DNA from: Gluconobacter sp. Gdi
Lineage (GTDB): Bacteria; Pseudomonadota; Alphaproteobacteria; Acetobacterales; Acetobacteraceae
DNA length: 64,000 nt
Reading direction: 5' to 3'
NCBI RefSeq assembly: GCF_014132155.1
Contig: NZ_BLJQ01000009.1
Location: forward strand, 1-64,000
The translations under genes were made by a program, and so were the position numbers. Positions 1 to 64,000 of the stretch are shown here, piece by piece (within the stretch, counting starts at the first letter, position 1; each line of letters starts with the position of its first letter). The notes beneath the pieces were generated by a model. The model was given only the letters and a program-made list of their open reading frames with translations. It was not told the origin of the DNA and made no database searches.

Positions 1-84
1 CAGCTCATCCACGCCAGGCGACGTCCGATCAATCCGCAACACACTCGCCCAGATCAAGCGCAGCACGCCGAAAGGAGCCGCGAA

Positions 85-807
85 ATGACCCAGAACACGC
101 ATAACGCGCGGACACGACGCGAGCAGCTTTCCACCTATCCAGAGTCAGTGTGCGTCGGGCGCTATTCAGGCGACACTTGGCAGCTTGAACTGGACGGCGA
201 CGACCTAGATGCAGATCGGCTTGTAGAAGGCCCGGTACTCTATGTCCGCTGTGATATTGCACATCAGAGCCAGACAGAAGCCGAAGCCCGAGGCGTGGAA
301 GAACAGCGCCGGAAGGCGGAGAATGCGCAGGGTGGGGAGGTCGTTTACTTAAGGCACGCCGATTACGAAGGATGGTGCTTTTGCGGAAGGGACGAATACG
401 ATGCGGTCGAAAATGATGATGACAAGCACATTCTCTACACCCGCCCCGCCAACGTCGCCACGCTGGAAGCGGAGATTGCGTCCCTGACTGAAGCCGAGCA
501 GCTCGCGCGGGCTGATGCCGAGGCGAGTAAGGCGCGGGTGAAGGTGTTGGATGCGCAACTTGCTGATATGCGCGAAGCAAAAAAACAGGCATTTAATCAG
601 GGATATCTGATCGCTTGTTGCAACCTGACGAACCTACATGACGAGCCATCTATCGCATGTGACGTTTTGGCCGAATGCGGATTGACCGAAGACGATATCA
701 AAGCGGCTGATTTGACCGAATATGATGCGAAAGCGCTTGCAAAGATCAGATCAGCACGCGGTGGCCGAGACCCAATCGCCGCCCTCACACGCGAGGGAGG
801 AGTGTGA
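85..807 (+). CDS. Phage-associated coiled-coil protein, unknown function
   Basis: 240 residues. An acidic N-terminal part is followed by a region rich in Ala, Glu and Arg (about residues 130-175) that should form a coiled coil. The C-terminal 60 residues resemble the end of small proteins found in proteobacterial prophages, but I cannot name a family with certainty. The start is ATG at 85 with AAAGGAG upstream. It is the first visible gene of a chain of overlapping small genes; its stop codon (805-807) shares a base with the ATG of the next gene. The last residues (ALTREGGV) are also the last residues of the unrelated gene at 1037-1351, because both genes end in the same junction sequence. 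Function unknown. Confidence 0.7.
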   Translation: MTQNTHNARTRREQLSTYPESVCVGRYSGDTWQLELDGDDLDADRLVEGPVLYVRCDIAHQSQTEAEARGVEEQRRKAENAQGGEVVYLRHADYEGWCFCGRDEYDAVENDDDKHILYTRPANVATLEAEIASLTEAEQLARADAEASKARVKVLDAQLADMREAKKQAFNQGYLIACCNLTNLHDEPSIACDVLAECGLTEDDIKAADLTEYDAKALAKIRSARGGRDPIAALTREGGV

Positions 808-809
808 TG
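781..809 (+). repeat. Gene-junction repeat type A, copy 1
   Basis: A 29-base element spanning the end of one gene, a GGGAGG ribosome-binding site and the TGATG stop-start overlap. Copy 2 at 1325-1353 differs by one base. Within it CCCTC (782-786) and GAGGG (793-797) can pair, which would partly hide the ribosome-binding site until upstream translation opens it. Confidence 0.75.
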
Positions 810-1040
810 GTACCGCTTAACATCGAAGGATCTGACGTTGTTCTGCGCGGCGGCCGTGATGGTGTGCGAGATCTCTTTGCGCGTCGGGTTGATAACTGCC
901 TCGTGACGCGGTGGGAGCCAACGCCAGACGAGCTGAAAATGCTTAACAATGGCGGATCGGTGGAATTGTGGGTCTGGGGAACGCACTCACATCCACCTGT
1001 AATGCTGCAAACTGCCATACACGCAGGAGACCCGGCATGA
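807..1040 (+). CDS. Small phage protein, unknown function
   Basis: 77 residues, starting at ATG 807 (an in-frame GTG lies one codon upstream at 804). The start overlaps the preceding stop in a TGATG arrangement, with GGGAGG just upstream. No domain is recognised. The protein ends in AGDPA, encoded by the type B junction that carries the ribosome-binding site and ATG of the next gene. Its place in a run of coupled small genes beside an integrase suggests an accessory early gene of a prophage. No function can be assigned. Confidence 0.6.
   Translation: MVPLNIEGSDVVLRGGRDGVRDLFARRVDNCLVTRWEPTPDELKMLNNGGSVELWVWGTHSHPPVMLQTAIHAGDPA
1023..1040 (+). repeat. Gene-junction repeat type B, copy 1
   Basis: The 18-base sequence GCAGGAGACCCGGCATGA encodes the final AGDPA of the upstream gene and provides the AGGAGA ribosome-binding site and overlapping ATGA start of the downstream gene. 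Identical copies lie at 1801-1818 and 2118-2135, and a 15-base version at 2375-2389. Confidence 0.8.
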
Positions 1041-1351
1041 CCAAGGATCTGAAACAAGCCGTAGAAGCTGCGAAAGAAATACATCGTGCCCGGCCCCCGT
1101 TACGGGGGACACTCAGCTATTTCAAGAGCTTGCCAGAATACAGTTGTTCGCTGCCAACGGGAACGACACCAGGCAAGCGGTGGCGCGCCCAAATTAACGT
1201 CGAACCTTGGGGGCGCATTACCATCCCGCCCGCAGGTTGGGTGATTTGCGAATACTATGATGGCCCGGACGTTCCAGAAGGGCGCATAGGTATCCGCTAC
1301 TACAGGCCGGTGATCCGTGTTCCTGCCCTCACACGCGAGGGAGGGGTGTGA
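1037..1351 (+). CDS. Small phage protein, unknown function
   Basis: 104 residues. The start chosen is ATG 1037, four bases inside the preceding gene (ATGA overlap) and behind the AGGAGA of the type B junction; a longer frame starting at 968 would overlap the preceding gene much more. The N-terminal 20 residues are basic and probably helical. The middle carries aromatic residues and a segment (about residues 50-75) that looks like beta structure. The last eight residues are ALTREGGV, as in the gene at 85-807. No family is recognised. Confidence 0.6.
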   Translation: MTKDLKQAVEAAKEIHRARPPLRGTLSYFKSLPEYSCSLPTGTTPGKRWRAQINVEPWGRITIPPAGWVICEYYDGPDVPEGRIGIRYYRPVIRVPALTREGGV

Positions 1352-1353
1352 TG
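1325..1353 (+). repeat. Gene-junction repeat type A, copy 2
   Basis: Matches the element at 781-809 at 28 of 29 positions, with the same reading frame of the upstream gene, the same CCCTC/GAGGG hairpin potential and the same TGATG stop-start overlap. The flanking genes are unrelated to those around copy 1. Confidence 0.75.
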
Positions 1354-1818
1354 CGTGCCGTACCTATTAAGCAGGCAGAGGCCTTCGCTTTTGTTGACGC
1401 TCTTCACAGGCATCATAAGCGGCCGGTTGGTTGGCTCTTTGGTATCGGAGCGAGAGACGCGACGGGGAAACTCGTGGGTGTGTGCGTAGTAGGCCGCCCT
1501 TCCGCTCGCCGCTGTGACGACGGGTACACGGTGGAAATCACTCGTCTATGCACTGATGGGACGCGAAACGCCTGCTCTTTTCTGTATTCAGCCGCTTGGC
1601 GAGCTGCGCGAGCGATTGGCTACACCCGGGCTTGCACCTTTATCTTGCCGGAAGAAGGCGGCGCATCTTTACGGGCTTCTGGTTGGAAAAAGCATGGAGA
1701 AACGCGTGGAGAAACATGGAGCCGAGATTCACGGCCACGCGAAGATAAACACCCGATCGGGCGCAAAGAGCGATGGTGTGTAGGTATGTGGACAGCTTGC
1801 GCAGGAGACCCGGCATGA
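1351..1818 (+). CDS. XF1762-family phage protein, GNAT-like
   Basis: 155 residues, starting at ATG 1351 in a TGATG overlap with the previous gene. The sequence fits the XF1762 family found in phages and prophages: an N-terminal histidine-rich HRHHKRP segment (about residues 20-26), GVCVVGRPSAR in the middle, VEITRLCTDGTRNACS (about residues 60-75), AAWRAARAIGY, and a C-terminal segment ending near DKHPIG and RW. The pattern resembles a reduced acetyltransferase fold, but the family's substrate is not known to me. The final AGDPA is supplied by the type B junction shared with other genes here. Family call fairly secure; biochemical role unknown. Confidence 0.75.
   Translation: MRAVPIKQAEAFAFVDALHRHHKRPVGWLFGIGARDATGKLVGVCVVGRPSARRCDDGYTVEITRLCTDGTRNACSFLYSAAWRAARAIGYTRACTFILPEEGGASLRASGWKKHGETRGETWSRDSRPREDKHPIGRKERWCVGMWTACAGDPA
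1801..1818 (+). repeat. Gene-junction repeat type B, copy 2
   Basis: Identical over 18 bases to the copy at 1023-1040 and in the same reading frame. It links the XF1762-family gene to an unrelated downstream gene. Confidence 0.8.
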
Positions 1819-2135
1819 GGGCGAATGCAGTAGGAAAAGTGCGCCACAAAACCGCGGCGATGCTGTCAAAAGCCTTCGAACGCGTGGGCGTAAACGTCCT
1901 GCCGTTCGATGGCAGAAATCTCATGCCCGTAACAGGTCACTGGAAAAAGGAAGACTGTTTCCGCTGGGAAACCATTGGCTTGAAAATGATCAATTCGGCG
2001 TCGGGAAACGCTATGGGACTGTCTGTAGGCTCATGGGACACTATGACTGACATTCTGAAGGCGGGTGGATTGGACCTTACCCAAGAGCGCCTTGGCGGCT
2101 GGGAAGCTCATGCGCGCGCAGGAGACCCGGCATGA
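1815..2135 (+). CDS. Small phage protein, unknown function
   Basis: 106 residues, starting at ATG 1815 in an ATGA overlap behind the type B junction. The N-terminus is basic ([16 protein letters not shown]). No known domain is recognised; the middle holds several Trp and Gly residues. It ends in AGDPA like two of its neighbours, although the rest of the protein is unrelated to them. Probably an accessory gene of the integrated element. Confidence 0.55.
2118..2135 (+). repeat. Gene-junction repeat type B, copy 3
   Basis: Identical to the copies at 1023-1040 and 1801-1818. It joins an unknown gene to the DUF3850 gene and again gives the upstream protein the ending AGDPA. Confidence 0.8.
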
Positions 2136-2389
2136 GGCGCATCCACGAACTGAAGACAGCGCCGATCTACTATGAGTCGGTTGTCCTGCGTCAGAAAACA
2201 GCAGAAGTCCGGCTTGATGATCGCGGGTATCAAGTCGGTGATCTGGTCGAATTGTACCCTTGGACCGAGGCGCTTGGCCGCATCGGCACAAACTCCATTG
2301 TCCGTGAGATCACCTTTATTCTGCACGCCGACGAAGGGCCATGGCTATCACCCGGTCATGTCATGCTTTGCTTCGGAGACCCGGCATGA
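2132..2389 (+). CDS. DUF3850 (ASCH/PUA-like) protein
   Basis: 85 residues. The whole protein fits DUF3850, a compact ASCH/PUA-like fold: [39 protein letters not shown] is the typical HELK, xPxYF, K-T-xEVR, DR-xYxVGD pattern, followed by VREITFIL and a short terminal strand (the whole run is residues 3-41). ASCH-like folds often bind RNA or modified nucleotides, and such genes are common in phages. The start at 2132 overlaps the preceding stop. The last residues FGDPA come from the shortened junction at 2375-2389. Family call good; the ligand is inferred only. Confidence 0.8.
2375..2389 (+). repeat. Gene-junction repeat type B, shortened copy
   Basis: The 15-base core GGAGACCCGGCATGA matches the other type B junctions; the three bases before it differ. 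Upstream protein end GDPA and downstream start ATGAGCGG are kept. Confidence 0.7.
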
Positions 2390-2841
2390 GCGGACGGACG
2401 GATACAGCCAGGGTGCGCAAGGCTTGGCATGCGCAGATAATGGATCCCGCCTACGGTCTAGGTGAGATTATTTACGCCCCTACGGCGAGCAAGGCTCGAT
2501 ACCAGAAACTTCTGGGAGCAGATTGTGATTCGATCACTTTCGCCAGCATCCGCGTACGGCGGATGCCGGATGAGGACATCATCTTGCCAGCTGTCGATGC
2601 GGTCACTGCTGCGCTGGATGAAGAGGCGAAATCAGTATTGAACCACACTCTGATAAACCAGAGATTCTACACAGCAACGGATGACAAGGCGATTTGCAGC
2701 CTGGTTCAGGCCGGACTGATGAAAGACACGGGCCGGGGATGGAACGAAGGGGAGTCTTATTTCGTCCTGACGGATGCTGGACACACAGCGGCCGTGTCTT
2801 TGCGGCCGATTTATCCAGATTATCCGGGGTATCGCGCATGA
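2386..2841 (+). CDS. Phage protein, unknown function
   Basis: 151 residues, starting at ATG 2386 in an ATGA overlap. The first residues MSGRTDT recur at the start of the gene at 2838, both read from ATGAGCGG-CGGACGGATAC, so this start segment is also a shared module. The middle (about residues 25-60) contains an IRVRRMP segment. The C-terminal half (residues 80-135) could be a small winged-helix-like fold ending in YFVLTDAGH, a form often seen in phage proteins, but I cannot confirm it. No function assigned. Confidence 0.6.
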
Positions 2842-3044
2842 GCGGGCGGACGGATACGGAGCGGCTGAATTGGCTAGAGGCCAATAAACTCCAGATTGGT
2901 TTCCACCAATTTGGAGCCATCCCCGAGCAACACCTGAATGTATGGGTAGTCTGGAACTGCTCCGGTAGTAGATGCCAAAAATTAAGCTCCAGCGACAGCA
3001 TGAGAACGGCGATTGATTTTGCCATGGAAAGAGAAAAATCGTGA
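2838..3044 (+). CDS. Small phage protein, unknown function
   Basis: 68 residues, starting at ATG 2838 in an ATGA overlap with the gene before it. The opening [14 protein letters not shown] is of a kind seen in small phage proteins that begin TDTxRLxWLE, and it shares its first seven residues with the preceding gene. The C-terminal MRTAIDFAM is also typical of that group. No catalytic motif is present. Confidence 0.6.
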   Translation: MSGRTDTERLNWLEANKLQIGFHQFGAIPEQHLNVWVVWNCSGSRCQKLSSSDSMRTAIDFAMEREKS

Positions 3045-3271
3045 AGAAAGGTGAAACTACAGTGACGAGTGATCAGCTTCTTACAATCAAGGAAGTACAG
3101 GAACGCGTCACCTGGAGCCGCGCGACGATCTATCGTCATATGTCTGCCGGTACATTCCCCAAACCGAAACGCCTATCGTCAGGCTCTGTCCGGTGGGAAC
3201 ACAACACTATCGAACGATGGATAGAGGTCGGAGCTGAAGGATGGGCCAATCAGGCCCAAAGCACGAATTAA
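3041..3271 (+). CDS. AlpA-family DNA-binding regulator
   Basis: 76 residues if read from GTG 3041, which overlaps the previous stop. A second GTG at 3062 sits seven bases after AAAGGTG and may be the true start, giving 69 residues. The core TIKEVQERVTWSRATIY is followed by FPKP, a Val-Arg-Trp motif and a terminal IERWI, the AlpA-type winged helix-turn-helix of P4-like elements. Such proteins activate excision or integrase expression. It is the last gene before the convergent integrase; their ends overlap by four bases (3268-3271). Confidence 0.85.
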   Translation: MKKGETTVTSDQLLTIKEVQERVTWSRATIYRHMSAGTFPKPKRLSSGSVRWEHNTIERWIEVGAEGWANQAQSTN

Positions 3272-4515
3272 AGCATATACGCTTCCGGCCGACCTTCCTT
3301 CCTCTTTGTGCTGACTAACTCATCCACCCCGACCTGCCCTTTCAGGATCAGGTCGGCCCAGATCTGGGCTAACTCTCTTCGCCTGGATAAATGCACCGAC
3401 CTATTATAGGCGCCTTCGACACGGTCTTTCATGATATGCGCCAGCATAATGTCGATGACTTGCCGGTCTTCTGGATACATTTCATTCATAGAACTTGAAA
3501 ACGTGGCCCTAAATCCATGCGGAACATGCCGCTGATGGAAGCCCGCACGATTCAGAAGATACCCCAGAGCATTCTCACTGATCACCTGCCTGGGCCGCCG
3601 TGTGTTTGGAAATAGATGCGGCCATCGCCCAGATAGAGGATGAAGAGCCTTTAAGACTTCCACAGCCTGGCGCGACAACGGGACCAAGTGTTCCCGTTTT
3701 TTCTTCATTCTTGCGGCTGGAATTCTCCATAGCGGAGCATCGCCTTCCATATCCTCAAATTCTTCCCATCGAGCATAGCGCAGTTCACCAGGCCGAACGG
3801 CCGTCAAATAGAGAAGCCGGAGCGCCAGCAAAGTTACAGGATGGGCGTCTTCCGTTTCGACCTTCCTGATCATTGCCCGCGCATCATGCAGATCCGTGAT
3901 GGCCGGCTGCCTTCCACGAACAACAGGACGAAGCGCCGGCGCAACAATGGCAGCAGGATCTGCAACGCCATACCCACTGGCGATCGCGTGGACGAAAACG
4001 TCAGACATACGCTGGCGAACTCGATGCGCTGTCTCGACCGCGCCTCGATCCTCTATTTCCCGCAGGACAGCCAGGACGATCGGTGGCGTCAGATCATTAA
4101 TAGGCATGTGACCGACTGAGGGGATGACATCCCGCTCCAGGCTGCGCCAGACGTCAACTGCGTACTGCTCTGTCCACAAGTCTTTCCGCTGATCGAACCA
4201 GTCACGCGCAGTCGCTTCAAAAGTCTGGTTTGGATCAATTCTGGCGACAGCCTTCAGGATCTTCTTTTCTTTTGACGGATCCCGGCCAGATTTTAGAACC
4301 TTTCGAGCATCATCCCGCTCTGACCGGGCATCAGGCAACCGGGTATCCGGGTATGATCCAATCGTGTAGGTCTTTTCTTTGCCCTGGAACTCATAGCGCC
4401 AGCGCCAGTGTTTGCCACCAGCTGGCGAGACTTGCAGATATAGACCGCCCCCATCTGTGAGCTTGTACGGTTTTTCTTTCGGCTTGGCCGCACGAATCTG
4501 AGTGTCAGTCAGCAT
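3268..4515 (-). CDS. int: P4-type tyrosine integrase
   Basis: 415 residues. The N-terminal arm-binding domain (about 1-85) has the DUF4102 pattern KPYKLTDGGGLYLQV and an RYEFQGKEKTYTIGSYPDT strand. The catalytic domain carries the tyrosine-recombinase set: Arg in TAVRPGEL, His-x-x-Arg in HGFRATFSS, His in LAHIM, and the nucleophile Tyr in EGAYNRS. It should catalyse site-specific integration and excision of the element at the tRNA-Tyr gene 160 bp upstream of its start. The C-terminal tail beyond Tyr is short. The gene reads away from the tRNA into the element, the usual layout for P4-like islands. Appears intact. Confidence 0.93.
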   Translation of the reverse strand: MLTDTQIRAAKPKEKPYKLTDGGGLYLQVSPAGGKHWRWRYEFQGKEKTYTIGSYPDTRLPDARSERDDARKVLKSGRDPSKEKKILKAVARIDPNQTFEATARDWFDQRKDLWTEQYAVDVWRSLERDVIPSVGHMPINDLTPPIVLAVLREIEDRGAVETAHRVRQRMSDVFVHAIASGYGVADPAAIVAPALRPVVRGRQPAITDLHDARAMIRKVETEDAHPVTLLALRLLYLTAVRPGELRYARWEEFEDMEGDAPLWRIPAARMKKKREHLVPLSRQAVEVLKALHPLSGRWPHLFPNTRRPRQVISENALGYLLNRAGFHQRHVPHGFRATFSSSMNEMYPEDRQVIDIMLAHIMKDRVEGAYNRSVHLSRRRELAQIWADLILKGQVGVDELVSTKRKEGRPEAYML

Positions 4516-4521
4516 TTTGCT

Positions 4522-4562
4522 ATACCCGGTCCCTATCTCAATTTTGCCCGACCGATACCCGG
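4522..4562. repeat. Direct repeat ATACCCGG, possible integrase arm site
   Basis: ATACCCGG occurs at 4522-4529 and 4555-4562, 33 bp or about three helical turns apart, between the integrase start and the tRNA. The phasing and position suit arm-type integrase or excisionase binding. Inference only. Confidence 0.35.
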
Positions 4563-4598
4563 CTCACGACGAGACAGGACGGAACAGAACAAGAACAC

Positions 4599-4650
4599 TT
4601 GAGACAAAAGAATGGCGCAAAACGCTTGGAGAACCAAGGCTTTGAGACAA
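4599..4650. repeat. Direct repeat TTGAGACAA, possible integrase arm site
   Basis: TTGAGACAA occurs at 4599-4607 and 4642-4650 in the same orientation, 43 bp apart (about four helical turns), within the 160 bp between the integrase and the tRNA-Tyr gene. It may be an arm-type site for the integrase. Confidence 0.4.
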
Positions 4651-4675
4651 GATTAGATTGTATGAGAAGGAGACC

Positions 4676-4761
4676 TGGTGGAGAGAGTTGGATTCGAACC
4701 AACGTAGGCGTACGCCAGCGGATTTACAGTCCGCCCCCTTTAGCCACTCGGGCACCTCTCC
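4676..4761 (-). tRNA. tyrT: tRNA-Tyr (GTA)
   Basis: Read on the minus strand, the gene starts GGAGAGGTGCCCGAGTGG and ends with TTCGAATCC of the T arm, an acceptor strand and an encoded CCA. The acceptor stem closes with six standard pairs and one G-U. The anticodon GTA is at 4725-4727. The long variable arm (CTGGCGTACGCCTAC region) marks a class II tRNA, as expected for Tyr. The 3' end faces the prophage element, so its 3' half is the probable attachment site, regenerated on integration. Confidence 0.95.
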
Positions 4762-4831
4762 GGGTCGGCGGTTGGAATATGGCGGATGAACGGCTATGTC
4801 AATCGCCTATCGTCGATTATATGATTTTTTC

Positions 4832-5638
4832 ATGTCCAGACGACCAAACTCCCGATCCGCCGCCCCGTCCCACTCTGGGGACAGAGGCCCTCAACGTTCC
4901 GGCAATGCCGAGCGCTCCTCCCGTTCAGGCAAACCTGCCTCCGGATACTGGATCTATGGCCACCATGCCGTAGAAGCCGCACTTAACAATCCTGACCGAA
5001 CCATTCTCGAGTTTCTCGCAACTCGAGAGGCCGCATCATCATTCAGTCAGTCTCTCCGTGCCCAACCCCAGATCGTTGACCGCGAACGACTGGATCGCCT
5101 GTGTGAGCGTGATGCCGTTCATCAGGGCGTCTGCCTTCGGGTCGAAGCCCTCGAACCGCCAACCATTCATGAAGCACTTGAACGGCCCGGCCCCATTCTT
5201 GTGCTGGATCAGGTTACGGATCCTCGGAACATCGGCGCCATCCTGCGCTCCGCTGCCGCATTCGGCGCCTGTGCGTTGCTTGTTCAGGATCGCAATACTC
5301 CGCAGGAAAGCGGTGCCATGGCCAAGGCGGCATCAGGCGCGCTGGACCTTGTTCCCATCATTCGGGAAGTGAACCTGTCACGCGCCCTTGCAACCCTCCA
5401 GTCTCAGGACGTCTGGGTTGTCGGACTGGATGCAGGCGGATCAAGGCTCGACGGAAGCAGCTTTGGCACGCGCCGCGTTGCTTTGGTTCTTGGCGCAGAA
5501 GGTGCAGGACTACGCAGACTGACGCGAGAAACCTGCGATGAGATTGCCAGCGTTTATATGCCCGGAAATATGGAAAGCCTGAACGTATCCAACGCAGCGG
5601 CCGTTGCGCTCTATGAACTGGCCCGCCCCCAGAATTAA
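4832..5638 (+). CDS. rlmB: TrmH-family 23S rRNA 2'-O-methyltransferase (RlmB-like)
   Basis: 268 residues from ATG 4832; an upstream in-frame ATG at 4796 is less likely because family members begin with a short basic, disordered leader like the one after 4832. The leader is followed by the YWIYGHHAVEAALNNP substrate-binding entry motif and the SPOUT methyltransferase domain with its three motifs: LDQVTDPRNIGAILRSAAAFG, VALVLGAEGAGL, and MPGNMESLNVSNAAAVALYEL near the C-terminus, which form the trefoil knot and bind S-adenosylmethionine. It should methylate the ribose of a guanosine in 23S rRNA. Core chromosomal gene; the tRNA on the other strand precedes it. Confidence 0.92.
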   Translation: MSRRPNSRSAAPSHSGDRGPQRSGNAERSSRSGKPASGYWIYGHHAVEAALNNPDRTILEFLATREAASSFSQSLRAQPQIVDRERLDRLCERDAVHQGVCLRVEALEPPTIHEALERPGPILVLDQVTDPRNIGAILRSAAAFGACALLVQDRNTPQESGAMAKAASGALDLVPIIREVNLSRALATLQSQDVWVVGLDAGGSRLDGSSFGTRRVALVLGAEGAGLRRLTRETCDEIASVYMPGNMESLNVSNAAAVALYELARPQN

Positions 5639-5642
5639 GTGC

Positions 5643-5658
5643 GGTTCTGATCAGAACC
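5643..5658. repeat. 16-bp palindrome after rlmB
   Basis: GGTTCTGATCAGAACC is a perfect palindrome just behind the rlmB stop codon and before the terminator hairpin. It may be a protein-binding site or part of the 3' end structure. Confidence 0.4.
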
Positions 5659-5670
5659 ATAATCTGGAAA

Positions 5671-5709
5671 ATCAATCAGCGAGGATCAAACACATCCTCG
5701 CTGATTGAT
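5671..5709 (+). terminator. Terminator hairpin after rlmB
   Basis: A perfect 15-bp stem (5671-5685 with 5695-5709) around a 9-base loop, 32 bases after the rlmB stop. There is no strong T run directly after it, so termination efficiency is uncertain. The rest of 5710-5945 is AT-rich and holds no gene that I can see; it should carry the promoter of the Hint-domain gene. Confidence 0.65.
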
Positions 5710-5945
5710 CAGGAACATGAAATTATTTGTTACCTAATTAATAACGAATAATTTATTTTAACGAACTCTGCCATTTTTAAATCACTATTTTGTGAAAATG
5801 CCCCATTATCGTCAAATTTCATCACATTAAGGTTTGCATTAATAATTTTCTAACTGCTACCGTGTATCTGTATTCAGATCACCGGTCGACATGCCGGTTT
5901 CCTATGTTTGTTCATAGAATCTATGAGATAGACAGGAGAGGTGGA

Positions 5946-7376
5946 ATGGCGACGACGCCCTTTTATAAAAAATCGCCAGTAAAAACTCAAACAAAGCCCA
6001 GAAATAATTATAGAACCATTTTAGGTAATTACTATTTTTCTAATCTAGAAATTCATTCGTTAAGAAAAATAACTTATCCAAACGATGAAAACTTGAATTT
6101 CGAGAAAAATATTACAGTTTCTCTTACCTCAAGTGCTGTCACGTCAGGATCACCATACTCTTTTCCGCTTACCGAACACTCCAGCCCCCAGAAGTATATC
6201 TATCCTCAAAAAGCAAATTTGAATGTCATTACTAAAAATTAGACAGTAAAAAAAGATAACAAAGAAAAATTCATTAAACCCAATACTACAAAAGAAAAGT
6301 CTTTGGAAATTAATGAGAAGACCAATGAGTGTGCCTGCTTTACTGTAGATTTCACTGTCGCAACACCGTCAGGTGAGACGCCAATACAAAGTCTTAAAGT
6401 TGGCGATGACGTGCTCGCCTATTGTGATAAATCACCAAAAACAGTTAAAATTATAAAGATTGGCCATACGCATATTAATGCCAAAGTTAGTCTTCCAAAC
6501 GATCAAGCAGGATATCCTGTGCGTATCCTGAAAAACGCAATTGCAGACGAAGTCCCTTATAAAGATTTGCTCATTACGCCGGAACACTGCCTGTTTTTAA
6601 ACGGTAACCTCGTTCCTGCTCGCATGCTGGTCAATGGGCGGTCCATTTTCTACGACCGTAGCATCACTAGCTTCACTCACGTTCATATACAGACTGAAAC
6701 CCACTCAACCATTATGGCAAATGGCCTGCTGATTGAGAGTTACCTCGCGAATGGTAACCGTCTTTCCTTCCATAAAAACGATAGTATTGCTGTCATCGCA
6801 AACCATACGAAAAGCCAGGATAAGCGCTCTACCGCTCCTGCCGTGCCCGCCCGCCGTTTTGTAGAGCCTCTTTTTGCGAAAATTCTACAGCGCGCAAAAC
6901 AGCTTCATACTCCAGGGCAGACGAAGCCCGTTGCGATGACAACGGAGTCAGATTTTCATCTGATCTCTGACACCGGGCTGATTATCCATAAAACACGCGA
7001 GGTGGGCGGTCGCTCACTCTTTATGATTCCATCCGCCGTCACCTCAGTGAGGTTGGTTTCTCGCTCCAGCCGTCCCTGCGACACAATCGGCCCGTTTGTT
7101 GATGACCGCCGACAGCTTGGCGTTTGCGTCGGTGACGTCACCTTTTACGATTCCGGAAAATCCATCTGTCTTTCGTCCAAAAAGGGTGAGAAGGATCTGG
7201 AAGGCTGGTATCCTTTGGAAAAGAATAATGTCCGCTGGACGAACGGCAATGCTCTTCTTCCACTTGCTGAACGCTCAACCAACAGCCTCGGAATGCTTGC
7301 CATCGAAATCCTCGCTGGAGGCCCCTACCTGCTGGAAGACTTAGATTCCCAACACTCTGAATCACTTTCGGCCTAA
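5946..7376 (+). pseudogene. Hint-domain protein gene, interrupted by an in-frame TAG
   Basis: From ATG 5946 (preceded by AGGAGAGGTGG) the frame runs open to 7376 except for one TAG at 6240-6242, codon 99 of 477. The 98-residue N-terminal part is Asn/Lys/Ser-rich and has no known domain. The C-terminal part is a Hint_2 domain: ACFTVDFTVATPSGETPIQ with the splicing-type Cys, LKVGDDVLAY, YPVRILKNA, LLITPEHCLFLNG, VPARMLVNGRSI, and LIESYLANGNRLSF. Such proteins in acetic acid bacteria are thought to self-process and be surface- or export-related. The second part could restart at TTG 6303, but its ribosome-binding site is poor. The 5' third is far more AT-rich than the chromosome, suggesting transfer. 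Confidence 0.75.
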
Positions 7377-7434
7377 AGTGCCATTCATCTGTGGCCGAGA
7401 TAACCGGGACGACATCTCGCCCCGGTATTTAGCC

Positions 7435-8508
7435 TCAGCTAGCGAAAGCGTAGTCCGTATATCCGTGCTCCCCACGGCTATACCATGTGGCCATATCATC
7501 TGCCTGAAGCGGCAAGCCTTTAGCGAAACGCGTCGGTAGATCCGGATTTGAAATAAATTTACGCCCAAAGGCTATTGCATCAGCCCGGCCTTGGCGGACA
7601 GCCTCCTGAGCGGCTTCGAATGTATAATCCTGATTCAACACCAGCGGACGGCGAAATACCTTCCGGATCTGCGGTGAAACCGGTGGCTGATCCGTTTTGC
7701 CAAACGTGCCATCCGGTCCAGGTTCACGCAATTCAAGCCACGCTACGCCCAGACGCTCCAGTTCAGCGGCCGCAGGTACGAAAACGGTTCCCGGTGCGGA
7801 ATCAAGGCATCCCTGTGTGTCACCATTCGGAGAAAGCCTGACGCCAGTTCTCTCTCCACCAATGGTCGAGATGATCCGCTCAGTGACCTGCGAGAGAAGC
7901 CGGATTCTGTTCTCGGCTGAACCGCCATATTCATCTGTCCGATGATTGGTTCCGTCCTTCAGGAATTCGTCAATCAGATAGCCATTGGCTGCATGAAGCT
8001 GAATGCCATCGAAGCCTGCCTTGATGGCATTTTGAGAGGCACGTTCATAATCTGCCAGAATACGGGGAATTTCATCCAGTCTCAGCGCGCGCGCCTCTTC
8101 ATAAGGCAGCTTGCCGTCATAGGTGTGAGACTGACCGGGTGCCGTCGTGGCTGACGGTGCAACCGGCTGCAAACCTGTGACGGAGAAGTGAACCATCCGG
8201 CCCATATGCCAAAGCTGGCAGACAATGCGGCCGCCTTTGTCATGCACAGCCTTTGTGATGGGCTTCCATGCCTCAACCTGTTCGTCAGACCAGATGCCCG
8301 GCGCATAGGGCCAGCCCAGCCCTTCCCGGGAGATCCCTGTTGCCTCAGAGATGATGAGACCGGCTTCCGCCCGTTGCGCGTAATACTTTGCCATGATCGG
8401 TGTTGGAACTGCATCCCGGCCCGCACGTGCTCTTGTGAGGGGAGACATGAAAATGCGGTTTTTTGCCGAAAATCCACCAAGTTCAATGGGATCAAAAAGA
8501 TCGGGCAT
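7435..8508 (-). CDS. nemA: Old yellow enzyme-type alkene reductase (NemA-like)
   Basis: 357 residues, full length for the family. An FMN-binding TIM barrel: N-terminal LFDPIELGGFSAKNRIFMSPLTRARA, YYAQRAEAGLIISEATGIS, and the active-site pair in LHAANGYLIDEFL (His and Asn that bind the electrophile's oxygen), DEYGGSAENR, and the C-terminal FGRKFISNPDLP phosphate-binding region. It reduces activated C=C bonds, such as N-ethylmaleimide, enones and quinone-like electrophiles, with NAD(P)H in the cytoplasm. It is divergent from an ArsR-type regulator, and a perfect inverted repeat lies 22 bp before its start, so electrophile-responsive repression is likely. Confidence 0.92.
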   Translation of the reverse strand: MPDLFDPIELGGFSAKNRIFMSPLTRARAGRDAVPTPIMAKYYAQRAEAGLIISEATGISREGLGWPYAPGIWSDEQVEAWKPITKAVHDKGGRIVCQLWHMGRMVHFSVTGLQPVAPSATTAPGQSHTYDGKLPYEEARALRLDEIPRILADYERASQNAIKAGFDGIQLHAANGYLIDEFLKDGTNHRTDEYGGSAENRIRLLSQVTERIISTIGGERTGVRLSPNGDTQGCLDSAPGTVFVPAAAELERLGVAWLELREPGPDGTFGKTDQPPVSPQIRKVFRRPLVLNQDYTFEAAQEAVRQGRADAIAFGRKFISNPDLPTRFAKGLPLQADDMATWYSRGEHGYTDYAFAS

Positions 8509-8530
8509 GAAAGGGTACTCCCTGATCGAA

Positions 8531-8566
8531 ACTTCTATAGTTCGATAACGATCGAACTATAGAAGT
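8531..8566. promoter_or_regulatory. Operator between nemA and ArsR-type regulator
   Basis: A perfect 16-bp inverted repeat, ACTTCTATAGTTCGAT (8531-8546) and its complement (8551-8566), separated by 4 bp, lies in the 95-bp divergent gap. Its size and symmetry fit a dimeric ArsR-type repressor controlling both genes. Confidence 0.8.
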
Positions 8567-8603
8567 GTTGCGTCAATTCTTCAAGGAAGGGATAAGACGC
8601 CGT

Positions 8604-8936
8604 ATGCCGTGCCATGACTCGCCCGATCTGAAAAAGCTCGATCTGATTACGGTCCTCAGGGCTCTGGCTGACCCCGTGCGTCTGGACATCGTCCAGCGGT
8701 TATATGTTCTGGGAGAGGCAAATTGTGCCGCCCTGATCGGGGCACGCCCGAAGTCCAGCATGTCCCATCATTTTCAGGTTTTGAGAGAAAGCGGCGTTCT
8801 GCACACCCGAATTGAAGGCGTGCAGCACCACAATTCCCTCCGCCTTCAGGAACTTGAAGAACGCTTTCCCGGGCTGATGCAATCAATCCTCGGTGGGGCA
8901 GACGCCACTCAGTTGCGGCGCCAAACTTCTTCCTGA
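8604..8936 (+). CDS. ArsR-family winged-helix regulator
   Basis: 110 residues from ATG 8604 (GGAAGGGA upstream); a TTG at 8565 is in frame but overlaps the operator. The ArsR fold is clear: LRALADPVRLDIVQRLY, then the recognition helix region around PKSSMSHHFQVLRESGVL and the wing TRIEGVQHHNSLR. No CxC metal-binding pair is seen in helix 3, so it is more likely a redox or electrophile sensor than an arsenic sensor; single Cys residues (MPC near the start, Cys in NCAAL) could be the sensing thiols. Divergent from nemA with a shared operator. Its 3' end overlaps the convergent tspO gene by 28 bp. Confidence 0.88.
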   Translation: MPCHDSPDLKKLDLITVLRALADPVRLDIVQRLYVLGEANCAALIGARPKSSMSHHFQVLRESGVLHTRIEGVQHHNSLRLQELEERFPGLMQSILGGADATQLRRQTSS

Positions 8937-9385
8937 ACAAACACCGCAAACGTCAGCCACACGAAAAACGGGATCTGGAGCTTAGCTGCGGCCGGATCAG
9001 CTTTTTTTGCCGTCCAGATCGACGCGCCTGACGTTACGACCAGACCAATGCAGATCGCCAATCCTGCATCCAGACGCCGCTTCCGGAAAACTGCGAACGG
9101 AAAGCCAGCTACGCCAGCAACGCAGATAGCCCAAAGCCAAAGTGCTGCGGTCCGTGCGCAGGAACGTTCAGCTCGCAGAAGACGATACCCGGACCATGCC
9201 AGCAGGCCGTCCAGAAGGGTCCAGACCACGGCATACACAGGCGCTGGCGGCGAAAATTCTGGCTTGTTCAGATGGTGATACCAGCGCCGGGTTGAGCCAT
9301 CTTCGGCCGGGCTGATCTCCCGGCCGAGATATTGCGCTCCGAAAACCGTTCCAGCAGCCAGAGCGGCGTCAATAATGCGTCCCAT
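8909..9385 (-). CDS. tspO: TspO/MBR-family membrane protein
   Basis: 158 residues, the normal TspO length, with five predicted membrane helices. The family signature is seen: WYHHLNKPEFSPPAPVYAVVWTLLDGLLAW (about residues 35-65), followed by aromatic and small residues in helices 3-5. TspO proteins bind porphyrins and related ligands in membranes. The second half is more diverged than usual (the typical WN-x-x-FF stretch is not well kept), which lowers certainty on ligand. The 3' end overlaps the ArsR gene on the other strand. Confidence 0.8.
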   Translation of the reverse strand: MGRIIDAALAAGTVFGAQYLGREISPAEDGSTRRWYHHLNKPEFSPPAPVYAVVWTLLDGLLAWSGYRLLRAERSCARTAALWLWAICVAGVAGFPFAVFRKRRLDAGLAICIGLVVTSGASIWTAKKADPAAAKLQIPFFVWLTFAVFVQEEVWRRN

Positions 9386-9453
9386 GATGTCTGTCCTGAT
9401 ATGATCTTGTCAGTAACAACGCATCAGGAACTGGAATGTTCAGCCGAAAGACC

Positions 9454-9822
9454 TTACGGGGCGCTGGGAGGCACGCCGAAATCGAGTTCCGCCATGACGC
9501 GACCTGCCTCAGGGCTCCACAAGAGAACGCGTTCAGCGCCCGGGCGCCCTAATGTTACAGCCATCATGCCGTCCGGCCGTGCAGTCACAGCCGTAATATG
9601 TTCCCCCTCTCCCAAGGGCAACGCAAGGCGCGTCGAAGACCCGGATGGCGGCGCGGAAATACTGACATCATGATGCGGATGCATAACGCGATGGGCGATC
9701 ACACCAATCATGACCGCCACGCCGGCGACGATCATAACTCCCATGATAATGACGGCGCCGAGCAACGCTTTCGGTGTGCCTGACTCGCTGCCCGCTTGAT
9801 CCTCGGCTAAACCCTGATTCAT
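9454..9822 (-). CDS. Single-pass membrane protein, DUF6476-like
   Basis: 122 residues from ATG at 9822. A short acidic N-terminus precedes one strong membrane helix (about residues 18-45, VIIMGVMIVAGVAVMIGVIAH), then a periplasmic domain with LPLGEGEHITAVTARPDGMMAVTL and VLLWSPEAGRVM. The arrangement, one helix followed by a small beta domain beside rluD, matches the DUF6476 proteins of Alphaproteobacteria as I recall them. The start codon overlaps the divergent rluD start by two bases, so each gene's promoter must lie inside the other gene. Function unknown. Confidence 0.7.
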   Translation of the reverse strand: MNQGLAEDQAGSESGTPKALLGAVIIMGVMIVAGVAVMIGVIAHRVMHPHHDVSISAPPSGSSTRLALPLGEGEHITAVTARPDGMMAVTLGRPGAERVLLWSPEAGRVMAELDFGVPPSAP

Positions 9823-10807
9823 GTCAGATCCTGAAACCCCGTTCCGTCTTGTTGTTGATGCCAGCCTGGCCGGCCAACGCGTTGATCGCGCCCTTGCTGA
9901 CGCCATCGGCACGATTTCCCGCTCCCGGGTCAAGACCCTGATCGAAGAGGGTCATCTGAGCCGCAACGGCCAGATCGTCAATGAGCCCGCCGATATACTC
10001 CGCGACGGGATGGAGCTTGTGCTTTCGTTCCCTACCCCACTTCCGGCTCGTCCCTTGGCGGAAAATCTGCCCCTGACGATCTTATATGAAGACCGGGACC
10101 TGATCGTTCTGGATAAGCAGGCCGGGCTCGTGACCCATCCTGCCCCCGGCAACGAAACCGGCACTCTGGTCAACGCCCTTCTCGGACATTGCGGCGAAGG
10201 GTTTGAAGGCATTGGCGGTGAAAAACGCCCCGGAATCGTACACCGGCTCGATAAGGACACATCAGGCCTGATGGTGGTGGCCAAGAATGCCATGGCTCAT
10301 AATGCCCTGTCTGAAGCGTTCGCTGCGCGCGATATAGATCGTGCCTACATGGCCCTTGCCTGGGGTCTCCTACCCTCTTCCGGCGAATTTGACGGCGCCA
10401 TTGGGCGGGACAAGAAAGACCGCAAGCGCATGGCGGTCGTTCAGTCAGGCGGAAAAACCGCTCTCACGCGCTTCAAGCTGCTGGAGCCGATCCATGCAAG
10501 CGTCTCTTTGATCGAATGCAAACTGGCCACTGGGCGAACCCACCAGATTCGTGTTCATCTCTCACAGGCGGGGCACCCTCTCCTCGGAGACCCCGTGTAT
10601 CTGCGTCGTATTCCGGCCGCAGCCCGCGGTTTACCTCAGGATGCGAAAGAAGCGGCTCTCGATTTCCCACGCCAGGCTCTCCATGCCGCCCGACTCGGAT
10701 TCATTCATCCCAGGACAAAAAAGCCACTTTCTTTCGAAACTGCGCCTCCTGAAGACTTCCAGACCTTGAAAATGCGCCTGACAGGCTCAACCTCTGAAAG
10801 TTCTTGA
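9821..10807 (+). CDS. rluD: 23S rRNA pseudouridine synthase (RluD-like)
   Basis: 328 residues. An N-terminal S4 RNA-binding domain (about 15-75: AGQRVDRALADAIG, SRSRVKTLIEEGHLSRNG) is followed by the RluA-type catalytic domain with the signature HRLDKDTSGLMVVAKN holding the catalytic Asp, the ARDIDRAYMALAWG motif, and TGRTHQIRVHLSQAGHPLLGDPVY. It isomerises uridines in helix 69 of 23S rRNA. Starts at ATG 9821, head-to-head with the DUF6476-like gene. Typical length; appears intact. Confidence 0.93.
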   Translation: MSDPETPFRLVVDASLAGQRVDRALADAIGTISRSRVKTLIEEGHLSRNGQIVNEPADILRDGMELVLSFPTPLPARPLAENLPLTILYEDRDLIVLDKQAGLVTHPAPGNETGTLVNALLGHCGEGFEGIGGEKRPGIVHRLDKDTSGLMVVAKNAMAHNALSEAFAARDIDRAYMALAWGLLPSSGEFDGAIGRDKKDRKRMAVVQSGGKTALTRFKLLEPIHASVSLIECKLATGRTHQIRVHLSQAGHPLLGDPVYLRRIPAAARGLPQDAKEAALDFPRQALHAARLGFIHPRTKKPLSFETAPPEDFQTLKMRLTGSTSESS

Positions 10808-10832
10808 CCTTTTCGGTTCCACCTGTCATAAA
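10804..10832 (+). promoter_or_regulatory. Possible rpoH promoter
   Basis: TTGACC (10804-10809) and CATAAA (10827-10832) are separated by 17 bp, directly behind rluD. If used, rpoH mRNA would have a leader of about 190 bases, long enough for structure-based control, as known for rpoH elsewhere. The rest of 10808-11031 holds no gene. Confidence 0.3.
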
Positions 10833-11031
10833 CTTACTTATCCGACGAGCTGACGCGCCGCCGGAACGGATCGTACCACCGTGCACTGCCCAATCTGGGG
10901 GTAAGCGGCTGGGGACGTGATAGTCCTTCCCAATGCGTCACCTGGGTGTGAGGAACTTTGCCTCTGCCAGTTCGTATGAGTCTATTCCTCATCGAGCCAG
11001 GCACACCCCCGGGCGAAAGGAATCGAAGACC

Positions 11032-11925
11032 ATGGCATCTCCAGCTGTCATCTCCGTGGGTCCTGAAAACAACCTGACCCGTTATCTCCAGGAAATCCGC
11101 AAATTCCCCCTTCTGACGCCGCAGGAAGAGCTCGATCTCTCCCGTGCCTGGCGCAAGAATGAAGACACCAGTGCGGCACACCGCCTGGTGACGTCTCACC
11201 TTCGTCTCGTGGCCAAGATTGCCATGGGCTATCGCGGCTATGGCCTCCCGGTGAATGAACTCATCAGTGAGGGCAACATCGGTATGATGCAGGCTGTCCG
11301 CCGCTTCGACCCGGAGCGTGGCTTCCGCCTTGCAACCTATGCCATGTGGTGGATCCGTGCCGCCATGCAGGAGTATATCCTGCATAGTTGGTCACTGGTT
11401 AAAATCGGTACGACAGCTTCACAGAAAAAGCTGTTCTTCAATCTCCGTCGCCTGAAAGGACAGATGCAGGCGATTGATGATGGTGATCTGAAGCCCGAGC
11501 AGGTGAACTCCATTGCCACCACGCTCGGCGTTCCGGAACAGGACGTGGTGTCAATGAACCAGCGTCTTGCTGCCCCGGACCATAGCCTGAATGCGCCCCT
11601 GCGCATTGATGGCGAAGGCGAGTGGCAGGACTGGCTGGTGGACGACAACGAAAACCAGGAGCAGACCTACGCGGCGTCAGAAGAGTTCAGCGGTCGTAAA
11701 GCCCTTCTCGATCAAGCCATGATGACCCTGAATGAGCGCGAGCGTCACATTCTGGCAGAGCGTCGCCTCAAGGAAGAACCATCTACGCTGGAAGATCTTT
11801 CTCACCACTACAACGTGTCGCGTGAGCGGATCCGTCAGATTGAAGCCCGCGCCATGGAGAAGCTTCAGAAGGCCATGTCGGCCGAAGTTGAACTTCGTCG
11901 TCGCGAGAATGGCCTTCAGGCCTGA
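11032..11925 (+). CDS. rpoH: RNA polymerase heat-shock sigma factor
   Basis: 297 residues from ATG 11032. Sigma-70 family layout: region 1.2 NLTRYLQEIRKFPLLT, region 2 with LRLVAKIAMGYRGYGLP and NIGMMQAVRRFDPERGFRLATYAMWWIRAAMQEYIL, the RpoH-box-like KLFFNLRRLK segment (about residue 140), and region 4 with ERERHILAERRLKEEPSTLEDLSHHYNVSRERIRQIEARAMEKL. WSLVKIGTT after region 2.4 is also characteristic of sigma-32. It directs transcription of chaperone and protease genes on heat shock. A strong terminator follows directly. Confidence 0.95.
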   Translation: MASPAVISVGPENNLTRYLQEIRKFPLLTPQEELDLSRAWRKNEDTSAAHRLVTSHLRLVAKIAMGYRGYGLPVNELISEGNIGMMQAVRRFDPERGFRLATYAMWWIRAAMQEYILHSWSLVKIGTTASQKKLFFNLRRLKGQMQAIDDGDLKPEQVNSIATTLGVPEQDVVSMNQRLAAPDHSLNAPLRIDGEGEWQDWLVDDNENQEQTYAASEEFSGRKALLDQAMMTLNERERHILAERRLKEEPSTLEDLSHHYNVSRERIRQIEARAMEKLQKAMSAEVELRRRENGLQA

Positions 11926-11942
11926 TAAGAAAAGCTTTTTAG

Positions 11943-11980
11943 AAAAAGGGCTGCCAGCACAAGTGTTGGCAGCCCTTTTT
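11943..11980 (+). terminator. rpoH terminator
   Basis: An 18-bp stem with a two-base centre (11943-11960 with 11963-11980), a single G-T pair, GGGCTGCCAGCAC in the left arm and a closing T run. Because the stem starts with an A run it may work in both directions. Confidence 0.9.
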
Positions 11981-12284
11981 ATGTGACGAAGCCCAATCCT
12001 CTCCCGAGGAGGGCAGACCTGGATGGCTTACGCCTTTCTATGTCCCGCCTCGGAAGGCACAACAGGCCTTCGCAAGCATCGTCTACCAAAACAAAGACTG
12101 CCAATTTTTCGAACTATGTTGAACGCTGCCTAAAAAGCGTCAGGCTGCATCTTCATTGGTCAAAAGCTCACACCCATTTCCATGTGTATATTGAAGCTCC
12201 TGAGGCTGCCATTCATATCCTACGAGAAGCCCTTGCCTGAGCCACTCAATTTATATGCATCGCCCTAATTGACCGAACAGGGGC
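11981..12284. other. Stretch without a supported gene
   Basis: About 300 bp between the rpoH terminator and a convergent secreted-protein gene. A plus-strand frame exists (11983-12240) but its start lies three bases after the terminator and has no ribosome-binding site. I see no RNA gene or repeat here. Confidence 0.5.
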
Positions 12285-12737
12285 TTATTGGGAGAGAGGC
12301 ACGGCCAAAGCTAGCCCGCCCGCCATTGCGCCGCCGCCTTTACGATGCTGATCAGGGTGATTTTCCGCAGCGGCATCGTTGACTTCGCCGACTTTGTTGG
12401 AAAAGAAATCGGGCTTCACATAGGCATCGGACTGCGCTGAATCCTGAGGACCTTCAATATTCTCATCAGGGACTGGTGCCGCGCCGAAACCTGAAGTCAT
12501 TTGTTGCGCGATAACGTCCGCCCGGTGGTGTTCCAAACCGCGCATCAGCGCCGCTCCTTGCCGCGGGTCAGCCGATGCGTCCTGAGACAGAGAAGCATTA
12601 AAAGGATGCGTAAACGCTGAGAACGGCTTTTTCGTCGCCGAAGCTGGCTGCACAGTTTCTGCAGCGAACGCACTGCATGTTCCTACTGCCAGAGCGAACA
12701 GTGGAAAAGACTTCATCAGCATAGGCAGAAGGCGCAT
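12285..12737 (-). CDS. Small secreted protein, unknown
   Basis: 150 residues (142 if the third Met, at 12716, is used). An N-terminal signal peptide is visible: MKSFPLFALAVGTCSAFA followed by AET. The mature part is polar, rich in Ala, Asp, Gln and His, with no Cys pairs and no known domain; the final 15 residues (GGGAMAGGLALAVPLS) are glycine- and alanine-rich. Probably periplasmic or exported. No neighbour gives a functional hint. Confidence 0.65.
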   Translation of the reverse strand: MRLLPMLMKSFPLFALAVGTCSAFAAETVQPASATKKPFSAFTHPFNASLSQDASADPRQGAALMRGLEHHRADVIAQQMTSGFGAAPVPDENIEGPQDSAQSDAYVKPDFFSNKVGEVNDAAAENHPDQHRKGGGAMAGGLALAVPLSQ

Positions 12738-12870
12738 CAGGCGGATTCCAGCACGACGGGGAGCTGAAAACAGTGTGCTGGGTCAAAGCCTCCAATTACA
12801 ATTGAAAAAATTAGAAAGTTTCGTGACGTCACAAAACGTGATCCGAGCAGGTATCTGAAATGAATATTTT

Positions 12871-12917
12871 GTAAAGCTTACTTGACATTCGAGCCTAAAA
12901 AGTAAAGCTTGCTTTAC
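12871..12917. promoter_or_regulatory. Tandem operator and -35 box before the membrane protein/XRE pair
   Basis: Two related elements, GTAAAGCTTACTTGAC (12871-12886, imperfect) and GTAAAGCTTGCTTTAC (12902-12917, perfect inverted repeat GTAAAGC-TT-GCTTTAC), start 31 bp apart, about three helical turns. A perfect TTGACA (12882-12887) overlaps the first. This fits autoregulation by the small XRE protein at 13312. The ribosome-binding site AGGAGGG follows at 12921-12927. Confidence 0.65.
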
Positions 12918-12934
12918 ATCAGGAGGGCTCAGAC

Positions 12935-13315
12935 ATGTTGTATGGTCGTCAATATCTCATCGAACTCGGTAGCGCGCTCGCGCTGTATCTTGTGCTGCTG
13001 TTCGGAGCCAATTATCTGCAACAGGCACTCCACCCTGCACCTTTAACAAGAATAATACTGGCACTCACGCCCATGGTGGGAGCGGTGACAGCCGCATGGG
13101 TCATCATGCGTGCAATCTGGCGAATGGATGAATTACAACGTCGGATTCAGTTGGATGCCATTGCAATGTCATTTTTGGGAACCGCTCTACTGACCTTCGG
13201 CTGGGGCTTTGCCGAAAGTGCCGGGTTACCAAAGCTCAGAGCTTTTGCAGTCTGGCCGATCATGGGAACCCTCTGGTGGATCGGGGGCCTTGTCGCCCAA
13301 AGGCGCTATCGATGA
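12935..13315 (+). CDS. Small integral membrane protein
   Basis: 126 residues with four predicted membrane helices (about 8-27, 39-59, 72-92, 99-118). The loop RMDELQRRIQLDAIAMSF between helices 2 and 3 is the recognisable motif of a family of small membrane proteins often encoded next to XRE-type regulators. No transport or catalytic residues are recognised. The start has AGGAGGG eight bases upstream. The stop overlaps the start of the regulator gene at 13312 (ATGA), so the two are one transcription and translation unit. Confidence 0.8.
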   Translation: MLYGRQYLIELGSALALYLVLLFGANYLQQALHPAPLTRIILALTPMVGAVTAAWVIMRAIWRMDELQRRIQLDAIAMSFLGTALLTFGWGFAESAGLPKLRAFAVWPIMGTLWWIGGLVAQRRYR

Positions 13316-13500
13316 ACAACTGCCTCAAGGAACTTCGGGCAGAACGAAGCTGGAGCCAGGCCGATCTGGCCGCAGCGCTGGCGGTATCAAGACAAACAGT
13401 CAATGCCATTGAAAAAGGGCGTTACGACCCGAGCCTGCCATTGGCATTCACGATTTCACAGCTTTTCGGCCGTAGCATTGAGGAAATCTTTTTTCCGTAA
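13312..13500 (+). CDS. Small XRE-family regulator
   Basis: 62 residues, made up of one helix-turn-helix: NCLKELRAERSWSQADLAAAL, then VSRQTVNAIEKGRYDPSLPLAF and ISQLFGRSIEEIFF. This is the short YgzD/YozG-like type of about 65-70 residues. It overlaps the membrane-protein gene by four bases and probably represses the operon through the repeats at 12871-12917. It looks like a regulator with a membrane partner rather than a toxin-antitoxin pair, since the partner has four membrane helices. Confidence 0.88.
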   Translation: MNNCLKELRAERSWSQADLAAALAVSRQTVNAIEKGRYDPSLPLAFTISQLFGRSIEEIFFP

Positions 13501-13511
13501 ATGCGGCTACA

Positions 13512-13545
13512 AAAAAAGCGGGGAGATTGCTCTCCCCGCTTTTTT
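13512..13545. terminator. Bidirectional terminator
   Basis: A perfect 15-bp stem with AAAAAAGCGGGGAGA on the left (13512-13526), loop TTGC and the complement ending in six T (13531-13545). It serves the XRE gene on the plus strand and pgk on the minus strand. Confidence 0.93.
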
Positions 13546-13550
13546 AGAAC

Positions 13551-14765
13551 TCAGTCCAGACCAAGCTGGTGTCCGGTTGTGCGAAGCACCTCGATGCCTG
13601 GAAGGATTTTCCCTTCCAGCCACTCCAGGAACGCACCACCCGCCGTGGAAACGTAGCTCATCTGTCCAGCAACACCGGCGTGACGCAGCGCAGAAACAGT
13701 GTCTCCACCGCCTGCCACAGTACGAAGCTTGCCTTCCTGCGTCAGGCGAGCAGCTTCCTGTGCAACCTCAACCGTTGCACGATCAAACGGCTCGATCTCA
13801 AACGCCCCGAGTGGGCCGTTCCAGACAAGCGTTTTCAACGTAGCCAGACGCTCGTTGATCAGCGCAACAGTGCGCGGACCAGCATCAAGGATCATGGCGT
13901 CGGCAGGCACTTCGCCAATCAGGCAGGTTTCGGTTTCTGCACCGGCCTTGAATTCGCGCGCCACAACGGCATCCACTGGCAGAATGATTTCACAGCCCTT
14001 TTCCTGCGCCAGATGCGCAATCTTGCGAGCTGTTTCGTGCATGTCCGCTTCCTGAAGGGACTTGCCGACATTCATGCCTTCTGCCGCCAGGAACGTGTTG
14101 GCCATGGCCCCCGTGATGAACAGTGTGTCCACCTTAGCGATAACATTGCCAATCAGATCCAGCTTCGTGGAGATCTTGGAGCCACCGATGATGGCACCAA
14201 CCGGACGTTCCGGGTTTTCCAGCGCAGCCGACAAAGCCGATAGCTCGGCCTGCATCAACCGCCCGGCGAAAGACGGAAGATCATGCGCCACACCTTCGGT
14301 AGAGGCATGGGCGCGATGCGCTGCCGAGAAGGCATCATTGACGAAAATATCGCCATTCTGCGCAATCGCCTTGGCGAATTCTGGATCGTTGGCTTCTTCA
14401 CCCGCATGAAAGCGCGTGTTTTCCAGAACCAGCACTTCCCCATCATTGAGAGCCGCAACAGCAGCTTCAACAGTCGGACCTACGCATTCCGGAACGAAAC
14501 CAACCGGCTTGCCCAGAACTTCCCCAAGCTTTTCAGCAATCGGACGCAGGGACATGCCAGGAACGACCTTGCCCTTCGGGCGGTCGAAATGGCTGAGGAC
14601 CACAACGCGCGCGCCCTTACCGGCAAGCTCATTGATGGTCGGGGCAACGCGCTCGATGCGCGTGGCGTCAGTGATGACGCCGTCATGCATCGGCACGTTC
14701 AGATCAGCCCGGACGAGCACGCGCTTGCCGCGTGCCTCCAGGGTGTCGAGCGTGCGGAAAACCAT
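13551..14765 (-). CDS. pgk: Phosphoglycerate kinase
   Basis: 404 residues, the usual length. N-terminal domain: [16 protein letters not shown] and [12 protein letters not shown]; substrate-binding arginines in [14 protein letters not shown]. Hinge and C-terminal nucleotide domain: [27 protein letters not shown], and the phosphate loop [11 protein letters not shown] followed by [14 protein letters not shown]. It transfers phosphate between 1,3-bisphosphoglycerate and ADP. It lies three bases behind gap on the same strand, a classical gap-pgk operon. Gluconobacter-type bacteria lack a complete upper glycolysis, so this step would serve the pentose phosphate or Entner-Doudoroff outflow or gluconeogenesis. 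Confidence 0.97.
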
Positions 14766-14768
14766 GGG

Positions 14769-15788
14769 TCAGAGGCTCCCGAAAGCAGCAGCCGTGTCGG
14801 CCATGCGGTTGGAGAAACCCCACTCATTGTCATACCAGGCGCAGATGCGAACGAGCTGGCCGCCATCGACCAGAGCCGTCTGTGTTGCATCGAACGTGGA
14901 AGACGCAGGAGAGTGGTTGAAATCCGTGCTGACCAGCGGTGCCGTGTTGTAGTCCAGAACGCCCTTGAGCTTGCCTTCGGACGCTGCACGGATCGCTTCG
15001 TTCACGGCTTCAGCGGAAGCAGGAGCGGTCTTCGGCACGAAGTCGAGAGAGACAAGAGAGACGTTCGGCGTCGGAACGCGGATCGCCGTGCCGTCCAGCT
15101 TGCCCTTCAGATGCGGCAGAACCAGACCAACAGCCTTCGCAGCGCCCGTGGACGTCGGGATCATGTTCAGGGCCGCAGCGCGGGCACGACGGGGATCCTT
15201 GTGCAGGGTGTCCACCGTGCGCTGGTCACCGGTGTAGGAGTGAATCGTGACCATGTAGCCGCGCTCGATACCAAACGCTTCGTCCAGAACGTAAGCGACA
15301 GGGGCAAGGCAGTTCGTGGTGCAGGATGCGTTGGAAATGACCTTCATGTCCGGCGTCAGAACGTCGTCGTTCACACCGAAAACAATGGTGGCATCCACAT
15401 CCGTTGCAGGAGCGGAGACGATGACGCGCTTTGCACCAGCTTCCAGCAGGGCAGCAGCCTTTTCACGCGTGGTGAAGAGGCCCGTACATTCCATGGCAAC
15501 ATCAATGCCTTCGAATGGAACCTTGGACGGATCACGCTCGGCAGAAACGGTAATCGGACCATAGGTGCGGCCGTTTGCTTCAATGATGAGCGTATTGCCT
15601 TCAGCACGGACTTTGCCTGGCAGACGGCCATGGACGCTGTCATAAGCCAGAAGGTGTGCGTTTGCTTCGACCGAGCCAAGATCGTTGATAGCTACGACCT
15701 CAACGTCCGTACGACCGCTCTCAATGATGCCGCGCAGAACGAGACGTCCGATACGTCCGAAACCGTTGATTGCGATTTTTACCGCCAT
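14769..15788 (-). CDS. gap: Glyceraldehyde-3-phosphate dehydrogenase
   Basis: 339 residues. N-terminal NAD-binding Rossmann fold: KIAINGFGRIGRLVLRG, and the catalytic SNASCTTNCLAPV with the nucleophile Cys. SYTGDQRTVD, RARAAALNMIPTSTGAAKAVGLVLP and WYDNEWGFSNRM are all present. It oxidises glyceraldehyde 3-phosphate to 1,3-bisphosphoglycerate with NAD. First gene of the gap-pgk operon. The 186 bp between its start and the divergent lipoprotein gene must hold its promoter; I do not see a strong consensus there. Confidence 0.97.
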   Translation of the reverse strand: MAVKIAINGFGRIGRLVLRGIIESGRTDVEVVAINDLGSVEANAHLLAYDSVHGRLPGKVRAEGNTLIIEANGRTYGPITVSAERDPSKVPFEGIDVAMECTGLFTTREKAAALLEAGAKRVIVSAPATDVDATIVFGVNDDVLTPDMKVISNASCTTNCLAPVAYVLDEAFGIERGYMVTIHSYTGDQRTVDTLHKDPRRARAAALNMIPTSTGAAKAVGLVLPHLKGKLDGTAIRVPTPNVSLVSLDFVPKTAPASAEAVNEAIRAASEGKLKGVLDYNTAPLVSTDFNHSPASSTFDATQTALVDGGQLVRICAWYDNEWGFSNRMADTAAAFGSL

Positions 15789-15974
15789 GCCTGCCTACTC
15801 CGCTATTCTGACGAAAGGGCTTCTTCCATAGCACCGCCACAGCGAAGCAACAGGGGGTTGGCATAGTTTTTCATGAACTTGATGCTCTTAATCTTGCCGA
15901 AACCCTCCGTTCCTGCGACGGTCCCGCGCAATATGGCTGCATTTGTCCGACATTTTCGTTCGCCCCGAGGCATC

Positions 15975-16430
15975 ATGGCTCCACGCGCCCTTTCTCTGGC
16001 AGGCTGCATCCTGCTGGCTACGCCCCTGCTTGCCGGGTGCAAACTGGTTGATCAGCGCACGTTCAACCCGCAGGCTGGCAAACCGCCCCAGCCATATATC
16101 CCGCCACCGCCCCCCGCCCCGAAAGCGAAACCGCCATTCCTGCAGATCGAGGGCGGGACTCCGGAATCCGAGTACGGACCTGTTGTGGATCAGGCTGTTA
16201 AGTCAGCGTTGGCCCGCAAGGAAAACGTCCTGTTCATCGTCAGGCTTCTGGTTCCGCTCCAGTCTGATCCGGCAGCGCAGGCCAAGGCCATGACGGAGGC
16301 TACACAAACGGATCTGGAACCAGTCGCCCACAGAATCAGCACGGCGGGCGCCCAGCCTATCCAGATCGAGATGCATGCTCTCACCGATCCATCGGTCCAG
16401 CATCCGCTGATCCGTGTGGACGTACGCTGA
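15975..16430 (+). CDS. Small lipoprotein, unknown
   Basis: 151 residues from ATG 15975 (upstream in-frame ATGs at 15873 and 15933 would lengthen the leader beyond a normal signal peptide). The signal LSLAGCILLATPLLAGC ends in the lipobox LAGC, so the mature protein would be lipid-anchored. A proline-rich spacer (about residues 45-60, YIPPPPPAPKAKPP) leads to an alpha/beta domain of about 90 residues with no family that I recognise. The gene is followed after 25 bp by a glycosyltransferase gene, so an envelope role is possible but unproven. Confidence 0.75.
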   Translation: MAPRALSLAGCILLATPLLAGCKLVDQRTFNPQAGKPPQPYIPPPPPAPKAKPPFLQIEGGTPESEYGPVVDQAVKSALARKENVLFIVRLLVPLQSDPAAQAKAMTEATQTDLEPVAHRISTAGAQPIQIEMHALTDPSVQHPLIRVDVR

Positions 16431-16455
16431 CCAGCCACCACGGAAACATACCATT

Positions 16456-17898
16456 ATGCCAAGTGCAGCCTGCGCCGTTCTGACCCATAATGCCGCTCCT
16501 CTCCTGAAGGAGTGGCTGCTATGGCATCTGGCACTTGGGTTCGAGCGCATTCTCGTGCTCGATGCGGGCTCCACAGACAATACGCAGGCCATCGCCCTCA
16601 CCGCAGAACATATCGGCCCGGTTGAATTTCATGAATTCGCCAGAACGGATGACCTCTCCCCTCATGAGCTTCGTCAGGTTCTGACAGCCGAAGCCGTTCG
16701 TCTGGTAGGGCGGGAACAGGATTGGCTGCTGGTTCTGGACGTTGATGAATTCCTCGATCCGGACACAACGCTGGACAATCTCCTTGTGACGGCAGGAGAT
16801 GCTGATGCCATTGCCATTAACTGGTGCGTTTACGGCAAACCTCTCGAGCCAGTCCCGGCCGGATCTGTGATTCAGGCATCTTCCTACCGCAGTGCTTCCA
16901 CCTTCCCTGACAATGGAATGGCCCGGCTATTTGCACAGACAGAAAATCTCCCGGTCCTGATGGACGTTCTATCTCCGGATTTCTCTCCCCAACGCATTGT
17001 CCGCCCAGATGGCACACCAGTCGATCAGGCTGGCCCAGGTCTCCCCGTCTCGTGGGAAGGAGCGCGCATTCTTCATTATGTCTGGGCGGGAGACCCGGAC
17101 ATGCCCCCTCACCTTGCCGAACATTATTTCTGCCGGGATGAGGAAGATCTCTCTCCGAGACGGAGACTGCCTGATGTGTCCGTAATCCGGCATGACTTTA
17201 TGGATGCACAAGCCTATCGAGGGCTGGCAGACCTTCTGGATCGGCTGCACCAAGATCCTTCCATGGCCTTACCCGCGCTTCCGGATGCAGGAAGTTCCAT
17301 GCCGGACCATGGCCAGCACGAGCGATTTTCTTTTCATCGTGTCCTGCCATCCGCAAGAGAACGTCTTCTTCTGACACCTCAGACGGCTCCTCTGCCAACA
17401 CGCACACGGACTGGTTTTATTCGGGACGGAGCAGGCAATTTTCTGCTCGTCGGTGAAGATGGATTTCCCGGCTTATCAAACGATCAGAACATACAAACGA
17501 CGGAAAAACTGGCCGCCATCTATCAAGACAGCCATCCTGAAATCCTCATGCTCGCGTCTTTAAACGGACATCCTGTTCAACTGGCGAACCAGTCTCTTCT
17601 CCGCCCCGTCCTGAAAATACGTTGGATTGACGCCAACACATTTGTTTTCGAGGACGAGAGCAGCCTTGCCGACACGTTGTTTCACTTCGTGGTCGCCGAC
17701 GAGAAGATTTCTCTGGATCTCCCGCCCCTTCCAGCCACCGATACACCGGAAGGCCTTTCTTTCAATGGGTTCTGTGCCTGGTTTATTCGCCATCCCAAGT
17801 GCGCACTGCGAGATGTAGCACGCGTCATCGCTCTGCTCTCTGAAAAGGGGCGGAGCGATCTGGAAAACGTTGCACCAGAATTACAAACGTTCCTCTGA
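16456..17898 (+). CDS. Glycosyltransferase, GT2-like (Glyco_tranf_2_4 type)
   Basis: 480 residues from ATG 16456. The N-terminal third is a GT-A fold of the Glyco_tranf_2_4 type: ACAVLTHNAAPLLKEWLLWHLALGFERILVLDAGSTDNT, HELRQVL, and the metal-binding stretch DWLLVLDVDEFLDPD. Residues from about 300 on form a second, unassigned domain. The acceptor is unknown; proteins of this type modify surface polysaccharides. No signal peptide, so the enzyme is cytoplasmic. It follows the lipoprotein gene and ends three bases before the convergent ExoVII-like gene. Confidence 0.8.
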   Translation: MPSAACAVLTHNAAPLLKEWLLWHLALGFERILVLDAGSTDNTQAIALTAEHIGPVEFHEFARTDDLSPHELRQVLTAEAVRLVGREQDWLLVLDVDEFLDPDTTLDNLLVTAGDADAIAINWCVYGKPLEPVPAGSVIQASSYRSASTFPDNGMARLFAQTENLPVLMDVLSPDFSPQRIVRPDGTPVDQAGPGLPVSWEGARILHYVWAGDPDMPPHLAEHYFCRDEEDLSPRRRLPDVSVIRHDFMDAQAYRGLADLLDRLHQDPSMALPALPDAGSSMPDHGQHERFSFHRVLPSARERLLLTPQTAPLPTRTRTGFIRDGAGNFLLVGEDGFPGLSNDQNIQTTEKLAAIYQDSHPEILMLASLNGHPVQLANQSLLRPVLKIRWIDANTFVFEDESSLADTLFHFVVADEKISLDLPPLPATDTPEGLSFNGFCAWFIRHPKCALRDVARVIALLSEKGRSDLENVAPELQTFL

Positions 17899-17901
17899 TT
17901 T

Positions 17902-18939
17902 TTAGAGGATACGGGCCAGAACCAGACCGGCCAATAGGCCCAGAGCCAGCAGAATCAGGCCGTTCCGCAAGCGAACTCCCAATGGTGCCCCAACCGGAAT
18001 AGCGGCCATGGACGTTGCACTCTCCCGGAGTGCCACAATTTCTTCCTGCTGCGCACGCTCCTCCTCCTGCCGCTGCCACACACGACCGCTCATCTTGCGA
18101 ATATAGTGCCCCGCATCCGCAGGCGTCGTTGCAGAATGATCCACCAGCCGTTCCGCCAGTGTCCGATTAGCAGTATGTCCGACGCCCAGAACACGGTGCG
18201 CCACACAGTTGGAGAGCGCTTCCAACACGAGCGGATGCTCGAACACCGCGAAATCAGAAGCATCTCCACCGCCACGGATCAGGACAATAATGTCTTCCCG
18301 ACACGTACCGATGGCATCGGCAATGCGGTGTGGATCCGTCATGGCCACGGGGAGTGCTCGAATACGCTCCGGACGCCACCCGCCCCCCAGTGCCTGAAGA
18401 AAATCTTCCGAAACCAGCGCATTGGAAGATGCAGAATGAATCAGAAGCAGTCTGGCGTCCCGGCGCTCGGGATAGGGCTGAAACTGCCAGTTCAACCCTC
18501 TCAGAACATCCAGCAGGGATCGCTCTGCCCGATCCACTTTCTGGCGACCAGGGTCATGCGGCTCAACGGTAAGCACTTCAAACCGCAGGGCAACCTGCCC
18601 GCGCAGATGACGAGCGCGCAGAAAACCTGTCACTCGCACATGATCTCCAGCGCGCACATCTGCCGCTGCGAGAACCAGTTTGGTTGCTTCCAGAGAGATG
18701 GACGTTCCAAGCTGCGGGTCGATCAGAGGAAGCTGATAATATTTCTTGTACGCATTAGGCGCGACATCGCCCAGTTGCCCCTCTACCGCGAGAGGAAAAC
18801 TCCATTCTTCAAACCGTCCGCAGATCTCATCCAGCCGGGCCATGAACAGATCCTGAACCTGAAGCGGCGACAGGACTGGCATGGCAGCCATATCATTGGC
18901 TGAAGAATCAGTTCGGGTGCGTCTCGGAAAAGCGTCCAT
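17902..18939 (-). CDS. ExoVII large-subunit-like protein with C-terminal membrane helix
   Basis: 345 residues, shorter than XseA (about 450-500). Residues 20-115 look like the OB-fold domain (PLAVEGQLGDVA, HVRVTGFLRARHLRGQVALRFEVLTVEP). The XseA-type catalytic core follows: LLLIHSASSNALVSEDFLQAL, VLIRGGGDASDFAVFEHPLV, and GVGHTANRTLAERLVDHSATTPADAGHYI. In XseA the last motif reads GHExDxTLxD; here the Asp is Asn. The long coiled coil that binds XseB is replaced by a short basic/acidic stretch and a membrane helix (GLILLALGLLAGLVLARIL). It may be an inactive, membrane-attached relative rather than the housekeeping nuclease. Confidence 0.7.
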   Translation of the reverse strand: MDAFPRRTRTDSSANDMAAMPVLSPLQVQDLFMARLDEICGRFEEWSFPLAVEGQLGDVAPNAYKKYYQLPLIDPQLGTSISLEATKLVLAAADVRAGDHVRVTGFLRARHLRGQVALRFEVLTVEPHDPGRQKVDRAERSLLDVLRGLNWQFQPYPERRDARLLLIHSASSNALVSEDFLQALGGGWRPERIRALPVAMTDPHRIADAIGTCREDIIVLIRGGGDASDFAVFEHPLVLEALSNCVAHRVLGVGHTANRTLAERLVDHSATTPADAGHYIRKMSGRVWQRQEEERAQQEEIVALRESATSMAAIPVGAPLGVRLRNGLILLALGLLAGLVLARIL

Positions 18940-19032
18940 GCCGCACCATATGGAGTAAGAACAGATGTTCTCACAGAGGGTGCAGCAGCCCTCACAGCAT
19001 TTTTTTATGTATTTTCAGAAGGTTGGTCCGTC

Positions 19033-19431
19033 TTGACCGGTTCTGCTCCTCAGGATCTTCTCCTCCGACTTCAAAAGTCCAGTTTTCGGGCACGGTTTCA
19101 TCTGGATGAACAGGCACGCCTTTATCTGGAAAATCGTGGGCTGGATGCTGTCATGGAACATGGCACAGCCTTCATCCGGGATCGTCTGGCACCTGCATGG
19201 CCGGCGCAGGACGGAAAGCAGACGCCGATGCGAGGGCATCCGGTCTTCATCGCACAGCATGCAACGGGCTCATGCTGCCGGGGATGTCTGGCGAAGTGGC
19301 ATGGAATTCCCGCAGGGAAGCCTCTGTCTCGTAACGATCAAGACGCCATTCTAGCTGTCCTGCGCGCATGGATCCTGAAAGATATGGGGACGGATGTTCC
19401 CCACAAACCTGCTCAGGGCGTGCTGTTTTGA
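19033..19431 (+). CDS. DUF4186 protein
   Basis: 132 residues, read from TTG 19033 with AGAAGG upstream. The DUF4186 pattern is strong: SSFRARFHLDEQARLYLENRGLD, a conserved DGKQTPMRGHPVFIAQHATG, then CCRGCLAKWHGIPAGKPL and a terminal AILRAW-like helix. The CCxxC cluster plus two His suggests bound zinc. Function of the family is not known to me. It stands alone and its end overlaps the convergent permease gene by 19 bp. Confidence 0.85.
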   Translation: MTGSAPQDLLLRLQKSSFRARFHLDEQARLYLENRGLDAVMEHGTAFIRDRLAPAWPAQDGKQTPMRGHPVFIAQHATGSCCRGCLAKWHGIPAGKPLSRNDQDAILAVLRAWILKDMGTDVPHKPAQGVLF

Positions 19432-20726
19432 ATCTTTTTCCCTCGTGGCAGAAAACGCTCTGCCAACAGGATGACAACAATCGCAAAAGCGCCCATTTCG
19501 ATTTGTGAACGGGTCTCAGCCTGAATCATCATGGCAATGATCGCCAGACCAATCAGCGCAAGCGCCACATAGGCCCCAAATGCTTTCTGAGGCATCAGCT
19601 TCAACCGTCCCAGAACCAGCAGGGCGTTGTTGAAAAGCATGAACCCGCCTGTGAGGCTGACAAGAACAGCAAAAATAACGCCCGGCGACAGAACAGCTGT
19701 CACCGCCACAAGAATGGCACTTCCGACACTGGCGAGAAGCGCGCGACGGGGAAGCTGCGTTTTAGGCTCAACCGCCAGAAAGACTGCAGGAGCATCTCCC
19801 TGTTCAGCCAGTTCGAACAGAATGCGCGAGGTGACGTAAATCCCGGAGTTCAGGCTGGAAAGCGCCGCTACGAGAATGACAATGCCCATTGCCAACCCGG
19901 CGAAAGGCACATGAAACCGGTTCAGAACCAACAAAAATGGTGACTGTCCAGGTACGATGTCACTCCAGGGCACAAGGCACAGAATCATCGAGATGGTAAC
20001 AAGGTAAAAGCCACCAATGCGAAGAGGAATGGTCCGTGTTGCGCGGGCAATGTTCACTTCCGTGTTGTCGGACTCAACTGCGGCCACCGTCGCAATTTCA
20101 CTCCCACCCATCGAGAAAAGCACTGTTGGAATAACGGCGAGAAGCGCCATTAAGCCGTGAGGCATAATACCGCCATGCGCAAACAGGTTTTCCTGCACGG
20201 GGATGGAATGCGCCCCGAACGCCCAGATACCAATTCCGATGAAAAGCACGATGGCAGCCACTTTGATGGCTGAAAACCAGTACTCGAACTCACCGTACCC
20301 TTTGACAGACAACAGATTGATGGCGGTCATCACGCCCAGAATAAGGAGTTCCAGAACGGCATAGGGAACAGGGATATAGGGCGCGAGCATGGATGTTACG
20401 GCGATGGCTTCAACGCCAATGACCGTCACCCAGGTCAGCCAGTAGGTCCAGCCTGCGACAAAACCGAAGCGATCCCCAAGAGCATGGCGGATCTGTCCGA
20501 GAAAGGACGCACGCCCTGGTGTCTGTGAAGCAAGGTCTCGCATCATGCCGTTTACAAGCCAGACCAGAAGTCCCGCCAGAACGTATGACACGATGACGGC
20601 TGGTCCACCCATCGACAGGGCAGCCGAGCAGCCGATGAAAAACCCAGCACCAATCACCCCGCCCAAGGCAATCATGACAACATGTCTCGTCCGGAGACTT
20701 TGGGCGAGCTGATCTGTCTGGGTCAT
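19413..20726 (-). CDS. Amino acid permease, APC family
   Basis: 437 residues with twelve predicted membrane helices. The N-terminal RHVVMIALGGVIGAGFFIGCSAAL is the APC helix-1 motif where substrate binds, followed by GPAVIVSYVLAGLLVWLVN and GRASFLGQIRHALGDRFGFVAGWTYWL; IPTVLFSMGGSEIATVAAVES is the helix-6 region. This is the amino acid transporter family that includes GabP and AroP, driven by protons. It is followed upstream by an Lrp-type regulator on the same strand (26 bp away), and the divergent operon encodes amino-acid enzymes, so it probably imports their substrate. Confidence 0.88.
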   Translation of the reverse strand: MTQTDQLAQSLRTRHVVMIALGGVIGAGFFIGCSAALSMGGPAVIVSYVLAGLLVWLVNGMMRDLASQTPGRASFLGQIRHALGDRFGFVAGWTYWLTWVTVIGVEAIAVTSMLAPYIPVPYAVLELLILGVMTAINLLSVKGYGEFEYWFSAIKVAAIVLFIGIGIWAFGAHSIPVQENLFAHGGIMPHGLMALLAVIPTVLFSMGGSEIATVAAVESDNTEVNIARATRTIPLRIGGFYLVTISMILCLVPWSDIVPGQSPFLLVLNRFHVPFAGLAMGIVILVAALSSLNSGIYVTSRILFELAEQGDAPAVFLAVEPKTQLPRRALLASVGSAILVAVTAVLSPGVIFAVLVSLTGGFMLFNNALLVLGRLKLMPQKAFGAYVALALIGLAIIAMMIQAETRSQIEMGAFAIVVILLAERFLPRGKKIQNSTP

Positions 20727-20751
20727 GAAGTGTCCTTGTCCGTGGTCTGTG

Positions 20752-21213
20752 TCAGACTGGAAGATCCCGGTTATCTGCCAGGGTTTCCATGGTCATGTAT
20801 GAGGTGATGGCATCCAGCTCGACCTTGCTGATGATCTGCTGATAGACACGGTCGAAATCGTTCATGTCGCATGCCACGACCTTGAGAAGATAATCATACT
20901 CACCGGCAATCCGGTAAAAATCAACGATGTTTGGGATCGAAACGACCACTTTGCGGAACGTTTCAAACCATTCGTGTGAATGATGACGTGTCCTCATCAG
21001 CACAAAGACCGTCAATGTCAGGCCAAGCGCCTGAGCATTGAGACGGACGGTATCGTGGCTGATGATTCCACTTTCCCGCAGGGCGTTCAGGCGCCTCCAG
21101 CAGGCATTCTGGGAAAGGCCAACCTGTTCAGCCAGTTCACGCTGGGACGGCGTCCCCTGCTTCTGGAGAATGCGAAGGATGGCACGGTCCGTTTGATCGA
21201 TGATTCTGCTCAT
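20752..21213 (-). CDS. Lrp/AsnC-family regulator
   Basis: 153 residues. The N-terminal helix-turn-helix: IIDQTDRAILRILQKQGTPSQRELAEQVGLSQNACWRRLNALRESGII. The C-terminal RAM domain, which binds effector amino acids, holds HEWFETFRKVVVSIPNIVDFYRIAGEYDYLLKVVACDMNDFDRVY. It sits between the permease (same strand) and the aminotransferase operon (divergent), so it is the probable local regulator of amino-acid uptake and conversion. A 12-bp palindrome lies in the divergent gap. Confidence 0.92.
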   Translation of the reverse strand: MSRIIDQTDRAILRILQKQGTPSQRELAEQVGLSQNACWRRLNALRESGIISHDTVRLNAQALGLTLTVFVLMRTRHHSHEWFETFRKVVVSIPNIVDFYRIAGEYDYLLKVVACDMNDFDRVYQQIISKVELDAITSYMTMETLADNRDLPV

Positions 21214-21233
21214 AATGATGTAAATGACAACAA

Positions 21234-21245
21234 AAAACCGGTTTT
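21234..21245. promoter_or_regulatory. Palindrome in the Lrp/aminotransferase gap
   Basis: AAAACCGGTTTT, a perfect 12-bp palindrome, lies 21 bp before the lrp start and 82 bp before the aminotransferase start. AT-rich flanks make it a plausible Lrp-type site. Confidence 0.4.
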
Positions 21246-21326
21246 CGTCTACAAGAAAGAGACAGTTTCCTATCCGCCATTGAGATATTTTCCTCTGACG
21301 AGATCAGGTTAAGAGGACAGGGCATC

Positions 21327-22802
21327 ATGGAAACGATCGGCAGTCTCGACAACAGTGCAACAGCGCTGGAGCAATTTGAGAAAATGCTCCGTGCAGGTGG
21401 CCGCGACGCCCTCCGCAAGGGCGTCCTTGGAGACGGCACGAAGTTCATGAGCCCCTTTGGTGTTCAGTCGCTTCTTTATGCAGATTATGTCGCTTCAGGC
21501 CGCGCGCTTGTTCAGGTCGAAACATTCGTCATGAACGAAGTTCTTCCCTACTATGCCAACAGCCACACTGAAGCGTCTTTGTGTGGGGCGTACATGACGC
21601 GAATGCGGAATGCCGCCCGTGACGCAATTGCTCGGCTTTGCCATGCCCCAAAGGATCGTTTCACGACCATTTTCATGGGCAACGGCGCAACAGCAGGCCT
21701 GAACCGTCTCGTACATCTGCTGGAAATCCCTGCCCGCTGTGCTGCTGGAAATCGTCCGATCATTTTCATTGGCCCGTATGAGCATCACTCCAACATCCTC
21801 CCCTGGCGGGAAAGTGGCGCCGAGATCATCGAGATCCCGGAAGCCGAGAATGGTGGTCCAGATCTGGCCATTCTTAAACAGGCATTAATCACCTGCGACG
21901 AAGGGCGCCTGAAAGTCGGCTCTTTCTCCGCAGCGTCGAACGTCACCGGCATCATGACGGATGTAGATGCCGTAACGGAACTTCTGAAAAAGCACGGGGC
22001 TCTGGCGATCTGGGATTATGCGGGTGCCGCTCCGTATCTTCCCATCGACATGAAGCCGGGCACGCCTTTCGAAAAAGATGCCGTGGCAGTGTCCTGTCAC
22101 AAGTTTATCGGTGGCCCGGCAGCCTCAGGCGTCCTGATCGTCCGCAATGACGTAGTGACGCGGTGCGGCCCGGTTCTTCCAGGCGGAGGAACTGTGCGGT
22201 TCGTGTCCCCCTGGAACCATGACTACACCACCAGCCTTGCGGCTCTCGAAGAGAGTGGAACACCAGATGTGGTCGGAGACATCCGCGCGGCACTGGCCTT
22301 CATCGTCAAGGACGTCATCGGCCAGACTTTCATGAGCGACCGCAATGCGGAACTTCGCGCCCGCGCCGTTGCCCGTTGGAGCAAAAACCCGAATATCCGC
22401 ATTCTTGGTCACGCCACAGCTGAAGCCCTGCCCATCTTCTCCTTCCAGGTCCGGGACGAAAGCACAGGTGGCTTCATCCACCAGCAGCTTTTCACGCGCA
22501 TGCTGTCGGACCGCTACGGCATTCAGGTGCGTGGCGGATGCGCTTGTGCAGGACCGTATGCACATCGCCTGCTCGACATTGACGAAGCGGCCTCAGATGC
22601 AATTCGTCAGGCCATTCTATCTGGGCAGGAAATCGAGAAGCCCGGCTGGACGCGCCTGAACTTCAGCGTGCTGATGGATGATGCCAAAGTCGAACGCATT
22701 CTCGATGCTGTCGATGAGCTGGCGCTTGATCCTTATTCGGTCGCGGCCGCTTACGAATGCGATATCTCGACAGCCCGGTTCCGTCCAAAAGCTGCTGCTT
22801 AA
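21327..22802 (+). CDS. Class V aminotransferase / cysteine desulfurase-like PLP enzyme
   Basis: 491 residues. Fold type I PLP enzyme of the class V group: YADYVASGRAL near the start, NSHTEAS (about residue 75), FMGNGATAGLNRLVHLL for the cofactor phosphate, GPYEHHSNILPWRESGAEI, SFSAASNVTGIMTDVDAV, ALAIWDYAGAAPYLPIDM, and the Schiff-base lysine in VAVSCHKFIGGPAASGVLIV. The C-terminal GGCACAGPYAHRL resembles the Cys loop of desulfurases. It may remove sulfur or amino groups from a small amino acid; the substrate is not evident. Divergent from an Lrp regulator and followed by an ornithine-cyclodeaminase-type gene 83 bp downstream, likely one operon. Confidence 0.85.
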   Translation: METIGSLDNSATALEQFEKMLRAGGRDALRKGVLGDGTKFMSPFGVQSLLYADYVASGRALVQVETFVMNEVLPYYANSHTEASLCGAYMTRMRNAARDAIARLCHAPKDRFTTIFMGNGATAGLNRLVHLLEIPARCAAGNRPIIFIGPYEHHSNILPWRESGAEIIEIPEAENGGPDLAILKQALITCDEGRLKVGSFSAASNVTGIMTDVDAVTELLKKHGALAIWDYAGAAPYLPIDMKPGTPFEKDAVAVSCHKFIGGPAASGVLIVRNDVVTRCGPVLPGGGTVRFVSPWNHDYTTSLAALEESGTPDVVGDIRAALAFIVKDVIGQTFMSDRNAELRARAVARWSKNPNIRILGHATAEALPIFSFQVRDESTGGFIHQQLFTRMLSDRYGIQVRGGCACAGPYAHRLLDIDEAASDAIRQAILSGQEIEKPGWTRLNFSVLMDDAKVERILDAVDELALDPYSVAAAYECDISTARFRPKAAA

Positions 22803-22885
22803 CCCAGACAGGGACGCTCTCTCGCCATCCCTTCATCTTCAAGCCAAAACGGGGCATCTTCCAGACAACAGCAGGAAGGTGCTCC

Positions 22886-23785
22886 ATGAAGACTTTGACC
22901 GCCGCCGAAACGCGAAAACTGCTCCCCTTTCCCGCTCTCGTAGAAACACTTCGGAAAGCAGGTCAGGACTATCATGCCGGGCAGATCTCCTGTCCTGAAC
23001 GCATGGTTGTGCCAACGCTTGATCGCTCCGGGACGGTCATGTCCATGGTTGCGTGCGCGCCTGATATTCTCACGACAAAACTTCTGACCCTTTATTCTGG
23101 CAACTCCGCACGCAGCCTTCCTGCTATTCAGGGGCAAGTCATGTGCATGGATGCTGTCGATGGACAGTTTCTGTTCGCATTGGACGGCGTTGCTACAACG
23201 GAGCGACGAACCGCCGCCATCTCCATGCTGGGGTTGGATTGCTTTCGCCCAGACACTCTGGAAACGGTTCTTCTCATTGGTACAGGCGTACAGGCCAAAG
23301 CTCATCTGGAAGCGCTGAATGTGCTTTATCCGGGCCTCACGGTTTACATTCGTGGCCGCTCCCGTGAGAGCGTAGCCGCGCTGACAGGAAGCGACGCATA
23401 CCCTGCCCTGAGGCTTCGCAACGATGACGAAGCCTGCGACCCGGATGTGGTCGTCACCGTGACCAGCAGCCAAAGTGTTCTGTACGACGCGCCGCCAAAG
23501 TCTACGCGACTGATTATTGGTGTGGGGGCTTATCGACCGGAAATGATTGAAATTGGTCCGGCCATCGTCAACGGAAGTACCTGTATTGTGGATGATCCCG
23601 TTGGTGCACCGTCAGAGGCGGGAGACATCATTCAGGCAGGGAAAAACTGGGAAGAGGTCCAACCTCTGGCCGCTTACCTATCCGGCAAAGAAAAACCGGA
23701 AGGTCCGGTATTTTTCAAGAGTGTCGGCTGTGCTGCGTGGGATCTGGCAGCGTGTTGCCTTGCCCGGCAAACACTGGGCCTCTAG
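22886..23785 (+). CDS. Ornithine cyclodeaminase / mu-crystallin family oxidoreductase
   Basis: 299 residues from ATG 22886, preceded by AGGAAGG. Family features: N-terminal MKTLTAAETRKLLPFPALVETLRKA, TTKLLTLYSGN, ALDGVATTERRTAAISMLG, the Rossmann motif VLLIGTGVQAKAHLEAL, VVVTVTSSQSVLYD, and C-terminal VDDPVGAPSEAGDI. The family includes ornithine cyclodeaminase, alanine dehydrogenase and delta-1-pyrroline-2-carboxylate or ketimine reductases; the last is the likeliest role given an adjacent PLP enzyme and amino acid permease, but that is inference. Slightly shorter than typical (about 320). Confidence 0.85.
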   Translation: MKTLTAAETRKLLPFPALVETLRKAGQDYHAGQISCPERMVVPTLDRSGTVMSMVACAPDILTTKLLTLYSGNSARSLPAIQGQVMCMDAVDGQFLFALDGVATTERRTAAISMLGLDCFRPDTLETVLLIGTGVQAKAHLEALNVLYPGLTVYIRGRSRESVAALTGSDAYPALRLRNDDEACDPDVVVTVTSSQSVLYDAPPKSTRLIIGVGAYRPEMIEIGPAIVNGSTCIVDDPVGAPSEAGDIIQAGKNWEEVQPLAAYLSGKEKPEGPVFFKSVGCAAWDLAACCLARQTLGL

Positions 23786-23795
23786 GAGGCGGCAC

Positions 23796-23822
23796 CCCGT
23801 CCGAGAATACTGCTCAGACGGG
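23796..23822. terminator. Hairpin between convergent genes
   Basis: CCCGTCCGAG (23796-23805) pairs with CTCAGACGGG (23813-23822) with one mismatch around a 7-base loop, in the 48 bp between the ornithine-cyclodeaminase-like gene and the convergent channel gene. No T run follows. Confidence 0.5.
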
Positions 23823-23833
23823 ATAAGCCATCT

Positions 23834-24724
23834 TTACCAGAGATAGACAAGCTTCATGTAATACGCATTCGTCTCAGGCACGTTTCTGCCATCGACAGAA
23901 TGAGAATACCGACCAGTTAATGAGACGCGCTTGGAAATATTGACCATGGCGCCCACACCCAGTGCGACTTCACGCCCACTGGATTCACTGACCCAACTGT
24001 TGGCAGTGTTGTCCCGCATTCCGGCTGTGTTCTGCCAGTCGAATGCAAAGAACGGCTCAACAATCTTGCTCGCTTTCCAGCTGAAACGCAGGTTGGAATG
24101 AAAGACCGTCCCTGGCGAGTAGCTGTGCTCGCCTGTCTTGTGCTTCGTGGATGCTACAATTGCACCCAGATCGCCATCGAAGCTGAAATGCTTCCATTCA
24201 TAATCGAACATGAAGCTGGACAGGTTTGACCAGTAGCTCGGGGACAACGCATCCCGTGTGCCAACTGGCGTCTGCATGAAGGTCTGGATACCGAAGGTGC
24301 TGTGAGCATTCGGCTTGAACCAGACAGCAGGGCCCACGATTGTCGGACCGAGGCCACCGTAATCCTTGCCCTGTGCCAGAACGAAGCTTTCCGACTGAAT
24401 GACTTCAAACGCAAAACCGACATGCGGCAGAGCATCGAAGCTGCGGAAATGCACGTACTTCGTCATGCCTGCCCAAGTGTGGCTTCCGCCTGTGGGCTGA
24501 CGCCGGCCACCACTGTCATAGGTATTGCCGGCAACGTTCCCGTCTCCGTATTGCACGAGCACGTTGAAAGGTTTGAAATCTACCGGCAGGTCGTATTCGT
24601 GCGGGCCGATGATGGCCAGTGGAATATCGGCTGCATGGACCGCAACTGCTGGCAGAAGGGATGACGCGGGCAATAGGATACTCAGGGCCCGGAGACACCC
24701 TCCGGTCCAGGTTTTGCGAGACAT
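23834..24724 (-). CDS. Outer-membrane channel-like protein (phenol MetA type)
   Basis: 296 residues from ATG 24724. A signal peptide (about residues 1-33, LRALSILLPASSLLPAVAVHA) is followed by DIPLAIIGPHEYDLPVDFKPFNVLVQYGDG. The rest alternates polar and aromatic residues as in a beta barrel and ends in a strand with terminal Trp (MKLVYLW), typical of outer-membrane proteins. The pattern matches the transporter family PF13557. It follows the glucose dehydrogenase gene 77 bp downstream on the same strand, so it may pass sugar or sugar acid across the outer membrane for the dehydrogenase. Confidence 0.75.
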   Translation of the reverse strand: MSRKTWTGGCLRALSILLPASSLLPAVAVHAADIPLAIIGPHEYDLPVDFKPFNVLVQYGDGNVAGNTYDSGGRRQPTGGSHTWAGMTKYVHFRSFDALPHVGFAFEVIQSESFVLAQGKDYGGLGPTIVGPAVWFKPNAHSTFGIQTFMQTPVGTRDALSPSYWSNLSSFMFDYEWKHFSFDGDLGAIVASTKHKTGEHSYSPGTVFHSNLRFSWKASKIVEPFFAFDWQNTAGMRDNTANSWVSESSGREVALGVGAMVNISKRVSLTGRYSHSVDGRNVPETNAYYMKLVYLW

Positions 24725-24801
24725 GACATTTATTTCCGTCGAAGAAGTAGAGCGTGGAGCGCATACCCTAAAGGACACGCTCCAGCAGTAATCCGGTCAG
24801 A

Positions 24802-27273
24802 TCAGTGCGCGGCTGCGCCCTGCTGTCCGTCAATCGTATAAGCGATGATATAGTCACCGCTGCGGGTGCCAAGGCCCCCATGACCACCAGCGGCAATCAA
24901 AACATACTGCTTCCCGCCGATTTGATAGGACATCGGGGTTGCCTGTCCACCAGCCGGCAGACGGTCACGCCAGATGACCTTACCGGTCGAGACATCAAAG
25001 GCACGCAGGTAATCGTCAGCTGTCGCACCCATGAAGGATACGCCACCCTTGGTGATGACACTGCCACCGATGTTGTACATGCCGGTCGGAAGCGGAAGGT
25101 TGTTATGCGTCCGGAAAGGACCGGTGTCGCGCGTCGTACCAACCGGGTGCTGCCAGACAATCTTCTTTGTCACCAGATCGATAGCGGTGATCGTACCCCA
25201 GACTGGTCCCTTGCAGGGGATCTGAAGCGGGTTCAGCCACGGGCTGGTGTAAGCGATATAAGGCGTACCGTAGTCAGGAGAGACACTAAGCGCATCGCCC
25301 TTGGCTTCAGGCTTGTCACCCTTGCCATCCCACTTCGGCAGGATACCCGCGGATTCAGCGTGGTTACGCTTTTCCAAACGGATACGGAACGGCAGGTAGC
25401 TGGCGTTGGCGATCAGCAGCTTGCGCTGCGGGTCGATGGACGCACCCTGCCAGTCAACCACACCATAGAATGCCGGATAGACGATTGTCGTCTTGCCAAC
25501 ATGCGGCGGCGTGAACTGACCTTCATAAGCAGACTGACGGAACTGGATGCGGCAGATCATCTGATCCAGCAGCGTCGCGCCCCACATGTCGCTTTCCTTC
25601 AGGTCAGGCGGCGTCAGAGACGGCAGACCAACAGCAAACGGCTGTGTCGGAGACACGTGATCGTCTGCAGCAACACCAGCAGTCGGAACCGGACGTTCCT
25701 CAACCGGATAACCCGGAACAGGCTTGCCTGTGCGACGGTCCAAAACGAAGAACTCACCGCGCTTCGTGGTCTGGATCAGAGCCGGGACGGTTTCACCGTT
25801 CGGGCCTGGCAGATCAACCATCGACGGGCCAATGGCCAGATCCATGTCCCACAGATCGTGATGCACGGTCTGGAAAGTCCAGCGACGCTCACCGGTTTCG
25901 ATGTCGAGAGCAATCGTTGCACTGGAGGTTGCGTCGTCGAACGGACGGCGTGAACCACCCCAGTTATCTGGTGGGGAGTTACCCATCGGCAGGTAAAGCA
26001 GGCCGAGGTTCTCATCTGCCGTGTAAACGCCCCATGCATTCGGGGTGTCACGCGTCAGCTCGTCGTTCGGGCCGGGCTTCCAGTTTTCCGGGTTGTGACC
26101 GGCATCCCATGCCCACTCGATCTCACCGGAAATCGGGTTGAACGCACGGATTGCACCGGACGGTTCGAAGTTCGCCTGGTTATCAAAGATCCAGCCACCA
26201 AGAACCACACGATCCTTCACCACCAGCGGCGGAGACGTCACGAAGTGGAAGCCATGCGGCACATGACCAAGATACTGGCGCAGGGAGATGAAGCCGTGCT
26301 CGCCGAAGTCTTCACAGGGCTTGCCTGTTTCAGCATCGACAGCAAGAAGACGAACGTCACCAACCGGGGAGAAGATACGCTTCTGGCAGGCCTTGGAGCC
26401 ATCAGGAGCGGTATAGTCGTCCGGAGCCTTGTAATAGGAGACGCCGCGGCAGGCGAGATAAACATTGGCAGCCAGATCTTCAGCAGCAGGCTTCGGATCG
26501 AACTTCCACTTCACCTTGCCCGTTGCGGCATCAAGGGCCATGACCCAGTTATGCGGCGTGCAAAGGTAGAGCGTGTCATCAACCTTGATCGGGGTAACCT
26601 CGAGGTTAAACTCGTGGCCTTGATCCGGACCGGCCACAACACCTTCGTCAGCCTTCTGGACGTCACCCGTCTGGGTAACCCAGGCGCGCTTCAGGTTGCT
26701 GATGTTGGCAGGCGTGATCTGACCCAACGGGCTGTAACGATCACCGCCCACCGTCCGGCCATAAGCAGGCCAATCCGCAGCAGGCGTGTCCTTGCCGGTT
26801 TCGTCAACCTGGCCAGATGCAGCCATACGCTCTGCCGGAAGCGTGCCATTGATGGAATAGGACGTGAAGCAGCTTGCAACGATCGCCACAACGGCGATGG
26901 CCGCAGAACCGGCCAGTTCGCGCTTGTCCGCAGCCCAGGACGCATTGGAGCGCCAGACCCACGGCAGAAGCATCCAGCAGGCAATGCCAACCAGAGTGAA
27001 CAGACGAACTTCCAGCCCCCAGATGTTGAAGCCGACTTCAACAACAGACCAGATCGTGGCAACCAGCAGCAGACCTGCATAAATACGGCCTGCCTGAGAC
27101 GGGTTCTTCAGGCTGACGGCAGCCGCCGCAAGCATGACGAGACCAGCCAGCGCATAGAACCAGGACCCGCCGAGCACGAGCAGATAACCGCCCCCACCCA
27201 ACAGGAACAGCCCCACAAGCGCGAGCAGGATAGAGGTTACTGGAGACAGCACCCTCTGGAGAGAAGAAGACAT
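24802..27273 (-). CDS. gcd: Membrane-bound PQQ-dependent glucose dehydrogenase
   Basis: 823 residues from ATG 27273 (GAGGTG upstream; an upstream in-frame ATG at 27306 is less likely). Five predicted membrane helices in the first 150 residues anchor it in the inner membrane. The periplasmic eight-bladed propeller domain begins near DWPAYGRTVGGDRYSPLGQITP and carries the repeated Trp-docking motifs, for example WVMALDAATGKVKWKFDPK, CRGVSYY, WAWDAGHNPENW, GNSPPDNWGG and TAIDLVTKKIVWQHPVGTT. It oxidises D-glucose to glucono-lactone outside the cell and passes electrons to ubiquinone, a hallmark of acetic acid bacteria. A channel gene lies downstream and a GAF/Fis regulator is divergent. Confidence 0.96.
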   Translation of the reverse strand: MSSSLQRVLSPVTSILLALVGLFLLGGGGYLLVLGGSWFYALAGLVMLAAAAVSLKNPSQAGRIYAGLLLVATIWSVVEVGFNIWGLEVRLFTLVGIACWMLLPWVWRSNASWAADKRELAGSAAIAVVAIVASCFTSYSINGTLPAERMAASGQVDETGKDTPAADWPAYGRTVGGDRYSPLGQITPANISNLKRAWVTQTGDVQKADEGVVAGPDQGHEFNLEVTPIKVDDTLYLCTPHNWVMALDAATGKVKWKFDPKPAAEDLAANVYLACRGVSYYKAPDDYTAPDGSKACQKRIFSPVGDVRLLAVDAETGKPCEDFGEHGFISLRQYLGHVPHGFHFVTSPPLVVKDRVVLGGWIFDNQANFEPSGAIRAFNPISGEIEWAWDAGHNPENWKPGPNDELTRDTPNAWGVYTADENLGLLYLPMGNSPPDNWGGSRRPFDDATSSATIALDIETGERRWTFQTVHHDLWDMDLAIGPSMVDLPGPNGETVPALIQTTKRGEFFVLDRRTGKPVPGYPVEERPVPTAGVAADDHVSPTQPFAVGLPSLTPPDLKESDMWGATLLDQMICRIQFRQSAYEGQFTPPHVGKTTIVYPAFYGVVDWQGASIDPQRKLLIANASYLPFRIRLEKRNHAESAGILPKWDGKGDKPEAKGDALSVSPDYGTPYIAYTSPWLNPLQIPCKGPVWGTITAIDLVTKKIVWQHPVGTTRDTGPFRTHNNLPLPTGMYNIGGSVITKGGVSFMGATADDYLRAFDVSTGKVIWRDRLPAGGQATPMSYQIGGKQYVLIAAGGHGGLGTRSGDYIIAYTIDGQQGAAAH

Positions 27274-27680
27274 GACACCTCGTTTTTCAAAAATATGGAA
27301 AACCACTTTTTCTGAAATATTTTGTCTCTCTTAATCGCTTAAGGAGCAGGATATGATCCGTCCCCCATATGACTGTGCGAGGGCAGAAAACTGCTGCGCA
27401 GGTCTTTCCCTGCCGGCCGGATGGTTGTCTTGAAAAGCTTGTTTCTCATCCATGCATCCAACCCCTCGCCAAGAGCGTTACAACAGAAAGGCGAGAGCTA
27501 CCGGCGGACGAAACTTTCGTTTGAAAGACACGGGCACCGGTCAGTCACGCACTCTGACAGCCTTGTTCCTTCCACAGCCCGCGCGATGCCATCCATGATC
27601 GGATCTCTTTCACCCGATTGTGACTATATCGTCGTCACCTGTCGCAGTTCTGAGACACATCTGAAAAACGAGAGACACTC
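27274..27680. other. Divergent promoter region of gcd and the GAF/Fis regulator
   Basis: 407 bp with no supported gene. A plus-strand frame (27421-27684) shows no family, has an atypical composition and overlaps the regulator start, so I do not call it. No sigma-54 type -24/-12 sequence is visible, which agrees with the regulator lacking an AAA+ domain. The stretch must hold the promoters and binding sites for both genes. Confidence 0.5.
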
Positions 27681-28586
27681 ATGACCGGTATTACGCCACA
27701 AGCCGGTCTGTCCGAGTCATGGATCCGGTGCTCCACCAGCTACAATCTTGACCCGGCTGAGCGGTGGGAAACGCGCCTTCTGAGCCCGCCGGAGTTGCGC
27801 TTCATCAGCAATCGTACGCGCCTTCTGATCCAGCATGCCCTGCCAGAAATGGAGCGTCTGCATACGATGGTGATGGCACTTGGCTTTACCGTGATGCTGG
27901 CGGATGCGAACGGCGTTGTTCTGTCACGTCAGACCAGCCGGGAAGATCTGACCGGCTGCCGTCGCTGGGGCTTTCAGGCCGGGGCCCTCTGGGATGAAGC
28001 CAATGCCGGGACGAACAGCATTGGAACGTGCCTGCAGGAAAAAAAGCCCGTCATGGTGCTGCAAAGCCAGCACTGGCGTCTGTGCTTCCGGGGCCTGACC
28101 GGTATTGCCGCGCCGCTTTACAATGCCAGTGGAAAGCTGGCGGGCGTCCTTAACATCTGCTCTTTCGCGGGGAACGATATCCTGCCGTTTGCAGGCCTGC
28201 TGATGGAGACAATGACGACCACGGCACGCAAAATCGAAGAAAGACTGTTCCGGGAATTCTTCCCAAACGAGACGATCATTACGCTCGGGCTGGCGACGGC
28301 AAGTTCAACGCCACTGGTCGCGTTGAACGCCGATGGGCATGTGCAGGGTGCCACCCATGCAAGCCGGGAGCGTATGCACTGGCCAGAAGGCGAACTGGAG
28401 CATCTTCCTGCCCTGATGAACTTCCTGGATTCAGAGGATGAACTGAGTTTCCGCAAAGCCGAAGTCCACGTCATACGTTCGGCTCTTGCCACGACACAGG
28501 GCAATGTCAGCGCAGCGGCTCGCGCACTTGGCATCAGTCGCTCCACACTTCATCGCAAGATCAAGATGCTGAACCTGACGCCCTGA
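27681..28586 (+). CDS. GAF domain plus Fis-type HTH regulator
   Basis: 301 residues. Begins like AcoR-type activators: LSESWIRCSTSYNLDP (about residues 9-25) and a GAF sensor domain (about 60-190) with AGALWDEANAGTNSIGTCLQEKKPVMV. The C-terminal HTH_8/Fis helix-turn-helix is ATTQGNVSAAARALGISRSTLHRKIK (about residues 268-297). The sigma-54 AAA+ domain of AcoR is absent; the link between the GAF and HTH parts is only about 75 residues. So it would act without sigma-54 contact. Divergent from gcd across 407 bp, a likely regulator of glucose oxidation. Confidence 0.85.
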   Translation: MTGITPQAGLSESWIRCSTSYNLDPAERWETRLLSPPELRFISNRTRLLIQHALPEMERLHTMVMALGFTVMLADANGVVLSRQTSREDLTGCRRWGFQAGALWDEANAGTNSIGTCLQEKKPVMVLQSQHWRLCFRGLTGIAAPLYNASGKLAGVLNICSFAGNDILPFAGLLMETMTTTARKIEERLFREFFPNETIITLGLATASSTPLVALNADGHVQGATHASRERMHWPEGELEHLPALMNFLDSEDELSFRKAEVHVIRSALATTQGNVSAAARALGISRSTLHRKIKMLNLTP

Positions 28587-28595
28587 ACAGCAGGT

Positions 28596-28955
28596 TCAGC
28601 CAGCAAAGGTTTCTTCGTACTCAGCAGGCTTGAAGCCCACGCGCACGATCTTACCCGCACGTTCCAGAACAGGCCGTTTGATCATGGACGGTTGTGCCAG
28701 CATCAGAGCCACAGCTTTATCCTGTGTCAGATTGTCCTTCTGCTCCGGTGCCAGTTTGCGAAACGTCGTCCCAGCCTTGTTCAGCAACACATCCCAGCCC
28801 ACCTGACGAACCCAGCCTTCCAGCACAGCATCTGAGATCCCGTCCTTCTTGTAATCATGGAACGCATAATCGATCCCATGATCGTCCAACCAGAGCCGGG
28901 CTTTCTTCATGGTGTCACAAGCCTTGATGCCATACAGCACGACTGAAACGGTCAT
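28596..28955 (-). CDS. ArsC-family reductase, YffB-like
   Basis: 119 residues from ATG 28955, the usual YffB/Spx/ArsC length. Thioredoxin-like fold with a single active Cys: VVLYGIKACDTMKKARLWLDDHGIDYAFHDYKKDGI. Then WDVLLNKAGTTFRKL and IKRPVLE, where the Arg-x-x-Leu in the substrate site is kept. YffB-like proteins have no proven arsenate reductase activity; they are thought to be glutathione-dependent thiol reductases. Stands between the GAF regulator (convergent) and the phosphodiesterase gene (divergent). Confidence 0.88.
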   Translation of the reverse strand: MTVSVVLYGIKACDTMKKARLWLDDHGIDYAFHDYKKDGISDAVLEGWVRQVGWDVLLNKAGTTFRKLAPEQKDNLTQDKAVALMLAQPSMIKRPVLERAGKIVRVGFKPAEYEETFAG

Positions 28956-29107
28956 TCTGGTTATTCCTTTTCCACAGCAATTCGGACTGAATTCTCTAGC
29001 CAGTCCCGATAGGAGCTGCCAGCACAGAATGCAGGCAGCCAGAGCACTTTTATCGCTCTGACAGACCCTGTATTTTACCCACACATCTTTCGGTCGAAGG
29101 GCAGACC

Positions 29108-29947
29108 ATGCAACGCAGGACAATCCTGACGAAAAGCACAGCAGTTCTTGTTGGCCTCATGTGTTCTTCCATGGTCAGGGCCCAGGATCTGAAACCTTAT
29201 CTGCGCGCCAGACCGTTAATCTGTGCGCATCGCGGTTGGACCAGCCCTGCAGGAACGGAAAACAGCCTTACCCAGATGCGCCAGACCCATCAGGCCGGTC
29301 CATTCATGATGGAAATTGATCTCGCCAAAACGGCTGACGGCACCATCATGCTAATGCATGATCGAGAGGTGGATCGTGTCACGACGGGGCACGGCCTCTT
29401 CAGCGCCCTGACCGATGCAAGGATCGCGACGCTACGACTCAGGAATGGGCATGGGACACCCCGCGACCCTGTTCCTACCTACGACAAGGTGCTGCAATGG
29501 GCCGCTGCAACACCCGATGCCCTTCTCATGCTCGATATCAAAGATGTCTCGCCTCATGATGCCTTACAACCCGTTCAGCAAAGAGGTCTGTCAGAGCGGA
29601 TTGTGGTGCTGACATTCAAAAAACAGCAGGCCCGGGAAGCCTTTGCTGCTGACCCCAAGGCGCTCATTTCCGTCCTCGTCACACAACCGCAGGATCTGGA
29701 AGCATATGCCGGAATGGCCGCTGGCAGACAGTTTGCAGCGTATATCCCACAAAATTCTCCACCATCTCTTTTCCAAGCCGCCCACGCAAAGGGCGCCGTT
29801 ATCATCACGGATCTGCTCGGCCCAACCGCAATAATGGATGCCGTTTCACCGAGTGAAGGCGCACACCGGGCGCATTTTCTGCCGATTGATATTCTGGTGA
29901 CCAACACGCCACTGAAACTTCGGGCAGCGCTCGCACACCAGCTCTGA
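29108..29947 (+). CDS. Glycerophosphodiester phosphodiesterase
   Basis: 279 residues. A signal peptide starts MQRRTILTKSTAVLVGLMCSSMVRAQ, so the enzyme is periplasmic. The GDPD TIM barrel shows the catalytic His in LICAHRGWTSPAGTENSL, the metal-binding MMEIDLAKTADGTIMLMHD (Glu, Asp and His in order), and DALLMLDIKD. It hydrolyses glycerophosphodiesters or related phosphodiesters to free the alcohol and glycerol phosphate. Slightly short (family about 300-350). Its stop is four bases from the convergent cutC end. Confidence 0.88.
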   Translation: MQRRTILTKSTAVLVGLMCSSMVRAQDLKPYLRARPLICAHRGWTSPAGTENSLTQMRQTHQAGPFMMEIDLAKTADGTIMLMHDREVDRVTTGHGLFSALTDARIATLRLRNGHGTPRDPVPTYDKVLQWAAATPDALLMLDIKDVSPHDALQPVQQRGLSERIVVLTFKKQQAREAFAADPKALISVLVTQPQDLEAYAGMAAGRQFAAYIPQNSPPSLFQAAHAKGAVIITDLLGPTAIMDAVSPSEGAHRAHFLPIDILVTNTPLKLRAALAHQL

Positions 29948-29951
29948 CATC

Positions 29952-30686
29952 TCAGACAGTCTGCGCTGTTGTCTCCTCCGCCAGAATGGCCAGCATCTGG
30001 TCGATGATGCGACCACTGGTTCGGGATGCCAGTCGCCCGAAGCCCAGGTCCCAGACGCGACAGGCCTGCCCGACAGATGGCCCCCGGCAGGAGGCATGAA
30101 GACTGGTGACACCTGTGTCGCGCAGAAGATCGCGCGCGTTCCCGACACGCACACCACTTCCCGCCATGATTTCGATACGCCCGGCGGCATGATGCACAAT
30201 ATTCTTCAGAACAGAATGTCCCTTGGGGGCGCTAATTGCCTGCCCGGACGTCAGTATTCTTTCAAAGCCCAACTCAACCGCCTGATCCACGGCCATGAGC
30301 GGGTTAGGCGTGAGGTCGAAGACGCGATGAAGCGTGCGCCCCATTGAACCGGCGGCCTCAGACAGACGCTTCAGGGTCGCGATATCAAGCGTATGATCGT
30401 CCAGAGACGCGCCGAGAACCACACCGGCTAGTCCTGCGGCACGGGCGGCATCAATGTCCGCCAGCATCTGATCAATTTCCGCTTCGGCAAACACAAAACC
30501 GCCCTCTCGCGGGCGGATCATGGCGTAAACTGGGACCGTCGATTTTGCAGCAAGGTGCATCAGCCCTGCCGAAGGGGTCAGGCCGCCCAGCGCCAGAGCG
30601 GAACATAGTTCAATTCGTGAGACGCCGGGCCGCTGGGCTGTCTGCAACCCAACGGCATCTTCAACACAGATTTCAAGCGTCGGCAT
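29952..30686 (-). CDS. cutC: CutC family protein
   Basis: 244 residues, full length. TIM-barrel family linked to copper homeostasis: LEICVEDAVGLQTAQRPGVSRIELCSALALGGLTPS at the start, VYAMIRPREGGFVFAEAEIDQM, GVVLGASLDDHTLDI, THRVFDL-like LHRVFDLTPNP, FERILTSGQ, and IEIMAGSGVRVGNARDLL. The copper role is debated in the literature; the conserved substrate-like pocket suggests an enzyme. Monocistronic or co-transcribed with the lipase-like gene upstream in the same direction (gap 44 bp). Confidence 0.9.
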   Translation of the reverse strand: MPTLEICVEDAVGLQTAQRPGVSRIELCSALALGGLTPSAGLMHLAAKSTVPVYAMIRPREGGFVFAEAEIDQMLADIDAARAAGLAGVVLGASLDDHTLDIATLKRLSEAAGSMGRTLHRVFDLTPNPLMAVDQAVELGFERILTSGQAISAPKGHSVLKNIVHHAAGRIEIMAGSGVRVGNARDLLRDTGVTSLHASCRGPSVGQACRVWDLGFGRLASRTSGRIIDQMLAILAEETTAQTV

Positions 30687-30730
30687 AAACGTTCCTTTCC
30701 CAGACGGCAGAACGCACAGGCCGACAGAAC

Positions 30731-32038
30731 TCAGTTGTTCCAGCGAATTCCTGGCAATGCCTTCTCCACTTCGGAAACGGGCTTGATCGTTGCACAGTTT
30801 CCTTTCGGATGATGGCCTTTCAGCAGCGCCAGCGCAAACGGAACAGAATCAGCCGCAGAGCCGTTCACTGCCCCGTTGTGAGTCAGACCGGAATAGGTCT
30901 TCCAGGTTACGTTCGTACCTGCGTCACACATGGCCGCCACAGCGTTATACTGTTGGGCCACACCAGCTTCATTATCGGCAAGGCCTGTACCCACGAAAAC
31001 CGGCATCGTCATGTGCGCATCCGGGATGGTGAATGCGTCTTGAAAGTCAGCTTCAAGCCTGGATGTATCACCTGCGTACGCATTGTCTTCGGTGATGTCA
31101 TGCGCCTCCGTGTACCGGAACAGATCGCCAAGGCAGGTCTGACGGGCCTGATGAGACAGGTCCTTGCCCTTATCCGTCATGTTCGCACGGACATCCACCT
31201 CAGGATGCAGGCTCTTCCGGGATCCCTCAATCGTCAGGATACCAAAAGCAGCAGCCATGTGGGGTGGTTCGACATTCAGGCGTGGAAGCGGCTCATGCTT
31301 GGGATGATCCGGCAGCTTGAATTGCGTTACGACGCCTGTTGCAACCGTTCCAAGGACATGCAGATCCGGTGCATATTTCGGTGAAAGCCACGCCGTACCC
31401 AATGCCGCGCCACCACCCTGCGACTGACCAACAAGAATGATACGGTTCTGAAGCGTGCCCTTGTACTGAGCCAGAGCGGCCCGCAATCCGTTCAGAACGC
31501 TGTAACCTTCCGGGCGATACATCAGATACGGATGCGGCCCCGGCGTTCCCAGTCCTTGATAATCACTGGCCACAACGGCAAAGCCCGCCTTCAGCCAATG
31601 GTCCAGATAGGCACGATCCCGGGAGAGATATCCCCGCCAGGATGGGGCGCAGATGTCTGCAATCCCTGTTGTGCCGTGTTCCCATGCCACAACAGGCCAG
31701 CCACCTTTAGGGGGCGTACCCTTGGGAAAGATGATCTGACCGGAAACCGTGACGGGATCAGGAGCATTCACCCCACTGATGGACGTGTAAAGCGTCCGTA
31801 CGGCCTGGCCTGCATTCTCCGGCAGCGGACGATCGGTAATAGGCTGAGTGCGGATCATCTGACCCACCGTTGCCGGCACCTGAGCGGGCGGTGTGTAAAA
31901 ATCGCTGACCCCACCATCACCTAGAGCACGATCCACCTCTGCCACACCTGCAGGCTTTGCAGTCTGGGCAGGTTCGGCACAGGCCGCGAGAGACAGGAGT
32001 GTGGCAGCGCTGAGGGCAGCGCGGAAAGAAAGCTTCAT
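30731..32038 (-). CDS. Secreted lipase-like alpha/beta hydrolase lipoprotein
   Basis: 435 residues from ATG 32038. Signal peptide with lipobox: LSAATLLSLAAC, so it is lipid-anchored. The alpha/beta hydrolase fold is of the secretory lipase type: VVAWEHGTTGIADICAPS for the oxyanion hole, VVASDYQGLGTPGPHPYL, and the nucleophile elbow GQSQGGGAALGTA. The Asp of the triad is likely in VFVGTGLADNEAG and the His in SGLTHNGAVNG. It probably hydrolyses esters in the periplasm or at the surface. It lies 28 bp behind ggt and both genes read leftwards with cutC. Confidence 0.82.
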   Translation of the reverse strand: MKLSFRAALSAATLLSLAACAEPAQTAKPAGVAEVDRALGDGGVSDFYTPPAQVPATVGQMIRTQPITDRPLPENAGQAVRTLYTSISGVNAPDPVTVSGQIIFPKGTPPKGGWPVVAWEHGTTGIADICAPSWRGYLSRDRAYLDHWLKAGFAVVASDYQGLGTPGPHPYLMYRPEGYSVLNGLRAALAQYKGTLQNRIILVGQSQGGGAALGTAWLSPKYAPDLHVLGTVATGVVTQFKLPDHPKHEPLPRLNVEPPHMAAAFGILTIEGSRKSLHPEVDVRANMTDKGKDLSHQARQTCLGDLFRYTEAHDITEDNAYAGDTSRLEADFQDAFTIPDAHMTMPVFVGTGLADNEAGVAQQYNAVAAMCDAGTNVTWKTYSGLTHNGAVNGSAADSVPFALALLKGHHPKGNCATIKPVSEVEKALPGIRWNN

Positions 32039-32066
32039 TGTGGTCTCCAGCAGATCGAGGCAGATA

Positions 32067-33836
32067 TTACTGACCGACGGCCACGCCGTCACGGTGCGGG
32101 TCACCCCATCCCGTAAGGCCGTCCGGATGAATGGTGATGCCCTGCACGGCGGCATTCATGACGTCAATTTTCGGGTGATGCCCCATGGCACTCAAAGCGG
32201 AAGCAAGCCCGGCGGCAGATGTGCCCTGCTCCAGTTCCTCGGCATGGTTCTGGGCCCCAATCCGAGGCTGCTCAATAGCCGTGCGGATATTTTGTCCCCA
32301 CGCCAGATAGCCCACCAGCGTCTGCACGACGGAATCAATAATCCGGGCACCACCGCCCGCACCAACGATGACTTCAGGCTGCCCGTTCTGCCCAAAGACG
32401 ATGGTTGGAGACATGGTGGTGATAGGACGCTTCCCCGGTGCTGCGATATTAGCCGCAGGCTGCCCATTCACGAAAGGATGGGACGCAAAATTCGTGATGG
32501 CATTATTCAGGACGACACCATCCACAATGATATCCGATCCGAAATTCAAATTGATCGTGGTTGTGAAAGACAGCGCATTGCCAGATGCATCACGGATGGA
32601 CAGATGCGTTGTTGCAGGCACAGTCATAGGGTCGGACGATGGCAAAAGCGCCAGCTTCCCGGCAAGTTGCCCTGCCACCACGCGGCTGGCCGCTTCACCC
32701 GTTGAAACAAGCTTTGCCCGGCGATCGAGATACGCTGGATCAAGCATGGCTGCCGTATCCACTCGCGTGTAATCCGGATCAGCAGCATATTTCCGGCGAT
32801 CGGCCTCGGCCAGACGGGAGGCTTCAAGCAGCAAGTGGGCGGCTTCCACACTGCCCGGCTTGTACTGACCAATGTTCAGACGATCCAGAATGGCAAGCTG
32901 TTGCAGAACGGACAGTCCGCCCGCAACCGGGGGAGCCGCGGAGCAAATGCGACGATTAAAGGCCGTAACGCACAGAGGGGCTCGCTCGCGCACCTTGTAG
33001 TTCTTTAAATCCGCAGGAGACAGCGCTCCGGGATAAGCGCCACTCGTAACCGCAGAGGACAGCTTTTTCGCAAAAGCGCCCGTATAGAAATACTCCGCTC
33101 CATCATGCGCCACATGTTCGAGCGTACCTGCCAGATCGGCATTGTGCAGGATCGTGCCTTTAGGCAGAGGCTGACCGCTGCCATCAAAATATGCCGAAAA
33201 CTGCGGCTCTTTCGCGAGCTCCGGACGTTCGGTCAGGACGAGATGCAAATATCCGGCAAGCGGAAAACCACCCCGGGCAGCTGAAATTGCTGGCTGGAAA
33301 AGATCGCTCCACGGCAGCTTGCCATAGCGCTCATGCAAAAGTGCCAGCGTTCGCAAGGTTCCAGGGACGCCGACGACACGGCCCGTCCGCTGCAATATTG
33401 CTTCAGGAATCCGGACGCCATTGCGGTCATGCATGTAGTCCCGATGCATACCAGACGGCGCACTGGCGAGACCATCAAAGAAGCTCAGACGATCAGCGGC
33501 CTTGTCCCAGTACAGGATGGTGGAACCACCACCCAGACCGGAAGCCTGGGGCTCCACCACGGCAAGAACCATCTGGGCCGCAATGGCAGCATCAACGGCG
33601 CTTCCACCCTTCTGCAAAACATCAGAAGCGGCACGAGACGCCATGGGATTGGCTGTGGCAGCCATAAAATCATGGGCCACTGTGGGCTGGGATACAGGCT
33701 GAACAGGTTGAAGCTGATGTGCACAGGCGCTCAGTCCGAGGGCCGTTGCTCCAAGCAGGCCGACAAGAACCGGAGTTCTGGCAGAAAGCTTTCTTTGGGA
33801 GAGAGCCGCACTTCTGATACGCATGGAAAACATCAA
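32067..33836 (-). CDS. ggt: Gamma-glutamyltransferase
   Basis: 589 residues, full length. N-terminal signal with lipobox-like GLSAC. The large-subunit part contains ASRAASDVLQKGGSAVDAAIAAQMVLAVVEPQASGLGGG and the small subunit starts with the self-processing Thr in VPATTHLSIRDASGNALSFTTTIN. The C-terminal VIVGAGGGARIIDSVVQTL and GWGDPHRDG are conserved. The enzyme cleaves gamma-glutamyl bonds of glutathione and transfers the glutamyl group; it is processed in the periplasm. Divergent from a LysR gene (102-bp gap), which may regulate it, and 28 bp ahead of the lipase-like lipoprotein gene. Confidence 0.92.
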   Translation of the reverse strand: MMFSMRIRSAALSQRKLSARTPVLVGLLGATALGLSACAHQLQPVQPVSQPTVAHDFMAATANPMASRAASDVLQKGGSAVDAAIAAQMVLAVVEPQASGLGGGSTILYWDKAADRLSFFDGLASAPSGMHRDYMHDRNGVRIPEAILQRTGRVVGVPGTLRTLALLHERYGKLPWSDLFQPAISAARGGFPLAGYLHLVLTERPELAKEPQFSAYFDGSGQPLPKGTILHNADLAGTLEHVAHDGAEYFYTGAFAKKLSSAVTSGAYPGALSPADLKNYKVRERAPLCVTAFNRRICSAAPPVAGGLSVLQQLAILDRLNIGQYKPGSVEAAHLLLEASRLAEADRRKYAADPDYTRVDTAAMLDPAYLDRRAKLVSTGEAASRVVAGQLAGKLALLPSSDPMTVPATTHLSIRDASGNALSFTTTINLNFGSDIIVDGVVLNNAITNFASHPFVNGQPAANIAAPGKRPITTMSPTIVFGQNGQPEVIVGAGGGARIIDSVVQTLVGYLAWGQNIRTAIEQPRIGAQNHAEELEQGTSAAGLASALSAMGHHPKIDVMNAAVQGITIHPDGLTGWGDPHRDGVAVGQ

Positions 33837-33938
33837 CCTTCAGTTCCTGATCGGGAGCATCTACGTCAAACCGTTACGGTCTTCGATCTCTTCGATAAAT
33901 GCTGTTATGGTGCGATAATTACTAACCTGCGGTTTGCA

Positions 33939-34850
33939 ATGAACGTTTTTCAGGCCATGACGACCTTTATCGCGGTCGTTGAAACAGGAAGCATGACGTC
34001 TGCCGCAGAGCGGTGCGGCATCTCACCCACAATGGTGGGCAATTACGTGCGCCTGCTGGAAGAACGTTTGGGCACAAGTCTGCTGAGACGCACGACACGC
34101 CGACAGAGCCTGACCGCATTTGGGGCCGTCTATTTCGCCAAGTGCCAGAAGATTCTCAGCATGCTGGACGAGACGGAACGGATGGCGGAAGCTGCCCAGA
34201 GCCTCCCTTCCGGAACCCTGAGAATTACCGCTCCGGTCACGTATGGCACACAAAGCATCACGCCCTGCATCGCGGATTACCTCAGCGAGCATCCCTCCGT
34301 GGATATCGACCTCGTCCTGACGGAACGCAGCGTCGATCTTACGCACGAGAAGTTCGATATCGCCATCAGACTGGGCGTGCCGGAGCCCTCATCCCTGATC
34401 TGTCGTCGGCTTGCCAATTACACCATGACGCTCTGCGCGTCCCCTGCGTATCTTTCGCGCCGTGAGGAACTCCTTACGCCCCAGCAACTGGCAACACATG
34501 ACGCCTTAGCCTTTTCCTATACGCCAGCATCCCCCTGGCATTGGGCCAGACGGGAATGGCACTTTGAAGGACCGCAGGGGCATGTCTCGATAGAAATGAA
34601 CCGCAAGGGCCTTTTCAATAACACGCAGGCCATGCGCCGTGCCGCCTTATCAGGCATGGGGGTTGCCATGCTGCCCTCAGACCTGGTGCGCGAAGATATC
34701 CGGGACGGAAAACTCCAAGCCCTTCTTCCAGACTATACGCTTCCGTCCCGGCCTATTTATCTCCTGTATCACAAGGAACGCTACAGCGCGCCGACCCTCC
34801 GCTCATTCATCCAGTTCCTGATCCAGCAACTTGGGGGCATCCAGGGTTGA
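33939..34850 (+). CDS. LysR-family regulator
   Basis: 303 residues from ATG 33939; the frame is open much further upstream but there it overlaps ggt. N-terminal winged helix: MNVFQAMTTFIAVVETGSMTSAAERCGISPTMVGNYVRLLEERLGTSLLRRTTRR. The effector domain (about 90-300) starts with GTLRITAPVTYGTQSITPCIADYL. It belongs to the short-effector LTTR group that controls neighbouring genes. The gene overlaps the start of the MFS gene (TGATG at 34848-34852), so the pair is co-translated. Candidate regulator of the pair and of ggt. Confidence 0.92.
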   Translation: MNVFQAMTTFIAVVETGSMTSAAERCGISPTMVGNYVRLLEERLGTSLLRRTTRRQSLTAFGAVYFAKCQKILSMLDETERMAEAAQSLPSGTLRITAPVTYGTQSITPCIADYLSEHPSVDIDLVLTERSVDLTHEKFDIAIRLGVPEPSSLICRRLANYTMTLCASPAYLSRREELLTPQQLATHDALAFSYTPASPWHWARREWHFEGPQGHVSIEMNRKGLFNNTQAMRRAALSGMGVAMLPSDLVREDIRDGKLQALLPDYTLPSRPIYLLYHKERYSAPTLRSFIQFLIQQLGGIQG

Positions 34851-36121
34851 TGGCGAAGAGGGTTGCCCTGTTTCAAAAAAAGCCAGATCAGGCTGTTATT
34901 GCTTCGATCATTGGCAATATCATTGAGTACTACGACTTCGTCATTTACGCGTATTTTTCCGCTTCGATTGGACGCACCTTCTTTCCGTCAGGGCTTCCGC
35001 TGTCGCAACTCGGGCTATCTCTCGCAACATTCGGCCTGACCCTGCTTGCCCGCCCGCTCGGAGCTATCGTTCTTGGCAATTATGCAGACCGGCGGGGTCG
35101 CGTCCCCACCATGATGATCTGCATTCTTCTCATGGCGGTTGGCAGCGTGCTCCTCACCGTGACGCCGCCTTACGCCACCATCGGCATTGCAGCACCAGTT
35201 CTGATTGTCGTGGCGCGTCTCATTCACGGCTTTTCACTTGGGGGGGAATTTGGCAGCGCAACATCTTTCCTGATCGAGCATGCACCTCACCATGAAGCCC
35301 GTGCCGCAAGCTGGCAGGCTATCGGTCAGATTACGGCCTCCCTCTGCGCAGCAACCGTGGTCCTTCTTCTGAACCTCTGCCTTCCGACAGCAGCATTCAA
35401 CGACTATGCCTTTCGTATCGCTACAGGACTTGGTGCGGCTGTAGGCATGGGGGGCTTGATCCTGCGCCTTGTTCTGAACAGCCGGGCACCGCCGACACAG
35501 CTTGCTCCGCCGCCAGTCGTTGCTCCCTTTTTCCAGTCCGATACAATCCTGCGTACCACGCTCATCATGGGATCTGTCGCACTGGGGAGCGGCATTACCT
35601 ATCTCGGCCTTTACATGCCGCATTATGCCCGCAGCCAGTACAGTCTCTCCAATATCAGCACATCCCTTGCGCCACTCCTGACCTATGGCGGACAGCTGCT
35701 TTTCACCCCCTTGCGCTGGAAACTGGCAGACCGCTTCGACAGAACACACAGCATTCGCCCCATGCTTCTGTCCTGCGCCTTTCTGATCCTTCTTCCATTA
35801 CCTGCATTCCAGTTGATCCGCGTTGCTCCGGCCACAGTTCTGCTGATGCCGCTGATCTTCAATCTCAGTGGGCTTTTCTACTTTGCGGCACTCGATGGTT
35901 TCATCGGGCAGATCTTTCCCAGCGAACGGCGAGGCCGTGGACTAACGATGGGGTATTCATTCGGCGTGGTGCTGTTCGGAGGCCTTGCTCCCATGACCAA
36001 CGCCGCCCTGATTGCCTGGAGCGGCATGAACCATGCGCCGGCGCTTTATATGATCCTGACGGCCATTATTTCCTTCATGAGTGTCCTTCTGGCCAAGCCC
36101 CTGCTGACGCGTCGCTCCTGA
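34850..36121 (+). CDS. MFS transporter, metabolite:proton symporter type
   Basis: 423 residues with twelve predicted membrane helices. Start ATG 34850 (an in-frame TTG sits one codon upstream). The MHS-family signature is present: ASIIGNIIEYYDFVIYAYFSASIGRTFFPSG, RPLGAIVLGNYADRRGRVPTMMICI, and RLIHGFSLGGEFGSATSFLIEHAP. This family includes ProP, KgtP and ShiA, proton symporters for organic acids or osmolytes; the exact solute is not readable. Coupled by overlap to the LysR gene before it. Confidence 0.88.
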   Translation: MAKRVALFQKKPDQAVIASIIGNIIEYYDFVIYAYFSASIGRTFFPSGLPLSQLGLSLATFGLTLLARPLGAIVLGNYADRRGRVPTMMICILLMAVGSVLLTVTPPYATIGIAAPVLIVVARLIHGFSLGGEFGSATSFLIEHAPHHEARAASWQAIGQITASLCAATVVLLLNLCLPTAAFNDYAFRIATGLGAAVGMGGLILRLVLNSRAPPTQLAPPPVVAPFFQSDTILRTTLIMGSVALGSGITYLGLYMPHYARSQYSLSNISTSLAPLLTYGGQLLFTPLRWKLADRFDRTHSIRPMLLSCAFLILLPLPAFQLIRVAPATVLLMPLIFNLSGLFYFAALDGFIGQIFPSERRGRGLTMGYSFGVVLFGGLAPMTNAALIAWSGMNHAPALYMILTAIISFMSVLLAKPLLTRRS

Positions 36122-36141
36122 CGCAAAACAGCCCCTCAGAC

Positions 36142-36164
36142 AAAAATTGAAACTATCAATTTTT
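36142..36164 (+). terminator. AT-rich terminator hairpin after the MFS gene
   Basis: AAAAATTGA (36142-36150) and TCAATTTTT (36156-36164) form a 9-bp AT-rich stem with loop AACTA, followed by more T. It is weak in GC but well placed 20 bp after the stop. Confidence 0.5.
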
Positions 36165-36215
36165 TCTTTGGAATGTTCTTATAATTCTCTCCTTTATCTT
36201 CGCTTACCAAATTCA

Positions 36216-36234
36216 TAACGCTATCGAAGCGTTA
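36216..36234. promoter_or_regulatory. Inverted repeat before the TonB receptor gene
   Basis: TAACGCT-ATCGA-AGCGTTA, a perfect 7-bp inverted repeat, lies 26 bp before the receptor start. It could be an operator or a leader hairpin. It does not look like a Fur box. Confidence 0.45.
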
Positions 36235-36259
36235 GTCTCCTGCAGAATGAGTCCCAGAA

Positions 36260-38734
36260 ATGTCTTCCTGTACTTTCTCTCCCAACCGCTCCAGCCGTTC
36301 CGGAATCTCCGTTCCGCTTAACGCTCTTTTCGGACCGGGAAAGAAAGCTCTTGCAGCAGCCACGTTTCTGAGCGGCCTCTCCGTCACTGTTCCAACAGCC
36401 TATGCCGCCTCCTCTGCGACAACAGAGCCCTCCAAGCACCGTGCACACGCTGCCCGTACTGAAGTCGAAGCCGGCAAAGAGTCCATCAGTGTCACAGGAA
36501 CACATCATCAGCCGGGCGGCGGCATGATGCGCGCCGAGACAGCATCCCGCGCTGTGCAGACCGTGACGCAGAACTACATCGAAATGCAGAGCCCGACGAG
36601 CAGCCCGCTGGACCTGATCAGCAATCTGCCAAGCGTGAATATCACCACGCCGGACCCGAGCGGCAACGAAGGCGGGTCCATGCAGAGCCGCGGTCTGTAT
36701 GACAACGATATCGGCATCATGCTGAACGGCATGCCTATCGCAAACGGCGGTACGTCTTCGGCCTCAAACTTTGTTCAGAACTACATCGACAGCAACAATA
36801 TCTCTTCGGAAAGCATGAGCCCTGGCTCTATTTCCGTAGAAGACCCGCTGACCTCGGCTGGCGCCGGTGCCCTAAGCATTACAACCCGTGCGCCTTCCAG
36901 AAAGTTTGGCGGTCTGGTTTCCGGCAGCTATGGCTCTTTCAACCGAACACGCGGTTTCATCCGTGTGGATTCAGGTGAGATTGGGCACACCGGCATCACC
37001 AGCTATGCCTCGTTCTCCAATACTCATTCCGATGCATGGCGCGGGTCGGGGGACAGTGATCGCAAGCATATGGACTTCCGGGCCCAGAAGCTCATCGGCA
37101 ACCGCAGTTCCATTGACCTGTTCGCTGGATACAACCACTCGCACTACTACCTGAACCGCTATCCGACGCTGGCGAACTTTCAGAATGACAAACATGGCCG
37201 CCCGGTCTCCACGCCACTCAGCTATAATGCCGAGTTCAGCGCCACGTCTCCGGGCAGCTATTATGGTGTTCGTGGTACGGACAAGGACCAGTTCTATGTG
37301 TCCATGCCCATGAAATTCGCCTTGAACGACACCTTTACGCTGAACATCTCGCCCTACTATGAGCGGTCTGACATTACGTTGAACAGTGCTTCCCGCCTGC
37401 AGGAAGGCCGGACCTACGCCGGGACAGCCCTGCAACGGGTGGACCTGAATGGCGATGGCAGGATCAGCACATCAACACGCGCTGCGGTCTCAACGAATTC
37501 CATGTCCGTTACCCAACAGGGCGGTGTTGTTGCGGCGCTCGGCTGGCATTCGGAGAACAATGACGGGCAGATCGGTTACTGGCATGAAGAATACCGTTAT
37601 GCCCTGCGCACTCCCCTGTCACGGATGAACCAGACAACAGGCGCACAGCCCTCTGATACGGATAAATCGTCCTATTACCGGACGACAAGCGGCAACATCT
37701 ACTATTCCGTTGACTATCTGGGATCCTACAGCCTGAACTCAGGCTTTCTGGAAGACACCGTCCACCTTCTGAACCACAAGATGTCCGTCACTGGCGGCAT
37801 CAAGGTGACGTCCATGACACTGGAAGGGCAGGATTACCTGCCCAGCACGGCCAGCCACACCAATCACACCTATGTTTCGCCAACGCCGCGTTTCTCCTGG
37901 TCGTATAACTTTGCCCCTCATCATCAGCTTTATATCAATGCTGAAGGCGATTTCCGCGCGCCCTCCCCGATCAACATGATCTCGCGCTACAGCACGAGCA
38001 CAGGCGTCATGACGACATCCGGGGCAGGAGCAAAGCCGCAGTATTCGATCAAAGAAGAGTTGGGTTATCGTTACAACGACAACCTGTTCCTGGCGGATAT
38101 CAGCTTCTTCAACATGAACGTCTCTAATCGTCTGCTGTCCGTCAACATGTTCAGCAACGACGTTCAGGTTAGCCAGACAATTAACGCAGGCGGCGAAACA
38201 ATCCGCGGCGTGGATGTCATGCTGTCCACTCGTCCGCTGTTCCATCGTTTCCAGCCGTATTTCGCATTTGAATACCTGCACACGACGATGGACAACAACC
38301 TTCAGACCACGGCCGACGACGGCTCCGTGGACTATATGCGGACCAAGGGCAAGACGGCTGTCATGTCGCCGAAGTTCTCTGGCAGCGTTGGCCTAACCTA
38401 TAATGAAGGCCCGTTCTTCCTGAATGCGAGCGTGCATTACACGTCCAAGCAGGCATCGTCCTTTATGAATGATCAGTACATGCCGTCTTATTTCTCAGAC
38501 TCCCTGACGCTGGGTTACCATCTGCCAAAGTTCTTCATCGCCCAGTCGCCGACGTTCAAGCTGAACTTCACCAACCTGACAGGCCAGTACAAGCTGGGTG
38601 GCGTTTATTACTTCTCGAACAATGCCCGGGCAACGACAGGCGTCTATGGCCACAAGATCAGTGCTGATACAGCCCCAACCTATTACATCATGCCGCCATT
38701 CGCGATGATGGGAACACTATCGACATCATTCTGA
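36260..38734 (+). CDS. TonB-dependent outer-membrane receptor
   Basis: 824 residues. A long signal segment (about 1-50, ending PTAYAASS) is followed by KESISVTGTHHQPGG (TonB-box-like region), then the plug domain with LDLISNLPSVNIT, MQSRGLYDNDIGIMLNGMPIANGG, and ISVEDPLTSAGAGALSITTRAPS. The remainder is a beta barrel of aromatic-rich strands with FKLNFTNLTG near the end and a terminal aromatic residue (TLSTSF). It imports a large or scarce substrate using TonB energy; the substrate is not known. No iron-linked genes lie nearby, which weakens a siderophore assignment. Confidence 0.92.
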   Translation: MSSCTFSPNRSSRSGISVPLNALFGPGKKALAAATFLSGLSVTVPTAYAASSATTEPSKHRAHAARTEVEAGKESISVTGTHHQPGGGMMRAETASRAVQTVTQNYIEMQSPTSSPLDLISNLPSVNITTPDPSGNEGGSMQSRGLYDNDIGIMLNGMPIANGGTSSASNFVQNYIDSNNISSESMSPGSISVEDPLTSAGAGALSITTRAPSRKFGGLVSGSYGSFNRTRGFIRVDSGEIGHTGITSYASFSNTHSDAWRGSGDSDRKHMDFRAQKLIGNRSSIDLFAGYNHSHYYLNRYPTLANFQNDKHGRPVSTPLSYNAEFSATSPGSYYGVRGTDKDQFYVSMPMKFALNDTFTLNISPYYERSDITLNSASRLQEGRTYAGTALQRVDLNGDGRISTSTRAAVSTNSMSVTQQGGVVAALGWHSENNDGQIGYWHEEYRYALRTPLSRMNQTTGAQPSDTDKSSYYRTTSGNIYYSVDYLGSYSLNSGFLEDTVHLLNHKMSVTGGIKVTSMTLEGQDYLPSTASHTNHTYVSPTPRFSWSYNFAPHHQLYINAEGDFRAPSPINMISRYSTSTGVMTTSGAGAKPQYSIKEELGYRYNDNLFLADISFFNMNVSNRLLSVNMFSNDVQVSQTINAGGETIRGVDVMLSTRPLFHRFQPYFAFEYLHTTMDNNLQTTADDGSVDYMRTKGKTAVMSPKFSGSVGLTYNEGPFFLNASVHYTSKQASSFMNDQYMPSYFSDSLTLGYHLPKFFIAQSPTFKLNFTNLTGQYKLGGVYYFSNNARATTGVYGHKISADTAPTYYIMPPFAMMGTLSTSF

Positions 38735-38765
38735 TAGGCTTTCAGTCTACTAAGACCAAATCGAC

Positions 38766-38803
38766 AAAAAGGGGCTCCGAATTGCTATTCGGAGCCCCTT
38801 TTT
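38766..38803. terminator. Bidirectional terminator between receptor and MFS exporter
   Basis: A perfect 17-bp stem (38766-38782 with 38787-38803) with loop TGCT, AAAAAGGGGCTCC on the left and five T on the right. It serves both convergent genes. Confidence 0.95.
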
Positions 38804-38807
38804 ATTG

Positions 38808-40010
38808 TCAGGAAGCAGTCTCTTCTTCTGAAGAGTTCAATATCCTTGGAAAAGCCTCGGGATTGAAAATTGCCAGAAGAATAGCGGTAAGCGTTATGGC
38901 AATAGCGATTGGCGTCAAAACGCTGAACCCACTCCAGGTCAGCACCTGACCACCCAACGCTGATCCGAGCAAAATCCCGAGATTACTACCGCCGTTGATA
39001 GCTGCTCCCGCCACATCCGGGCGGGTCGCTCTTGCACGAATGGCCCCAGACATGACGAATGGAATGAGTGCTGAATAGCCGGTACACCAAAGCGCAACAG
39101 AGGCCACAGAACCCCAGCCAGACAGAATGTGACCATACATCAGGCCCATTCCGATGAGCATCGCCATTCCCCCTGCCAGCATGCCCGCCGCCGGCCAGCG
39201 ATCCACAATCTGCCCCGCGGCCCAAAGACCCAGAATACTCACAGCACCCGTCAGGAGCAGAGCAACGCTGAGAACACTCTTGGGAAGACCATGTGCCAGC
39301 AGCAATGGAGTGACGTAAGTATAAAGCATGTTGTGAGCGACGAAGAAGATTGCATCAATAGCCACGACGATCAGGAAGATCCTCATTGCCTTCCGTGAGC
39401 CCATCGATGGCAAGTTCGTGCTCGCATCTCCGGATGTTGCGACTGGCGGCAGAAAGAAAGCAATACAAACCGTCAGCAACACTGCAATGGCAGTCATCAC
39501 GAGCATCGCGATACGCCAGCTGGCAAAATGTCCGATTGCAGCGGCCCCCGGCACCCCAAGAATAGAGCCCAAAGATGTACCACCATAAACAAACGAAATA
39601 GCGCGCCCAGTCATTTTGGGCGGAACAAGCCGTGCGGCATAAGCCGAGACAATCGACATCAGCAACGCATGCGCGATGCCACCGATCGCACGCCCCGCAC
39701 ATAGAATCATAAAGGTCGGAGCAACAGCGGCAATCAGATTGGAAAGCACGTAGCCTCCCAAAGACAGCAGCATCAGTCTCTTACGGTCCACTTTCGCCGT
39801 CAGGATGGTCAGAGGGACTGCTCCCAAAGCAACCATCAGAGCAAAGGCACTAACAGCCAGTCCTGCTTGACCTTCTGTGATATGAAACCCTTGAGCCATA
39901 TCAATCAGGAGGCCAACCGGGGCCACTTCACTGGTCAGTGCCGTAAATGTACACGCGAATAGTGCACACAAACCAATAACGGTCTGCCTGGGGAGAGTTT
40001 TGAAAAGCAT
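38808..40010 (-). CDS. MFS transporter, AraJ-like exporter
   Basis: 400 residues from ATG 40010 (CAGGGA upstream; the longer frame adds 23 residues without a ribosome-binding site). Twelve predicted membrane helices. Similar to the AraJ/arabinose-efflux group: TVIGLCALFACTFTALTSEVAPVGLLIDMAQGFHITEGQAGLAVSAFALM, RKRLMLLSLGGYVLSNLIAAVAPTF, RAIGGIAHALLMSIVSAYAARLVPP. It probably exports a sugar-like or drug-like compound by proton antiport. The 354-bp gap to sodC holds the divergent promoters. Confidence 0.85.
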   Translation of the reverse strand: MLFKTLPRQTVIGLCALFACTFTALTSEVAPVGLLIDMAQGFHITEGQAGLAVSAFALMVALGAVPLTILTAKVDRKRLMLLSLGGYVLSNLIAAVAPTFMILCAGRAIGGIAHALLMSIVSAYAARLVPPKMTGRAISFVYGGTSLGSILGVPGAAAIGHFASWRIAMLVMTAIAVLLTVCIAFFLPPVATSGDASTNLPSMGSRKAMRIFLIVVAIDAIFFVAHNMLYTYVTPLLLAHGLPKSVLSVALLLTGAVSILGLWAAGQIVDRWPAAGMLAGGMAMLIGMGLMYGHILSGWGSVASVALWCTGYSALIPFVMSGAIRARATRPDVAGAAINGGSNLGILLGSALGGQVLTWSGFSVLTPIAIAITLTAILLAIFNPEAFPRILNSSEEETAS

Positions 40011-40364
40011 AATTTCCCTGAATACAGTGCCGCAGTGATTGCGTTGGGCCAGGGCGCGTTCTGCCATTCTTTCCACCAAAACAAAACGAAAGAAGTGAAG
40101 TTCACCGAAGGTTCTTTATTATTTCTTCCCCTCACAATCTCCCGCTGGGAAAATGGCACGATTGGCTAGCCGCTCTCTCCTCATGACAATGTGAATGTCG
40201 ATTTATGATAGCAGGCGCTAGCGTTTTCGTTCCAAGGCCAGAAAGTGGGGAGAAGAAAGCAACATATCCTTGTTGCTATTGCGTCTTAATTGCATCAGGT
40301 TTGCACCATATCCCGCAATTTCACGAAATGCCCCTGCCATCCTCATAACTGAGAAAGACTCCCA
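40011..40364. other. Divergent region between MFS exporter and sodC
   Basis: 354 bp without a supported gene. A perfect 7-bp inverted repeat with a 6-base spacer, AGCAACA-TATCCT-TGTTGCT (40258-40277), and a CGCTAGCG palindrome at 40216-40223 lie before sodC and are possible operators. Nothing else is seen. Confidence 0.45.
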
Positions 40365-40895
40365 ATGACTATAATGCGCTTGACACGGATCGCTCTTATA
40401 GCCGGGTCCCTGAGCCTGACGCCGTCCCTGGCCTTTTCAGCAGAAAAGGCGACTGCCTCTCTTGCAGGAAGCGACGGAAAACCGGCTGGCACGGCTCAAA
40501 TTACCGAAGCGCCACAAGGTGTCCTCCTTCATATTGAAGTCAGCGGGCTAACACCGGGCTGGCACGGCATGCACTTCCATGAAAAAGGCGACTGCAGCGA
40601 CCCAGCCTTTACCAAGGCAGGGTCACATGTCCATAAAAAGACACCAGTCACGCACGGCCTATTGAATGCAAAGGAAAATGACTCTGGCGATCTTCCTAAC
40701 ATTTTTGCGGGCGCAGACGGCAAAGCGTCAGCTGAAGTTTATTCAACTTTCGTCTCTCTAACAGGCAAAGATGGGCGTCCAGCATTGCTGGATGCTGATG
40801 GTTCTTCTCTAGTGGTTCATGCGTTTTCTGATGATTACAAGAGTCAGCCGATTGGGGGCTCGGGGTCTCGCGTGATTTGTGGTGTGATCCGGTAG
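40365..40895 (+). CDS. sodC: Cu-Zn superoxide dismutase
   Basis: 176 residues. A signal peptide (MRLTRIALIAGSLSLTPSLAFSA) sends it to the periplasm. Metal ligands and fold markers are present: GWHGMHFHEKGDC (copper His and disulfide Cys), GSHVHKKTPVTHGLLNAKENDSGDLPNIFAGADGKA (zinc and bridging His region), and SLVVHAFSDDYKSQPIGGSGSRVICGVI with the last copper His, active-site Arg and partner Cys. It converts superoxide to peroxide and oxygen, useful beside strongly oxidising periplasmic dehydrogenases. Confidence 0.95.
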   Translation: MTIMRLTRIALIAGSLSLTPSLAFSAEKATASLAGSDGKPAGTAQITEAPQGVLLHIEVSGLTPGWHGMHFHEKGDCSDPAFTKAGSHVHKKTPVTHGLLNAKENDSGDLPNIFAGADGKASAEVYSTFVSLTGKDGRPALLDADGSSLVVHAFSDDYKSQPIGGSGSRVICGVIR

Positions 40896-40906
40896 GGTAG
40901 AACACG

Positions 40907-40943
40907 AAAACCCCCGCTGTCTCGGTGAGAGAGCGGGGGTTTT
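40907..40943 (+). terminator. sodC terminator
   Basis: AAAACCCCCGCT (40907-40918) pairs with AGCGGGGGTTTT (40932-40943); the loop can pair further. A T run closes it. Confidence 0.92.
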
Positions 40944-41252
40944 TGGAACTGTATTGGTGTGGTTGCGGGGGCACGCAAGCACCGATACCCACATTCACTT
41001 CAGACGGCGATATAATTACGAAATATCAATAAACCACTTTCCCTCACACGAGCATTTTAAAATACGATTTAACGTTTCCCGCAGTCTTCGAAAGCCGCAA
41101 AGAAGGCACCCGGCTTCACAGTTAATAACGATCTCTTGACTTTCTCTCCCGGCTGGTAAAGAGTTCTTTCTTTAGAGTCTCAGCTTGGAAATGGAATCAT
41201 GCTCCTCTGCCGAGTCGGCACATAATTACGCTTTGCTAGGCAGGATGCACGC
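40944..41252. other. Boundary stretch between core chromosome and defence island
   Basis: 309 bp without a gene. Composition falls after the sodC terminator and then changes again at the fic gene. No tRNA, integrase or clear direct repeat is visible, so I cannot place the island end exactly. AGGCAGGA at 41238-41245 is the ribosome-binding site of fic. Confidence 0.45.
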
Positions 41253-42422
41253 GTGAAACGAACCACTGGTCGTTACGAACGCACTATCGCAGGTGGTGAG
41301 GCGGTACAGGCATTCGTACCAGCGGCCCTGCCACCGAATGACCCTGAAATTAAGATCGGCGTTCAACTCGCGGAGCGACTGCGCACGGCCGAGCACGCGC
41401 TGGCGCGGCTCGATCTCGCCAGTGAGATAGTCCCGTCTCTCGACTGGTTCATCTACGCTTTCGTGCGCAAAGAGGCGGTCATCTCATCCCAGATCGAGGG
41501 CACACAGGCGACACTTATCGATCTGCTGAACTTCGAAGCCGAGCATGAAGTAGAGCCAGACGCGGATGTCGAGGAGATCTGCAACCATCTGGATGCACTG
41601 ACCTACGCGCGCGAAGAGCTGGCGAAATCCGATGGCCTGCCGCTCTCGATGCGGTTGTTGAACGGCGCGCATCAGCGGCTGATGCACGGCGCGAGGGGCG
41701 CAACCAAGCAGCCTGGCGAGGTGCGGCGGAGCCAAAACTGGATCGGCGGCAGTCGTCCGGAAAATGCAATCTATGTTCCGCCCCCTGTGCAGGCGCTTCC
41801 CAGTCTGCTTGGCGATCTTGAGAAATACCTTCATACGACCGACAACCTGCCACCTTTGGTAAGAGTGGGGTTAGCCCATGTTCAGTTCGAGAGCATCTCC
41901 CCCTATCTCGACGGCAACGGTAGCCTGGGTCGCCTGCTCATTGCCTTGCTCCTCGAACATTGGGGGCTGCTGAAGGCACCGCTTCTCTATATCAGTCTCT
42001 TTTTCAAGCGTCATCGTGCAGAATATTTCAGCCGACTGACTGCCGTGCGCACCGACGGCGATTGGGAGGGCTGGACCGACTTCTTTCTCGATGCCGTGGC
42101 GACGATTGCCGACGAGGCCGTCGCATCGGCACGCGAGCTATTTGCCGTCGTCACCTCTGACCGAGCCCGCGTACTGGCCCAAGACACGACATCTGTCTCC
42201 GCTATGCGGCTGTTCGAGCTTTTGCCCAATCATCCGATCATCACCATCGCAACCGCCATGACGCTTATCGAGACGAGTAAGCCGACGGCCACTCGTGCCG
42301 TTGAGACGCTTATCGCTGCAGGCATTCTCGTCGAGACGACGGGCAAAAAACGAGATCGCAGCTTCGCCTATCAAACCTATGTCGACCGACTGCGGATCGG
42401 TACGGAACTGGAGCATAGATAA
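41253..42422 (+). CDS. Fic-fold protein with degenerate active site
   Basis: 389 residues from GTG 41253. Layout of the Fic_N plus Fic family: inhibitory-type motif SSQIEGT (S78 to E82-G83, the S/T-xxx-E-G motif of class II Fic), the flap region WIGGSRPENAIYVPPP, the Fic core loop, and a C-terminal winged helix (about 310-370, TATRAVETLIAAGILV). In active members the loop reads HPFxDGNGRxGR; here it is SPYLDGNGSLGR, so the catalytic His is Ser216 and the phosphate-anchoring Arg is Ser224. AMP transfer is therefore very unlikely. Its TAA overlaps the ATG of the RecQ-like gene (42420-42424), so they are translated together. Confidence 0.88.
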   Translation: MKRTTGRYERTIAGGEAVQAFVPAALPPNDPEIKIGVQLAERLRTAEHALARLDLASEIVPSLDWFIYAFVRKEAVISSQIEGTQATLIDLLNFEAEHEVEPDADVEEICNHLDALTYAREELAKSDGLPLSMRLLNGAHQRLMHGARGATKQPGEVRRSQNWIGGSRPENAIYVPPPVQALPSLLGDLEKYLHTTDNLPPLVRVGLAHVQFESISPYLDGNGSLGRLLIALLLEHWGLLKAPLLYISLFFKRHRAEYFSRLTAVRTDGDWEGWTDFFLDAVATIADEAVASARELFAVVTSDRARVLAQDTTSVSAMRLFELLPNHPIITIATAMTLIETSKPTATRAVETLIAAGILVETTGKKRDRSFAYQTYVDRLRIGTELEHR

Positions 42423-44521
42423 TGACCGATTATTCGACCGCACTTTCTCTCCTTAGACGGGCTCTTGGCGATAACACGGCATCATTTCGCGATGGGCAGT
42501 GGGAAGTCATAGACGCCTTGGTGAACAGACAGGAGCGCTTGCTGGTCGTACAGCGGACTGGTTGGGGAAAAAGTTCCGTCTATTTTATTGCCACCCGTAT
42601 TCTTCGAGATCGTGGTCGTGGACCAACTCTCATCGTTTCTCCACTTCACGCTTTGATGCGCAACCAGATTCAAGCCGCAAATCGTTTTGGCATTCGCGCC
42701 CTGACAATAAATTCTACGAACAGAAACGAATGGCCGGCACTTCAACAGATCGTGCGGGCCAATCAGGCTGATGCGCTTCTGATTTCTCCCGAACGTTTGG
42801 CCAATGACGATTTCGTAGAAAACATCTTGCTACCAATCGCTGAAACGATTGGCTTGCTCGTCGTCGATGAGGCCCACTGCATATCCGACTGGGGCCACGA
42901 TTTTCGGCCCGATTACCGGCGCCTCGTCAACGTCTTGCAGAGGATGCCAGAGAACGTCCCAATACTGGGTACGACAGCGACGGCCAACAATCGCGTCGTT
43001 GCGGATGTTCAAGCACAACTGGGCAACGTTGGAATCGAGCGCGGAGCACTCACACGGCAAACACTTGCGCTACAGACGTTACGCCTCCCCACGCAAGCAG
43101 CGCGTCTCGCGTGGTTGGTGGAGCATATCAATGAACTTCCGGGTACAGGTATCATTTACACGCTGACAAAGCGGGATGCCAACCAGGTTACTGATTGGCT
43201 CAATCAGCACGGCATTGCTGCCCGACCTTACTATAGCGGTGTGCTGAGCGATGGGTTTGAAGACTCTGACACGTATCGTGAGCACCTTGAAGATCAACTC
43301 CTGAGAAACGAGATCAAGGTATTGGTCGCGACGACCGCCCTTGGAATGGGATACGACAAGCCGGATCTCAGCTTCGTTGTTCACTATCAGGCACCCGGAT
43401 CGATCGTTGCCTATTATCAGCAAGTCGGCCGGGCCGGCCGTGGCATTGCTCACGCAGTCGGCGTTTTAATGTCAGGCGACGAAGATGATCAGATCCACGA
43501 ATTCTTTCGTAGCAATGCGTTCCCGCGCGAGCGATGGGTTCAATCGATCTTGAAAGCGCTTGAGGACAGCGATGGTCTGAGCACAGCTCAAATCGAGGAG
43601 ATAGTGAACCTGCGACACGGCCAGATCGAGCAGGTACTCAAGTTCCTTTCCGTCAATAGCCCTGCCCCTGTCATCAAGGACGGCTCGAAATGGCAGAGGA
43701 CCCCCGTCCCATTTCGTATGGATCATGAACGCATTCAGCGTCTAACCGAACAGCGCGAAATCGAGTGGGACGAAGTTCAAGCCTACATCGATGAACCGGG
43801 ATGCCTGATGGAGTTTCTGGCCAACGCCCTTGATGATGCGAACCCGCAGGCATGCGGCAACTGTGCCAACTGCTTGGGCAGGCCAGTCGTGGATCCGTCA
43901 TTCACTCGCAAAACGGCATTCGCGGCCGGCCGTTTCCTGCGCCATTCCGAGATCGTCTTGGAATGCAACAAGCAGGTCGCAAAGGATGCCTTCGCCGAAT
44001 ATGGGCTTAGAGGGAATCTTCCCTTGGAACTCCGCGCAGAACCAGGTCGGATTCTTTCCCGTTGGGGTGACGCTGGTTGGGGGCAAGTGGTCGCTGACGA
44101 CAAGCACAATGGTCGTTTCAGAGACGAACTCGTTGATGCTGTTGTGGAGATGCTGCGCGACCGCTGGCAACCAAATCCGTCACCGACATGGGTCACCTGC
44201 GTCCCTTCCAGAAACCATCCGACACTTGTACCTGACTTCGCGCACCGCCTTGCGAAGGCTCTTGGCCTCCCGTTCGTGCAGGCAATCGTCAAGGTGAAGG
44301 ACAATGAGCCCCAGAAGGGGCAACAGAACAGGTTCCACCAGTGCCGCAACCTCGATGGTGTTTTTGAAATCGTCGGGGCTGTGTCCAATGGCCCTGTGCT
44401 CCTCCTAGATGACGTCGTTGACTCAGCGTGGACAATGACAGTGGCCGCTGCGCTTCTCAGGCAAGCCGGCAGTGGCCCTGTTTGGCCAGTCGCCTTAACG
44501 ACTTCGAGCGTGGGAGGCTGA
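42422..44521 (+). CDS. RecQ-like helicase fused to a phosphoribosyltransferase domain
   Basis: 699 residues. Residues 1-330: superfamily 2 RecQ-like helicase with Walker A TGWGKSS (K50), DEAH box VVDEAHCISDWGHDFRPDYR (D149), and motif VI YYQQVGRAGRG. A RecQ zinc-binding set follows near 461-485 (Cys in EPGCLMEF, then ACGNCANC). Residues about 585-699 are a PRPP-type phosphoribosyltransferase: WVTCVPSRNHPTLVPDFAHRLAKALGLPF, then VLLLDDVVDSAWTMTVAAALLRQAG as the ribose-phosphate loop. Gene order fic-this gene-dprA, with a one-base gap to dprA. The fusion points to a nucleotide-linked DNA response, probably phage defence. Confidence 0.88.
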   Translation: MTDYSTALSLLRRALGDNTASFRDGQWEVIDALVNRQERLLVVQRTGWGKSSVYFIATRILRDRGRGPTLIVSPLHALMRNQIQAANRFGIRALTINSTNRNEWPALQQIVRANQADALLISPERLANDDFVENILLPIAETIGLLVVDEAHCISDWGHDFRPDYRRLVNVLQRMPENVPILGTTATANNRVVADVQAQLGNVGIERGALTRQTLALQTLRLPTQAARLAWLVEHINELPGTGIIYTLTKRDANQVTDWLNQHGIAARPYYSGVLSDGFEDSDTYREHLEDQLLRNEIKVLVATTALGMGYDKPDLSFVVHYQAPGSIVAYYQQVGRAGRGIAHAVGVLMSGDEDDQIHEFFRSNAFPRERWVQSILKALEDSDGLSTAQIEEIVNLRHGQIEQVLKFLSVNSPAPVIKDGSKWQRTPVPFRMDHERIQRLTEQREIEWDEVQAYIDEPGCLMEFLANALDDANPQACGNCANCLGRPVVDPSFTRKTAFAAGRFLRHSEIVLECNKQVAKDAFAEYGLRGNLPLELRAEPGRILSRWGDAGWGQVVADDKHNGRFRDELVDAVVEMLRDRWQPNPSPTWVTCVPSRNHPTLVPDFAHRLAKALGLPFVQAIVKVKDNEPQKGQQNRFHQCRNLDGVFEIVGAVSNGPVLLLDDVVDSAWTMTVAAALLRQAGSGPVWPVALTTSSVGG

Positions 44522-44522
44522 C

Positions 44523-45854
44523 ATGCATCTTACACCTCAAGCTCAGGCGGTGATGCTCCTAACCGTGTCTTTCGGAAAGTCCGAGTCACAGAATGGAAAA
44601 CCCTTCTCTAACAGCGAGTGGGCTAAATTTGCCATTTGGTTAAAGGATCATGGGCTGGAGCCTGCCGTCCTGTTGAGAGGCGATCTGGACTCTCTACTCG
44701 CCAGTTGGGTGGATCGTACAGTTTCAATAGCGCGTATTCGGACTCTCTTAGGAAGGGGGGCCGCCCTTGGACTTGCGCTCGAAAAATGGCAGCGGGCAGG
44801 TTTATGGGTTTTAACGAGATCTGACCAAGAATACCCGGAGCGGCTGAAGCGGCGGCTACGCTCAGAATCGCCCGCCGTCCTGTTCGGCTGCGGAAACAAG
44901 GCTCTTCTTAATACCGGCGGAATCGCCGTGGTAGGCTCGCGTGACGCCAACGAAGAGGATCTCGCCTACACCGAAAGACTTGGAGCCGAGGCAGCAGCAC
45001 AAGGATATTCACTTGTCTCTGGGGGTGCTCGCGGGGTCGATCAAAGCGCAATGATTGGAGCATTGGCGAGGCAAGGCACAGCTGTCGGTGTTCTTGCTGA
45101 CAGCCTGCTTCGGTCCGCAACGTCATCGAAGTATCGCAAGCATATTATGTCCGGCGATTTAGCGTTGATCAGCCCGTATAATCCCGAGGCAGGCTTCAAT
45201 GTTGGTCATGCAATGTCGCGCAATCGATATATTTACTGCTTATCCGACGCTGCTGTCGTCATTAGCAGCACGCGCGAAAAGGGAGGAACGTGGAACGGAG
45301 CGATCGAGGACATCCGCGCTGGATGGGTTCCGCTTTGGGTTAAGGCGAGTAACGATCGGGATTCCGGCAATCGAGAGCTTGTCCTGCGTGGAGCCAACTG
45401 GTTTCCAGAAGACATGACCTCGCTGTCGAAATTATTCGGGGAACCTCACTTCGCATCGTCTCAAACCTTAAGCAATGAACTTCCACTGCTTGGGCGGGAT
45501 GATGACCGAGAGGCCGGATCGGAAAATGAAAAAAAGACTGGAGCCAGTTCCATAACGGAGAGCCAACTACCACCAGTAAGCGCGACAGTCATTCCTAGCG
45601 TATCTGTTCCTGAGAGCAGCGCGGTGGTCAACGTAGACTTCTATACCCTTTTCCTGGCCCGGTTTCTGGAGCTTACGTCAGCCGGCCCCATGGCGGTCGA
45701 TGATATAGCCGCGCGCCTTGAACTTGAGAAGACGCAGGTAAACGCTTGGCTGAAGCGCGCGCAATGTGAAGAAAAGATCTCTAAACTAACGAGGCCTGTC
45801 AGGTATCAGATAAATCCTGAAGGAAAAAATCAGACAGCTTTATTTGAAAAATGA
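44523..45854 (+). CDS. DprA/Smf-like protein with C-terminal winged helix
   Basis: 443 residues, starting one base after the helicase gene stops. Residues about 130-310 are the DprA Rossmann fold: GIAVVGSRDANEEDLAYTERLGAEAA (G138-S139-R140), LVSGGARGVDQSAMIGALARQGTAVGVLAD (S166 to D173), ISPYNPEAGFNVGHAMSRNRYIYCLSDAAVVI, and EKGGTWNGAIEDI. The first 100 residues are an unassigned, helix-rich part. A variable linker (330-380) leads to a winged-helix end (MAVDDIAARLELEKTQVNAWLKRA). Unlike housekeeping DprA it lies in a defence operon, so a nucleotide- or ssDNA-sensing role is more likely than transformation. Confidence 0.85.
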   Translation: MHLTPQAQAVMLLTVSFGKSESQNGKPFSNSEWAKFAIWLKDHGLEPAVLLRGDLDSLLASWVDRTVSIARIRTLLGRGAALGLALEKWQRAGLWVLTRSDQEYPERLKRRLRSESPAVLFGCGNKALLNTGGIAVVGSRDANEEDLAYTERLGAEAAAQGYSLVSGGARGVDQSAMIGALARQGTAVGVLADSLLRSATSSKYRKHIMSGDLALISPYNPEAGFNVGHAMSRNRYIYCLSDAAVVISSTREKGGTWNGAIEDIRAGWVPLWVKASNDRDSGNRELVLRGANWFPEDMTSLSKLFGEPHFASSQTLSNELPLLGRDDDREAGSENEKKTGASSITESQLPPVSATVIPSVSVPESSAVVNVDFYTLFLARFLELTSAGPMAVDDIAARLELEKTQVNAWLKRAQCEEKISKLTRPVRYQINPEGKNQTALFEK

Positions 45855-45885
45855 ACAATGCTTTTGGATCATTGGGGACTAAGGT

Positions 45886-46878
45886 TTGAGCCAGCCGCGT
45901 GTAAATGAAGCAGTAAACTCTGATTTAGATATGGTCCTAGCAGCGCTCCGCCGTGACTATTCGAAATTAGGACCAAGGATAAGGGAACTACAGCACGAGG
46001 TGACGTGCGAGTGCGCCGGTGTCACACTTCGTCTGCATTTTCCCGCTTTCCGACAAGGCAAGACTACCATTCATGAATTGGTGGAGTTGGTATGGCTTCA
46101 CCTGACCCCTTTTGCGCTCACGCGAAAAGAAATCGACGCAGTAAGGGAGCTTCAGTCGACTCTGCCGTTTGAAGATTTTCTAATCAAAACCACGCAGCTC
46201 AACGACACGGCGGCCAAGCTTTTCATTAAGGCTCATAAAGCGACAAATCGAAATGGCGAAGCTGGCGAATTGTTGCTCTACCTGCTAACCGAGTGGATAT
46301 TAGGCGCGCCGCAGTTCATCGCCAAGATGACCTTAAAAACTAATTCGCAAATGCCTGTACACGGAGCGGACGGGATCCATGTTCGCTACTGCCCGGAGAC
46401 TGCGCGGCTATTCCTCTATTGGGGCGAGTCTAAAATGTATGGTGATGTCGGTGCAGCTATTAACGCTGCCGCGACATCGATCGCAAAATCGTTAGGGCCA
46501 GGAGAACTGGACCACGAACTCCAGCTTGTTCAGCGAAATATCGATTTTACAGGACTAGGGGCTGACGGCAAAGCAGCGCTGCTACGCTACCTAGACCCGC
46601 ATGAGGAGGAATACAATGAACGTAAGGATGTCATCACCTGCCTAATCGGCTTCGATTTTGATGGCTTCCAGAAGGCCAACGCTGCTGGTGATCAGGCTGC
46701 TGAAGATACGTTTCGAGCACTGGCCAAAGAGCAGCTTGCAGCAATGGCTCCTAAGGTTTCAGCTGCGCTCAAGACGGCTGGACTGGATTCTCAGGACGTG
46801 GAGCTATTCTTTTTTCCACTCCCTGCCGTCCAGGAGTTTCGCGATCTTTTTCAGGCTCGAATTGGCTGGCTACCATGA
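45886..46878 (+). CDS. hamA: HamA, DUF1837 nuclease of a Hachiman system
   Basis: 330 residues, read from TTG 45886 with GGGG about 8 bases upstream; no better in-frame start is visible. DUF1837 features: GEAGELLLYLLTEWILGAPQFIAKM, then GADGIHVRY with Asp162, and LFLYWGESKMYGD with Glu181 and Lys183. Asp ... Glu-x-Lys is the PD-(D/E)xK nuclease signature. HamA pairs with the HamB helicase in Hachiman; the complex is known to sense DNA damage-like structures during phage infection and then degrade DNA. It follows dprA by 31 bp on the same strand and overlaps hamB by four bases (ATGA). Confidence 0.9.
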   Translation: MSQPRVNEAVNSDLDMVLAALRRDYSKLGPRIRELQHEVTCECAGVTLRLHFPAFRQGKTTIHELVELVWLHLTPFALTRKEIDAVRELQSTLPFEDFLIKTTQLNDTAAKLFIKAHKATNRNGEAGELLLYLLTEWILGAPQFIAKMTLKTNSQMPVHGADGIHVRYCPETARLFLYWGESKMYGDVGAAINAAATSIAKSLGPGELDHELQLVQRNIDFTGLGADGKAALLRYLDPHEEEYNERKDVITCLIGFDFDGFQKANAAGDQAAEDTFRALAKEQLAAMAPKVSAALKTAGLDSQDVELFFFPLPAVQEFRDLFQARIGWLP

Positions 46879-49409
46879 TGCAGGAACTGGCTGATAAGGT
46901 TTGGGGAAACCCCGGCTTTCATGATGCGGCGCATCGCATTGAGCTCGCGTGGCTAACCAAAGAAATCGGCGGCATTGACGATGGTCACGCCGACATTGCG
47001 GACGCCACGCGATTGATGCGCTCGGCGGCAATCTTGGCTTGCTCCGAGACGCGAGATCATCGACACGCGGCGTTCCGGGTGGCGACGTGTGCGTATGACT
47101 TGTTCGGAACCAGCCAAGTGCCTTTAGATCAAGCCCTACGTGTTGTGCTCACGCGTCTCGGCAACTTTCCTTCCATCGGCACTCGTGCAGACGTGGCATC
47201 CGCACGGACAAGTCTACCGCTCATGCTTGCGGCAGAAGAAATTGTATCGGCGGACGCTCATGAGGTTACGATCAACGGACAAACAGTGCTGCTGACAGAT
47301 TTCCAGCAGAAACTGTGGCTAAACCTTATCCAAAGTCGTCGCATCGCGTTGGCTGCACCTACATCCGCAGGAAAATCCTTTGTCTTGCAGGGCTATCTGT
47401 CGGCGCTCTTCGACAACGAGCAGCCAAAGTCAGTCGTCTACATCGTCCCAACTCGCGCCTTGATTGCCCAAGTGGCCGAAGATTTGAAGATCCAGTTTCA
47501 GGGAATGCACCAAGATGCCCCCGACATCGTGACGGTACCAGTCGATGCTGAAACGACCCTCGCCGAGCGCTCCATTTACGTGATGACTCAAGAGAGGGTA
47601 CAACTCGCCCTTGGAGCTCACCCAGACTTTAGCGCCAGCGTCATCATCGTCGATGAAGCGCATTCGATCGCGGAAGGGTCACGCGGCGTACTACTGCAAT
47701 GGGTCATCGACGATTTACTAATCCGCAACTCGGCATCACAAATTCTTTTTGCCAGCCCAGCGATCCGTAACCTAGATGTCTTTGGACGGCTGTTTGGCTT
47801 GGACGATGTGGTTGAATTTTCGTCTGTAGAGCCGACCGTTGCCCAAAATTTTTTGGTCATTACCGTCGAGTCCGCCACCAAGGGCAAGCTGGTGGTCCAA
47901 ACCGCTGGCGACGGATCAAGAACGCTGCGGCAAGTCGCAACGCTGCAGCTGGGGCGGACGGTGGCGAGCCGAACAGAGAAGCTCGTCCATATCCCGGCGG
48001 TGCTTGGACACGGGCATTCAAATATCATCTACGCGAATGGTGCGGCTGAAGCGGAGAGCATCGCGCTCCAACTCGCAGAGTTGATGTCCGATCGCGAGCC
48101 AACCGAAGCACTCCTTGCTTTATCCGACTTGGCGAAAGAAGCGGTACACGCTAACTACGGGTTGGTCGAGTGCGTCAAACACGGCGTAGCATTTCACTAC
48201 TCCAACATCCCGACCCAGCTCCGACGTGCAATTGAAGCGGCCGTATCGTCTGGCGAAATCGATTATCTCGTCTGCACAAGTACGCTGCTTCAAGGTGTCA
48301 ACCTTCCCGCCAAGAATATCTTTATGTTCGCCCCAGAAAAGGGGCGGACCAGAGCGCTGGAATCGACAGACTTCTGGAATCTTGCTGGTCGCGCCGGTAG
48401 ACTCAAACGGGAGTTTCAGGGCAACATCTTTCTCATCGACTATGATACTTGGAAGAAAAAACCGCTCGCCGGTCCAAAAAATTCGGTCGTGACGCCAGCA
48501 ATTGAAACCAGCCTCAACAAACATCATGACCAGTTAATGAATGTGATTGCTGGCGCGCCCACAGCAGGCCGCAGCGATGAGACTGATCTCGAGACAGTTT
48601 TCGTCCGCCTCTATACCGATTTCAAAGGTGGCGATCTAAATCAGACATTCGAGCGTGCTGGCCTCGCAGTAGGTGATGTCCAGTCCAGTCTGTTAGCAGC
48701 TGCACTTGGATCGGCCAGCGAAAAACTGACCCTGCCCGCGGCGGTTCTGCGCCGAACTCCGAACATCTCTGCCCATAAACAGCAGTGCCTTTATGAGCGG
48801 CTGAGCTCGAAGATAGCGCTAGGTCCCGATGTCGCGCGAACCCTTATTCCGTCGCATCCGAGAGAGAGCGAAGCGTTTCAGTCCTATGCGAATATATTGG
48901 AGTTGTGCCACGAGATCATCCTCGGTATCGACACATCGAAAAACCGCCATCGGTTCCATGCCCTGATTGCGCGGCGCTGGATGCTTGGCCTTCCGCTTCC
49001 CCAGATCATTGACGAGCAAATTTCGCGAAATGCGTCGAAACCTGTTCGAACGACGATCAGAAGCACGTTAGATTTAATTGAAGGTGATATCCGTTTTCAA
49101 GCGGTGCGTCTATTTGGTTGCTACACTGCACTTCTTGTCTACGCGCTCGACAGCGCAGGTTTGGTGGACATGGTCTCCAGTATCCCGTCCTTGCCACTCT
49201 ACTTGGAGATCGGCGCATCCGACAAAACGATGATTAGCTTCATCTCTCTAGGGTTATCACGTGTCACAGCGATGAAGCTGAACGAAATGTCTGCCCGTAA
49301 AGATCTCGATACTGCCGCCGCGCTACAGTGGTTGCGAACTCGTCCGCTTGAAGCGCTGGGACTTTCGCCCCTTTTGCTTGCTGAGGTGCAGGCGATTACG
49401 CTTAATTAA
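46875..49409 (+). CDS. hamB: HamB, DEAD/DEAH helicase of a Hachiman system
   Basis: 844 residues. Superfamily 2 helicase: Q-motif-like LTDFQQKLWLNL, Walker A APTSAGKS with Lys167, VYIVPTRALIAQVAEDL (motif Ia), DEAH at 260-263 in VIIVDEAHSIAEGSRG, and in the second RecA-like domain CTSTLLQGVNLPAKNIFMF and FWNLAGRAGRLKREFQGNIFLID (motif VI arginines). The first 130 residues and the last 280 are all-helical, family-specific parts. It moves along DNA and holds HamA inactive until it meets phage-linked DNA. Start ATG overlaps the hamA stop. Confidence 0.92.
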   Translation: MMQELADKVWGNPGFHDAAHRIELAWLTKEIGGIDDGHADIADATRLMRSAAILACSETRDHRHAAFRVATCAYDLFGTSQVPLDQALRVVLTRLGNFPSIGTRADVASARTSLPLMLAAEEIVSADAHEVTINGQTVLLTDFQQKLWLNLIQSRRIALAAPTSAGKSFVLQGYLSALFDNEQPKSVVYIVPTRALIAQVAEDLKIQFQGMHQDAPDIVTVPVDAETTLAERSIYVMTQERVQLALGAHPDFSASVIIVDEAHSIAEGSRGVLLQWVIDDLLIRNSASQILFASPAIRNLDVFGRLFGLDDVVEFSSVEPTVAQNFLVITVESATKGKLVVQTAGDGSRTLRQVATLQLGRTVASRTEKLVHIPAVLGHGHSNIIYANGAAEAESIALQLAELMSDREPTEALLALSDLAKEAVHANYGLVECVKHGVAFHYSNIPTQLRRAIEAAVSSGEIDYLVCTSTLLQGVNLPAKNIFMFAPEKGRTRALESTDFWNLAGRAGRLKREFQGNIFLIDYDTWKKKPLAGPKNSVVTPAIETSLNKHHDQLMNVIAGAPTAGRSDETDLETVFVRLYTDFKGGDLNQTFERAGLAVGDVQSSLLAAALGSASEKLTLPAAVLRRTPNISAHKQQCLYERLSSKIALGPDVARTLIPSHPRESEAFQSYANILELCHEIILGIDTSKNRHRFHALIARRWMLGLPLPQIIDEQISRNASKPVRTTIRSTLDLIEGDIRFQAVRLFGCYTALLVYALDSAGLVDMVSSIPSLPLYLEIGASDKTMISFISLGLSRVTAMKLNEMSARKDLDTAAALQWLRTRPLEALGLSPLLLAEVQAITLN

Positions 49410-49768
49410 AAGCTATTATACACCTTCCGGGATGGGTGGCACAGAACAAGTGGATGATTACTGCCCGCAAACCGTATCTATCTAATGTCAGTGCCGAGGT
49501 CTGCAGTTTATCAGCAATCCCGGCGGTGGATGGAGCGGGGTGTTTCGAAACCCTCGTCCACCATCTTCGGGCTGTATCGTGTATTTGGGGAGTAAGCACC
49601 CTGAAGCGCCGCGTGCATGTTCAAGAGGCTTGGGTATGATGGCGTTGTCTTTATGTTTTCCAACTCCAGTGCAGGCGCGAGACGGATTGGTCGTTAATCT
49701 GTAGCGTTTTGCCAGCGTTCTCAGACTCACTTGACTATCTTGTATCGCTCGACGAACCGCTACTGTCG
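49410..49768. other. Degraded stretch between hamB and trbI
   Basis: 359 bp without an intact gene. Part of it reads as a damaged transposase (see the pseudogene entry); the rest (49410-49640) has open frames on both strands but none resembles a known protein. It marks the junction between the defence cargo and the conjugation genes. Confidence 0.5.
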
Positions 49769-49772
49769 TCAT
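49660..49772 (-). pseudogene. Transposase fragment, possibly IS481-like
   Basis: Read on the minus strand from ATG at 49770-49772, MTTVAVRRAIQDSQVSLRTLAKRYRL resembles the N-terminal helix-turn-helix of IS481-type transposases. After about 27 residues the similarity is lost, with no DDE motifs following, so it is a short remnant. Its ATG overlaps the trbI stop codon. Short length makes the family call tentative. Confidence 0.4.
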
Positions 49773-50971
49773 GGGTGGATTTCCTTCTCTGTCCAAGGCT
49801 TTAGAACCAGAGCGCGGTTCAAAATAAGCGTAAACGGCAGCCCCGGCCGGTCGGTCAGCGTGGGCTGGACGTTGAGGCTGCGATCGATCAGCCGGTTGCC
49901 GACCATGGAGAAGCCATTGCTGACCCCGCTGCGGATCGCCTGCATCAGGTTATTCTCATTCCATGACGTGCCCGCTTCCGAACCCACGCTGAGCAAGGTC
50001 GTGACGAGGGCTGCGCGGAACAGTTGCCCCCAGTGATTGTTCACCTCGTCGGACAGACCGGACTGGCCGATGGCGTCGCCGCCGGGCAGTTTTTCCAACA
50101 CGAGACTCTCCCCGTTCGGGTAGATCAGCCGGGTCCAGATGATCTGGGTGCGCTGCTGTCCGAAGGAGACGCTGCTGTTATAGGCCCCGAACAGGGTGCT
50201 GCCCTGCGGGACCAGCAGATACCGCCCGGTCGGGCTGTCATAGACGTTCTGGGTGACATGACCGACAATCTGACCCGGCAGGTCGGAGCTGATTTTCGTG
50301 TTGAGCGCCCCGGCGATGACGGTCCCTGCCTGAAGGATATAAGGAGATGCAGGCGGCGTAATCCGGTCGGGACTCACCGTCGCACGATCTGGCTGACCCG
50401 CCAGAAAGGTACGATTACCAACCTGCTGATCGGTTCCTGCGGATGATGCCTGCACTCCGGGAGCTGCCTGTGCCGGGACCGGGACCGCCTGTGCGCTCTG
50501 ACCCTCCCGCGCCTCGACCTGCGCAAACAGCCGACTGGTCCGCGCTGCTTCGATCTCCTGGTCACCGCGACGATCCCCCATGCCGGGAACCGGTCCCGCA
50601 CGTCCCTGCCGCTGCGCATTAAGGATCGGCCCGCCCAGATCGCCGGGCAGAGGCTGCCCCAGCTTCGGTACATTGGTATAGTCGCTGGGCAGAGCCGACA
50701 GCCCATCGGCCGAGGCGCGCGCGTCGGTATCCTGTGCCGCCTGAACCGGCCCTTTTGGCGTGTTGCCTTGCAGCGCGTAGCCCAGCGCAAGACCGATGGC
50801 GAGCATTCCGGCGGCACCCAATGTCCAGATGACGGGGCGCGACAGCTTTACGACCGGCGGACGCTGCGCGCGCAGCCGCAGATCGGGTGGCGCTGCTGAT
50901 CCCGGCCCCGCTGCGCTTCCGTTGCCAGTAGCGCCTCCGTCCTCATCCGGGCGTTCTTCCGCGCTGCTCAT
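49769..50971 (-). CDS. trbI: TrbI, conjugal transfer channel protein (VirB10-like)
   Basis: 400 residues. A cytoplasmic Pro/Ala-rich N-terminus, one membrane helix (about 50-70, VIWTLGAAGMLAIGLALGYAL), a proline-rich periplasmic stretch, and the conserved VirB10/TrbI barrel domain: ILQAGTVIAGALNTKISSDLPGQIVGHVTQNVYDSPTGRYLLVPQGSTLFGAY, IWTRLIYPNGESLVLEKLPGGDAIGQSG and LTLILNR-like end. It bridges both membranes in the mating channel. Last gene of the trb row; it overlaps trbG by four bases and ends exactly where the transposase fragment begins, so the final residues may have been altered. Confidence 0.93.
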   Translation of the reverse strand: MSSAEERPDEDGGATGNGSAAGPGSAAPPDLRLRAQRPPVVKLSRPVIWTLGAAGMLAIGLALGYALQGNTPKGPVQAAQDTDARASADGLSALPSDYTNVPKLGQPLPGDLGGPILNAQRQGRAGPVPGMGDRRGDQEIEAARTSRLFAQVEAREGQSAQAVPVPAQAAPGVQASSAGTDQQVGNRTFLAGQPDRATVSPDRITPPASPYILQAGTVIAGALNTKISSDLPGQIVGHVTQNVYDSPTGRYLLVPQGSTLFGAYNSSVSFGQQRTQIIWTRLIYPNGESLVLEKLPGGDAIGQSGLSDEVNNHWGQLFRAALVTTLLSVGSEAGTSWNENNLMQAIRSGVSNGFSMVGNRLIDRSLNVQPTLTDRPGLPFTLILNRALVLKPWTEKEIHP

Positions 50972-51969
50972 GACTTTCTGCCATCCGTGCGCACGATGCG
51001 CACGCGCTGCTCGGAATGTTTGTCACCCAGACGCAATTCAGCGGCGGCAAACAGGCGGTCGACGATCATCCAGTCCTGCCGCACCCGGTAATTGACCAGT
51101 TCCGGCCCGCCATCGGCCCCCAGCACGAACAGGGGCGGCAGTTCCCCCTGCCCGATCCCCGACGGGAAGGCGATATAGACCTTGTGGCCGTCATCGAAGG
51201 CCCGGCCGGGCAGCCAGGGCGGTTTCCCGCCTTTCACTGGCTGGATGGCATAGCGGAAATTCAGCGAGTTCAGATCCAGCCCCGCATCCACCGGCGCTTC
51301 CTCGTCGGAGGCATCATCCCGCCGATGCAGCGCGATCAGATCGTCCTCGGGATAGTCCCACGACACCGACGCCATATAGGTCGCGGGCGTCGACCTCAGT
51401 TCGGCGAGGTAGGTCCGCCGGTCGGTGTTGACGATCAGGTTGGTGGTCAGATCCGGGCGTGTAGGCTTGACCAAGATATGCACGCGCTTCGTGGTTCCCG
51501 CTCCGCTCGACGTATCACCGACAATCCAGCGCACGGTATCACCCACCGCGACCGGCCCGGTGCCGACCAGCTTCTCGCCGGGCTGGAGCATGATGTCGGT
51601 GATCTCGCCTGGCGCGGCATAGACCTGATAGAGCGCTCCCGGACTGTAGGGATAAACCTGCACCGCGTTCACATAACCGGCCCGTGTCGGCTGGATGCGG
51701 GCGGCAAGATTGGCCTGGGTCACGCGCACGGCGGGATCGGCCGCTTCAGGCGCGAAGTGGACGCGCCGTAACGGTGGAAGCGGCTTGAGCTGGCCCGGCA
51801 GGGGAAGGATTTTCGGGACTTCCACGACCTGCACAGGCTTCGGTGGATCGGGCTGGCGTGTCGCCTGGGCCGCATCATCGTAGCGGATGACGGGCGGATG
51901 ATACTGCCCCGCGCAGGCGGACAGGGTGAGCAGCGCCAGTAGAACGGCGCGCATGACCATGCGGATCAT
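50968..51969 (-). CDS. trbG: TrbG, VirB9-like mating channel protein
   Basis: 333 residues with a lipoprotein-like signal (LALLTLSAC). Typical VirB9/TrbG parts: ANLAARIQPTRAGYVNAVQVYPYSPGALYQVYAAPGEITDIMLQPGEKL, GDTSSGAGTTKRVHILVKPTRPDLTTNLIVNTDRRTYLAELRS, and a C-terminal beta domain with PFVLGADGGPELVNYRVRQ-like content. It forms the outer-membrane part of the channel with TrbI. Overlaps trbI and trbF by four bases at each end. Confidence 0.93.
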   Translation of the reverse strand: MIRMVMRAVLLALLTLSACAGQYHPPVIRYDDAAQATRQPDPPKPVQVVEVPKILPLPGQLKPLPPLRRVHFAPEAADPAVRVTQANLAARIQPTRAGYVNAVQVYPYSPGALYQVYAAPGEITDIMLQPGEKLVGTGPVAVGDTVRWIVGDTSSGAGTTKRVHILVKPTRPDLTTNLIVNTDRRTYLAELRSTPATYMASVSWDYPEDDLIALHRRDDASDEEAPVDAGLDLNSLNFRYAIQPVKGGKPPWLPGRAFDDGHKVYIAFPSGIGQGELPPLFVLGADGGPELVNYRVRQDWMIVDRLFAAAELRLGDKHSEQRVRIVRTDGRKS

Positions 51970-52658
51970 TGTCCGAGTTCCTTCGACCAGTTGATGGCGG
52001 AGACGTAAATGCCAAGCGGGTTTTTCCGCAGATGATCGGCGTCACGCGGCGTGCGCAGAACAACCGACACGATGGCGGTCCAGCGTTCGGTGCCGGTGAA
52101 CGCTCCGTCGCGGTAATGGTGCTCGGTCCAGGCGACACGGAAACTTCCGGGGGAAGCCCGGATGACCGACGACACATCGACGTCGACCTGCTCGCGGCCA
52201 ATCTGCGAGAATGGATCATTCAGGCGCGCATAATCGTTCAGCGCCTGCGCCCCCGAAATAGTGGCAAAGTCGTAGGCCCGCAGCCAGTTATGGCGCACGA
52301 CCACCGCATCTGATGAAAGACCACGGACATCGCCGATAAACTGCGCCAGATACCAGGCAATCTGCGGATCGGTCGGTATGTAGCCCGCCGTCGCGGGAGC
52401 CACGACCTGCGCCTGGCCAAGCCGATCGACCTGCACCACCCATGGCACGACGGTGCCACGCACCGACTGCCAGACCAGACCGGCACCAAGGCCGGCGGAC
52501 AGAAACAGTGACCCGAACGCCATCAGACGCCAGTTGCGGGCCTGCACACGGGCGGAGCCGATGCGCTCGTCCCAGATCTGCGCTGCTTTCTGGTATGGGG
52601 TTACGGGCTCGGGCGTGATCCCGTAGCGGCTGGTGGAGCGACGGAACATCGTCCTCAT
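51966..52658 (-). CDS. trbF: TrbF, VirB8-like inner-membrane protein
   Basis: 230 residues. YQKAAQIWDERIGSARVQARNWRLMAFGSLFLSAGLGAGLVW covers the conserved TrbF N-terminus and single membrane helix (about 47-68), followed by the periplasmic NTF2-like domain with VPWVVQVDRLGQAQVVAPA, IAWYLAQFIGDVRGLSSDAVVVRHNWLRAYDF and a last NPLGIYVSAINWSKELG. It links the ATPases to the channel. Overlaps trbG and the trbL frame by four bases. Confidence 0.93.
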   Translation of the reverse strand: MRTMFRRSTSRYGITPEPVTPYQKAAQIWDERIGSARVQARNWRLMAFGSLFLSAGLGAGLVWQSVRGTVVPWVVQVDRLGQAQVVAPATAGYIPTDPQIAWYLAQFIGDVRGLSSDAVVVRHNWLRAYDFATISGAQALNDYARLNDPFSQIGREQVDVDVSSVIRASPGSFRVAWTEHHYRDGAFTGTERWTAIVSVVLRTPRDADHLRKNPLGIYVSAINWSKELGQ

Positions 52659-54065
52659 TCCTTTTCCGAGAGATCAATGCTGGAACTTCCGCCGCCGCCA
52701 TCGGCGGAACGGATGACATGCGCGGCTTCGGCGGCATGGGTGGCTGCGTTACGGCGCTTCATGCTCCGCGCCCAGCGGGGTGGCTGACCGTCGGGACCGC
52801 TGCTTTCTAGACCACCATCCGCTGGGCCGCCGCCGTTACCGGACGGACCACCAGACTGCCCGCCGTTCGCATCGGACGATGTCCCACCTGTGAAGCGTCC
52901 GCCCGTCGCGGTAAAAGCGCCTCGCGCGCCCTCGCCGTAGCTCTGCTTCATGGCGGTCGCCGCAGACGACATTTTGCTCTTCACGGCATTCGCGGCAGCA
53001 CTGCCCGGCGCCCGGGCGACACCGCCCAGCCCGGCTGCCATGCGGGCACCGGCACTTTCGCCAGCGGCATTCATGGCACCCATCGAATAAGCCGTGTTCG
53101 CCGCACCTGCGATCGCGGCCCCGCCCCGCGCGGCGGCTGCCGTCGCGCCCACGGCCGCAGCCCCACCAGAGGCAACCGCTCCAACGCCAGCCACGGCCGT
53201 TGCCCCCATCGCGCCAACCGCCATGCCGGTGCCGACAGCGGCGCCAGCGCCAAGCTGTGGCGCGCCGGAGATCAGACCATTGGCGATGCTGCCGCCCAAA
53301 ATGGACAGACCGACGATAGCGAGGGACGCCAGTACCACTGACGTTGCCTGTCCGACGGTGGGCACAGCATCGCCATAAGAGGTCGTAAACTGCCGGAATA
53401 ATACAGACGCGATGCCGGAGATCACCGCCAGCACCATCACCTTCACGCCCGATGACACGACATTGCCCAGCACCTTCTCCGCCAGGAAGGCCGTCCGGTT
53501 GAACAGGGCAAACGGGATCAGCACGAAACCGGCGAGGCTGGTCAGCTTGAACTCGATCAGCGCCACGAAAAGCTGCACGGCAAGGATGAAGAACGCGGCG
53601 AGCACGATCAGCCAGGACAGGCAGAGCACGAAGATCTGGATAAAGTTCTTGAAGAAGGCCACCGGACCCAAAAGGTTGTGGACAGAGTCCAGCAGTGGCT
53701 GGGCCGCATCAAACCCGGTCGCGGCCAGTCGACCGGGGCGGAGGAAATCCGACAATGTCAGATTGCCGCCCCCAGCCTTCAGGCCCATGGCGGCGAAGCT
53801 GTCAAACACCACCTTCGCCAGATGGTCGAAATTGTTGATCAGGAATGCGAAGAACCCGATATACAGTGGTCTTCTTCACCAGACGCTGGATGATGTCCTC
53901 ATCCGCTGCCCACGCCCAGAACAGCCCGGCCAGTGCGATGTCGAGCACGGACAACGACCCCGCCAGCGAAACAACGTTTCCTTTCAGCAGACCGAAGCCG
54001 CTGTCGATCGTGGTCGTGAAGGTGTTCAGGAAAGTGTCGATAACGCCGACATCATTGGTGGCCAT
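52655..54065 (-). pseudogene. trbL: trbL with a single-base frameshift
   Basis: The N-terminal part (54065 down to about 53868) reads MATNDVGVIDTFLNTFTTTIDSGFGLL and LFWAWAADEDIIQRLVKKT, then drifts to a stop near 53802. In the next frame the normal sequence continues at once (YIGFFAFLINNFDHLAKVVF), down to 52655. One extra base, most simply T at 53867 on the plus strand, restores the TrbL reading. The rest is normal TrbL: five or so membrane helices, then a Gly/Ala-rich tail. TrbL is the VirB6-like polytopic channel protein needed for mating. The lesion should abolish function unless it is a sequencing error or a programmed shift. Confidence 0.85.
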
Positions 54066-54070
54066 GACCG

Positions 54071-54808
54071 TCAGTTCCCGCCGCTGCCGAACATAGACAC
54101 CGTGCCAGGCACATAGGCGTCGTGCAGCGAGAAATGCTGATACTGCGCATCGCTTTCCGCTTCCGCCGCAGCATCACGTGCCTGTTGCAGAGCCGTGGCG
54201 CGACCGTTGGCGGCCAGTTCCGCCTGAATGTCAGATAGCTGACGGGATTGCAGGGCCAGAAGCTGGTTTCCGGCCTGCGCCGCCTGCAACGCCCCGGTTG
54301 ACGTCTGGCTGGCCGAGACCAGTTGCGTCATGGCGCTGCTGTCGCTCGGGATGTTTCCGACCACGCGGGCCTGCAATTTCAGGGCATCCTCAAACCCGCC
54401 AACGGAATTCTGCCAGCGTGTCTGTGCCTGACCGAACAGGGCGCTGTCGGACATGCCCGAGGACACGGACGTGTACGCCTGCTGATACTGCTGCTCAACG
54501 GACTGGACGCTGTAGGCGATGTTCTGCGCCTGTGCGAGCAATGCCGTGGTCTGGGAAACCGTTGATTGCAACGTCGACAATGTCGAAAGCGGCAGGCTCG
54601 CCAGATTACGTCCCTGATTGACCAGCATCTGGGCCTGATTGGCGAGAGAGGTGATCTGGTTGTCGATCTGCTGGAGTGTGCGGGCCGCGATCAGCACATT
54701 CTGGACGTGGTTCGCACCATCATAGACCGCCCATTGCGCGTGGGCAGGTGGAGAAGATGAAACCGTAAAAGTAATGACCATAACGGCAGGAATCAGACGA
54801 TATCTCAC
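54071..54808 (-). CDS. trbJ: TrbJ, VirB5-like secreted transfer protein
   Basis: 245 residues, start GTG 54808 in a GTGA overlap with trbE. A signal peptide (LIPAVMVITFTVSSSPPAHAQ) precedes QWAVYDGANHVQNVLIAARTLQQIDNQITSLANQAQMLVNQGRNL, the TrbJ hallmark. The protein is almost all coiled-coil and helical. TrbJ sits at the pilus tip or adhesion step of mating. A trbK-like entry-exclusion gene, often found next to trbJ, is absent: only five bases separate trbJ from trbL. Confidence 0.92.
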   Translation of the reverse strand: MRYRLIPAVMVITFTVSSSPPAHAQWAVYDGANHVQNVLIAARTLQQIDNQITSLANQAQMLVNQGRNLASLPLSTLSTLQSTVSQTTALLAQAQNIAYSVQSVEQQYQQAYTSVSSGMSDSALFGQAQTRWQNSVGGFEDALKLQARVVGNIPSDSSAMTQLVSASQTSTGALQAAQAGNQLLALQSRQLSDIQAELAANGRATALQQARDAAAEAESDAQYQHFSLHDAYVPGTVSMFGSGGN

Positions 54809-57237
54809 GGCACGCCCCCTTCCCGCAGAAGGTCCGCCGCCCACATGACACCACGTGCTTCGAACCACGCAGGCAGGAAACCATCCCGCCCGTGCTTGGT
54901 CAGCACGCTATCGATCAGTCGATGATCGTCCTTGCCGGACGCGGCACACAACGCCAGCGCCACCGGACCGAGACCCAGTTCGAACAACCGGTTTCCCCGC
55001 TGGGTCTGGCAATAATACTCCCGCTTGGACGCCGCGCGGGCGATGATGGCGATCTGCCGGTCGTTCAGACCGAAATCCCGATAGAGCGCCATGATCTGTG
55101 GCTCGATGGCGCGCTCGTTGGGCAGGAATATCCGCGTGGGGCAGCTTTCCACCACCGCTGGCGCGATCGGCGAGTTGGCAATGTCTGACAGGCTTTGCGT
55201 GGCGAAAATCACTGACGCATTCTTCTTGCGCAGCGTTTTCAGCCATTCCCGGAGTTGTCCGGCGAAATCACCGTCATCGAGCACCAGCCAGCCCTCATCG
55301 ATGACCAGCAGCGTCGGGCGGCCATCCAGACGGCCTTCAATGCGGTGGAACAGGTAGGCGAGACCCGAAGACGCGGCGCCTGAGCCGATCAGGCCCTCGG
55401 TTTCGAAAACGACGACGTCGGCGTCACCGAGCCGTTCGATATCGACATCGAGCAGGCGACCATAGGGGCCACCCAGACAGTAAGGCGCCAATGCCTGCTT
55501 CAGCGCGTTGGACTGGAGCAATGCCACCAGACCGGACAGGGTCCGTTCACCAACGGGCGAAGATGCAAGCGAATTCAGGGCGGACCAGAGGTGAGACTTC
55601 ACCTCGGGGGTGAGCGGCACCCTTTCGCCCATCAGAATCTGACCCAGCCATTCCATGGCCCATTTCCGTTCGTCCGGATCATCGATCGACGCCAGCGGCT
55701 GAAGGGCGACGGCGGCGGTTTCTATGTCGCCGTCCGACAACCCGCCCCCGAGATCGTGCCAGTCGCCACCCATCGCCAACGTCGCCGCGCGCATGGAACC
55801 GCCAAAATCGAAGGCGAAAACCTGTGATCCCGCGTAACGACGGAATTGAAGCGCCATAAGGGCCAGCAACACCGACTTCCCCGCCCCCGTTGGCCCGGCG
55901 ATCAGGGTATGACCAACATCCCCGACATGCAGGGAAAACCGGAAGGGTGTCGCCCCCGCCGTCCTGCCGTAGAACAGCGGCGGAGCCCTGAAATGCCCGT
56001 CCTGCTCCGCCCCCGCCCAGACGGCGGAGAGTGGAATCATATGCGCCAGATTCAGGGTCGAAACCGGGGGCTGGCGGACATTGGCGTAGACATGGCCGGG
56101 CAAAGATCCCAACCATGCTTCCACGGCATTCAAGCTTTCCGCCATGCAGGTGAAATCGCGACCCTGAATGATCTTTTCCACAAGCCGCAGCTTCTCGGCC
56201 GCGATGCTGGCGCTGCCATCCCAGACCGTGACAGTCGCGGTGATGTACGCCTGCCCGACATCGTCGGCGCCAAGGGATTGCAGGGCCAGATCGGCGTCGG
56301 TAGCCTTATTGGCGGCATCGTTATCCACGAGAACCGACGCCTCGTTGGTCATCACCTCCCGAACAATCGCTGCAATACTCTTGCGCTTTGCGAACCATTG
56401 GCGACGGATTTTTGTTAGAACCTTCGTGGCATCGGTCTTATCGAGCAGGATGGTACGGGTGGACCAGCGGTAGGGCATAGCCAGCCGGTTCAGGTCATCC
56501 AGAATTCCGGGGAAAGTCCGGCTGGGGAAACCCGTGATCGTCAGCGTCTTGAGGAAAGCATCACCAAGTTTCGGCTCCAGACCGCCCGCCAGCGGCTGGT
56601 CCACCAGCAGCGCATCGAGGTGCATCGGGATTTCCGGCACCCTGACGCGCTGGTTCCGGGTGGAAATGGTCGAATGGAGATAGGTCAGCGTCTCGCCGTC
56701 ATCGAGCCAAACTGCCTCGGGCATGAAGACGTCCAGCAGGGCCAGCATCCGGTCCGTGTGATCCACGAACGCATGAAGCATTCCATGCGGATCAGGCCCC
56801 TCGCGCTCCCTGCCCTCATACAGAAAACGCTCGGCCCGGCCTGATGATTCTGCTGGCGGTAGCCAGACCAGGGTGACGAAATACCGGCTCTCGAAATGCG
56901 CGCCCTCATCCTCGAACTGTTCGCGCCGTTCGAGATCGACCATCTGGCTGGCCGCATCAGGAAAGTCGCTCTCGGGATAGAGCGTGGCCGGCACGCGCTG
57001 GGCCTCCACGAACACCGCCCAGCCGGAACCGAGCCGGCGCAGGGCGTTGTTCAGGCGTCCCGTGACACCGACAAGTTCGGCCGGTGTGGCGCTGTCCAGA
57101 TCTGGGCCACGTATCTTTGCCGTGCGCTGGAAGGAACCATCCTTGTTCAGGACAACGCCTTTCTCAACCAGGGCCGCCCATGGGAGAAAATCTGACAGGA
57201 GGGCAGCACGATTACGATATTCGCCAAGGGACATCAT
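54805..57237 (-). CDS. trbE: TrbE, VirB4-like mating ATPase
   Basis: 810 residues. The N-terminal CagE/TrbE/VirB4 domain begins MMSLGEYRNRAALLSDFLPWAALVEKGVVLNKDGSFQRTAKIRGPD. The ATPase domain has Walker A GPTGAGKSVLL (about residue 447), Walker B VLVIDEGWLVL (residues 636-646), and KKNASVIFATQSLSDI after it. It powers pilus assembly at the inner membrane. 12 bp separate it from trbD; it overlaps trbJ. Full length and intact. Confidence 0.95.
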   Translation of the reverse strand: MMSLGEYRNRAALLSDFLPWAALVEKGVVLNKDGSFQRTAKIRGPDLDSATPAELVGVTGRLNNALRRLGSGWAVFVEAQRVPATLYPESDFPDAASQMVDLERREQFEDEGAHFESRYFVTLVWLPPAESSGRAERFLYEGREREGPDPHGMLHAFVDHTDRMLALLDVFMPEAVWLDDGETLTYLHSTISTRNQRVRVPEIPMHLDALLVDQPLAGGLEPKLGDAFLKTLTITGFPSRTFPGILDDLNRLAMPYRWSTRTILLDKTDATKVLTKIRRQWFAKRKSIAAIVREVMTNEASVLVDNDAANKATDADLALQSLGADDVGQAYITATVTVWDGSASIAAEKLRLVEKIIQGRDFTCMAESLNAVEAWLGSLPGHVYANVRQPPVSTLNLAHMIPLSAVWAGAEQDGHFRAPPLFYGRTAGATPFRFSLHVGDVGHTLIAGPTGAGKSVLLALMALQFRRYAGSQVFAFDFGGSMRAATLAMGGDWHDLGGGLSDGDIETAAVALQPLASIDDPDERKWAMEWLGQILMGERVPLTPEVKSHLWSALNSLASSPVGERTLSGLVALLQSNALKQALAPYCLGGPYGRLLDVDIERLGDADVVVFETEGLIGSGAASSGLAYLFHRIEGRLDGRPTLLVIDEGWLVLDDGDFAGQLREWLKTLRKKNASVIFATQSLSDIANSPIAPAVVESCPTRIFLPNERAIEPQIMALYRDFGLNDRQIAIIARAASKREYYCQTQRGNRLFELGLGPVALALCAASGKDDHRLIDSVLTKHGRDGFLPAWFEARGVMWAADLLREGGVP

Positions 57238-57249
57238 CGCCCTACCCTC

Positions 57250-57528
57250 CTATGCCCGCAGCCAGGCGGGGTAGCGGAGATGCCGCCGTCCGACCTCGAC
57301 GAACAGCGGATCGCGTTTGGCACCCCAAACCGCGAGGCTATGCCCCACGATCCAGAATACCGCCCCGACCAGCCAGAGCCGCAGACCCAGCGAGATCGCG
57401 GCGCCCAGCGTGCCATTGGCGATCGCCAGGGTACGAGGAGCGCCGCCCAGCAGGATGGGATCGGTCAGCGAGCGATGCACCGGGACATGAAAGCCCGGCA
57501 CCGCGTCATCGTCATATCCGGCGCCCAT
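57250..57528 (-). CDS. trbD: TrbD, VirB3-like membrane protein
   Basis: 92 residues from ATG 57528 (overlapping the trbC stop, TGATG). VPGFHVPVHRSLTDPILLGGAPRTLAIANGTLGAAISLGLRLWLVGAVFW shows the TrbD/VirB3 pattern of a conserved HRSLT-P-ILLGG start and two membrane helices. The C-terminal HSLAVWGAKRDPLFVEVGRRHL is also conserved. It works beside TrbE at the inner membrane. Confidence 0.92.
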   Translation of the reverse strand: MGAGYDDDAVPGFHVPVHRSLTDPILLGGAPRTLAIANGTLGAAISLGLRLWLVGAVFWIVGHSLAVWGAKRDPLFVEVGRRHLRYPAWLRA

Positions 57529-57857
57529 CAGATCAGCGCTCCACCGCTGAAGCTGAAGAACGACAGGAAGAACGAGCTGGCCGCAAAAGCGATGGACAGG
57601 CCGAAGACGATCTGGATCAGGCGGCGGAAGCCGCCGGATGTTTCCCCAAACGCCAGCGTCAGGCCGGTCACGGTGATGATGATCACCGACACGATACGCG
57701 CTACCGGTCCCTGCACGGATTCCAGAATCTGGTTGAGCGGTTCCTCCCACGGCATGTCCGATCCGGACGCCAAGGCCGAGGAGCACCATGCGATGGACAG
57801 CAGCACGGCGGAAAAGACAGGCGCGTGCCGACGCACGCGGAACAGCGTGATGTTCAT
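57528..57857 (-). CDS. trbC: TrbC, VirB2-like pilin
   Basis: 109 residues from ATG 57857. A signal peptide (about residues 1-31, SAVLLSIAWCSSALASGSD) is followed by MPWEEPLNQILESVQGPVARIVSVIIITVTGLTLAFGETSGGFRRLIQIVFGLSIAFAASSF, the two-helix TrbC pilin. Propilin would be cleaved and, in related systems, cyclised. It overlaps trbB by four bases and trbD by one. Confidence 0.92.
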   Translation of the reverse strand: MNITLFRVRRHAPVFSAVLLSIAWCSSALASGSDMPWEEPLNQILESVQGPVARIVSVIIITVTGLTLAFGETSGGFRRLIQIVFGLSIAFAASSFFLSFFSFSGGALI

Positions 57858-58831
57858 TGGAAATCTCCATCGGTATCGATTGAATGAATGCGATAGGCGC
57901 CTGTGGCGGGGTCGAGCCCGTCCACGGTGGCGAGTTCGGACAACCGGCGCTGTGTGCCTCGCCCCGACAGGACAGCGATCACGTCGATCGTCTCGGCGAT
58001 CAGCGCGCGGGGCACGGTGACGACGATTTCCTGGATCAACTGCTCCATGCGATGCAGCGCACCGATGGCGGTGCCGGCATGCAGCGTGCCAATCCCACCG
58101 GGATGGCCCGTGCCCCACGCCTTGAGCAGATCCAGTGCTTCGGGACCGCGCACCTCGCCGATGGGAATACGGTCAGGTCGCAGACGCAGGGCCGAGCGCA
58201 CCAGTTCGGATAGGGTCACGATGCCGTCCCTTGTGCGGAGCGACACGAGATTGGGGGCCGCGCATTGCAGTTCGCGCGTGTCCTCGATCAGCACGACACG
58301 GTCGGAAGTTTTTGCAACCTCGGCCAGAAGGGCATTGACCAGCGTGGTTTTGCCGGTGGATGTACCACCCGCGACCAGGATGTTTTTCCTGTTCGAGACT
58401 GCCTCACGCAGGAAACTGGCCTGGGCATCAGTCATGATCCCGGCCGCGACATAATCATCGAGAGTGAACACGGCGACGGCGGGTTTGCGGATCGCGAAAC
58501 TCGGGGCTGTCACCACGGGTGGCAACAGTCCCTCGAACCGTTCCCCGGTCGGCAGCTCGGCCGAGACGCGTGGGGCCGCGTCATGCACCTCCGCCCCGAC
58601 ATGATGCGCGACCAGACGCACGATGCGCTCGGCATCGGCGGGCGTGATGGTTTCACCCGTGTCAGACAGCCCTTCGGACAGCCGGTCGATCCACAGCCGC
58701 CCGTCGGGATTGAGCATGACCTCGACGACGGCCGGATCGGCAAGGTGCGCTGCGATCGCCGGTCCCATCGCCGTGCGCAGCATTGAGATGCCGCGTGCCT
58801 GACTGTCCGAATTATGATGCGAAACCACCAT
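57854..58831 (-). CDS. trbB: TrbB, VirB11-like ATPase
   Basis: 325 residues. Domain 1: [38 protein letters not shown]. ATPase domain: Walker [15 protein letters not shown], Asp box [12 protein letters not shown], and [39 protein letters not shown]. It forms a hexameric motor on the inner face of the membrane. First of the trb genes, following copG in the usual order, but with a 200-bp gap and an orphan gene between them. An inner ATG at 58783 is another possible start. Confidence 0.95.
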
Positions 58832-59030
58832 CTGCCCCCCGCTCGAACGGGACCGGAACAGATGGTCCCCGCATGGGGATAATTAAAAAAGGCCGATTTC
58901 AGCTCGTTTCAACAGCTATTGCGAACCGTGCGGCAATAGCGAAGAAACGGCGGCAATCGGCAGAATTAAAAATTCATTAAAGCAAATTTTTAGAAGGCCT
59001 AGATATTATCACAAAACTCATCATAGTATT

Positions 59031-59480
59031 TTATGGACAGCCCGAGAAAGTTAGTGTTTTTTTCGATAAGCTAGTCAATTCTGCCAATGATTTCGTTCTG
59101 TCACTACAATATCCAGTGCAAGGCTTAACAAACAACCAAGAAGAAGCCTCTTGGGCAGATTCAGCGATAAGCGATGCATGAAGAATATAGGTGGCATCAG
59201 ATATTCTCACGTCAAAATGCATTGCGCGATTATAAGATGCTTCATTGGGATGCAGAACAACATAAACCTGAATGTTTGTTGATCCAGACATTGCACACTT
59301 TTTGTAAGGAAATGTCAAAGCAGGATCATCACAATCCAAATTATTAGTAGATGATAATTTTTCTAAATATGTATAAATTTCCTGAGATTGGCCTTCAAAG
59401 GCATTTTTAATGATTTCGACGAGTTCCTCCCTGATTCTCAATTCCTCATGAACATCATGTCTATCATATAAAGTTGGCAT
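59031..59480 (-). CDS. AT-rich orphan gene between trbB and copG, unknown
   Basis: 149 residues. No family is recognised: N-terminal HDVHEELRIREELVEIIKNAFEGQSQEIYTYLEKL is helical, the middle has Cys residues in NNLDCDD and YKKCAMSGSTN, and there is a beta-like stretch (IQVYVVLHPNEASYNRAMHFDVRIS). No signal peptide or membrane helix. Codon use and composition are far more AT-rich than the flanking trb genes, and the flanking gaps (58832-59030, 59481-59560) are AT-rich too, so this looks like a separate insertion. A small cargo or regulatory protein is possible; I cannot say more. Confidence 0.65.
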   Translation of the reverse strand: MPTLYDRHDVHEELRIREELVEIIKNAFEGQSQEIYTYLEKLSSTNNLDCDDPALTFPYKKCAMSGSTNIQVYVVLHPNEASYNRAMHFDVRISDATYILHASLIAESAQEASSWLFVKPCTGYCSDRTKSLAELTSLSKKTLTFSGCP

Positions 59481-59560
59481 TTTATTACCTTTCTGATGGT
59501 CGAATACGAATACATATTCTTCTACAATATATCCTAGAAAAATATTGAATATTTTCCATC

Positions 59561-60004
59561 CTATCCACTATTTCCATCACGGCGAGTATCTATATCACGC
59601 GACAACTCCCTGAGAAACCGATCTCCCGTCGCCAGTTTCCGCCCTAGCGATTGCAGGAACCCCTCGAACCGCTCGACACCTTTCGCCCTGGCAGATGCTT
59701 GGGCACTGTCAGGCAATGGCGGGGTGACGGTCAGCCAGAAGCGGATGAACAGTGCCAGCGTCTCGCCCATAATGGCGAGGTCTTCGTCCATCCCGCCGAT
59801 CTGGCGATCGATCCTGTCCATACGGCGGGCGAACACCGCCTCCAGTCGCTCCGATGCGTCAGCCGAGAGAAAGGAAGCGACAGCGACCTCAATCACCGCC
59901 GACTTCGAGACGTTGCGCCGCAGCGGCAGCGCTTCCGCCTGTTTCAGAAGCTCGGGCTCGAAATACACATTCATGCGGGTCTTGCTCGACATGGGCATCC
60001 TCAC
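59561..60004 (-). CDS. CopG-family ribbon-helix-helix protein
   Basis: 147 residues. N-terminal ribbon-helix-helix: KTRMNVYFEPELLKQAEALPLRRNVSKSAVIEVAVASFLS. The rest (ERLEAVFARRMDRIDRQIGGMDEDLAIMGETLALFIRFWLTVTPPLP) is a conserved helical extension of the CopG-like proteins seen between traG and trbB. It probably controls transcription of the transfer genes or takes part in relaxosome function. It overlaps traG by four bases (ATGA). Confidence 0.9.
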   Translation of the reverse strand: MRMPMSSKTRMNVYFEPELLKQAEALPLRRNVSKSAVIEVAVASFLSADASERLEAVFARRMDRIDRQIGGMDEDLAIMGETLALFIRFWLTVTPPLPDSAQASARAKGVERFEGFLQSLGRKLATGDRFLRELSRDIDTRRDGNSG

Positions 60005-61989
60005 AGGTCGAGGCCATCAGCCGGGTCCATCGTCGCTTGCCGCGCAACGAAACGAGCTTGCTGGCGTATGGCCCGCGCTTTGGCGGCATCGTCATCCGGC
60101 TCGTCGTCGAGCACATCGAACTCCTGCACGCCCGAACGTTCGGGGGGCACGACGTCCTCATGTTCCGGTAATTCCGGTTCGCGGCGGATGCCGGCATTGG
60201 CGGAATCACCATCAGCGCCCGTGCTGCCATCCGGTGCTGGCCCTCCTGATGGAGCCCCTGTCTCCAGCGCCGACCAGTCATCGGTCGGAGGTGCCGACGG
60301 GCGTTTCATCCCTGTCGCGGGCGGTGGCAGAACACGCTCCATGAACCGCGCGTCTTCGTAATAGCGGGCCTTTTTCGCGCGAACGGGTGCCACACCCGCG
60401 ATCAGTAAGAGTTCATCGGTCGGCGGAAGCTGCATCACCTCACCGGGGGTAAGCAGCGGGCGTGCCGTTTCCTGTCGCGATACCATGAGATGCCCGAGCC
60501 AGGGCGATAGCCGGTGACCGGCATAATTGGTGGAATCACGCATTTCGGTCGCTGTGCCGAGGGCATCCGACACACGCCGGGCGGTGCGCTCGTCGTTGGT
60601 GGCAAACGCGACGCGGACATGACAGTTGTCGAGAATACTGTTGTTCGCGCCGTAGGCTTTTTCGATCTGGTTCAGACTCTGTGCGATCAGAAAGGATTTA
60701 ATCCCGTAACCCGCCATGAAGGCCAGGGCGGATTCAAAGAAATCGAGACGGCCGAGGGCGGGAAACTCATCGAGCATCAGCAGCAGCCGGTGCCGATGGG
60801 CGGAAACGTGCAGATCCTCCGTCAGCCGTCGGCCGATCTGGTTCAGGATCAAGCGAATCAGCGGCTTGGTGCGGGCGATATCGGACGGCGGCACGACAAG
60901 GTAGAGACTGGCGGGCTGGCTGCCGGACACGAGATCCGCGATGCGCCAGTCGCATCGTGCCGTCACCTTTGCCACCACCGGATCGCGATAGAGGCCCAGG
61001 AACGACATGGCGGTGGACAGCACTCCCGACCGCTCGTTGTCGCTCTTGTTCAGCAGTTCCCGCGCCGATGAGGCGATGACGGGATGCACGCCCGCCTTGC
61101 CGAGATGCGGCGTGGACATCATCGCACGCAGCGTCGCCTCCACCGGCCGCTTCGGATCGGAGAGGAAATTGGCGACACCAGCCAGCGTCTTGTCCGGCTC
61201 GGCATAGAGGACATGCAGGATCGCACCCACCAGTAGGGAGTGGGAGGTCTTCTCCCAATGGTTGCGCCGGTCCAGCGCACCTTCGGGATCGACGAGGATA
61301 TCGGCGATGTTCTGGACGTCGCGCACCTCCCTGTCACCACGCCTGACCTCCAGCAGCGGGTTGTAGGGCGAGGATGCCGGATCGGTCGGGTCGAACAGCA
61401 GCACGCGCCCGTGCCGGGCACGAAATCCGGCGGTCAGCCCCCAGTTCTCGCCCTTGATGTCATGGACGATGGCCGAGCCCGGCCAGGTCAGCAGCGTTGG
61501 CACGACCAGCCCGACACCTTTGCCCGAACGAGTCGGCGCAAAGCATAGAACATGCTCGGGGCCGTTATGCCGGAGATAGTCCCGATCCCACCGGCCCAGC
61601 ACCACGCCGTCGGGGTCGAGTAGCCCGGCTTCCTTCACCTCACCAACATCTGCCCAGCGTGCCGAACCATACGTGGCGACGTTGCGGGCGTCCCGTGCCC
61701 GAAGGATCGACAGGGCGATGGCAACGACGCTGCCAATAATTCCACCGGACGAGGCGATATATCCGCCCGTCACGAAGATCGACGGCGCATAGGCGTCGTA
61801 GAAATACCACCACCAGAAGAAGGCCGGCGGATCGTAGAACGGCCAGCCCGCCACCATGAACCAGGGAGTGCCGAGCTGAGGTTGAAAGCTGAGACGCCAG
61901 GCCGTCCACTCCGTGGCACTCCAGATGGCGACGAAGACGATCAGCAGAACGAGGGCGACCTGCCCCCACAGGACACGGCTTCCGGACAT
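60001..61989 (-). CDS. traG: TraG/VirD4 coupling protein
   Basis: 662 residues. Two N-terminal membrane helices (about 10-28 and 75-97), then the VirD4-type ATPase: YGSARWADVGEVKEAGLL, Walker A CFAPTRSGKGVGLVVPTLLTW, DPTDPASSPYNPL, Walker B LLLMLDEFPALGRLD, and FLIAQSLNQIEKAYGANNSIL. The C-terminal 80 residues are variable and acidic. It delivers the relaxosome-bound DNA to the Trb channel. First gene of the transfer row; 118 bp separate it from the DUF2285 gene upstream. Confidence 0.95.
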   Translation of the reverse strand: MSGSRVLWGQVALVLLIVFVAIWSATEWTAWRLSFQPQLGTPWFMVAGWPFYDPPAFFWWWYFYDAYAPSIFVTGGYIASSGGIIGSVVAIALSILRARDARNVATYGSARWADVGEVKEAGLLDPDGVVLGRWDRDYLRHNGPEHVLCFAPTRSGKGVGLVVPTLLTWPGSAIVHDIKGENWGLTAGFRARHGRVLLFDPTDPASSPYNPLLEVRRGDREVRDVQNIADILVDPEGALDRRNHWEKTSHSLLVGAILHVLYAEPDKTLAGVANFLSDPKRPVEATLRAMMSTPHLGKAGVHPVIASSARELLNKSDNERSGVLSTAMSFLGLYRDPVVAKVTARCDWRIADLVSGSQPASLYLVVPPSDIARTKPLIRLILNQIGRRLTEDLHVSAHRHRLLLMLDEFPALGRLDFFESALAFMAGYGIKSFLIAQSLNQIEKAYGANNSILDNCHVRVAFATNDERTARRVSDALGTATEMRDSTNYAGHRLSPWLGHLMVSRQETARPLLTPGEVMQLPPTDELLLIAGVAPVRAKKARYYEDARFMERVLPPPATGMKRPSAPPTDDWSALETGAPSGGPAPDGSTGADGDSANAGIRREPELPEHEDVVPPERSGVQEFDVLDDEPDDDAAKARAIRQQARFVARQATMDPADGLDL

Positions 61990-62106
61990 CGGGGCTCCAA
62001 TCGGCTTGGGGATTGAAACCGATCAGAGAAGGGGCGACCCAGCGACAGGCAATATGTAATGAGTCGCGATCGTATCGCCGGATACCATGGCGTAGAAAAA
62101 GGACGG

Positions 62107-62403
62107 TCAGTGCCGGGTTGCGCGGGCGTCGATCACGGCCTGTTCGAGAATCTTCCGATAACCGATTTTCGTCATCCATTGCGCACGGGCAAGATGGCTT
62201 TCCCAGCAGGTGCGCGTACGTTCGGCGTCCGCCGGATCACGATGTAGCACGATCCGCGCCACCTCCGCCCAGTCGGCCCGATCCGCCTCGGCATCGAGCA
62301 GGCGGAGATAGGTGATGAAATGCACTTCGTCGTAGGTCGTGATCTCCGGCACGGTCGGGGCCAGGTCATCGACATCGGGGTCCAGTTCGGGTCTTGCTGT
62401 CAT
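62107..62403 (-). CDS. DUF2285 protein of the conjugative element
   Basis: 98 residues from ATG 62403, with GGAGGG eight bases upstream; a longer start at 62433 is less well placed. Matches DUF2285: VHFITYLRLLDAEADRADWAEVARIVLHRDPADAERTRTCWESHLARAQWMTKIGYRKIL. Proteins with this domain are found upstream of traG in alphaproteobacterial conjugative elements and often carry or accompany helix-turn-helix parts. Possible regulator or accessory factor. It is divergent from an XRE gene, with a perfect inverted repeat between. Confidence 0.8.
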   Translation of the reverse strand: MTARPELDPDVDDLAPTVPEITTYDEVHFITYLRLLDAEADRADWAEVARIVLHRDPADAERTRTCWESHLARAQWMTKIGYRKILEQAVIDARATRH

Positions 62404-62449
62404 CCGACAGCCCTCCAGCAGGATTGCAGTCAATTATATCCTAAAATGG

Positions 62450-62472
62450 GATAATCCTAAATCAGGATTATC
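62450..62472. promoter_or_regulatory. Operator between DUF2285 and XRE genes
   Basis: GATAATCCT (62450-62458) and AGGATTATC (62464-62472) form a perfect 9-bp inverted repeat with a 5-bp spacer in the 104-bp divergent gap. It is a probable site for one of the adjacent XRE regulators. Confidence 0.65.
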
Positions 62473-62507
62473 GGAACGGCTCCCTGCCCGTCGGAGAGCT
62501 GTTCCGC

Positions 62508-62792
62508 ATGAAGAAATCCCTGCGCACACCCCGGCAGCTTTTGCTGCAATCGCTTCTTACAGAAGCCCGCAAGACCGGGGGTATGACGCAGGCGGAACTG
62601 GCCGCTGCACTTGGCAAACCGCAATCCTTCGTCGCCAAATATGAGAATGGCGAGCGCCGAATCGATGTCATCGAGTTCGCTGACATAACAGCCGCCCTTG
62701 GCGTTTCCTGCGCGGATCTTCTCGTCCGTCTCGCACACGGCACGAAAAAGTCTCCACCGGACGGGGAGAATACCACGGGCCGGGAGGAATAG
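62508..62792 (+). CDS. XRE-family regulator
   Basis: 94 residues. The helix-turn-helix spans about 10-65: LLLQSLLTEARKTGGMTQAELAAALGKPQSFVAKYENGERRIDVIEFADITAALGVSCADLL. The C-terminal 20 residues are charged and disordered. It is divergent from the DUF2285-traG genes and so likely controls them through the repeat at 62450-62472. A second XRE gene follows 49 bp later. Confidence 0.88.
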   Translation: MKKSLRTPRQLLLQSLLTEARKTGGMTQAELAAALGKPQSFVAKYENGERRIDVIEFADITAALGVSCADLLVRLAHGTKKSPPDGENTTGREE

Positions 62793-62820
62793 GAACGATC
62801 ATTCCTGGAACGATCGTTCC
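62792..62820. promoter_or_regulatory. Two adjacent palindromes before the second XRE gene
   Basis: GGAACGATCATTCC (62792-62805) and GGAACGATCGTTCC (62807-62820) are two nearly identical 14-bp palindromes whose starts are 15 bp apart. They lie just before the second XRE start and are probably its autoregulatory operators. Confidence 0.75.
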
Positions 62821-62841
62821 GACATAGGTCTCGATGATGGC

Positions 62842-63066
62842 ATGGACCTCAAGGAGGTCATGGCGATCAACCTGCGTCGGATGCGTCATGACAGGGACAT
62901 GACGCAAGAGGAACTGGCCGATCGTGCCGGCCTGAGCACCCGCTATGTCGGGGCGATCGAACGCGCGGACGTGTCGGCAAGCGTTACGATCCTGGGCAAG
63001 ATTGCAGAGGCACTGGACGTGGAACCGGGCGCGCTATTGAAAGCTGTCCCGGCCAACCCGCGCTGA
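62842..63066 (+). CDS. XRE-family regulator
   Basis: 74 residues from ATG 62842 (the ATGG is preceded by TCGATGATGGC; a longer frame from 62698 overlaps the previous gene and is unlikely). Single helix-turn-helix: MAINLRRMRHDRDMTQEELADRAGLSTRYVGAIERADVSASVTILGKIAEALDVEPGALL. It resembles the small immunity-type repressors of mobile elements. Tandem palindromes lie directly upstream. Confidence 0.88.
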   Translation: MDLKEVMAINLRRMRHDRDMTQEELADRAGLSTRYVGAIERADVSASVTILGKIAEALDVEPGALLKAVPANPR

Positions 63067-63089
63067 CCGGCTGAGGAAAAAAGACGCCC

Positions 63090-63692
63090 TCACTCTTTCC
63101 ATGCGGCGCTGTCTTTCACGATGACGGCGAACATATCCGCAAGTTCGGCCAGGGCAACGCGACGCACGGTTTCGGCCGCGATCGTTCCACCCAGCGGATC
63201 GGCGACGTCGCGTGCTGCAATGGCGTCCGCCACCAGGGTCACGCGCAGGCCGTATTCCTCCGCCGCCGCGCGGGCCGTGGTGGACACGCAGACACCCACC
63301 GTATCACCGGCGATGATGACCTCGTTCCGACCGGTCTCCTTGATCCGGTCCGAAAGCCCGGTGCCGATAAACGCATTCGCATGGGTCTTGAACAGAACCG
63401 TCTCCCCTTCGCGAGGCGTCACCTGGGGCAAGAAATCGCGATATGGACCATCGCTGGCAAAGGCGGGAGCACCTGGTCCCGCGTCATGGGCGATATGGAT
63501 GACCGGCACGCCCTTGCGCCGCGCGAGATCGAGAAGCCGCCCGGCCTCATCCGCCGCCGCATCGACATTGGCGAGCGGTACTCGCCCGTCACGATATTCG
63601 CGCTGGATGTCGATCAGGACCAGCACCGACCGGTCGAGCGGTGACGGGCTGTCATCAAGGCCGTAGATATGACGGAAGGTTTCGAGGGTCAT
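63090..63692 (-). CDS. Isochorismatase-family cysteine hydrolase
   Basis: 200 residues. Start ATG 63692 behind AGGAGGAAAA. The family motifs are clear: SVLVLIDIQREYRDGRVPL (catalytic Asp), VFKTHANAFIGTGLSDRI-type Lys region (VLFKTHANAF), and EVIIAGDTVGVCVSTTARAAAEEYGL with the nucleophile Cys. It cleaves a small amide or vinyl-ether-type substrate; the exact one is unknown. It reads towards the XRE genes and away from the partial LysR gene on the same strand (53 bp apart), which may control it. Confidence 0.88.
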   Translation of the reverse strand: MTLETFRHIYGLDDSPSPLDRSVLVLIDIQREYRDGRVPLANVDAAADEAGRLLDLARRKGVPVIHIAHDAGPGAPAFASDGPYRDFLPQVTPREGETVLFKTHANAFIGTGLSDRIKETGRNEVIIAGDTVGVCVSTTARAAAEEYGLRVTLVADAIAARDVADPLGGTIAAETVRRVALAELADMFAVIVKDSAAWKE

Positions 63693-63745
63693 TGGGATTT
63701 TCCTCCTGGCAACAGGTCATTTTTACAGACCGGCGCTTCATAGTT

Positions 63746-64000
63746 TTATAAGCGTTCGCCGCCCGTTTCGTAATGTCCCGATATCTTGACTGGCAACGAT
63801 GATGACATGGTTTGACCCCGCATGGTCAAACCATCCACACGACTCATATGTGTGGCGAGAACCAGAAGATTACGCAGCGCGGGGCTGCGGTTCTGAGGCG
63901 ACCAGACCGCGCTGAACCGGGCGTGTTCCTTCTCGTCGTCGATCGGACGGAAGACGACGCCGGGAAATGGCATATGGCTCCCTGCTTCGTGGGTCAGCGT
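63746..64000 (-). CDS. LysR-family regulator, C-terminal part, cut by window end
   Basis: The last 84 residues only; the frame is open to the window edge. THEAGSHMPFPGVVFRPIDDEKEHARFSAVWSPQNRSPALRNLLVLA fits the end of a LysR effector domain (GVVFRPI and the Trp, Asn and Leu pattern of the last helix). The DNA-binding part lies outside. Its position 53 bp before the isochorismatase-family gene on the same strand suggests they are linked. Confidence 0.75.
   Translation of the reverse strand, partial: TLTHEAGSHMPFPGVVFRPIDDEKEHARFSAVWSPQNRSPALRNLLVLATHMSRVDGLTMRGQTMSSSLPVKISGHYETGGERL

Follow-up and report, generated by a model that had tools for sequence, protein, structure and literature searches.

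A probable PsyrTA toxin-antitoxin module beside Hachiman and conjugation genes in Gluconobacter, preceded by a SoFic-like gene with a degenerate active site

Introduction

Can a Fic protein with a degenerate active site be the first component of a defence system? The question is raised by three tandem genes of Gluconobacter sp. Gdi, found in a 64,000-nucleotide stretch of contig NZ_BLJQ01000009.1 (hereafter the window, meaning this whole stretch). The original prediction, made from the letters alone, proposed that an inactive Fic, a RecQ-phosphoribosyltransferase fusion and a DprA-like protein form a candidate defence module in which Fic serves as a ligand-binding switch. Here, we ask what the genes are, whether they travel together, and how the Fic came to lack its catalytic residues.

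Results

Identity of the genes

The three open reading frames and their junctions, a TAATG stop-start overlap and a one-base gap, are present where they had been placed (Table 1). The first gene product has Pfam domains Fic_N and Fic, and its best PADLOC match is SoFic (354 bits, E 2.8e-106). The second, anticipated to be a RecQ-like helicase with a C-terminal phosphoribosyltransferase, does have this architecture: Pfam reports DEAD and Helicase_C, with Pribosyltran and RecQ_Zn_bind only below the curated cut-offs, PADLOC matches PsyrT across residues 5-697 of 699 (1001.9 bits, E 3.5e-302), and the C-terminal region is modelled as a phosphoribosyltransferase fold closest to ComFC. The third is DprA-like as expected (DNA_processg_A; PsyrA in PADLOC, 509.4 bits, E 1.8e-153), but Pfam lists no winged helix in its C-terminus. 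A Hachiman pair follows directly (HamA 432 bits, HamB 1025.2 bits). By these best matches, the proposed module is PsyrTA, preceded by a SoFic-like gene and followed by Hachiman. The expected defence character of the module looks right, but genes 2 and 3 are not a new system because they match the already described PsyrTA.

Table 1. Features of the Gluconobacter locus (positions within the window)
Feature	Coordinates	Strand	Description
fic (gene 1)	41253..42422	+	389 aa, GTG start; SoFic-like class II Fic
Degenerate Fic motif SPYLDGNGSLGR	41898..41933	+	Motif comparison
TAATG stop-start overlap, fic/psyrT	42420..42424	+	Read from sequence
psyrT (gene 2)	42422..44521	+	699 aa; RecQ-like helicase with C-terminal phosphoribosyltransferase, PsyrTA toxin
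Modelled PsyrT C-terminal region	43892..44518	+	Phosphoribosyltransferase fold, nearest ComFC (model)
psyrA (gene 3)	44523..45854	+	443 aa; DprA-like antitoxin
hamA (Hachiman)	45886..46878	+	Pfam, PADLOC; separate neighbouring system
hamB (Hachiman helicase)	46875..49409	+	Pfam, PADLOC; separate neighbouring system
Conjugation gene cluster	49769..61989	-	Pfam TrbI, CagX, VirB8, TrbL, CagE_TrbE_VirB, T2SSE, T4SS-DNA_transf

PsyrT retains intact motifs: TGWGKS from residue 46, DEAH from 149 and DDVVDSAWT from 663. The window protein is also among the 38 rows across which certain phosphoribosyltransferase columns are invariant. The residues reported as tested in RqlH (K49, D148 and D663) correspond to K50, D149 and D663 of the window protein when matched by position, not by alignment with RqlH. 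As in PsyrTA and RqlH-RqlI, a RecQ-like helicase with a C-terminal phosphoribosyltransferase toxin is followed by a DprA-like antitoxin, and the profile match is near full-length; unlike in those systems, a SoFic-like gene overlaps the 5' end of psyrT, and toxicity and defence are predictions for the window genes.

Two related kinds of system were compared. The ShosTA toxin is a phosphoribosyltransferase without a RecQ helicase. We rejected gene 2 as a toxin of this type, given that it carries a RecQ-like helicase by Pfam and further profile matches; gene 3 likewise scores far higher as PsyrA than in the ShosTA comparison (94.5 bits). The competence proteins ComFA, ComFC and DprA act in DNA uptake, whereas the window pair is of toxin-antitoxin type and has a RecQ-type helicase fused to the phosphoribosyltransferase.

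Distribution of PsyrTA and its neighbours

A scan of genome contigs found 91 PsyrT relatives, 80 of which were kept as loci (numbered L). PsyrA is encoded directly downstream in 78 of the 80, and the remaining two (L020 and L060) stop at a contig edge, bearing out the expectation that the RecQ-phosphoribosyltransferase and DprA-like genes belong together. The same co-occurrence check went against the Fic: only one of the 80 loci, that of Rhizobium mongolense USDA 1844 (L002), has a complete fic next to psyrT, and two more hold scraps, so a dead Fic is not a fixed first gene. This Rhizobium cassette is 94% identical to the window in Fic, 94% in PsyrT and 85% in PsyrA (87.8% in DNA over 5,225 aligned bases). 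Elsewhere, an Aestuariivita metagenome-assembled genome (L073, 2896-4029) encodes an intact-motif Fic ~ 4 kb upstream of psyrTA, and L063 has a 28% identical Fic-like stretch downstream of psyrT; neither adjoins psyrT.

A class-wide search gave PsyrT in 6 of 385 genomes. Leaving aside the genome that contains the window, the five others (L118-L122) all have PsyrA, and no Fic match was seen in their upstream flanks of ~ 1.5 kb (~ 0.3 kb in L122). Conversely, neither PsyrT nor PsyrA occurs in any of 35 Fic-relative loci, fetched mostly with ~ 1.5 kb flanks. Fic as a constant first gene is ruled out by the 80 kept loci, by a search of 78 of them for fic remnants (below) and by these 35. HamA lies near PsyrTA in 3 of the 80 loci (L002, L028 and L051); this count leaves out L026, where a stretch ~ 4.5 kb upstream of psyrT resembles a HamB helicase at 25% identity. 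PsyrT and PsyrA are thus a constant pair, and Fic and Hachiman are movable neighbours. Within the portions of the literature searched, we found no description of Fic as a component of PsyrTA.

In two sampled host families, PsyrT carriers number 1 of 299 and 1 of 346 genomes, in each case the centre genome itself, and 14 of 72,556 plasmid records match at E 1e-50, with a best identity of 62.1%. No PsyrT was found in viral contigs, where Fic occurs at six loci.

The Fic active site

The Fic was described at the outset as lacking a working active site, and its motif agrees. In SPYLDGNGSLGR, Ser replaces both the catalytic His (S216) and, eight residues on, the key Arg (S224), and the consensus HxFx(D/E)GNGRxxR is not matched. 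The N-terminal inhibitory motif (S/T)xxxE(G/N) required of class II Fic proteins is present as SSQIEG at residues 78-83. Among 38 other Fic rows (40 less two rows of the window itself), the Arg is kept in all and the His in 37; the sole exception, L109, is 37% identical and has Gln for the His and Val for the acidic residue. The Rhizobium mongolense motif, HPYLDGNGRLGR, keeps both His and Arg and, like that of the window, has Tyr for Phe. The GTG start of the window gene aligns with the ATG of this copy.

Published mutants indicate what such replacements may do. E. coli Sofic is reported to be non-toxic as H194A and much less toxic as R202A (PMC12249575), and two Campylobacter Fic proteins reportedly lose toxicity when the catalytic His is changed (PMC5651007). 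Ala194 and Arg202 of the adenylyltransferase chain 9vjc in the PDB, apparently an E. coli Sofic mutant, align with S216 and S224. In the same alignment, Phe259 is the window residue opposite the important Tyr237 of Sofic. Because Phe occupies this position in the Rhizobium copy too, the activity of that copy is only likely, judged from its motif.

How close, then, is this protein to SoFic, the single-gene class II Fic defence? The two share the Fic_N and Fic domains, the inhibitory motif and the PADLOC match. They differ in the two Ser replacements and in the NCBIfam SoFic equivalog cut-off, which the window protein misses (147 vs 550 bits). They also differ in what comes next: psyrT directly follows the window gene, rather than a small AS1-type antitoxin gene as reported for E. 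coli H397, a feature that may not define the family. Since psyrT overlaps the fic stop codon, there is no small gene directly downstream; no small open reading frame shared with the Rhizobium locus was seen upstream in a comparison of open reading frames. By its residues, the window protein is a SoFic-like pseudoenzyme, not classed as SoFic, and has very probably lost the ability to transfer AMP.

Gain and loss of fic

Between the window and the Rhizobium cassette, dN/dS is 0.078 for fic, 0.071 for psyrT and 0.149 for psyrA. The fic value is close to that of psyrT and below that of psyrA; through most of the divergence, fic was therefore normally constrained. With purifying selection on the pair, loss of the active site looks recent. 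The two Fic proteins show 22 differences, including the start codon read as Val. The remaining 21 were polarised with 22 relatives, and 7 fall on the window side and 8 on the Rhizobium side, with 6 assigned to neither. Four of the window-side changes, E170, S216, S224 and I247, hit positions that at least 18 of the 22 relatives conserve. There is no general enrichment at conserved columns (3 of the 22 differences on 105 near-invariant columns, against 5.9 expected), and the 2 of 22 within the 12-residue motif are not significant (0.14). Only the hit on named catalytic residues is unusual, and that was judged post hoc.

Could the motif change be a sequencing or assembly error in an active gene? 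The motif is taken from the assembly of a single draft genome of 178 contigs, and one-genome-per-species samples supplied no second genome with this Fic copy. However, an error would have had to alter two separate codons eight residues apart with the frame intact, and other window-side changes also strike conserved positions of the Fic core (E170 and I247). We regard an error as highly improbable.

Up to 1.5 kb upstream of psyrT (shorter at contig ends) was compared with the Rhizobium fic at 78 loci, with z scores from 60 mononucleotide shuffles per locus. Besides the Rhizobium mongolense locus, fic remnants were found in Mesorhizobium sp. STM 4661 (L003, z 16.3) and Sinorhizobium sp. 8-89 (L028, z 14.9); the next-best score is 5.0. 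In both, the fic 3' end runs into psyrT, with the one-base stop-start overlap that the Rhizobium cassette also has, and no other Fic is present in either genome at E 1e-20. In a midpoint-rooted PsyrT tree of 31 rows, these three loci and the window group together (support 97/94), with the window and Rhizobium mongolense as the innermost pair (100/99). The simplest history for the four known cassettes is one gain of fic, followed by three independent losses: two deletions (L003 and L028) and loss of the active site in the window.

The idea that a dead Fic is built into the module finds no support here: among the loci compared, the dead site is confined to the window copy, and the Rhizobium copy, at 94% identity, has both residues in place. 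That retention, together with the inconstancy of Fic, argues against a built-in ligand switch, and the rarity of Fic beside psyrT and the deletions in relatives further disfavour it. A broader version, in which the Fic pseudoenzyme regulates PsyrTA as part of a three-gene system, either as an ATP- or ligand-binding switch or as an extra antitoxin, draws on the overlap with psyrT (one base in the three relatives as well), the open fic frame, the preserved inhibitory motif, the 94-95% identity to the Rhizobium copy outside the lost residues, and the reported neutralisation of one Fic protein by another in Campylobacter (PMC5651007). Yet nearly all PsyrTA loci examined do without Fic, fic was deleted in two of the four cassettes that once carried it, the closest copy retains its active-site residues, the Fic relatives were found apart from PsyrTA, and the window's genome has no second Fic match at E 1e-5 to neutralise. 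We consider such a system improbable. Given the open frame and the low fic dN/dS, there is room for a non-catalytic role, and the window Fic may have one.

Hachiman and conjugation genes

The end of hamB adjoins the trbI end of the conjugation cluster, which matches 134 plasmid records, 100 of them typed as conjugative. Hachiman is separate from PsyrTA: two Rhizobium leguminosarum plasmids encode HamAB at 88% DNA identity, with PsyrTA absent within ~ 9 kb on either side. On one of them (strain Vaf10, L126), an annotated IS481 transposase gene breaks up the hamA region (9670-10620); in strain Vaf-108 (L125), hamA is whole. In Rhizobium mongolense, HamA breaks off after 128 residues at an apparent insertion sequence, as read from the DNA. 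Apparent inverted copies of one insertion sequence (1-760 and 5980-6470 of L002) flank the cassette, cutting hamA on the right.

In Sinorhizobium (L028), a trb cluster is followed by an Eco57I-type methylase, one gene, psyrTA and a MerR/ResIII-helicase gene; next comes a HamAB that differs from that of the window (54-55% identity). The trb clusters (9-4304 of L028) are homologous, defence genes occur beyond the trbI end in each, and the cargo differs. With a trb cluster and defence genes in both, the spot beyond the trbI end looks like a recurrent cargo site.

Might PsyrTA then serve only to retain the mobile element by addiction, and not in phage defence? The family is described as toxin-antitoxin in make-up, and conjugation genes are adjacent in the window and in Sinorhizobium. 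Against this, Hachiman adjoins psyrTA, and a related pair of DprA and phosphoribosyltransferase is reported to protect against phage (PMC9122126). We think an exclusive addiction role rather unlikely; the addiction and defence roles are compatible with each other.

PsyrTA within other defence operons

An hsdS-like and an hsdR-like gene flank psyrTA at 10 of the 80 kept loci (L023, L024, L025, L031, L036, L042, L049, L050, L077 and L079). The operon order is conserved as xre-like, PIN-like, hsdM, hsdS, psyrT, psyrA, hsdR; Pfam confirmed HsdS in the four proteins scanned, and the other labels were read from the sequence. Two of the ten, L049 and L050, differ very little from each other, and L042 has a shortened hsdR match. 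In two Halomonas loci (L058 and L059, 4281-10112), psyrT begins ~ 24 bases after BREX brxC (Pfam on L058 only). It overlaps a DUF4391 gene by 4 bases in L014 and L016 and a DUF4411 gene by 4 bases in L020; in L026, 37 bases separate it from a DUF4411-like gene upstream, and downstream there is an HsdR-like gene.

PsyrTA could conceivably be a second line of defence, inserted after first-line genes that vary from place to place (SoFic in the window; type I restriction-modification hsdS, BREX brxC, DUF4391 and DUF4411 elsewhere), often translated together with them, and firing once they are blocked or bound. The window fic would then be a silent gene for a pseudoenzyme, its frame still open and its product, no longer a toxin, possibly serving PsyrTA as a sensor or decoy. 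We hold this to be a long shot. The nesting of psyrTA between hsdS and hsdR is nonetheless a testable lead on what PsyrTA watches.

Discussion

So, is this a new defence system? Most probably, the locus holds PsyrTA, a toxin-antitoxin defence module that neighbours Hachiman and a conjugation cluster, with a SoFic-type gene in front that has lost its AMP-transfer activity. The best reading of the window PsyrTA is that it is intact and of the abortive-infection type. PsyrT would be the effector, its RecQ-like helicase and ComFC-like phosphoribosyltransferase damaging cell DNA when free, and the DprA-like PsyrA would restrain it. Phage DNA processing or single-stranded DNA may upset this restraint and lead to abortive infection. 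Relatives of PsyrTA are reported to show phosphoribosyltransferase-dependent genotoxicity restrained by a DprA-like partner; in one study, expression of an E. coli PsyrTA reportedly gave no protection and a growth defect (PMC12409345). For the window module itself, we infer the activity, the trigger and the product of the phosphoribosyltransferase.

In this history, fic would have entered a single time, to be translated immediately before psyrT, and would since have been lost more than once: two relatives deleted it, and in the window it gave up its catalytic His and Arg. The cost of the toxin may have driven its silencing, with the frame perhaps kept open for psyrT translation.

The content of the locus is mostly known, as PsyrTA, Hachiman and the SoFic-type gene are all described kinds. 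What looked like a cassette of dead Fic, RecQ-phosphoribosyltransferase and DprA resolves into PsyrTA and a silenced SoFic-type gene. The Rhizobium Fic with its active-site residues and the window Fic without them, ahead of the same downstream PsyrTA, form a natural near-isogenic pair, which lets one ask whether a toxin placed before another toxin module is a cost.
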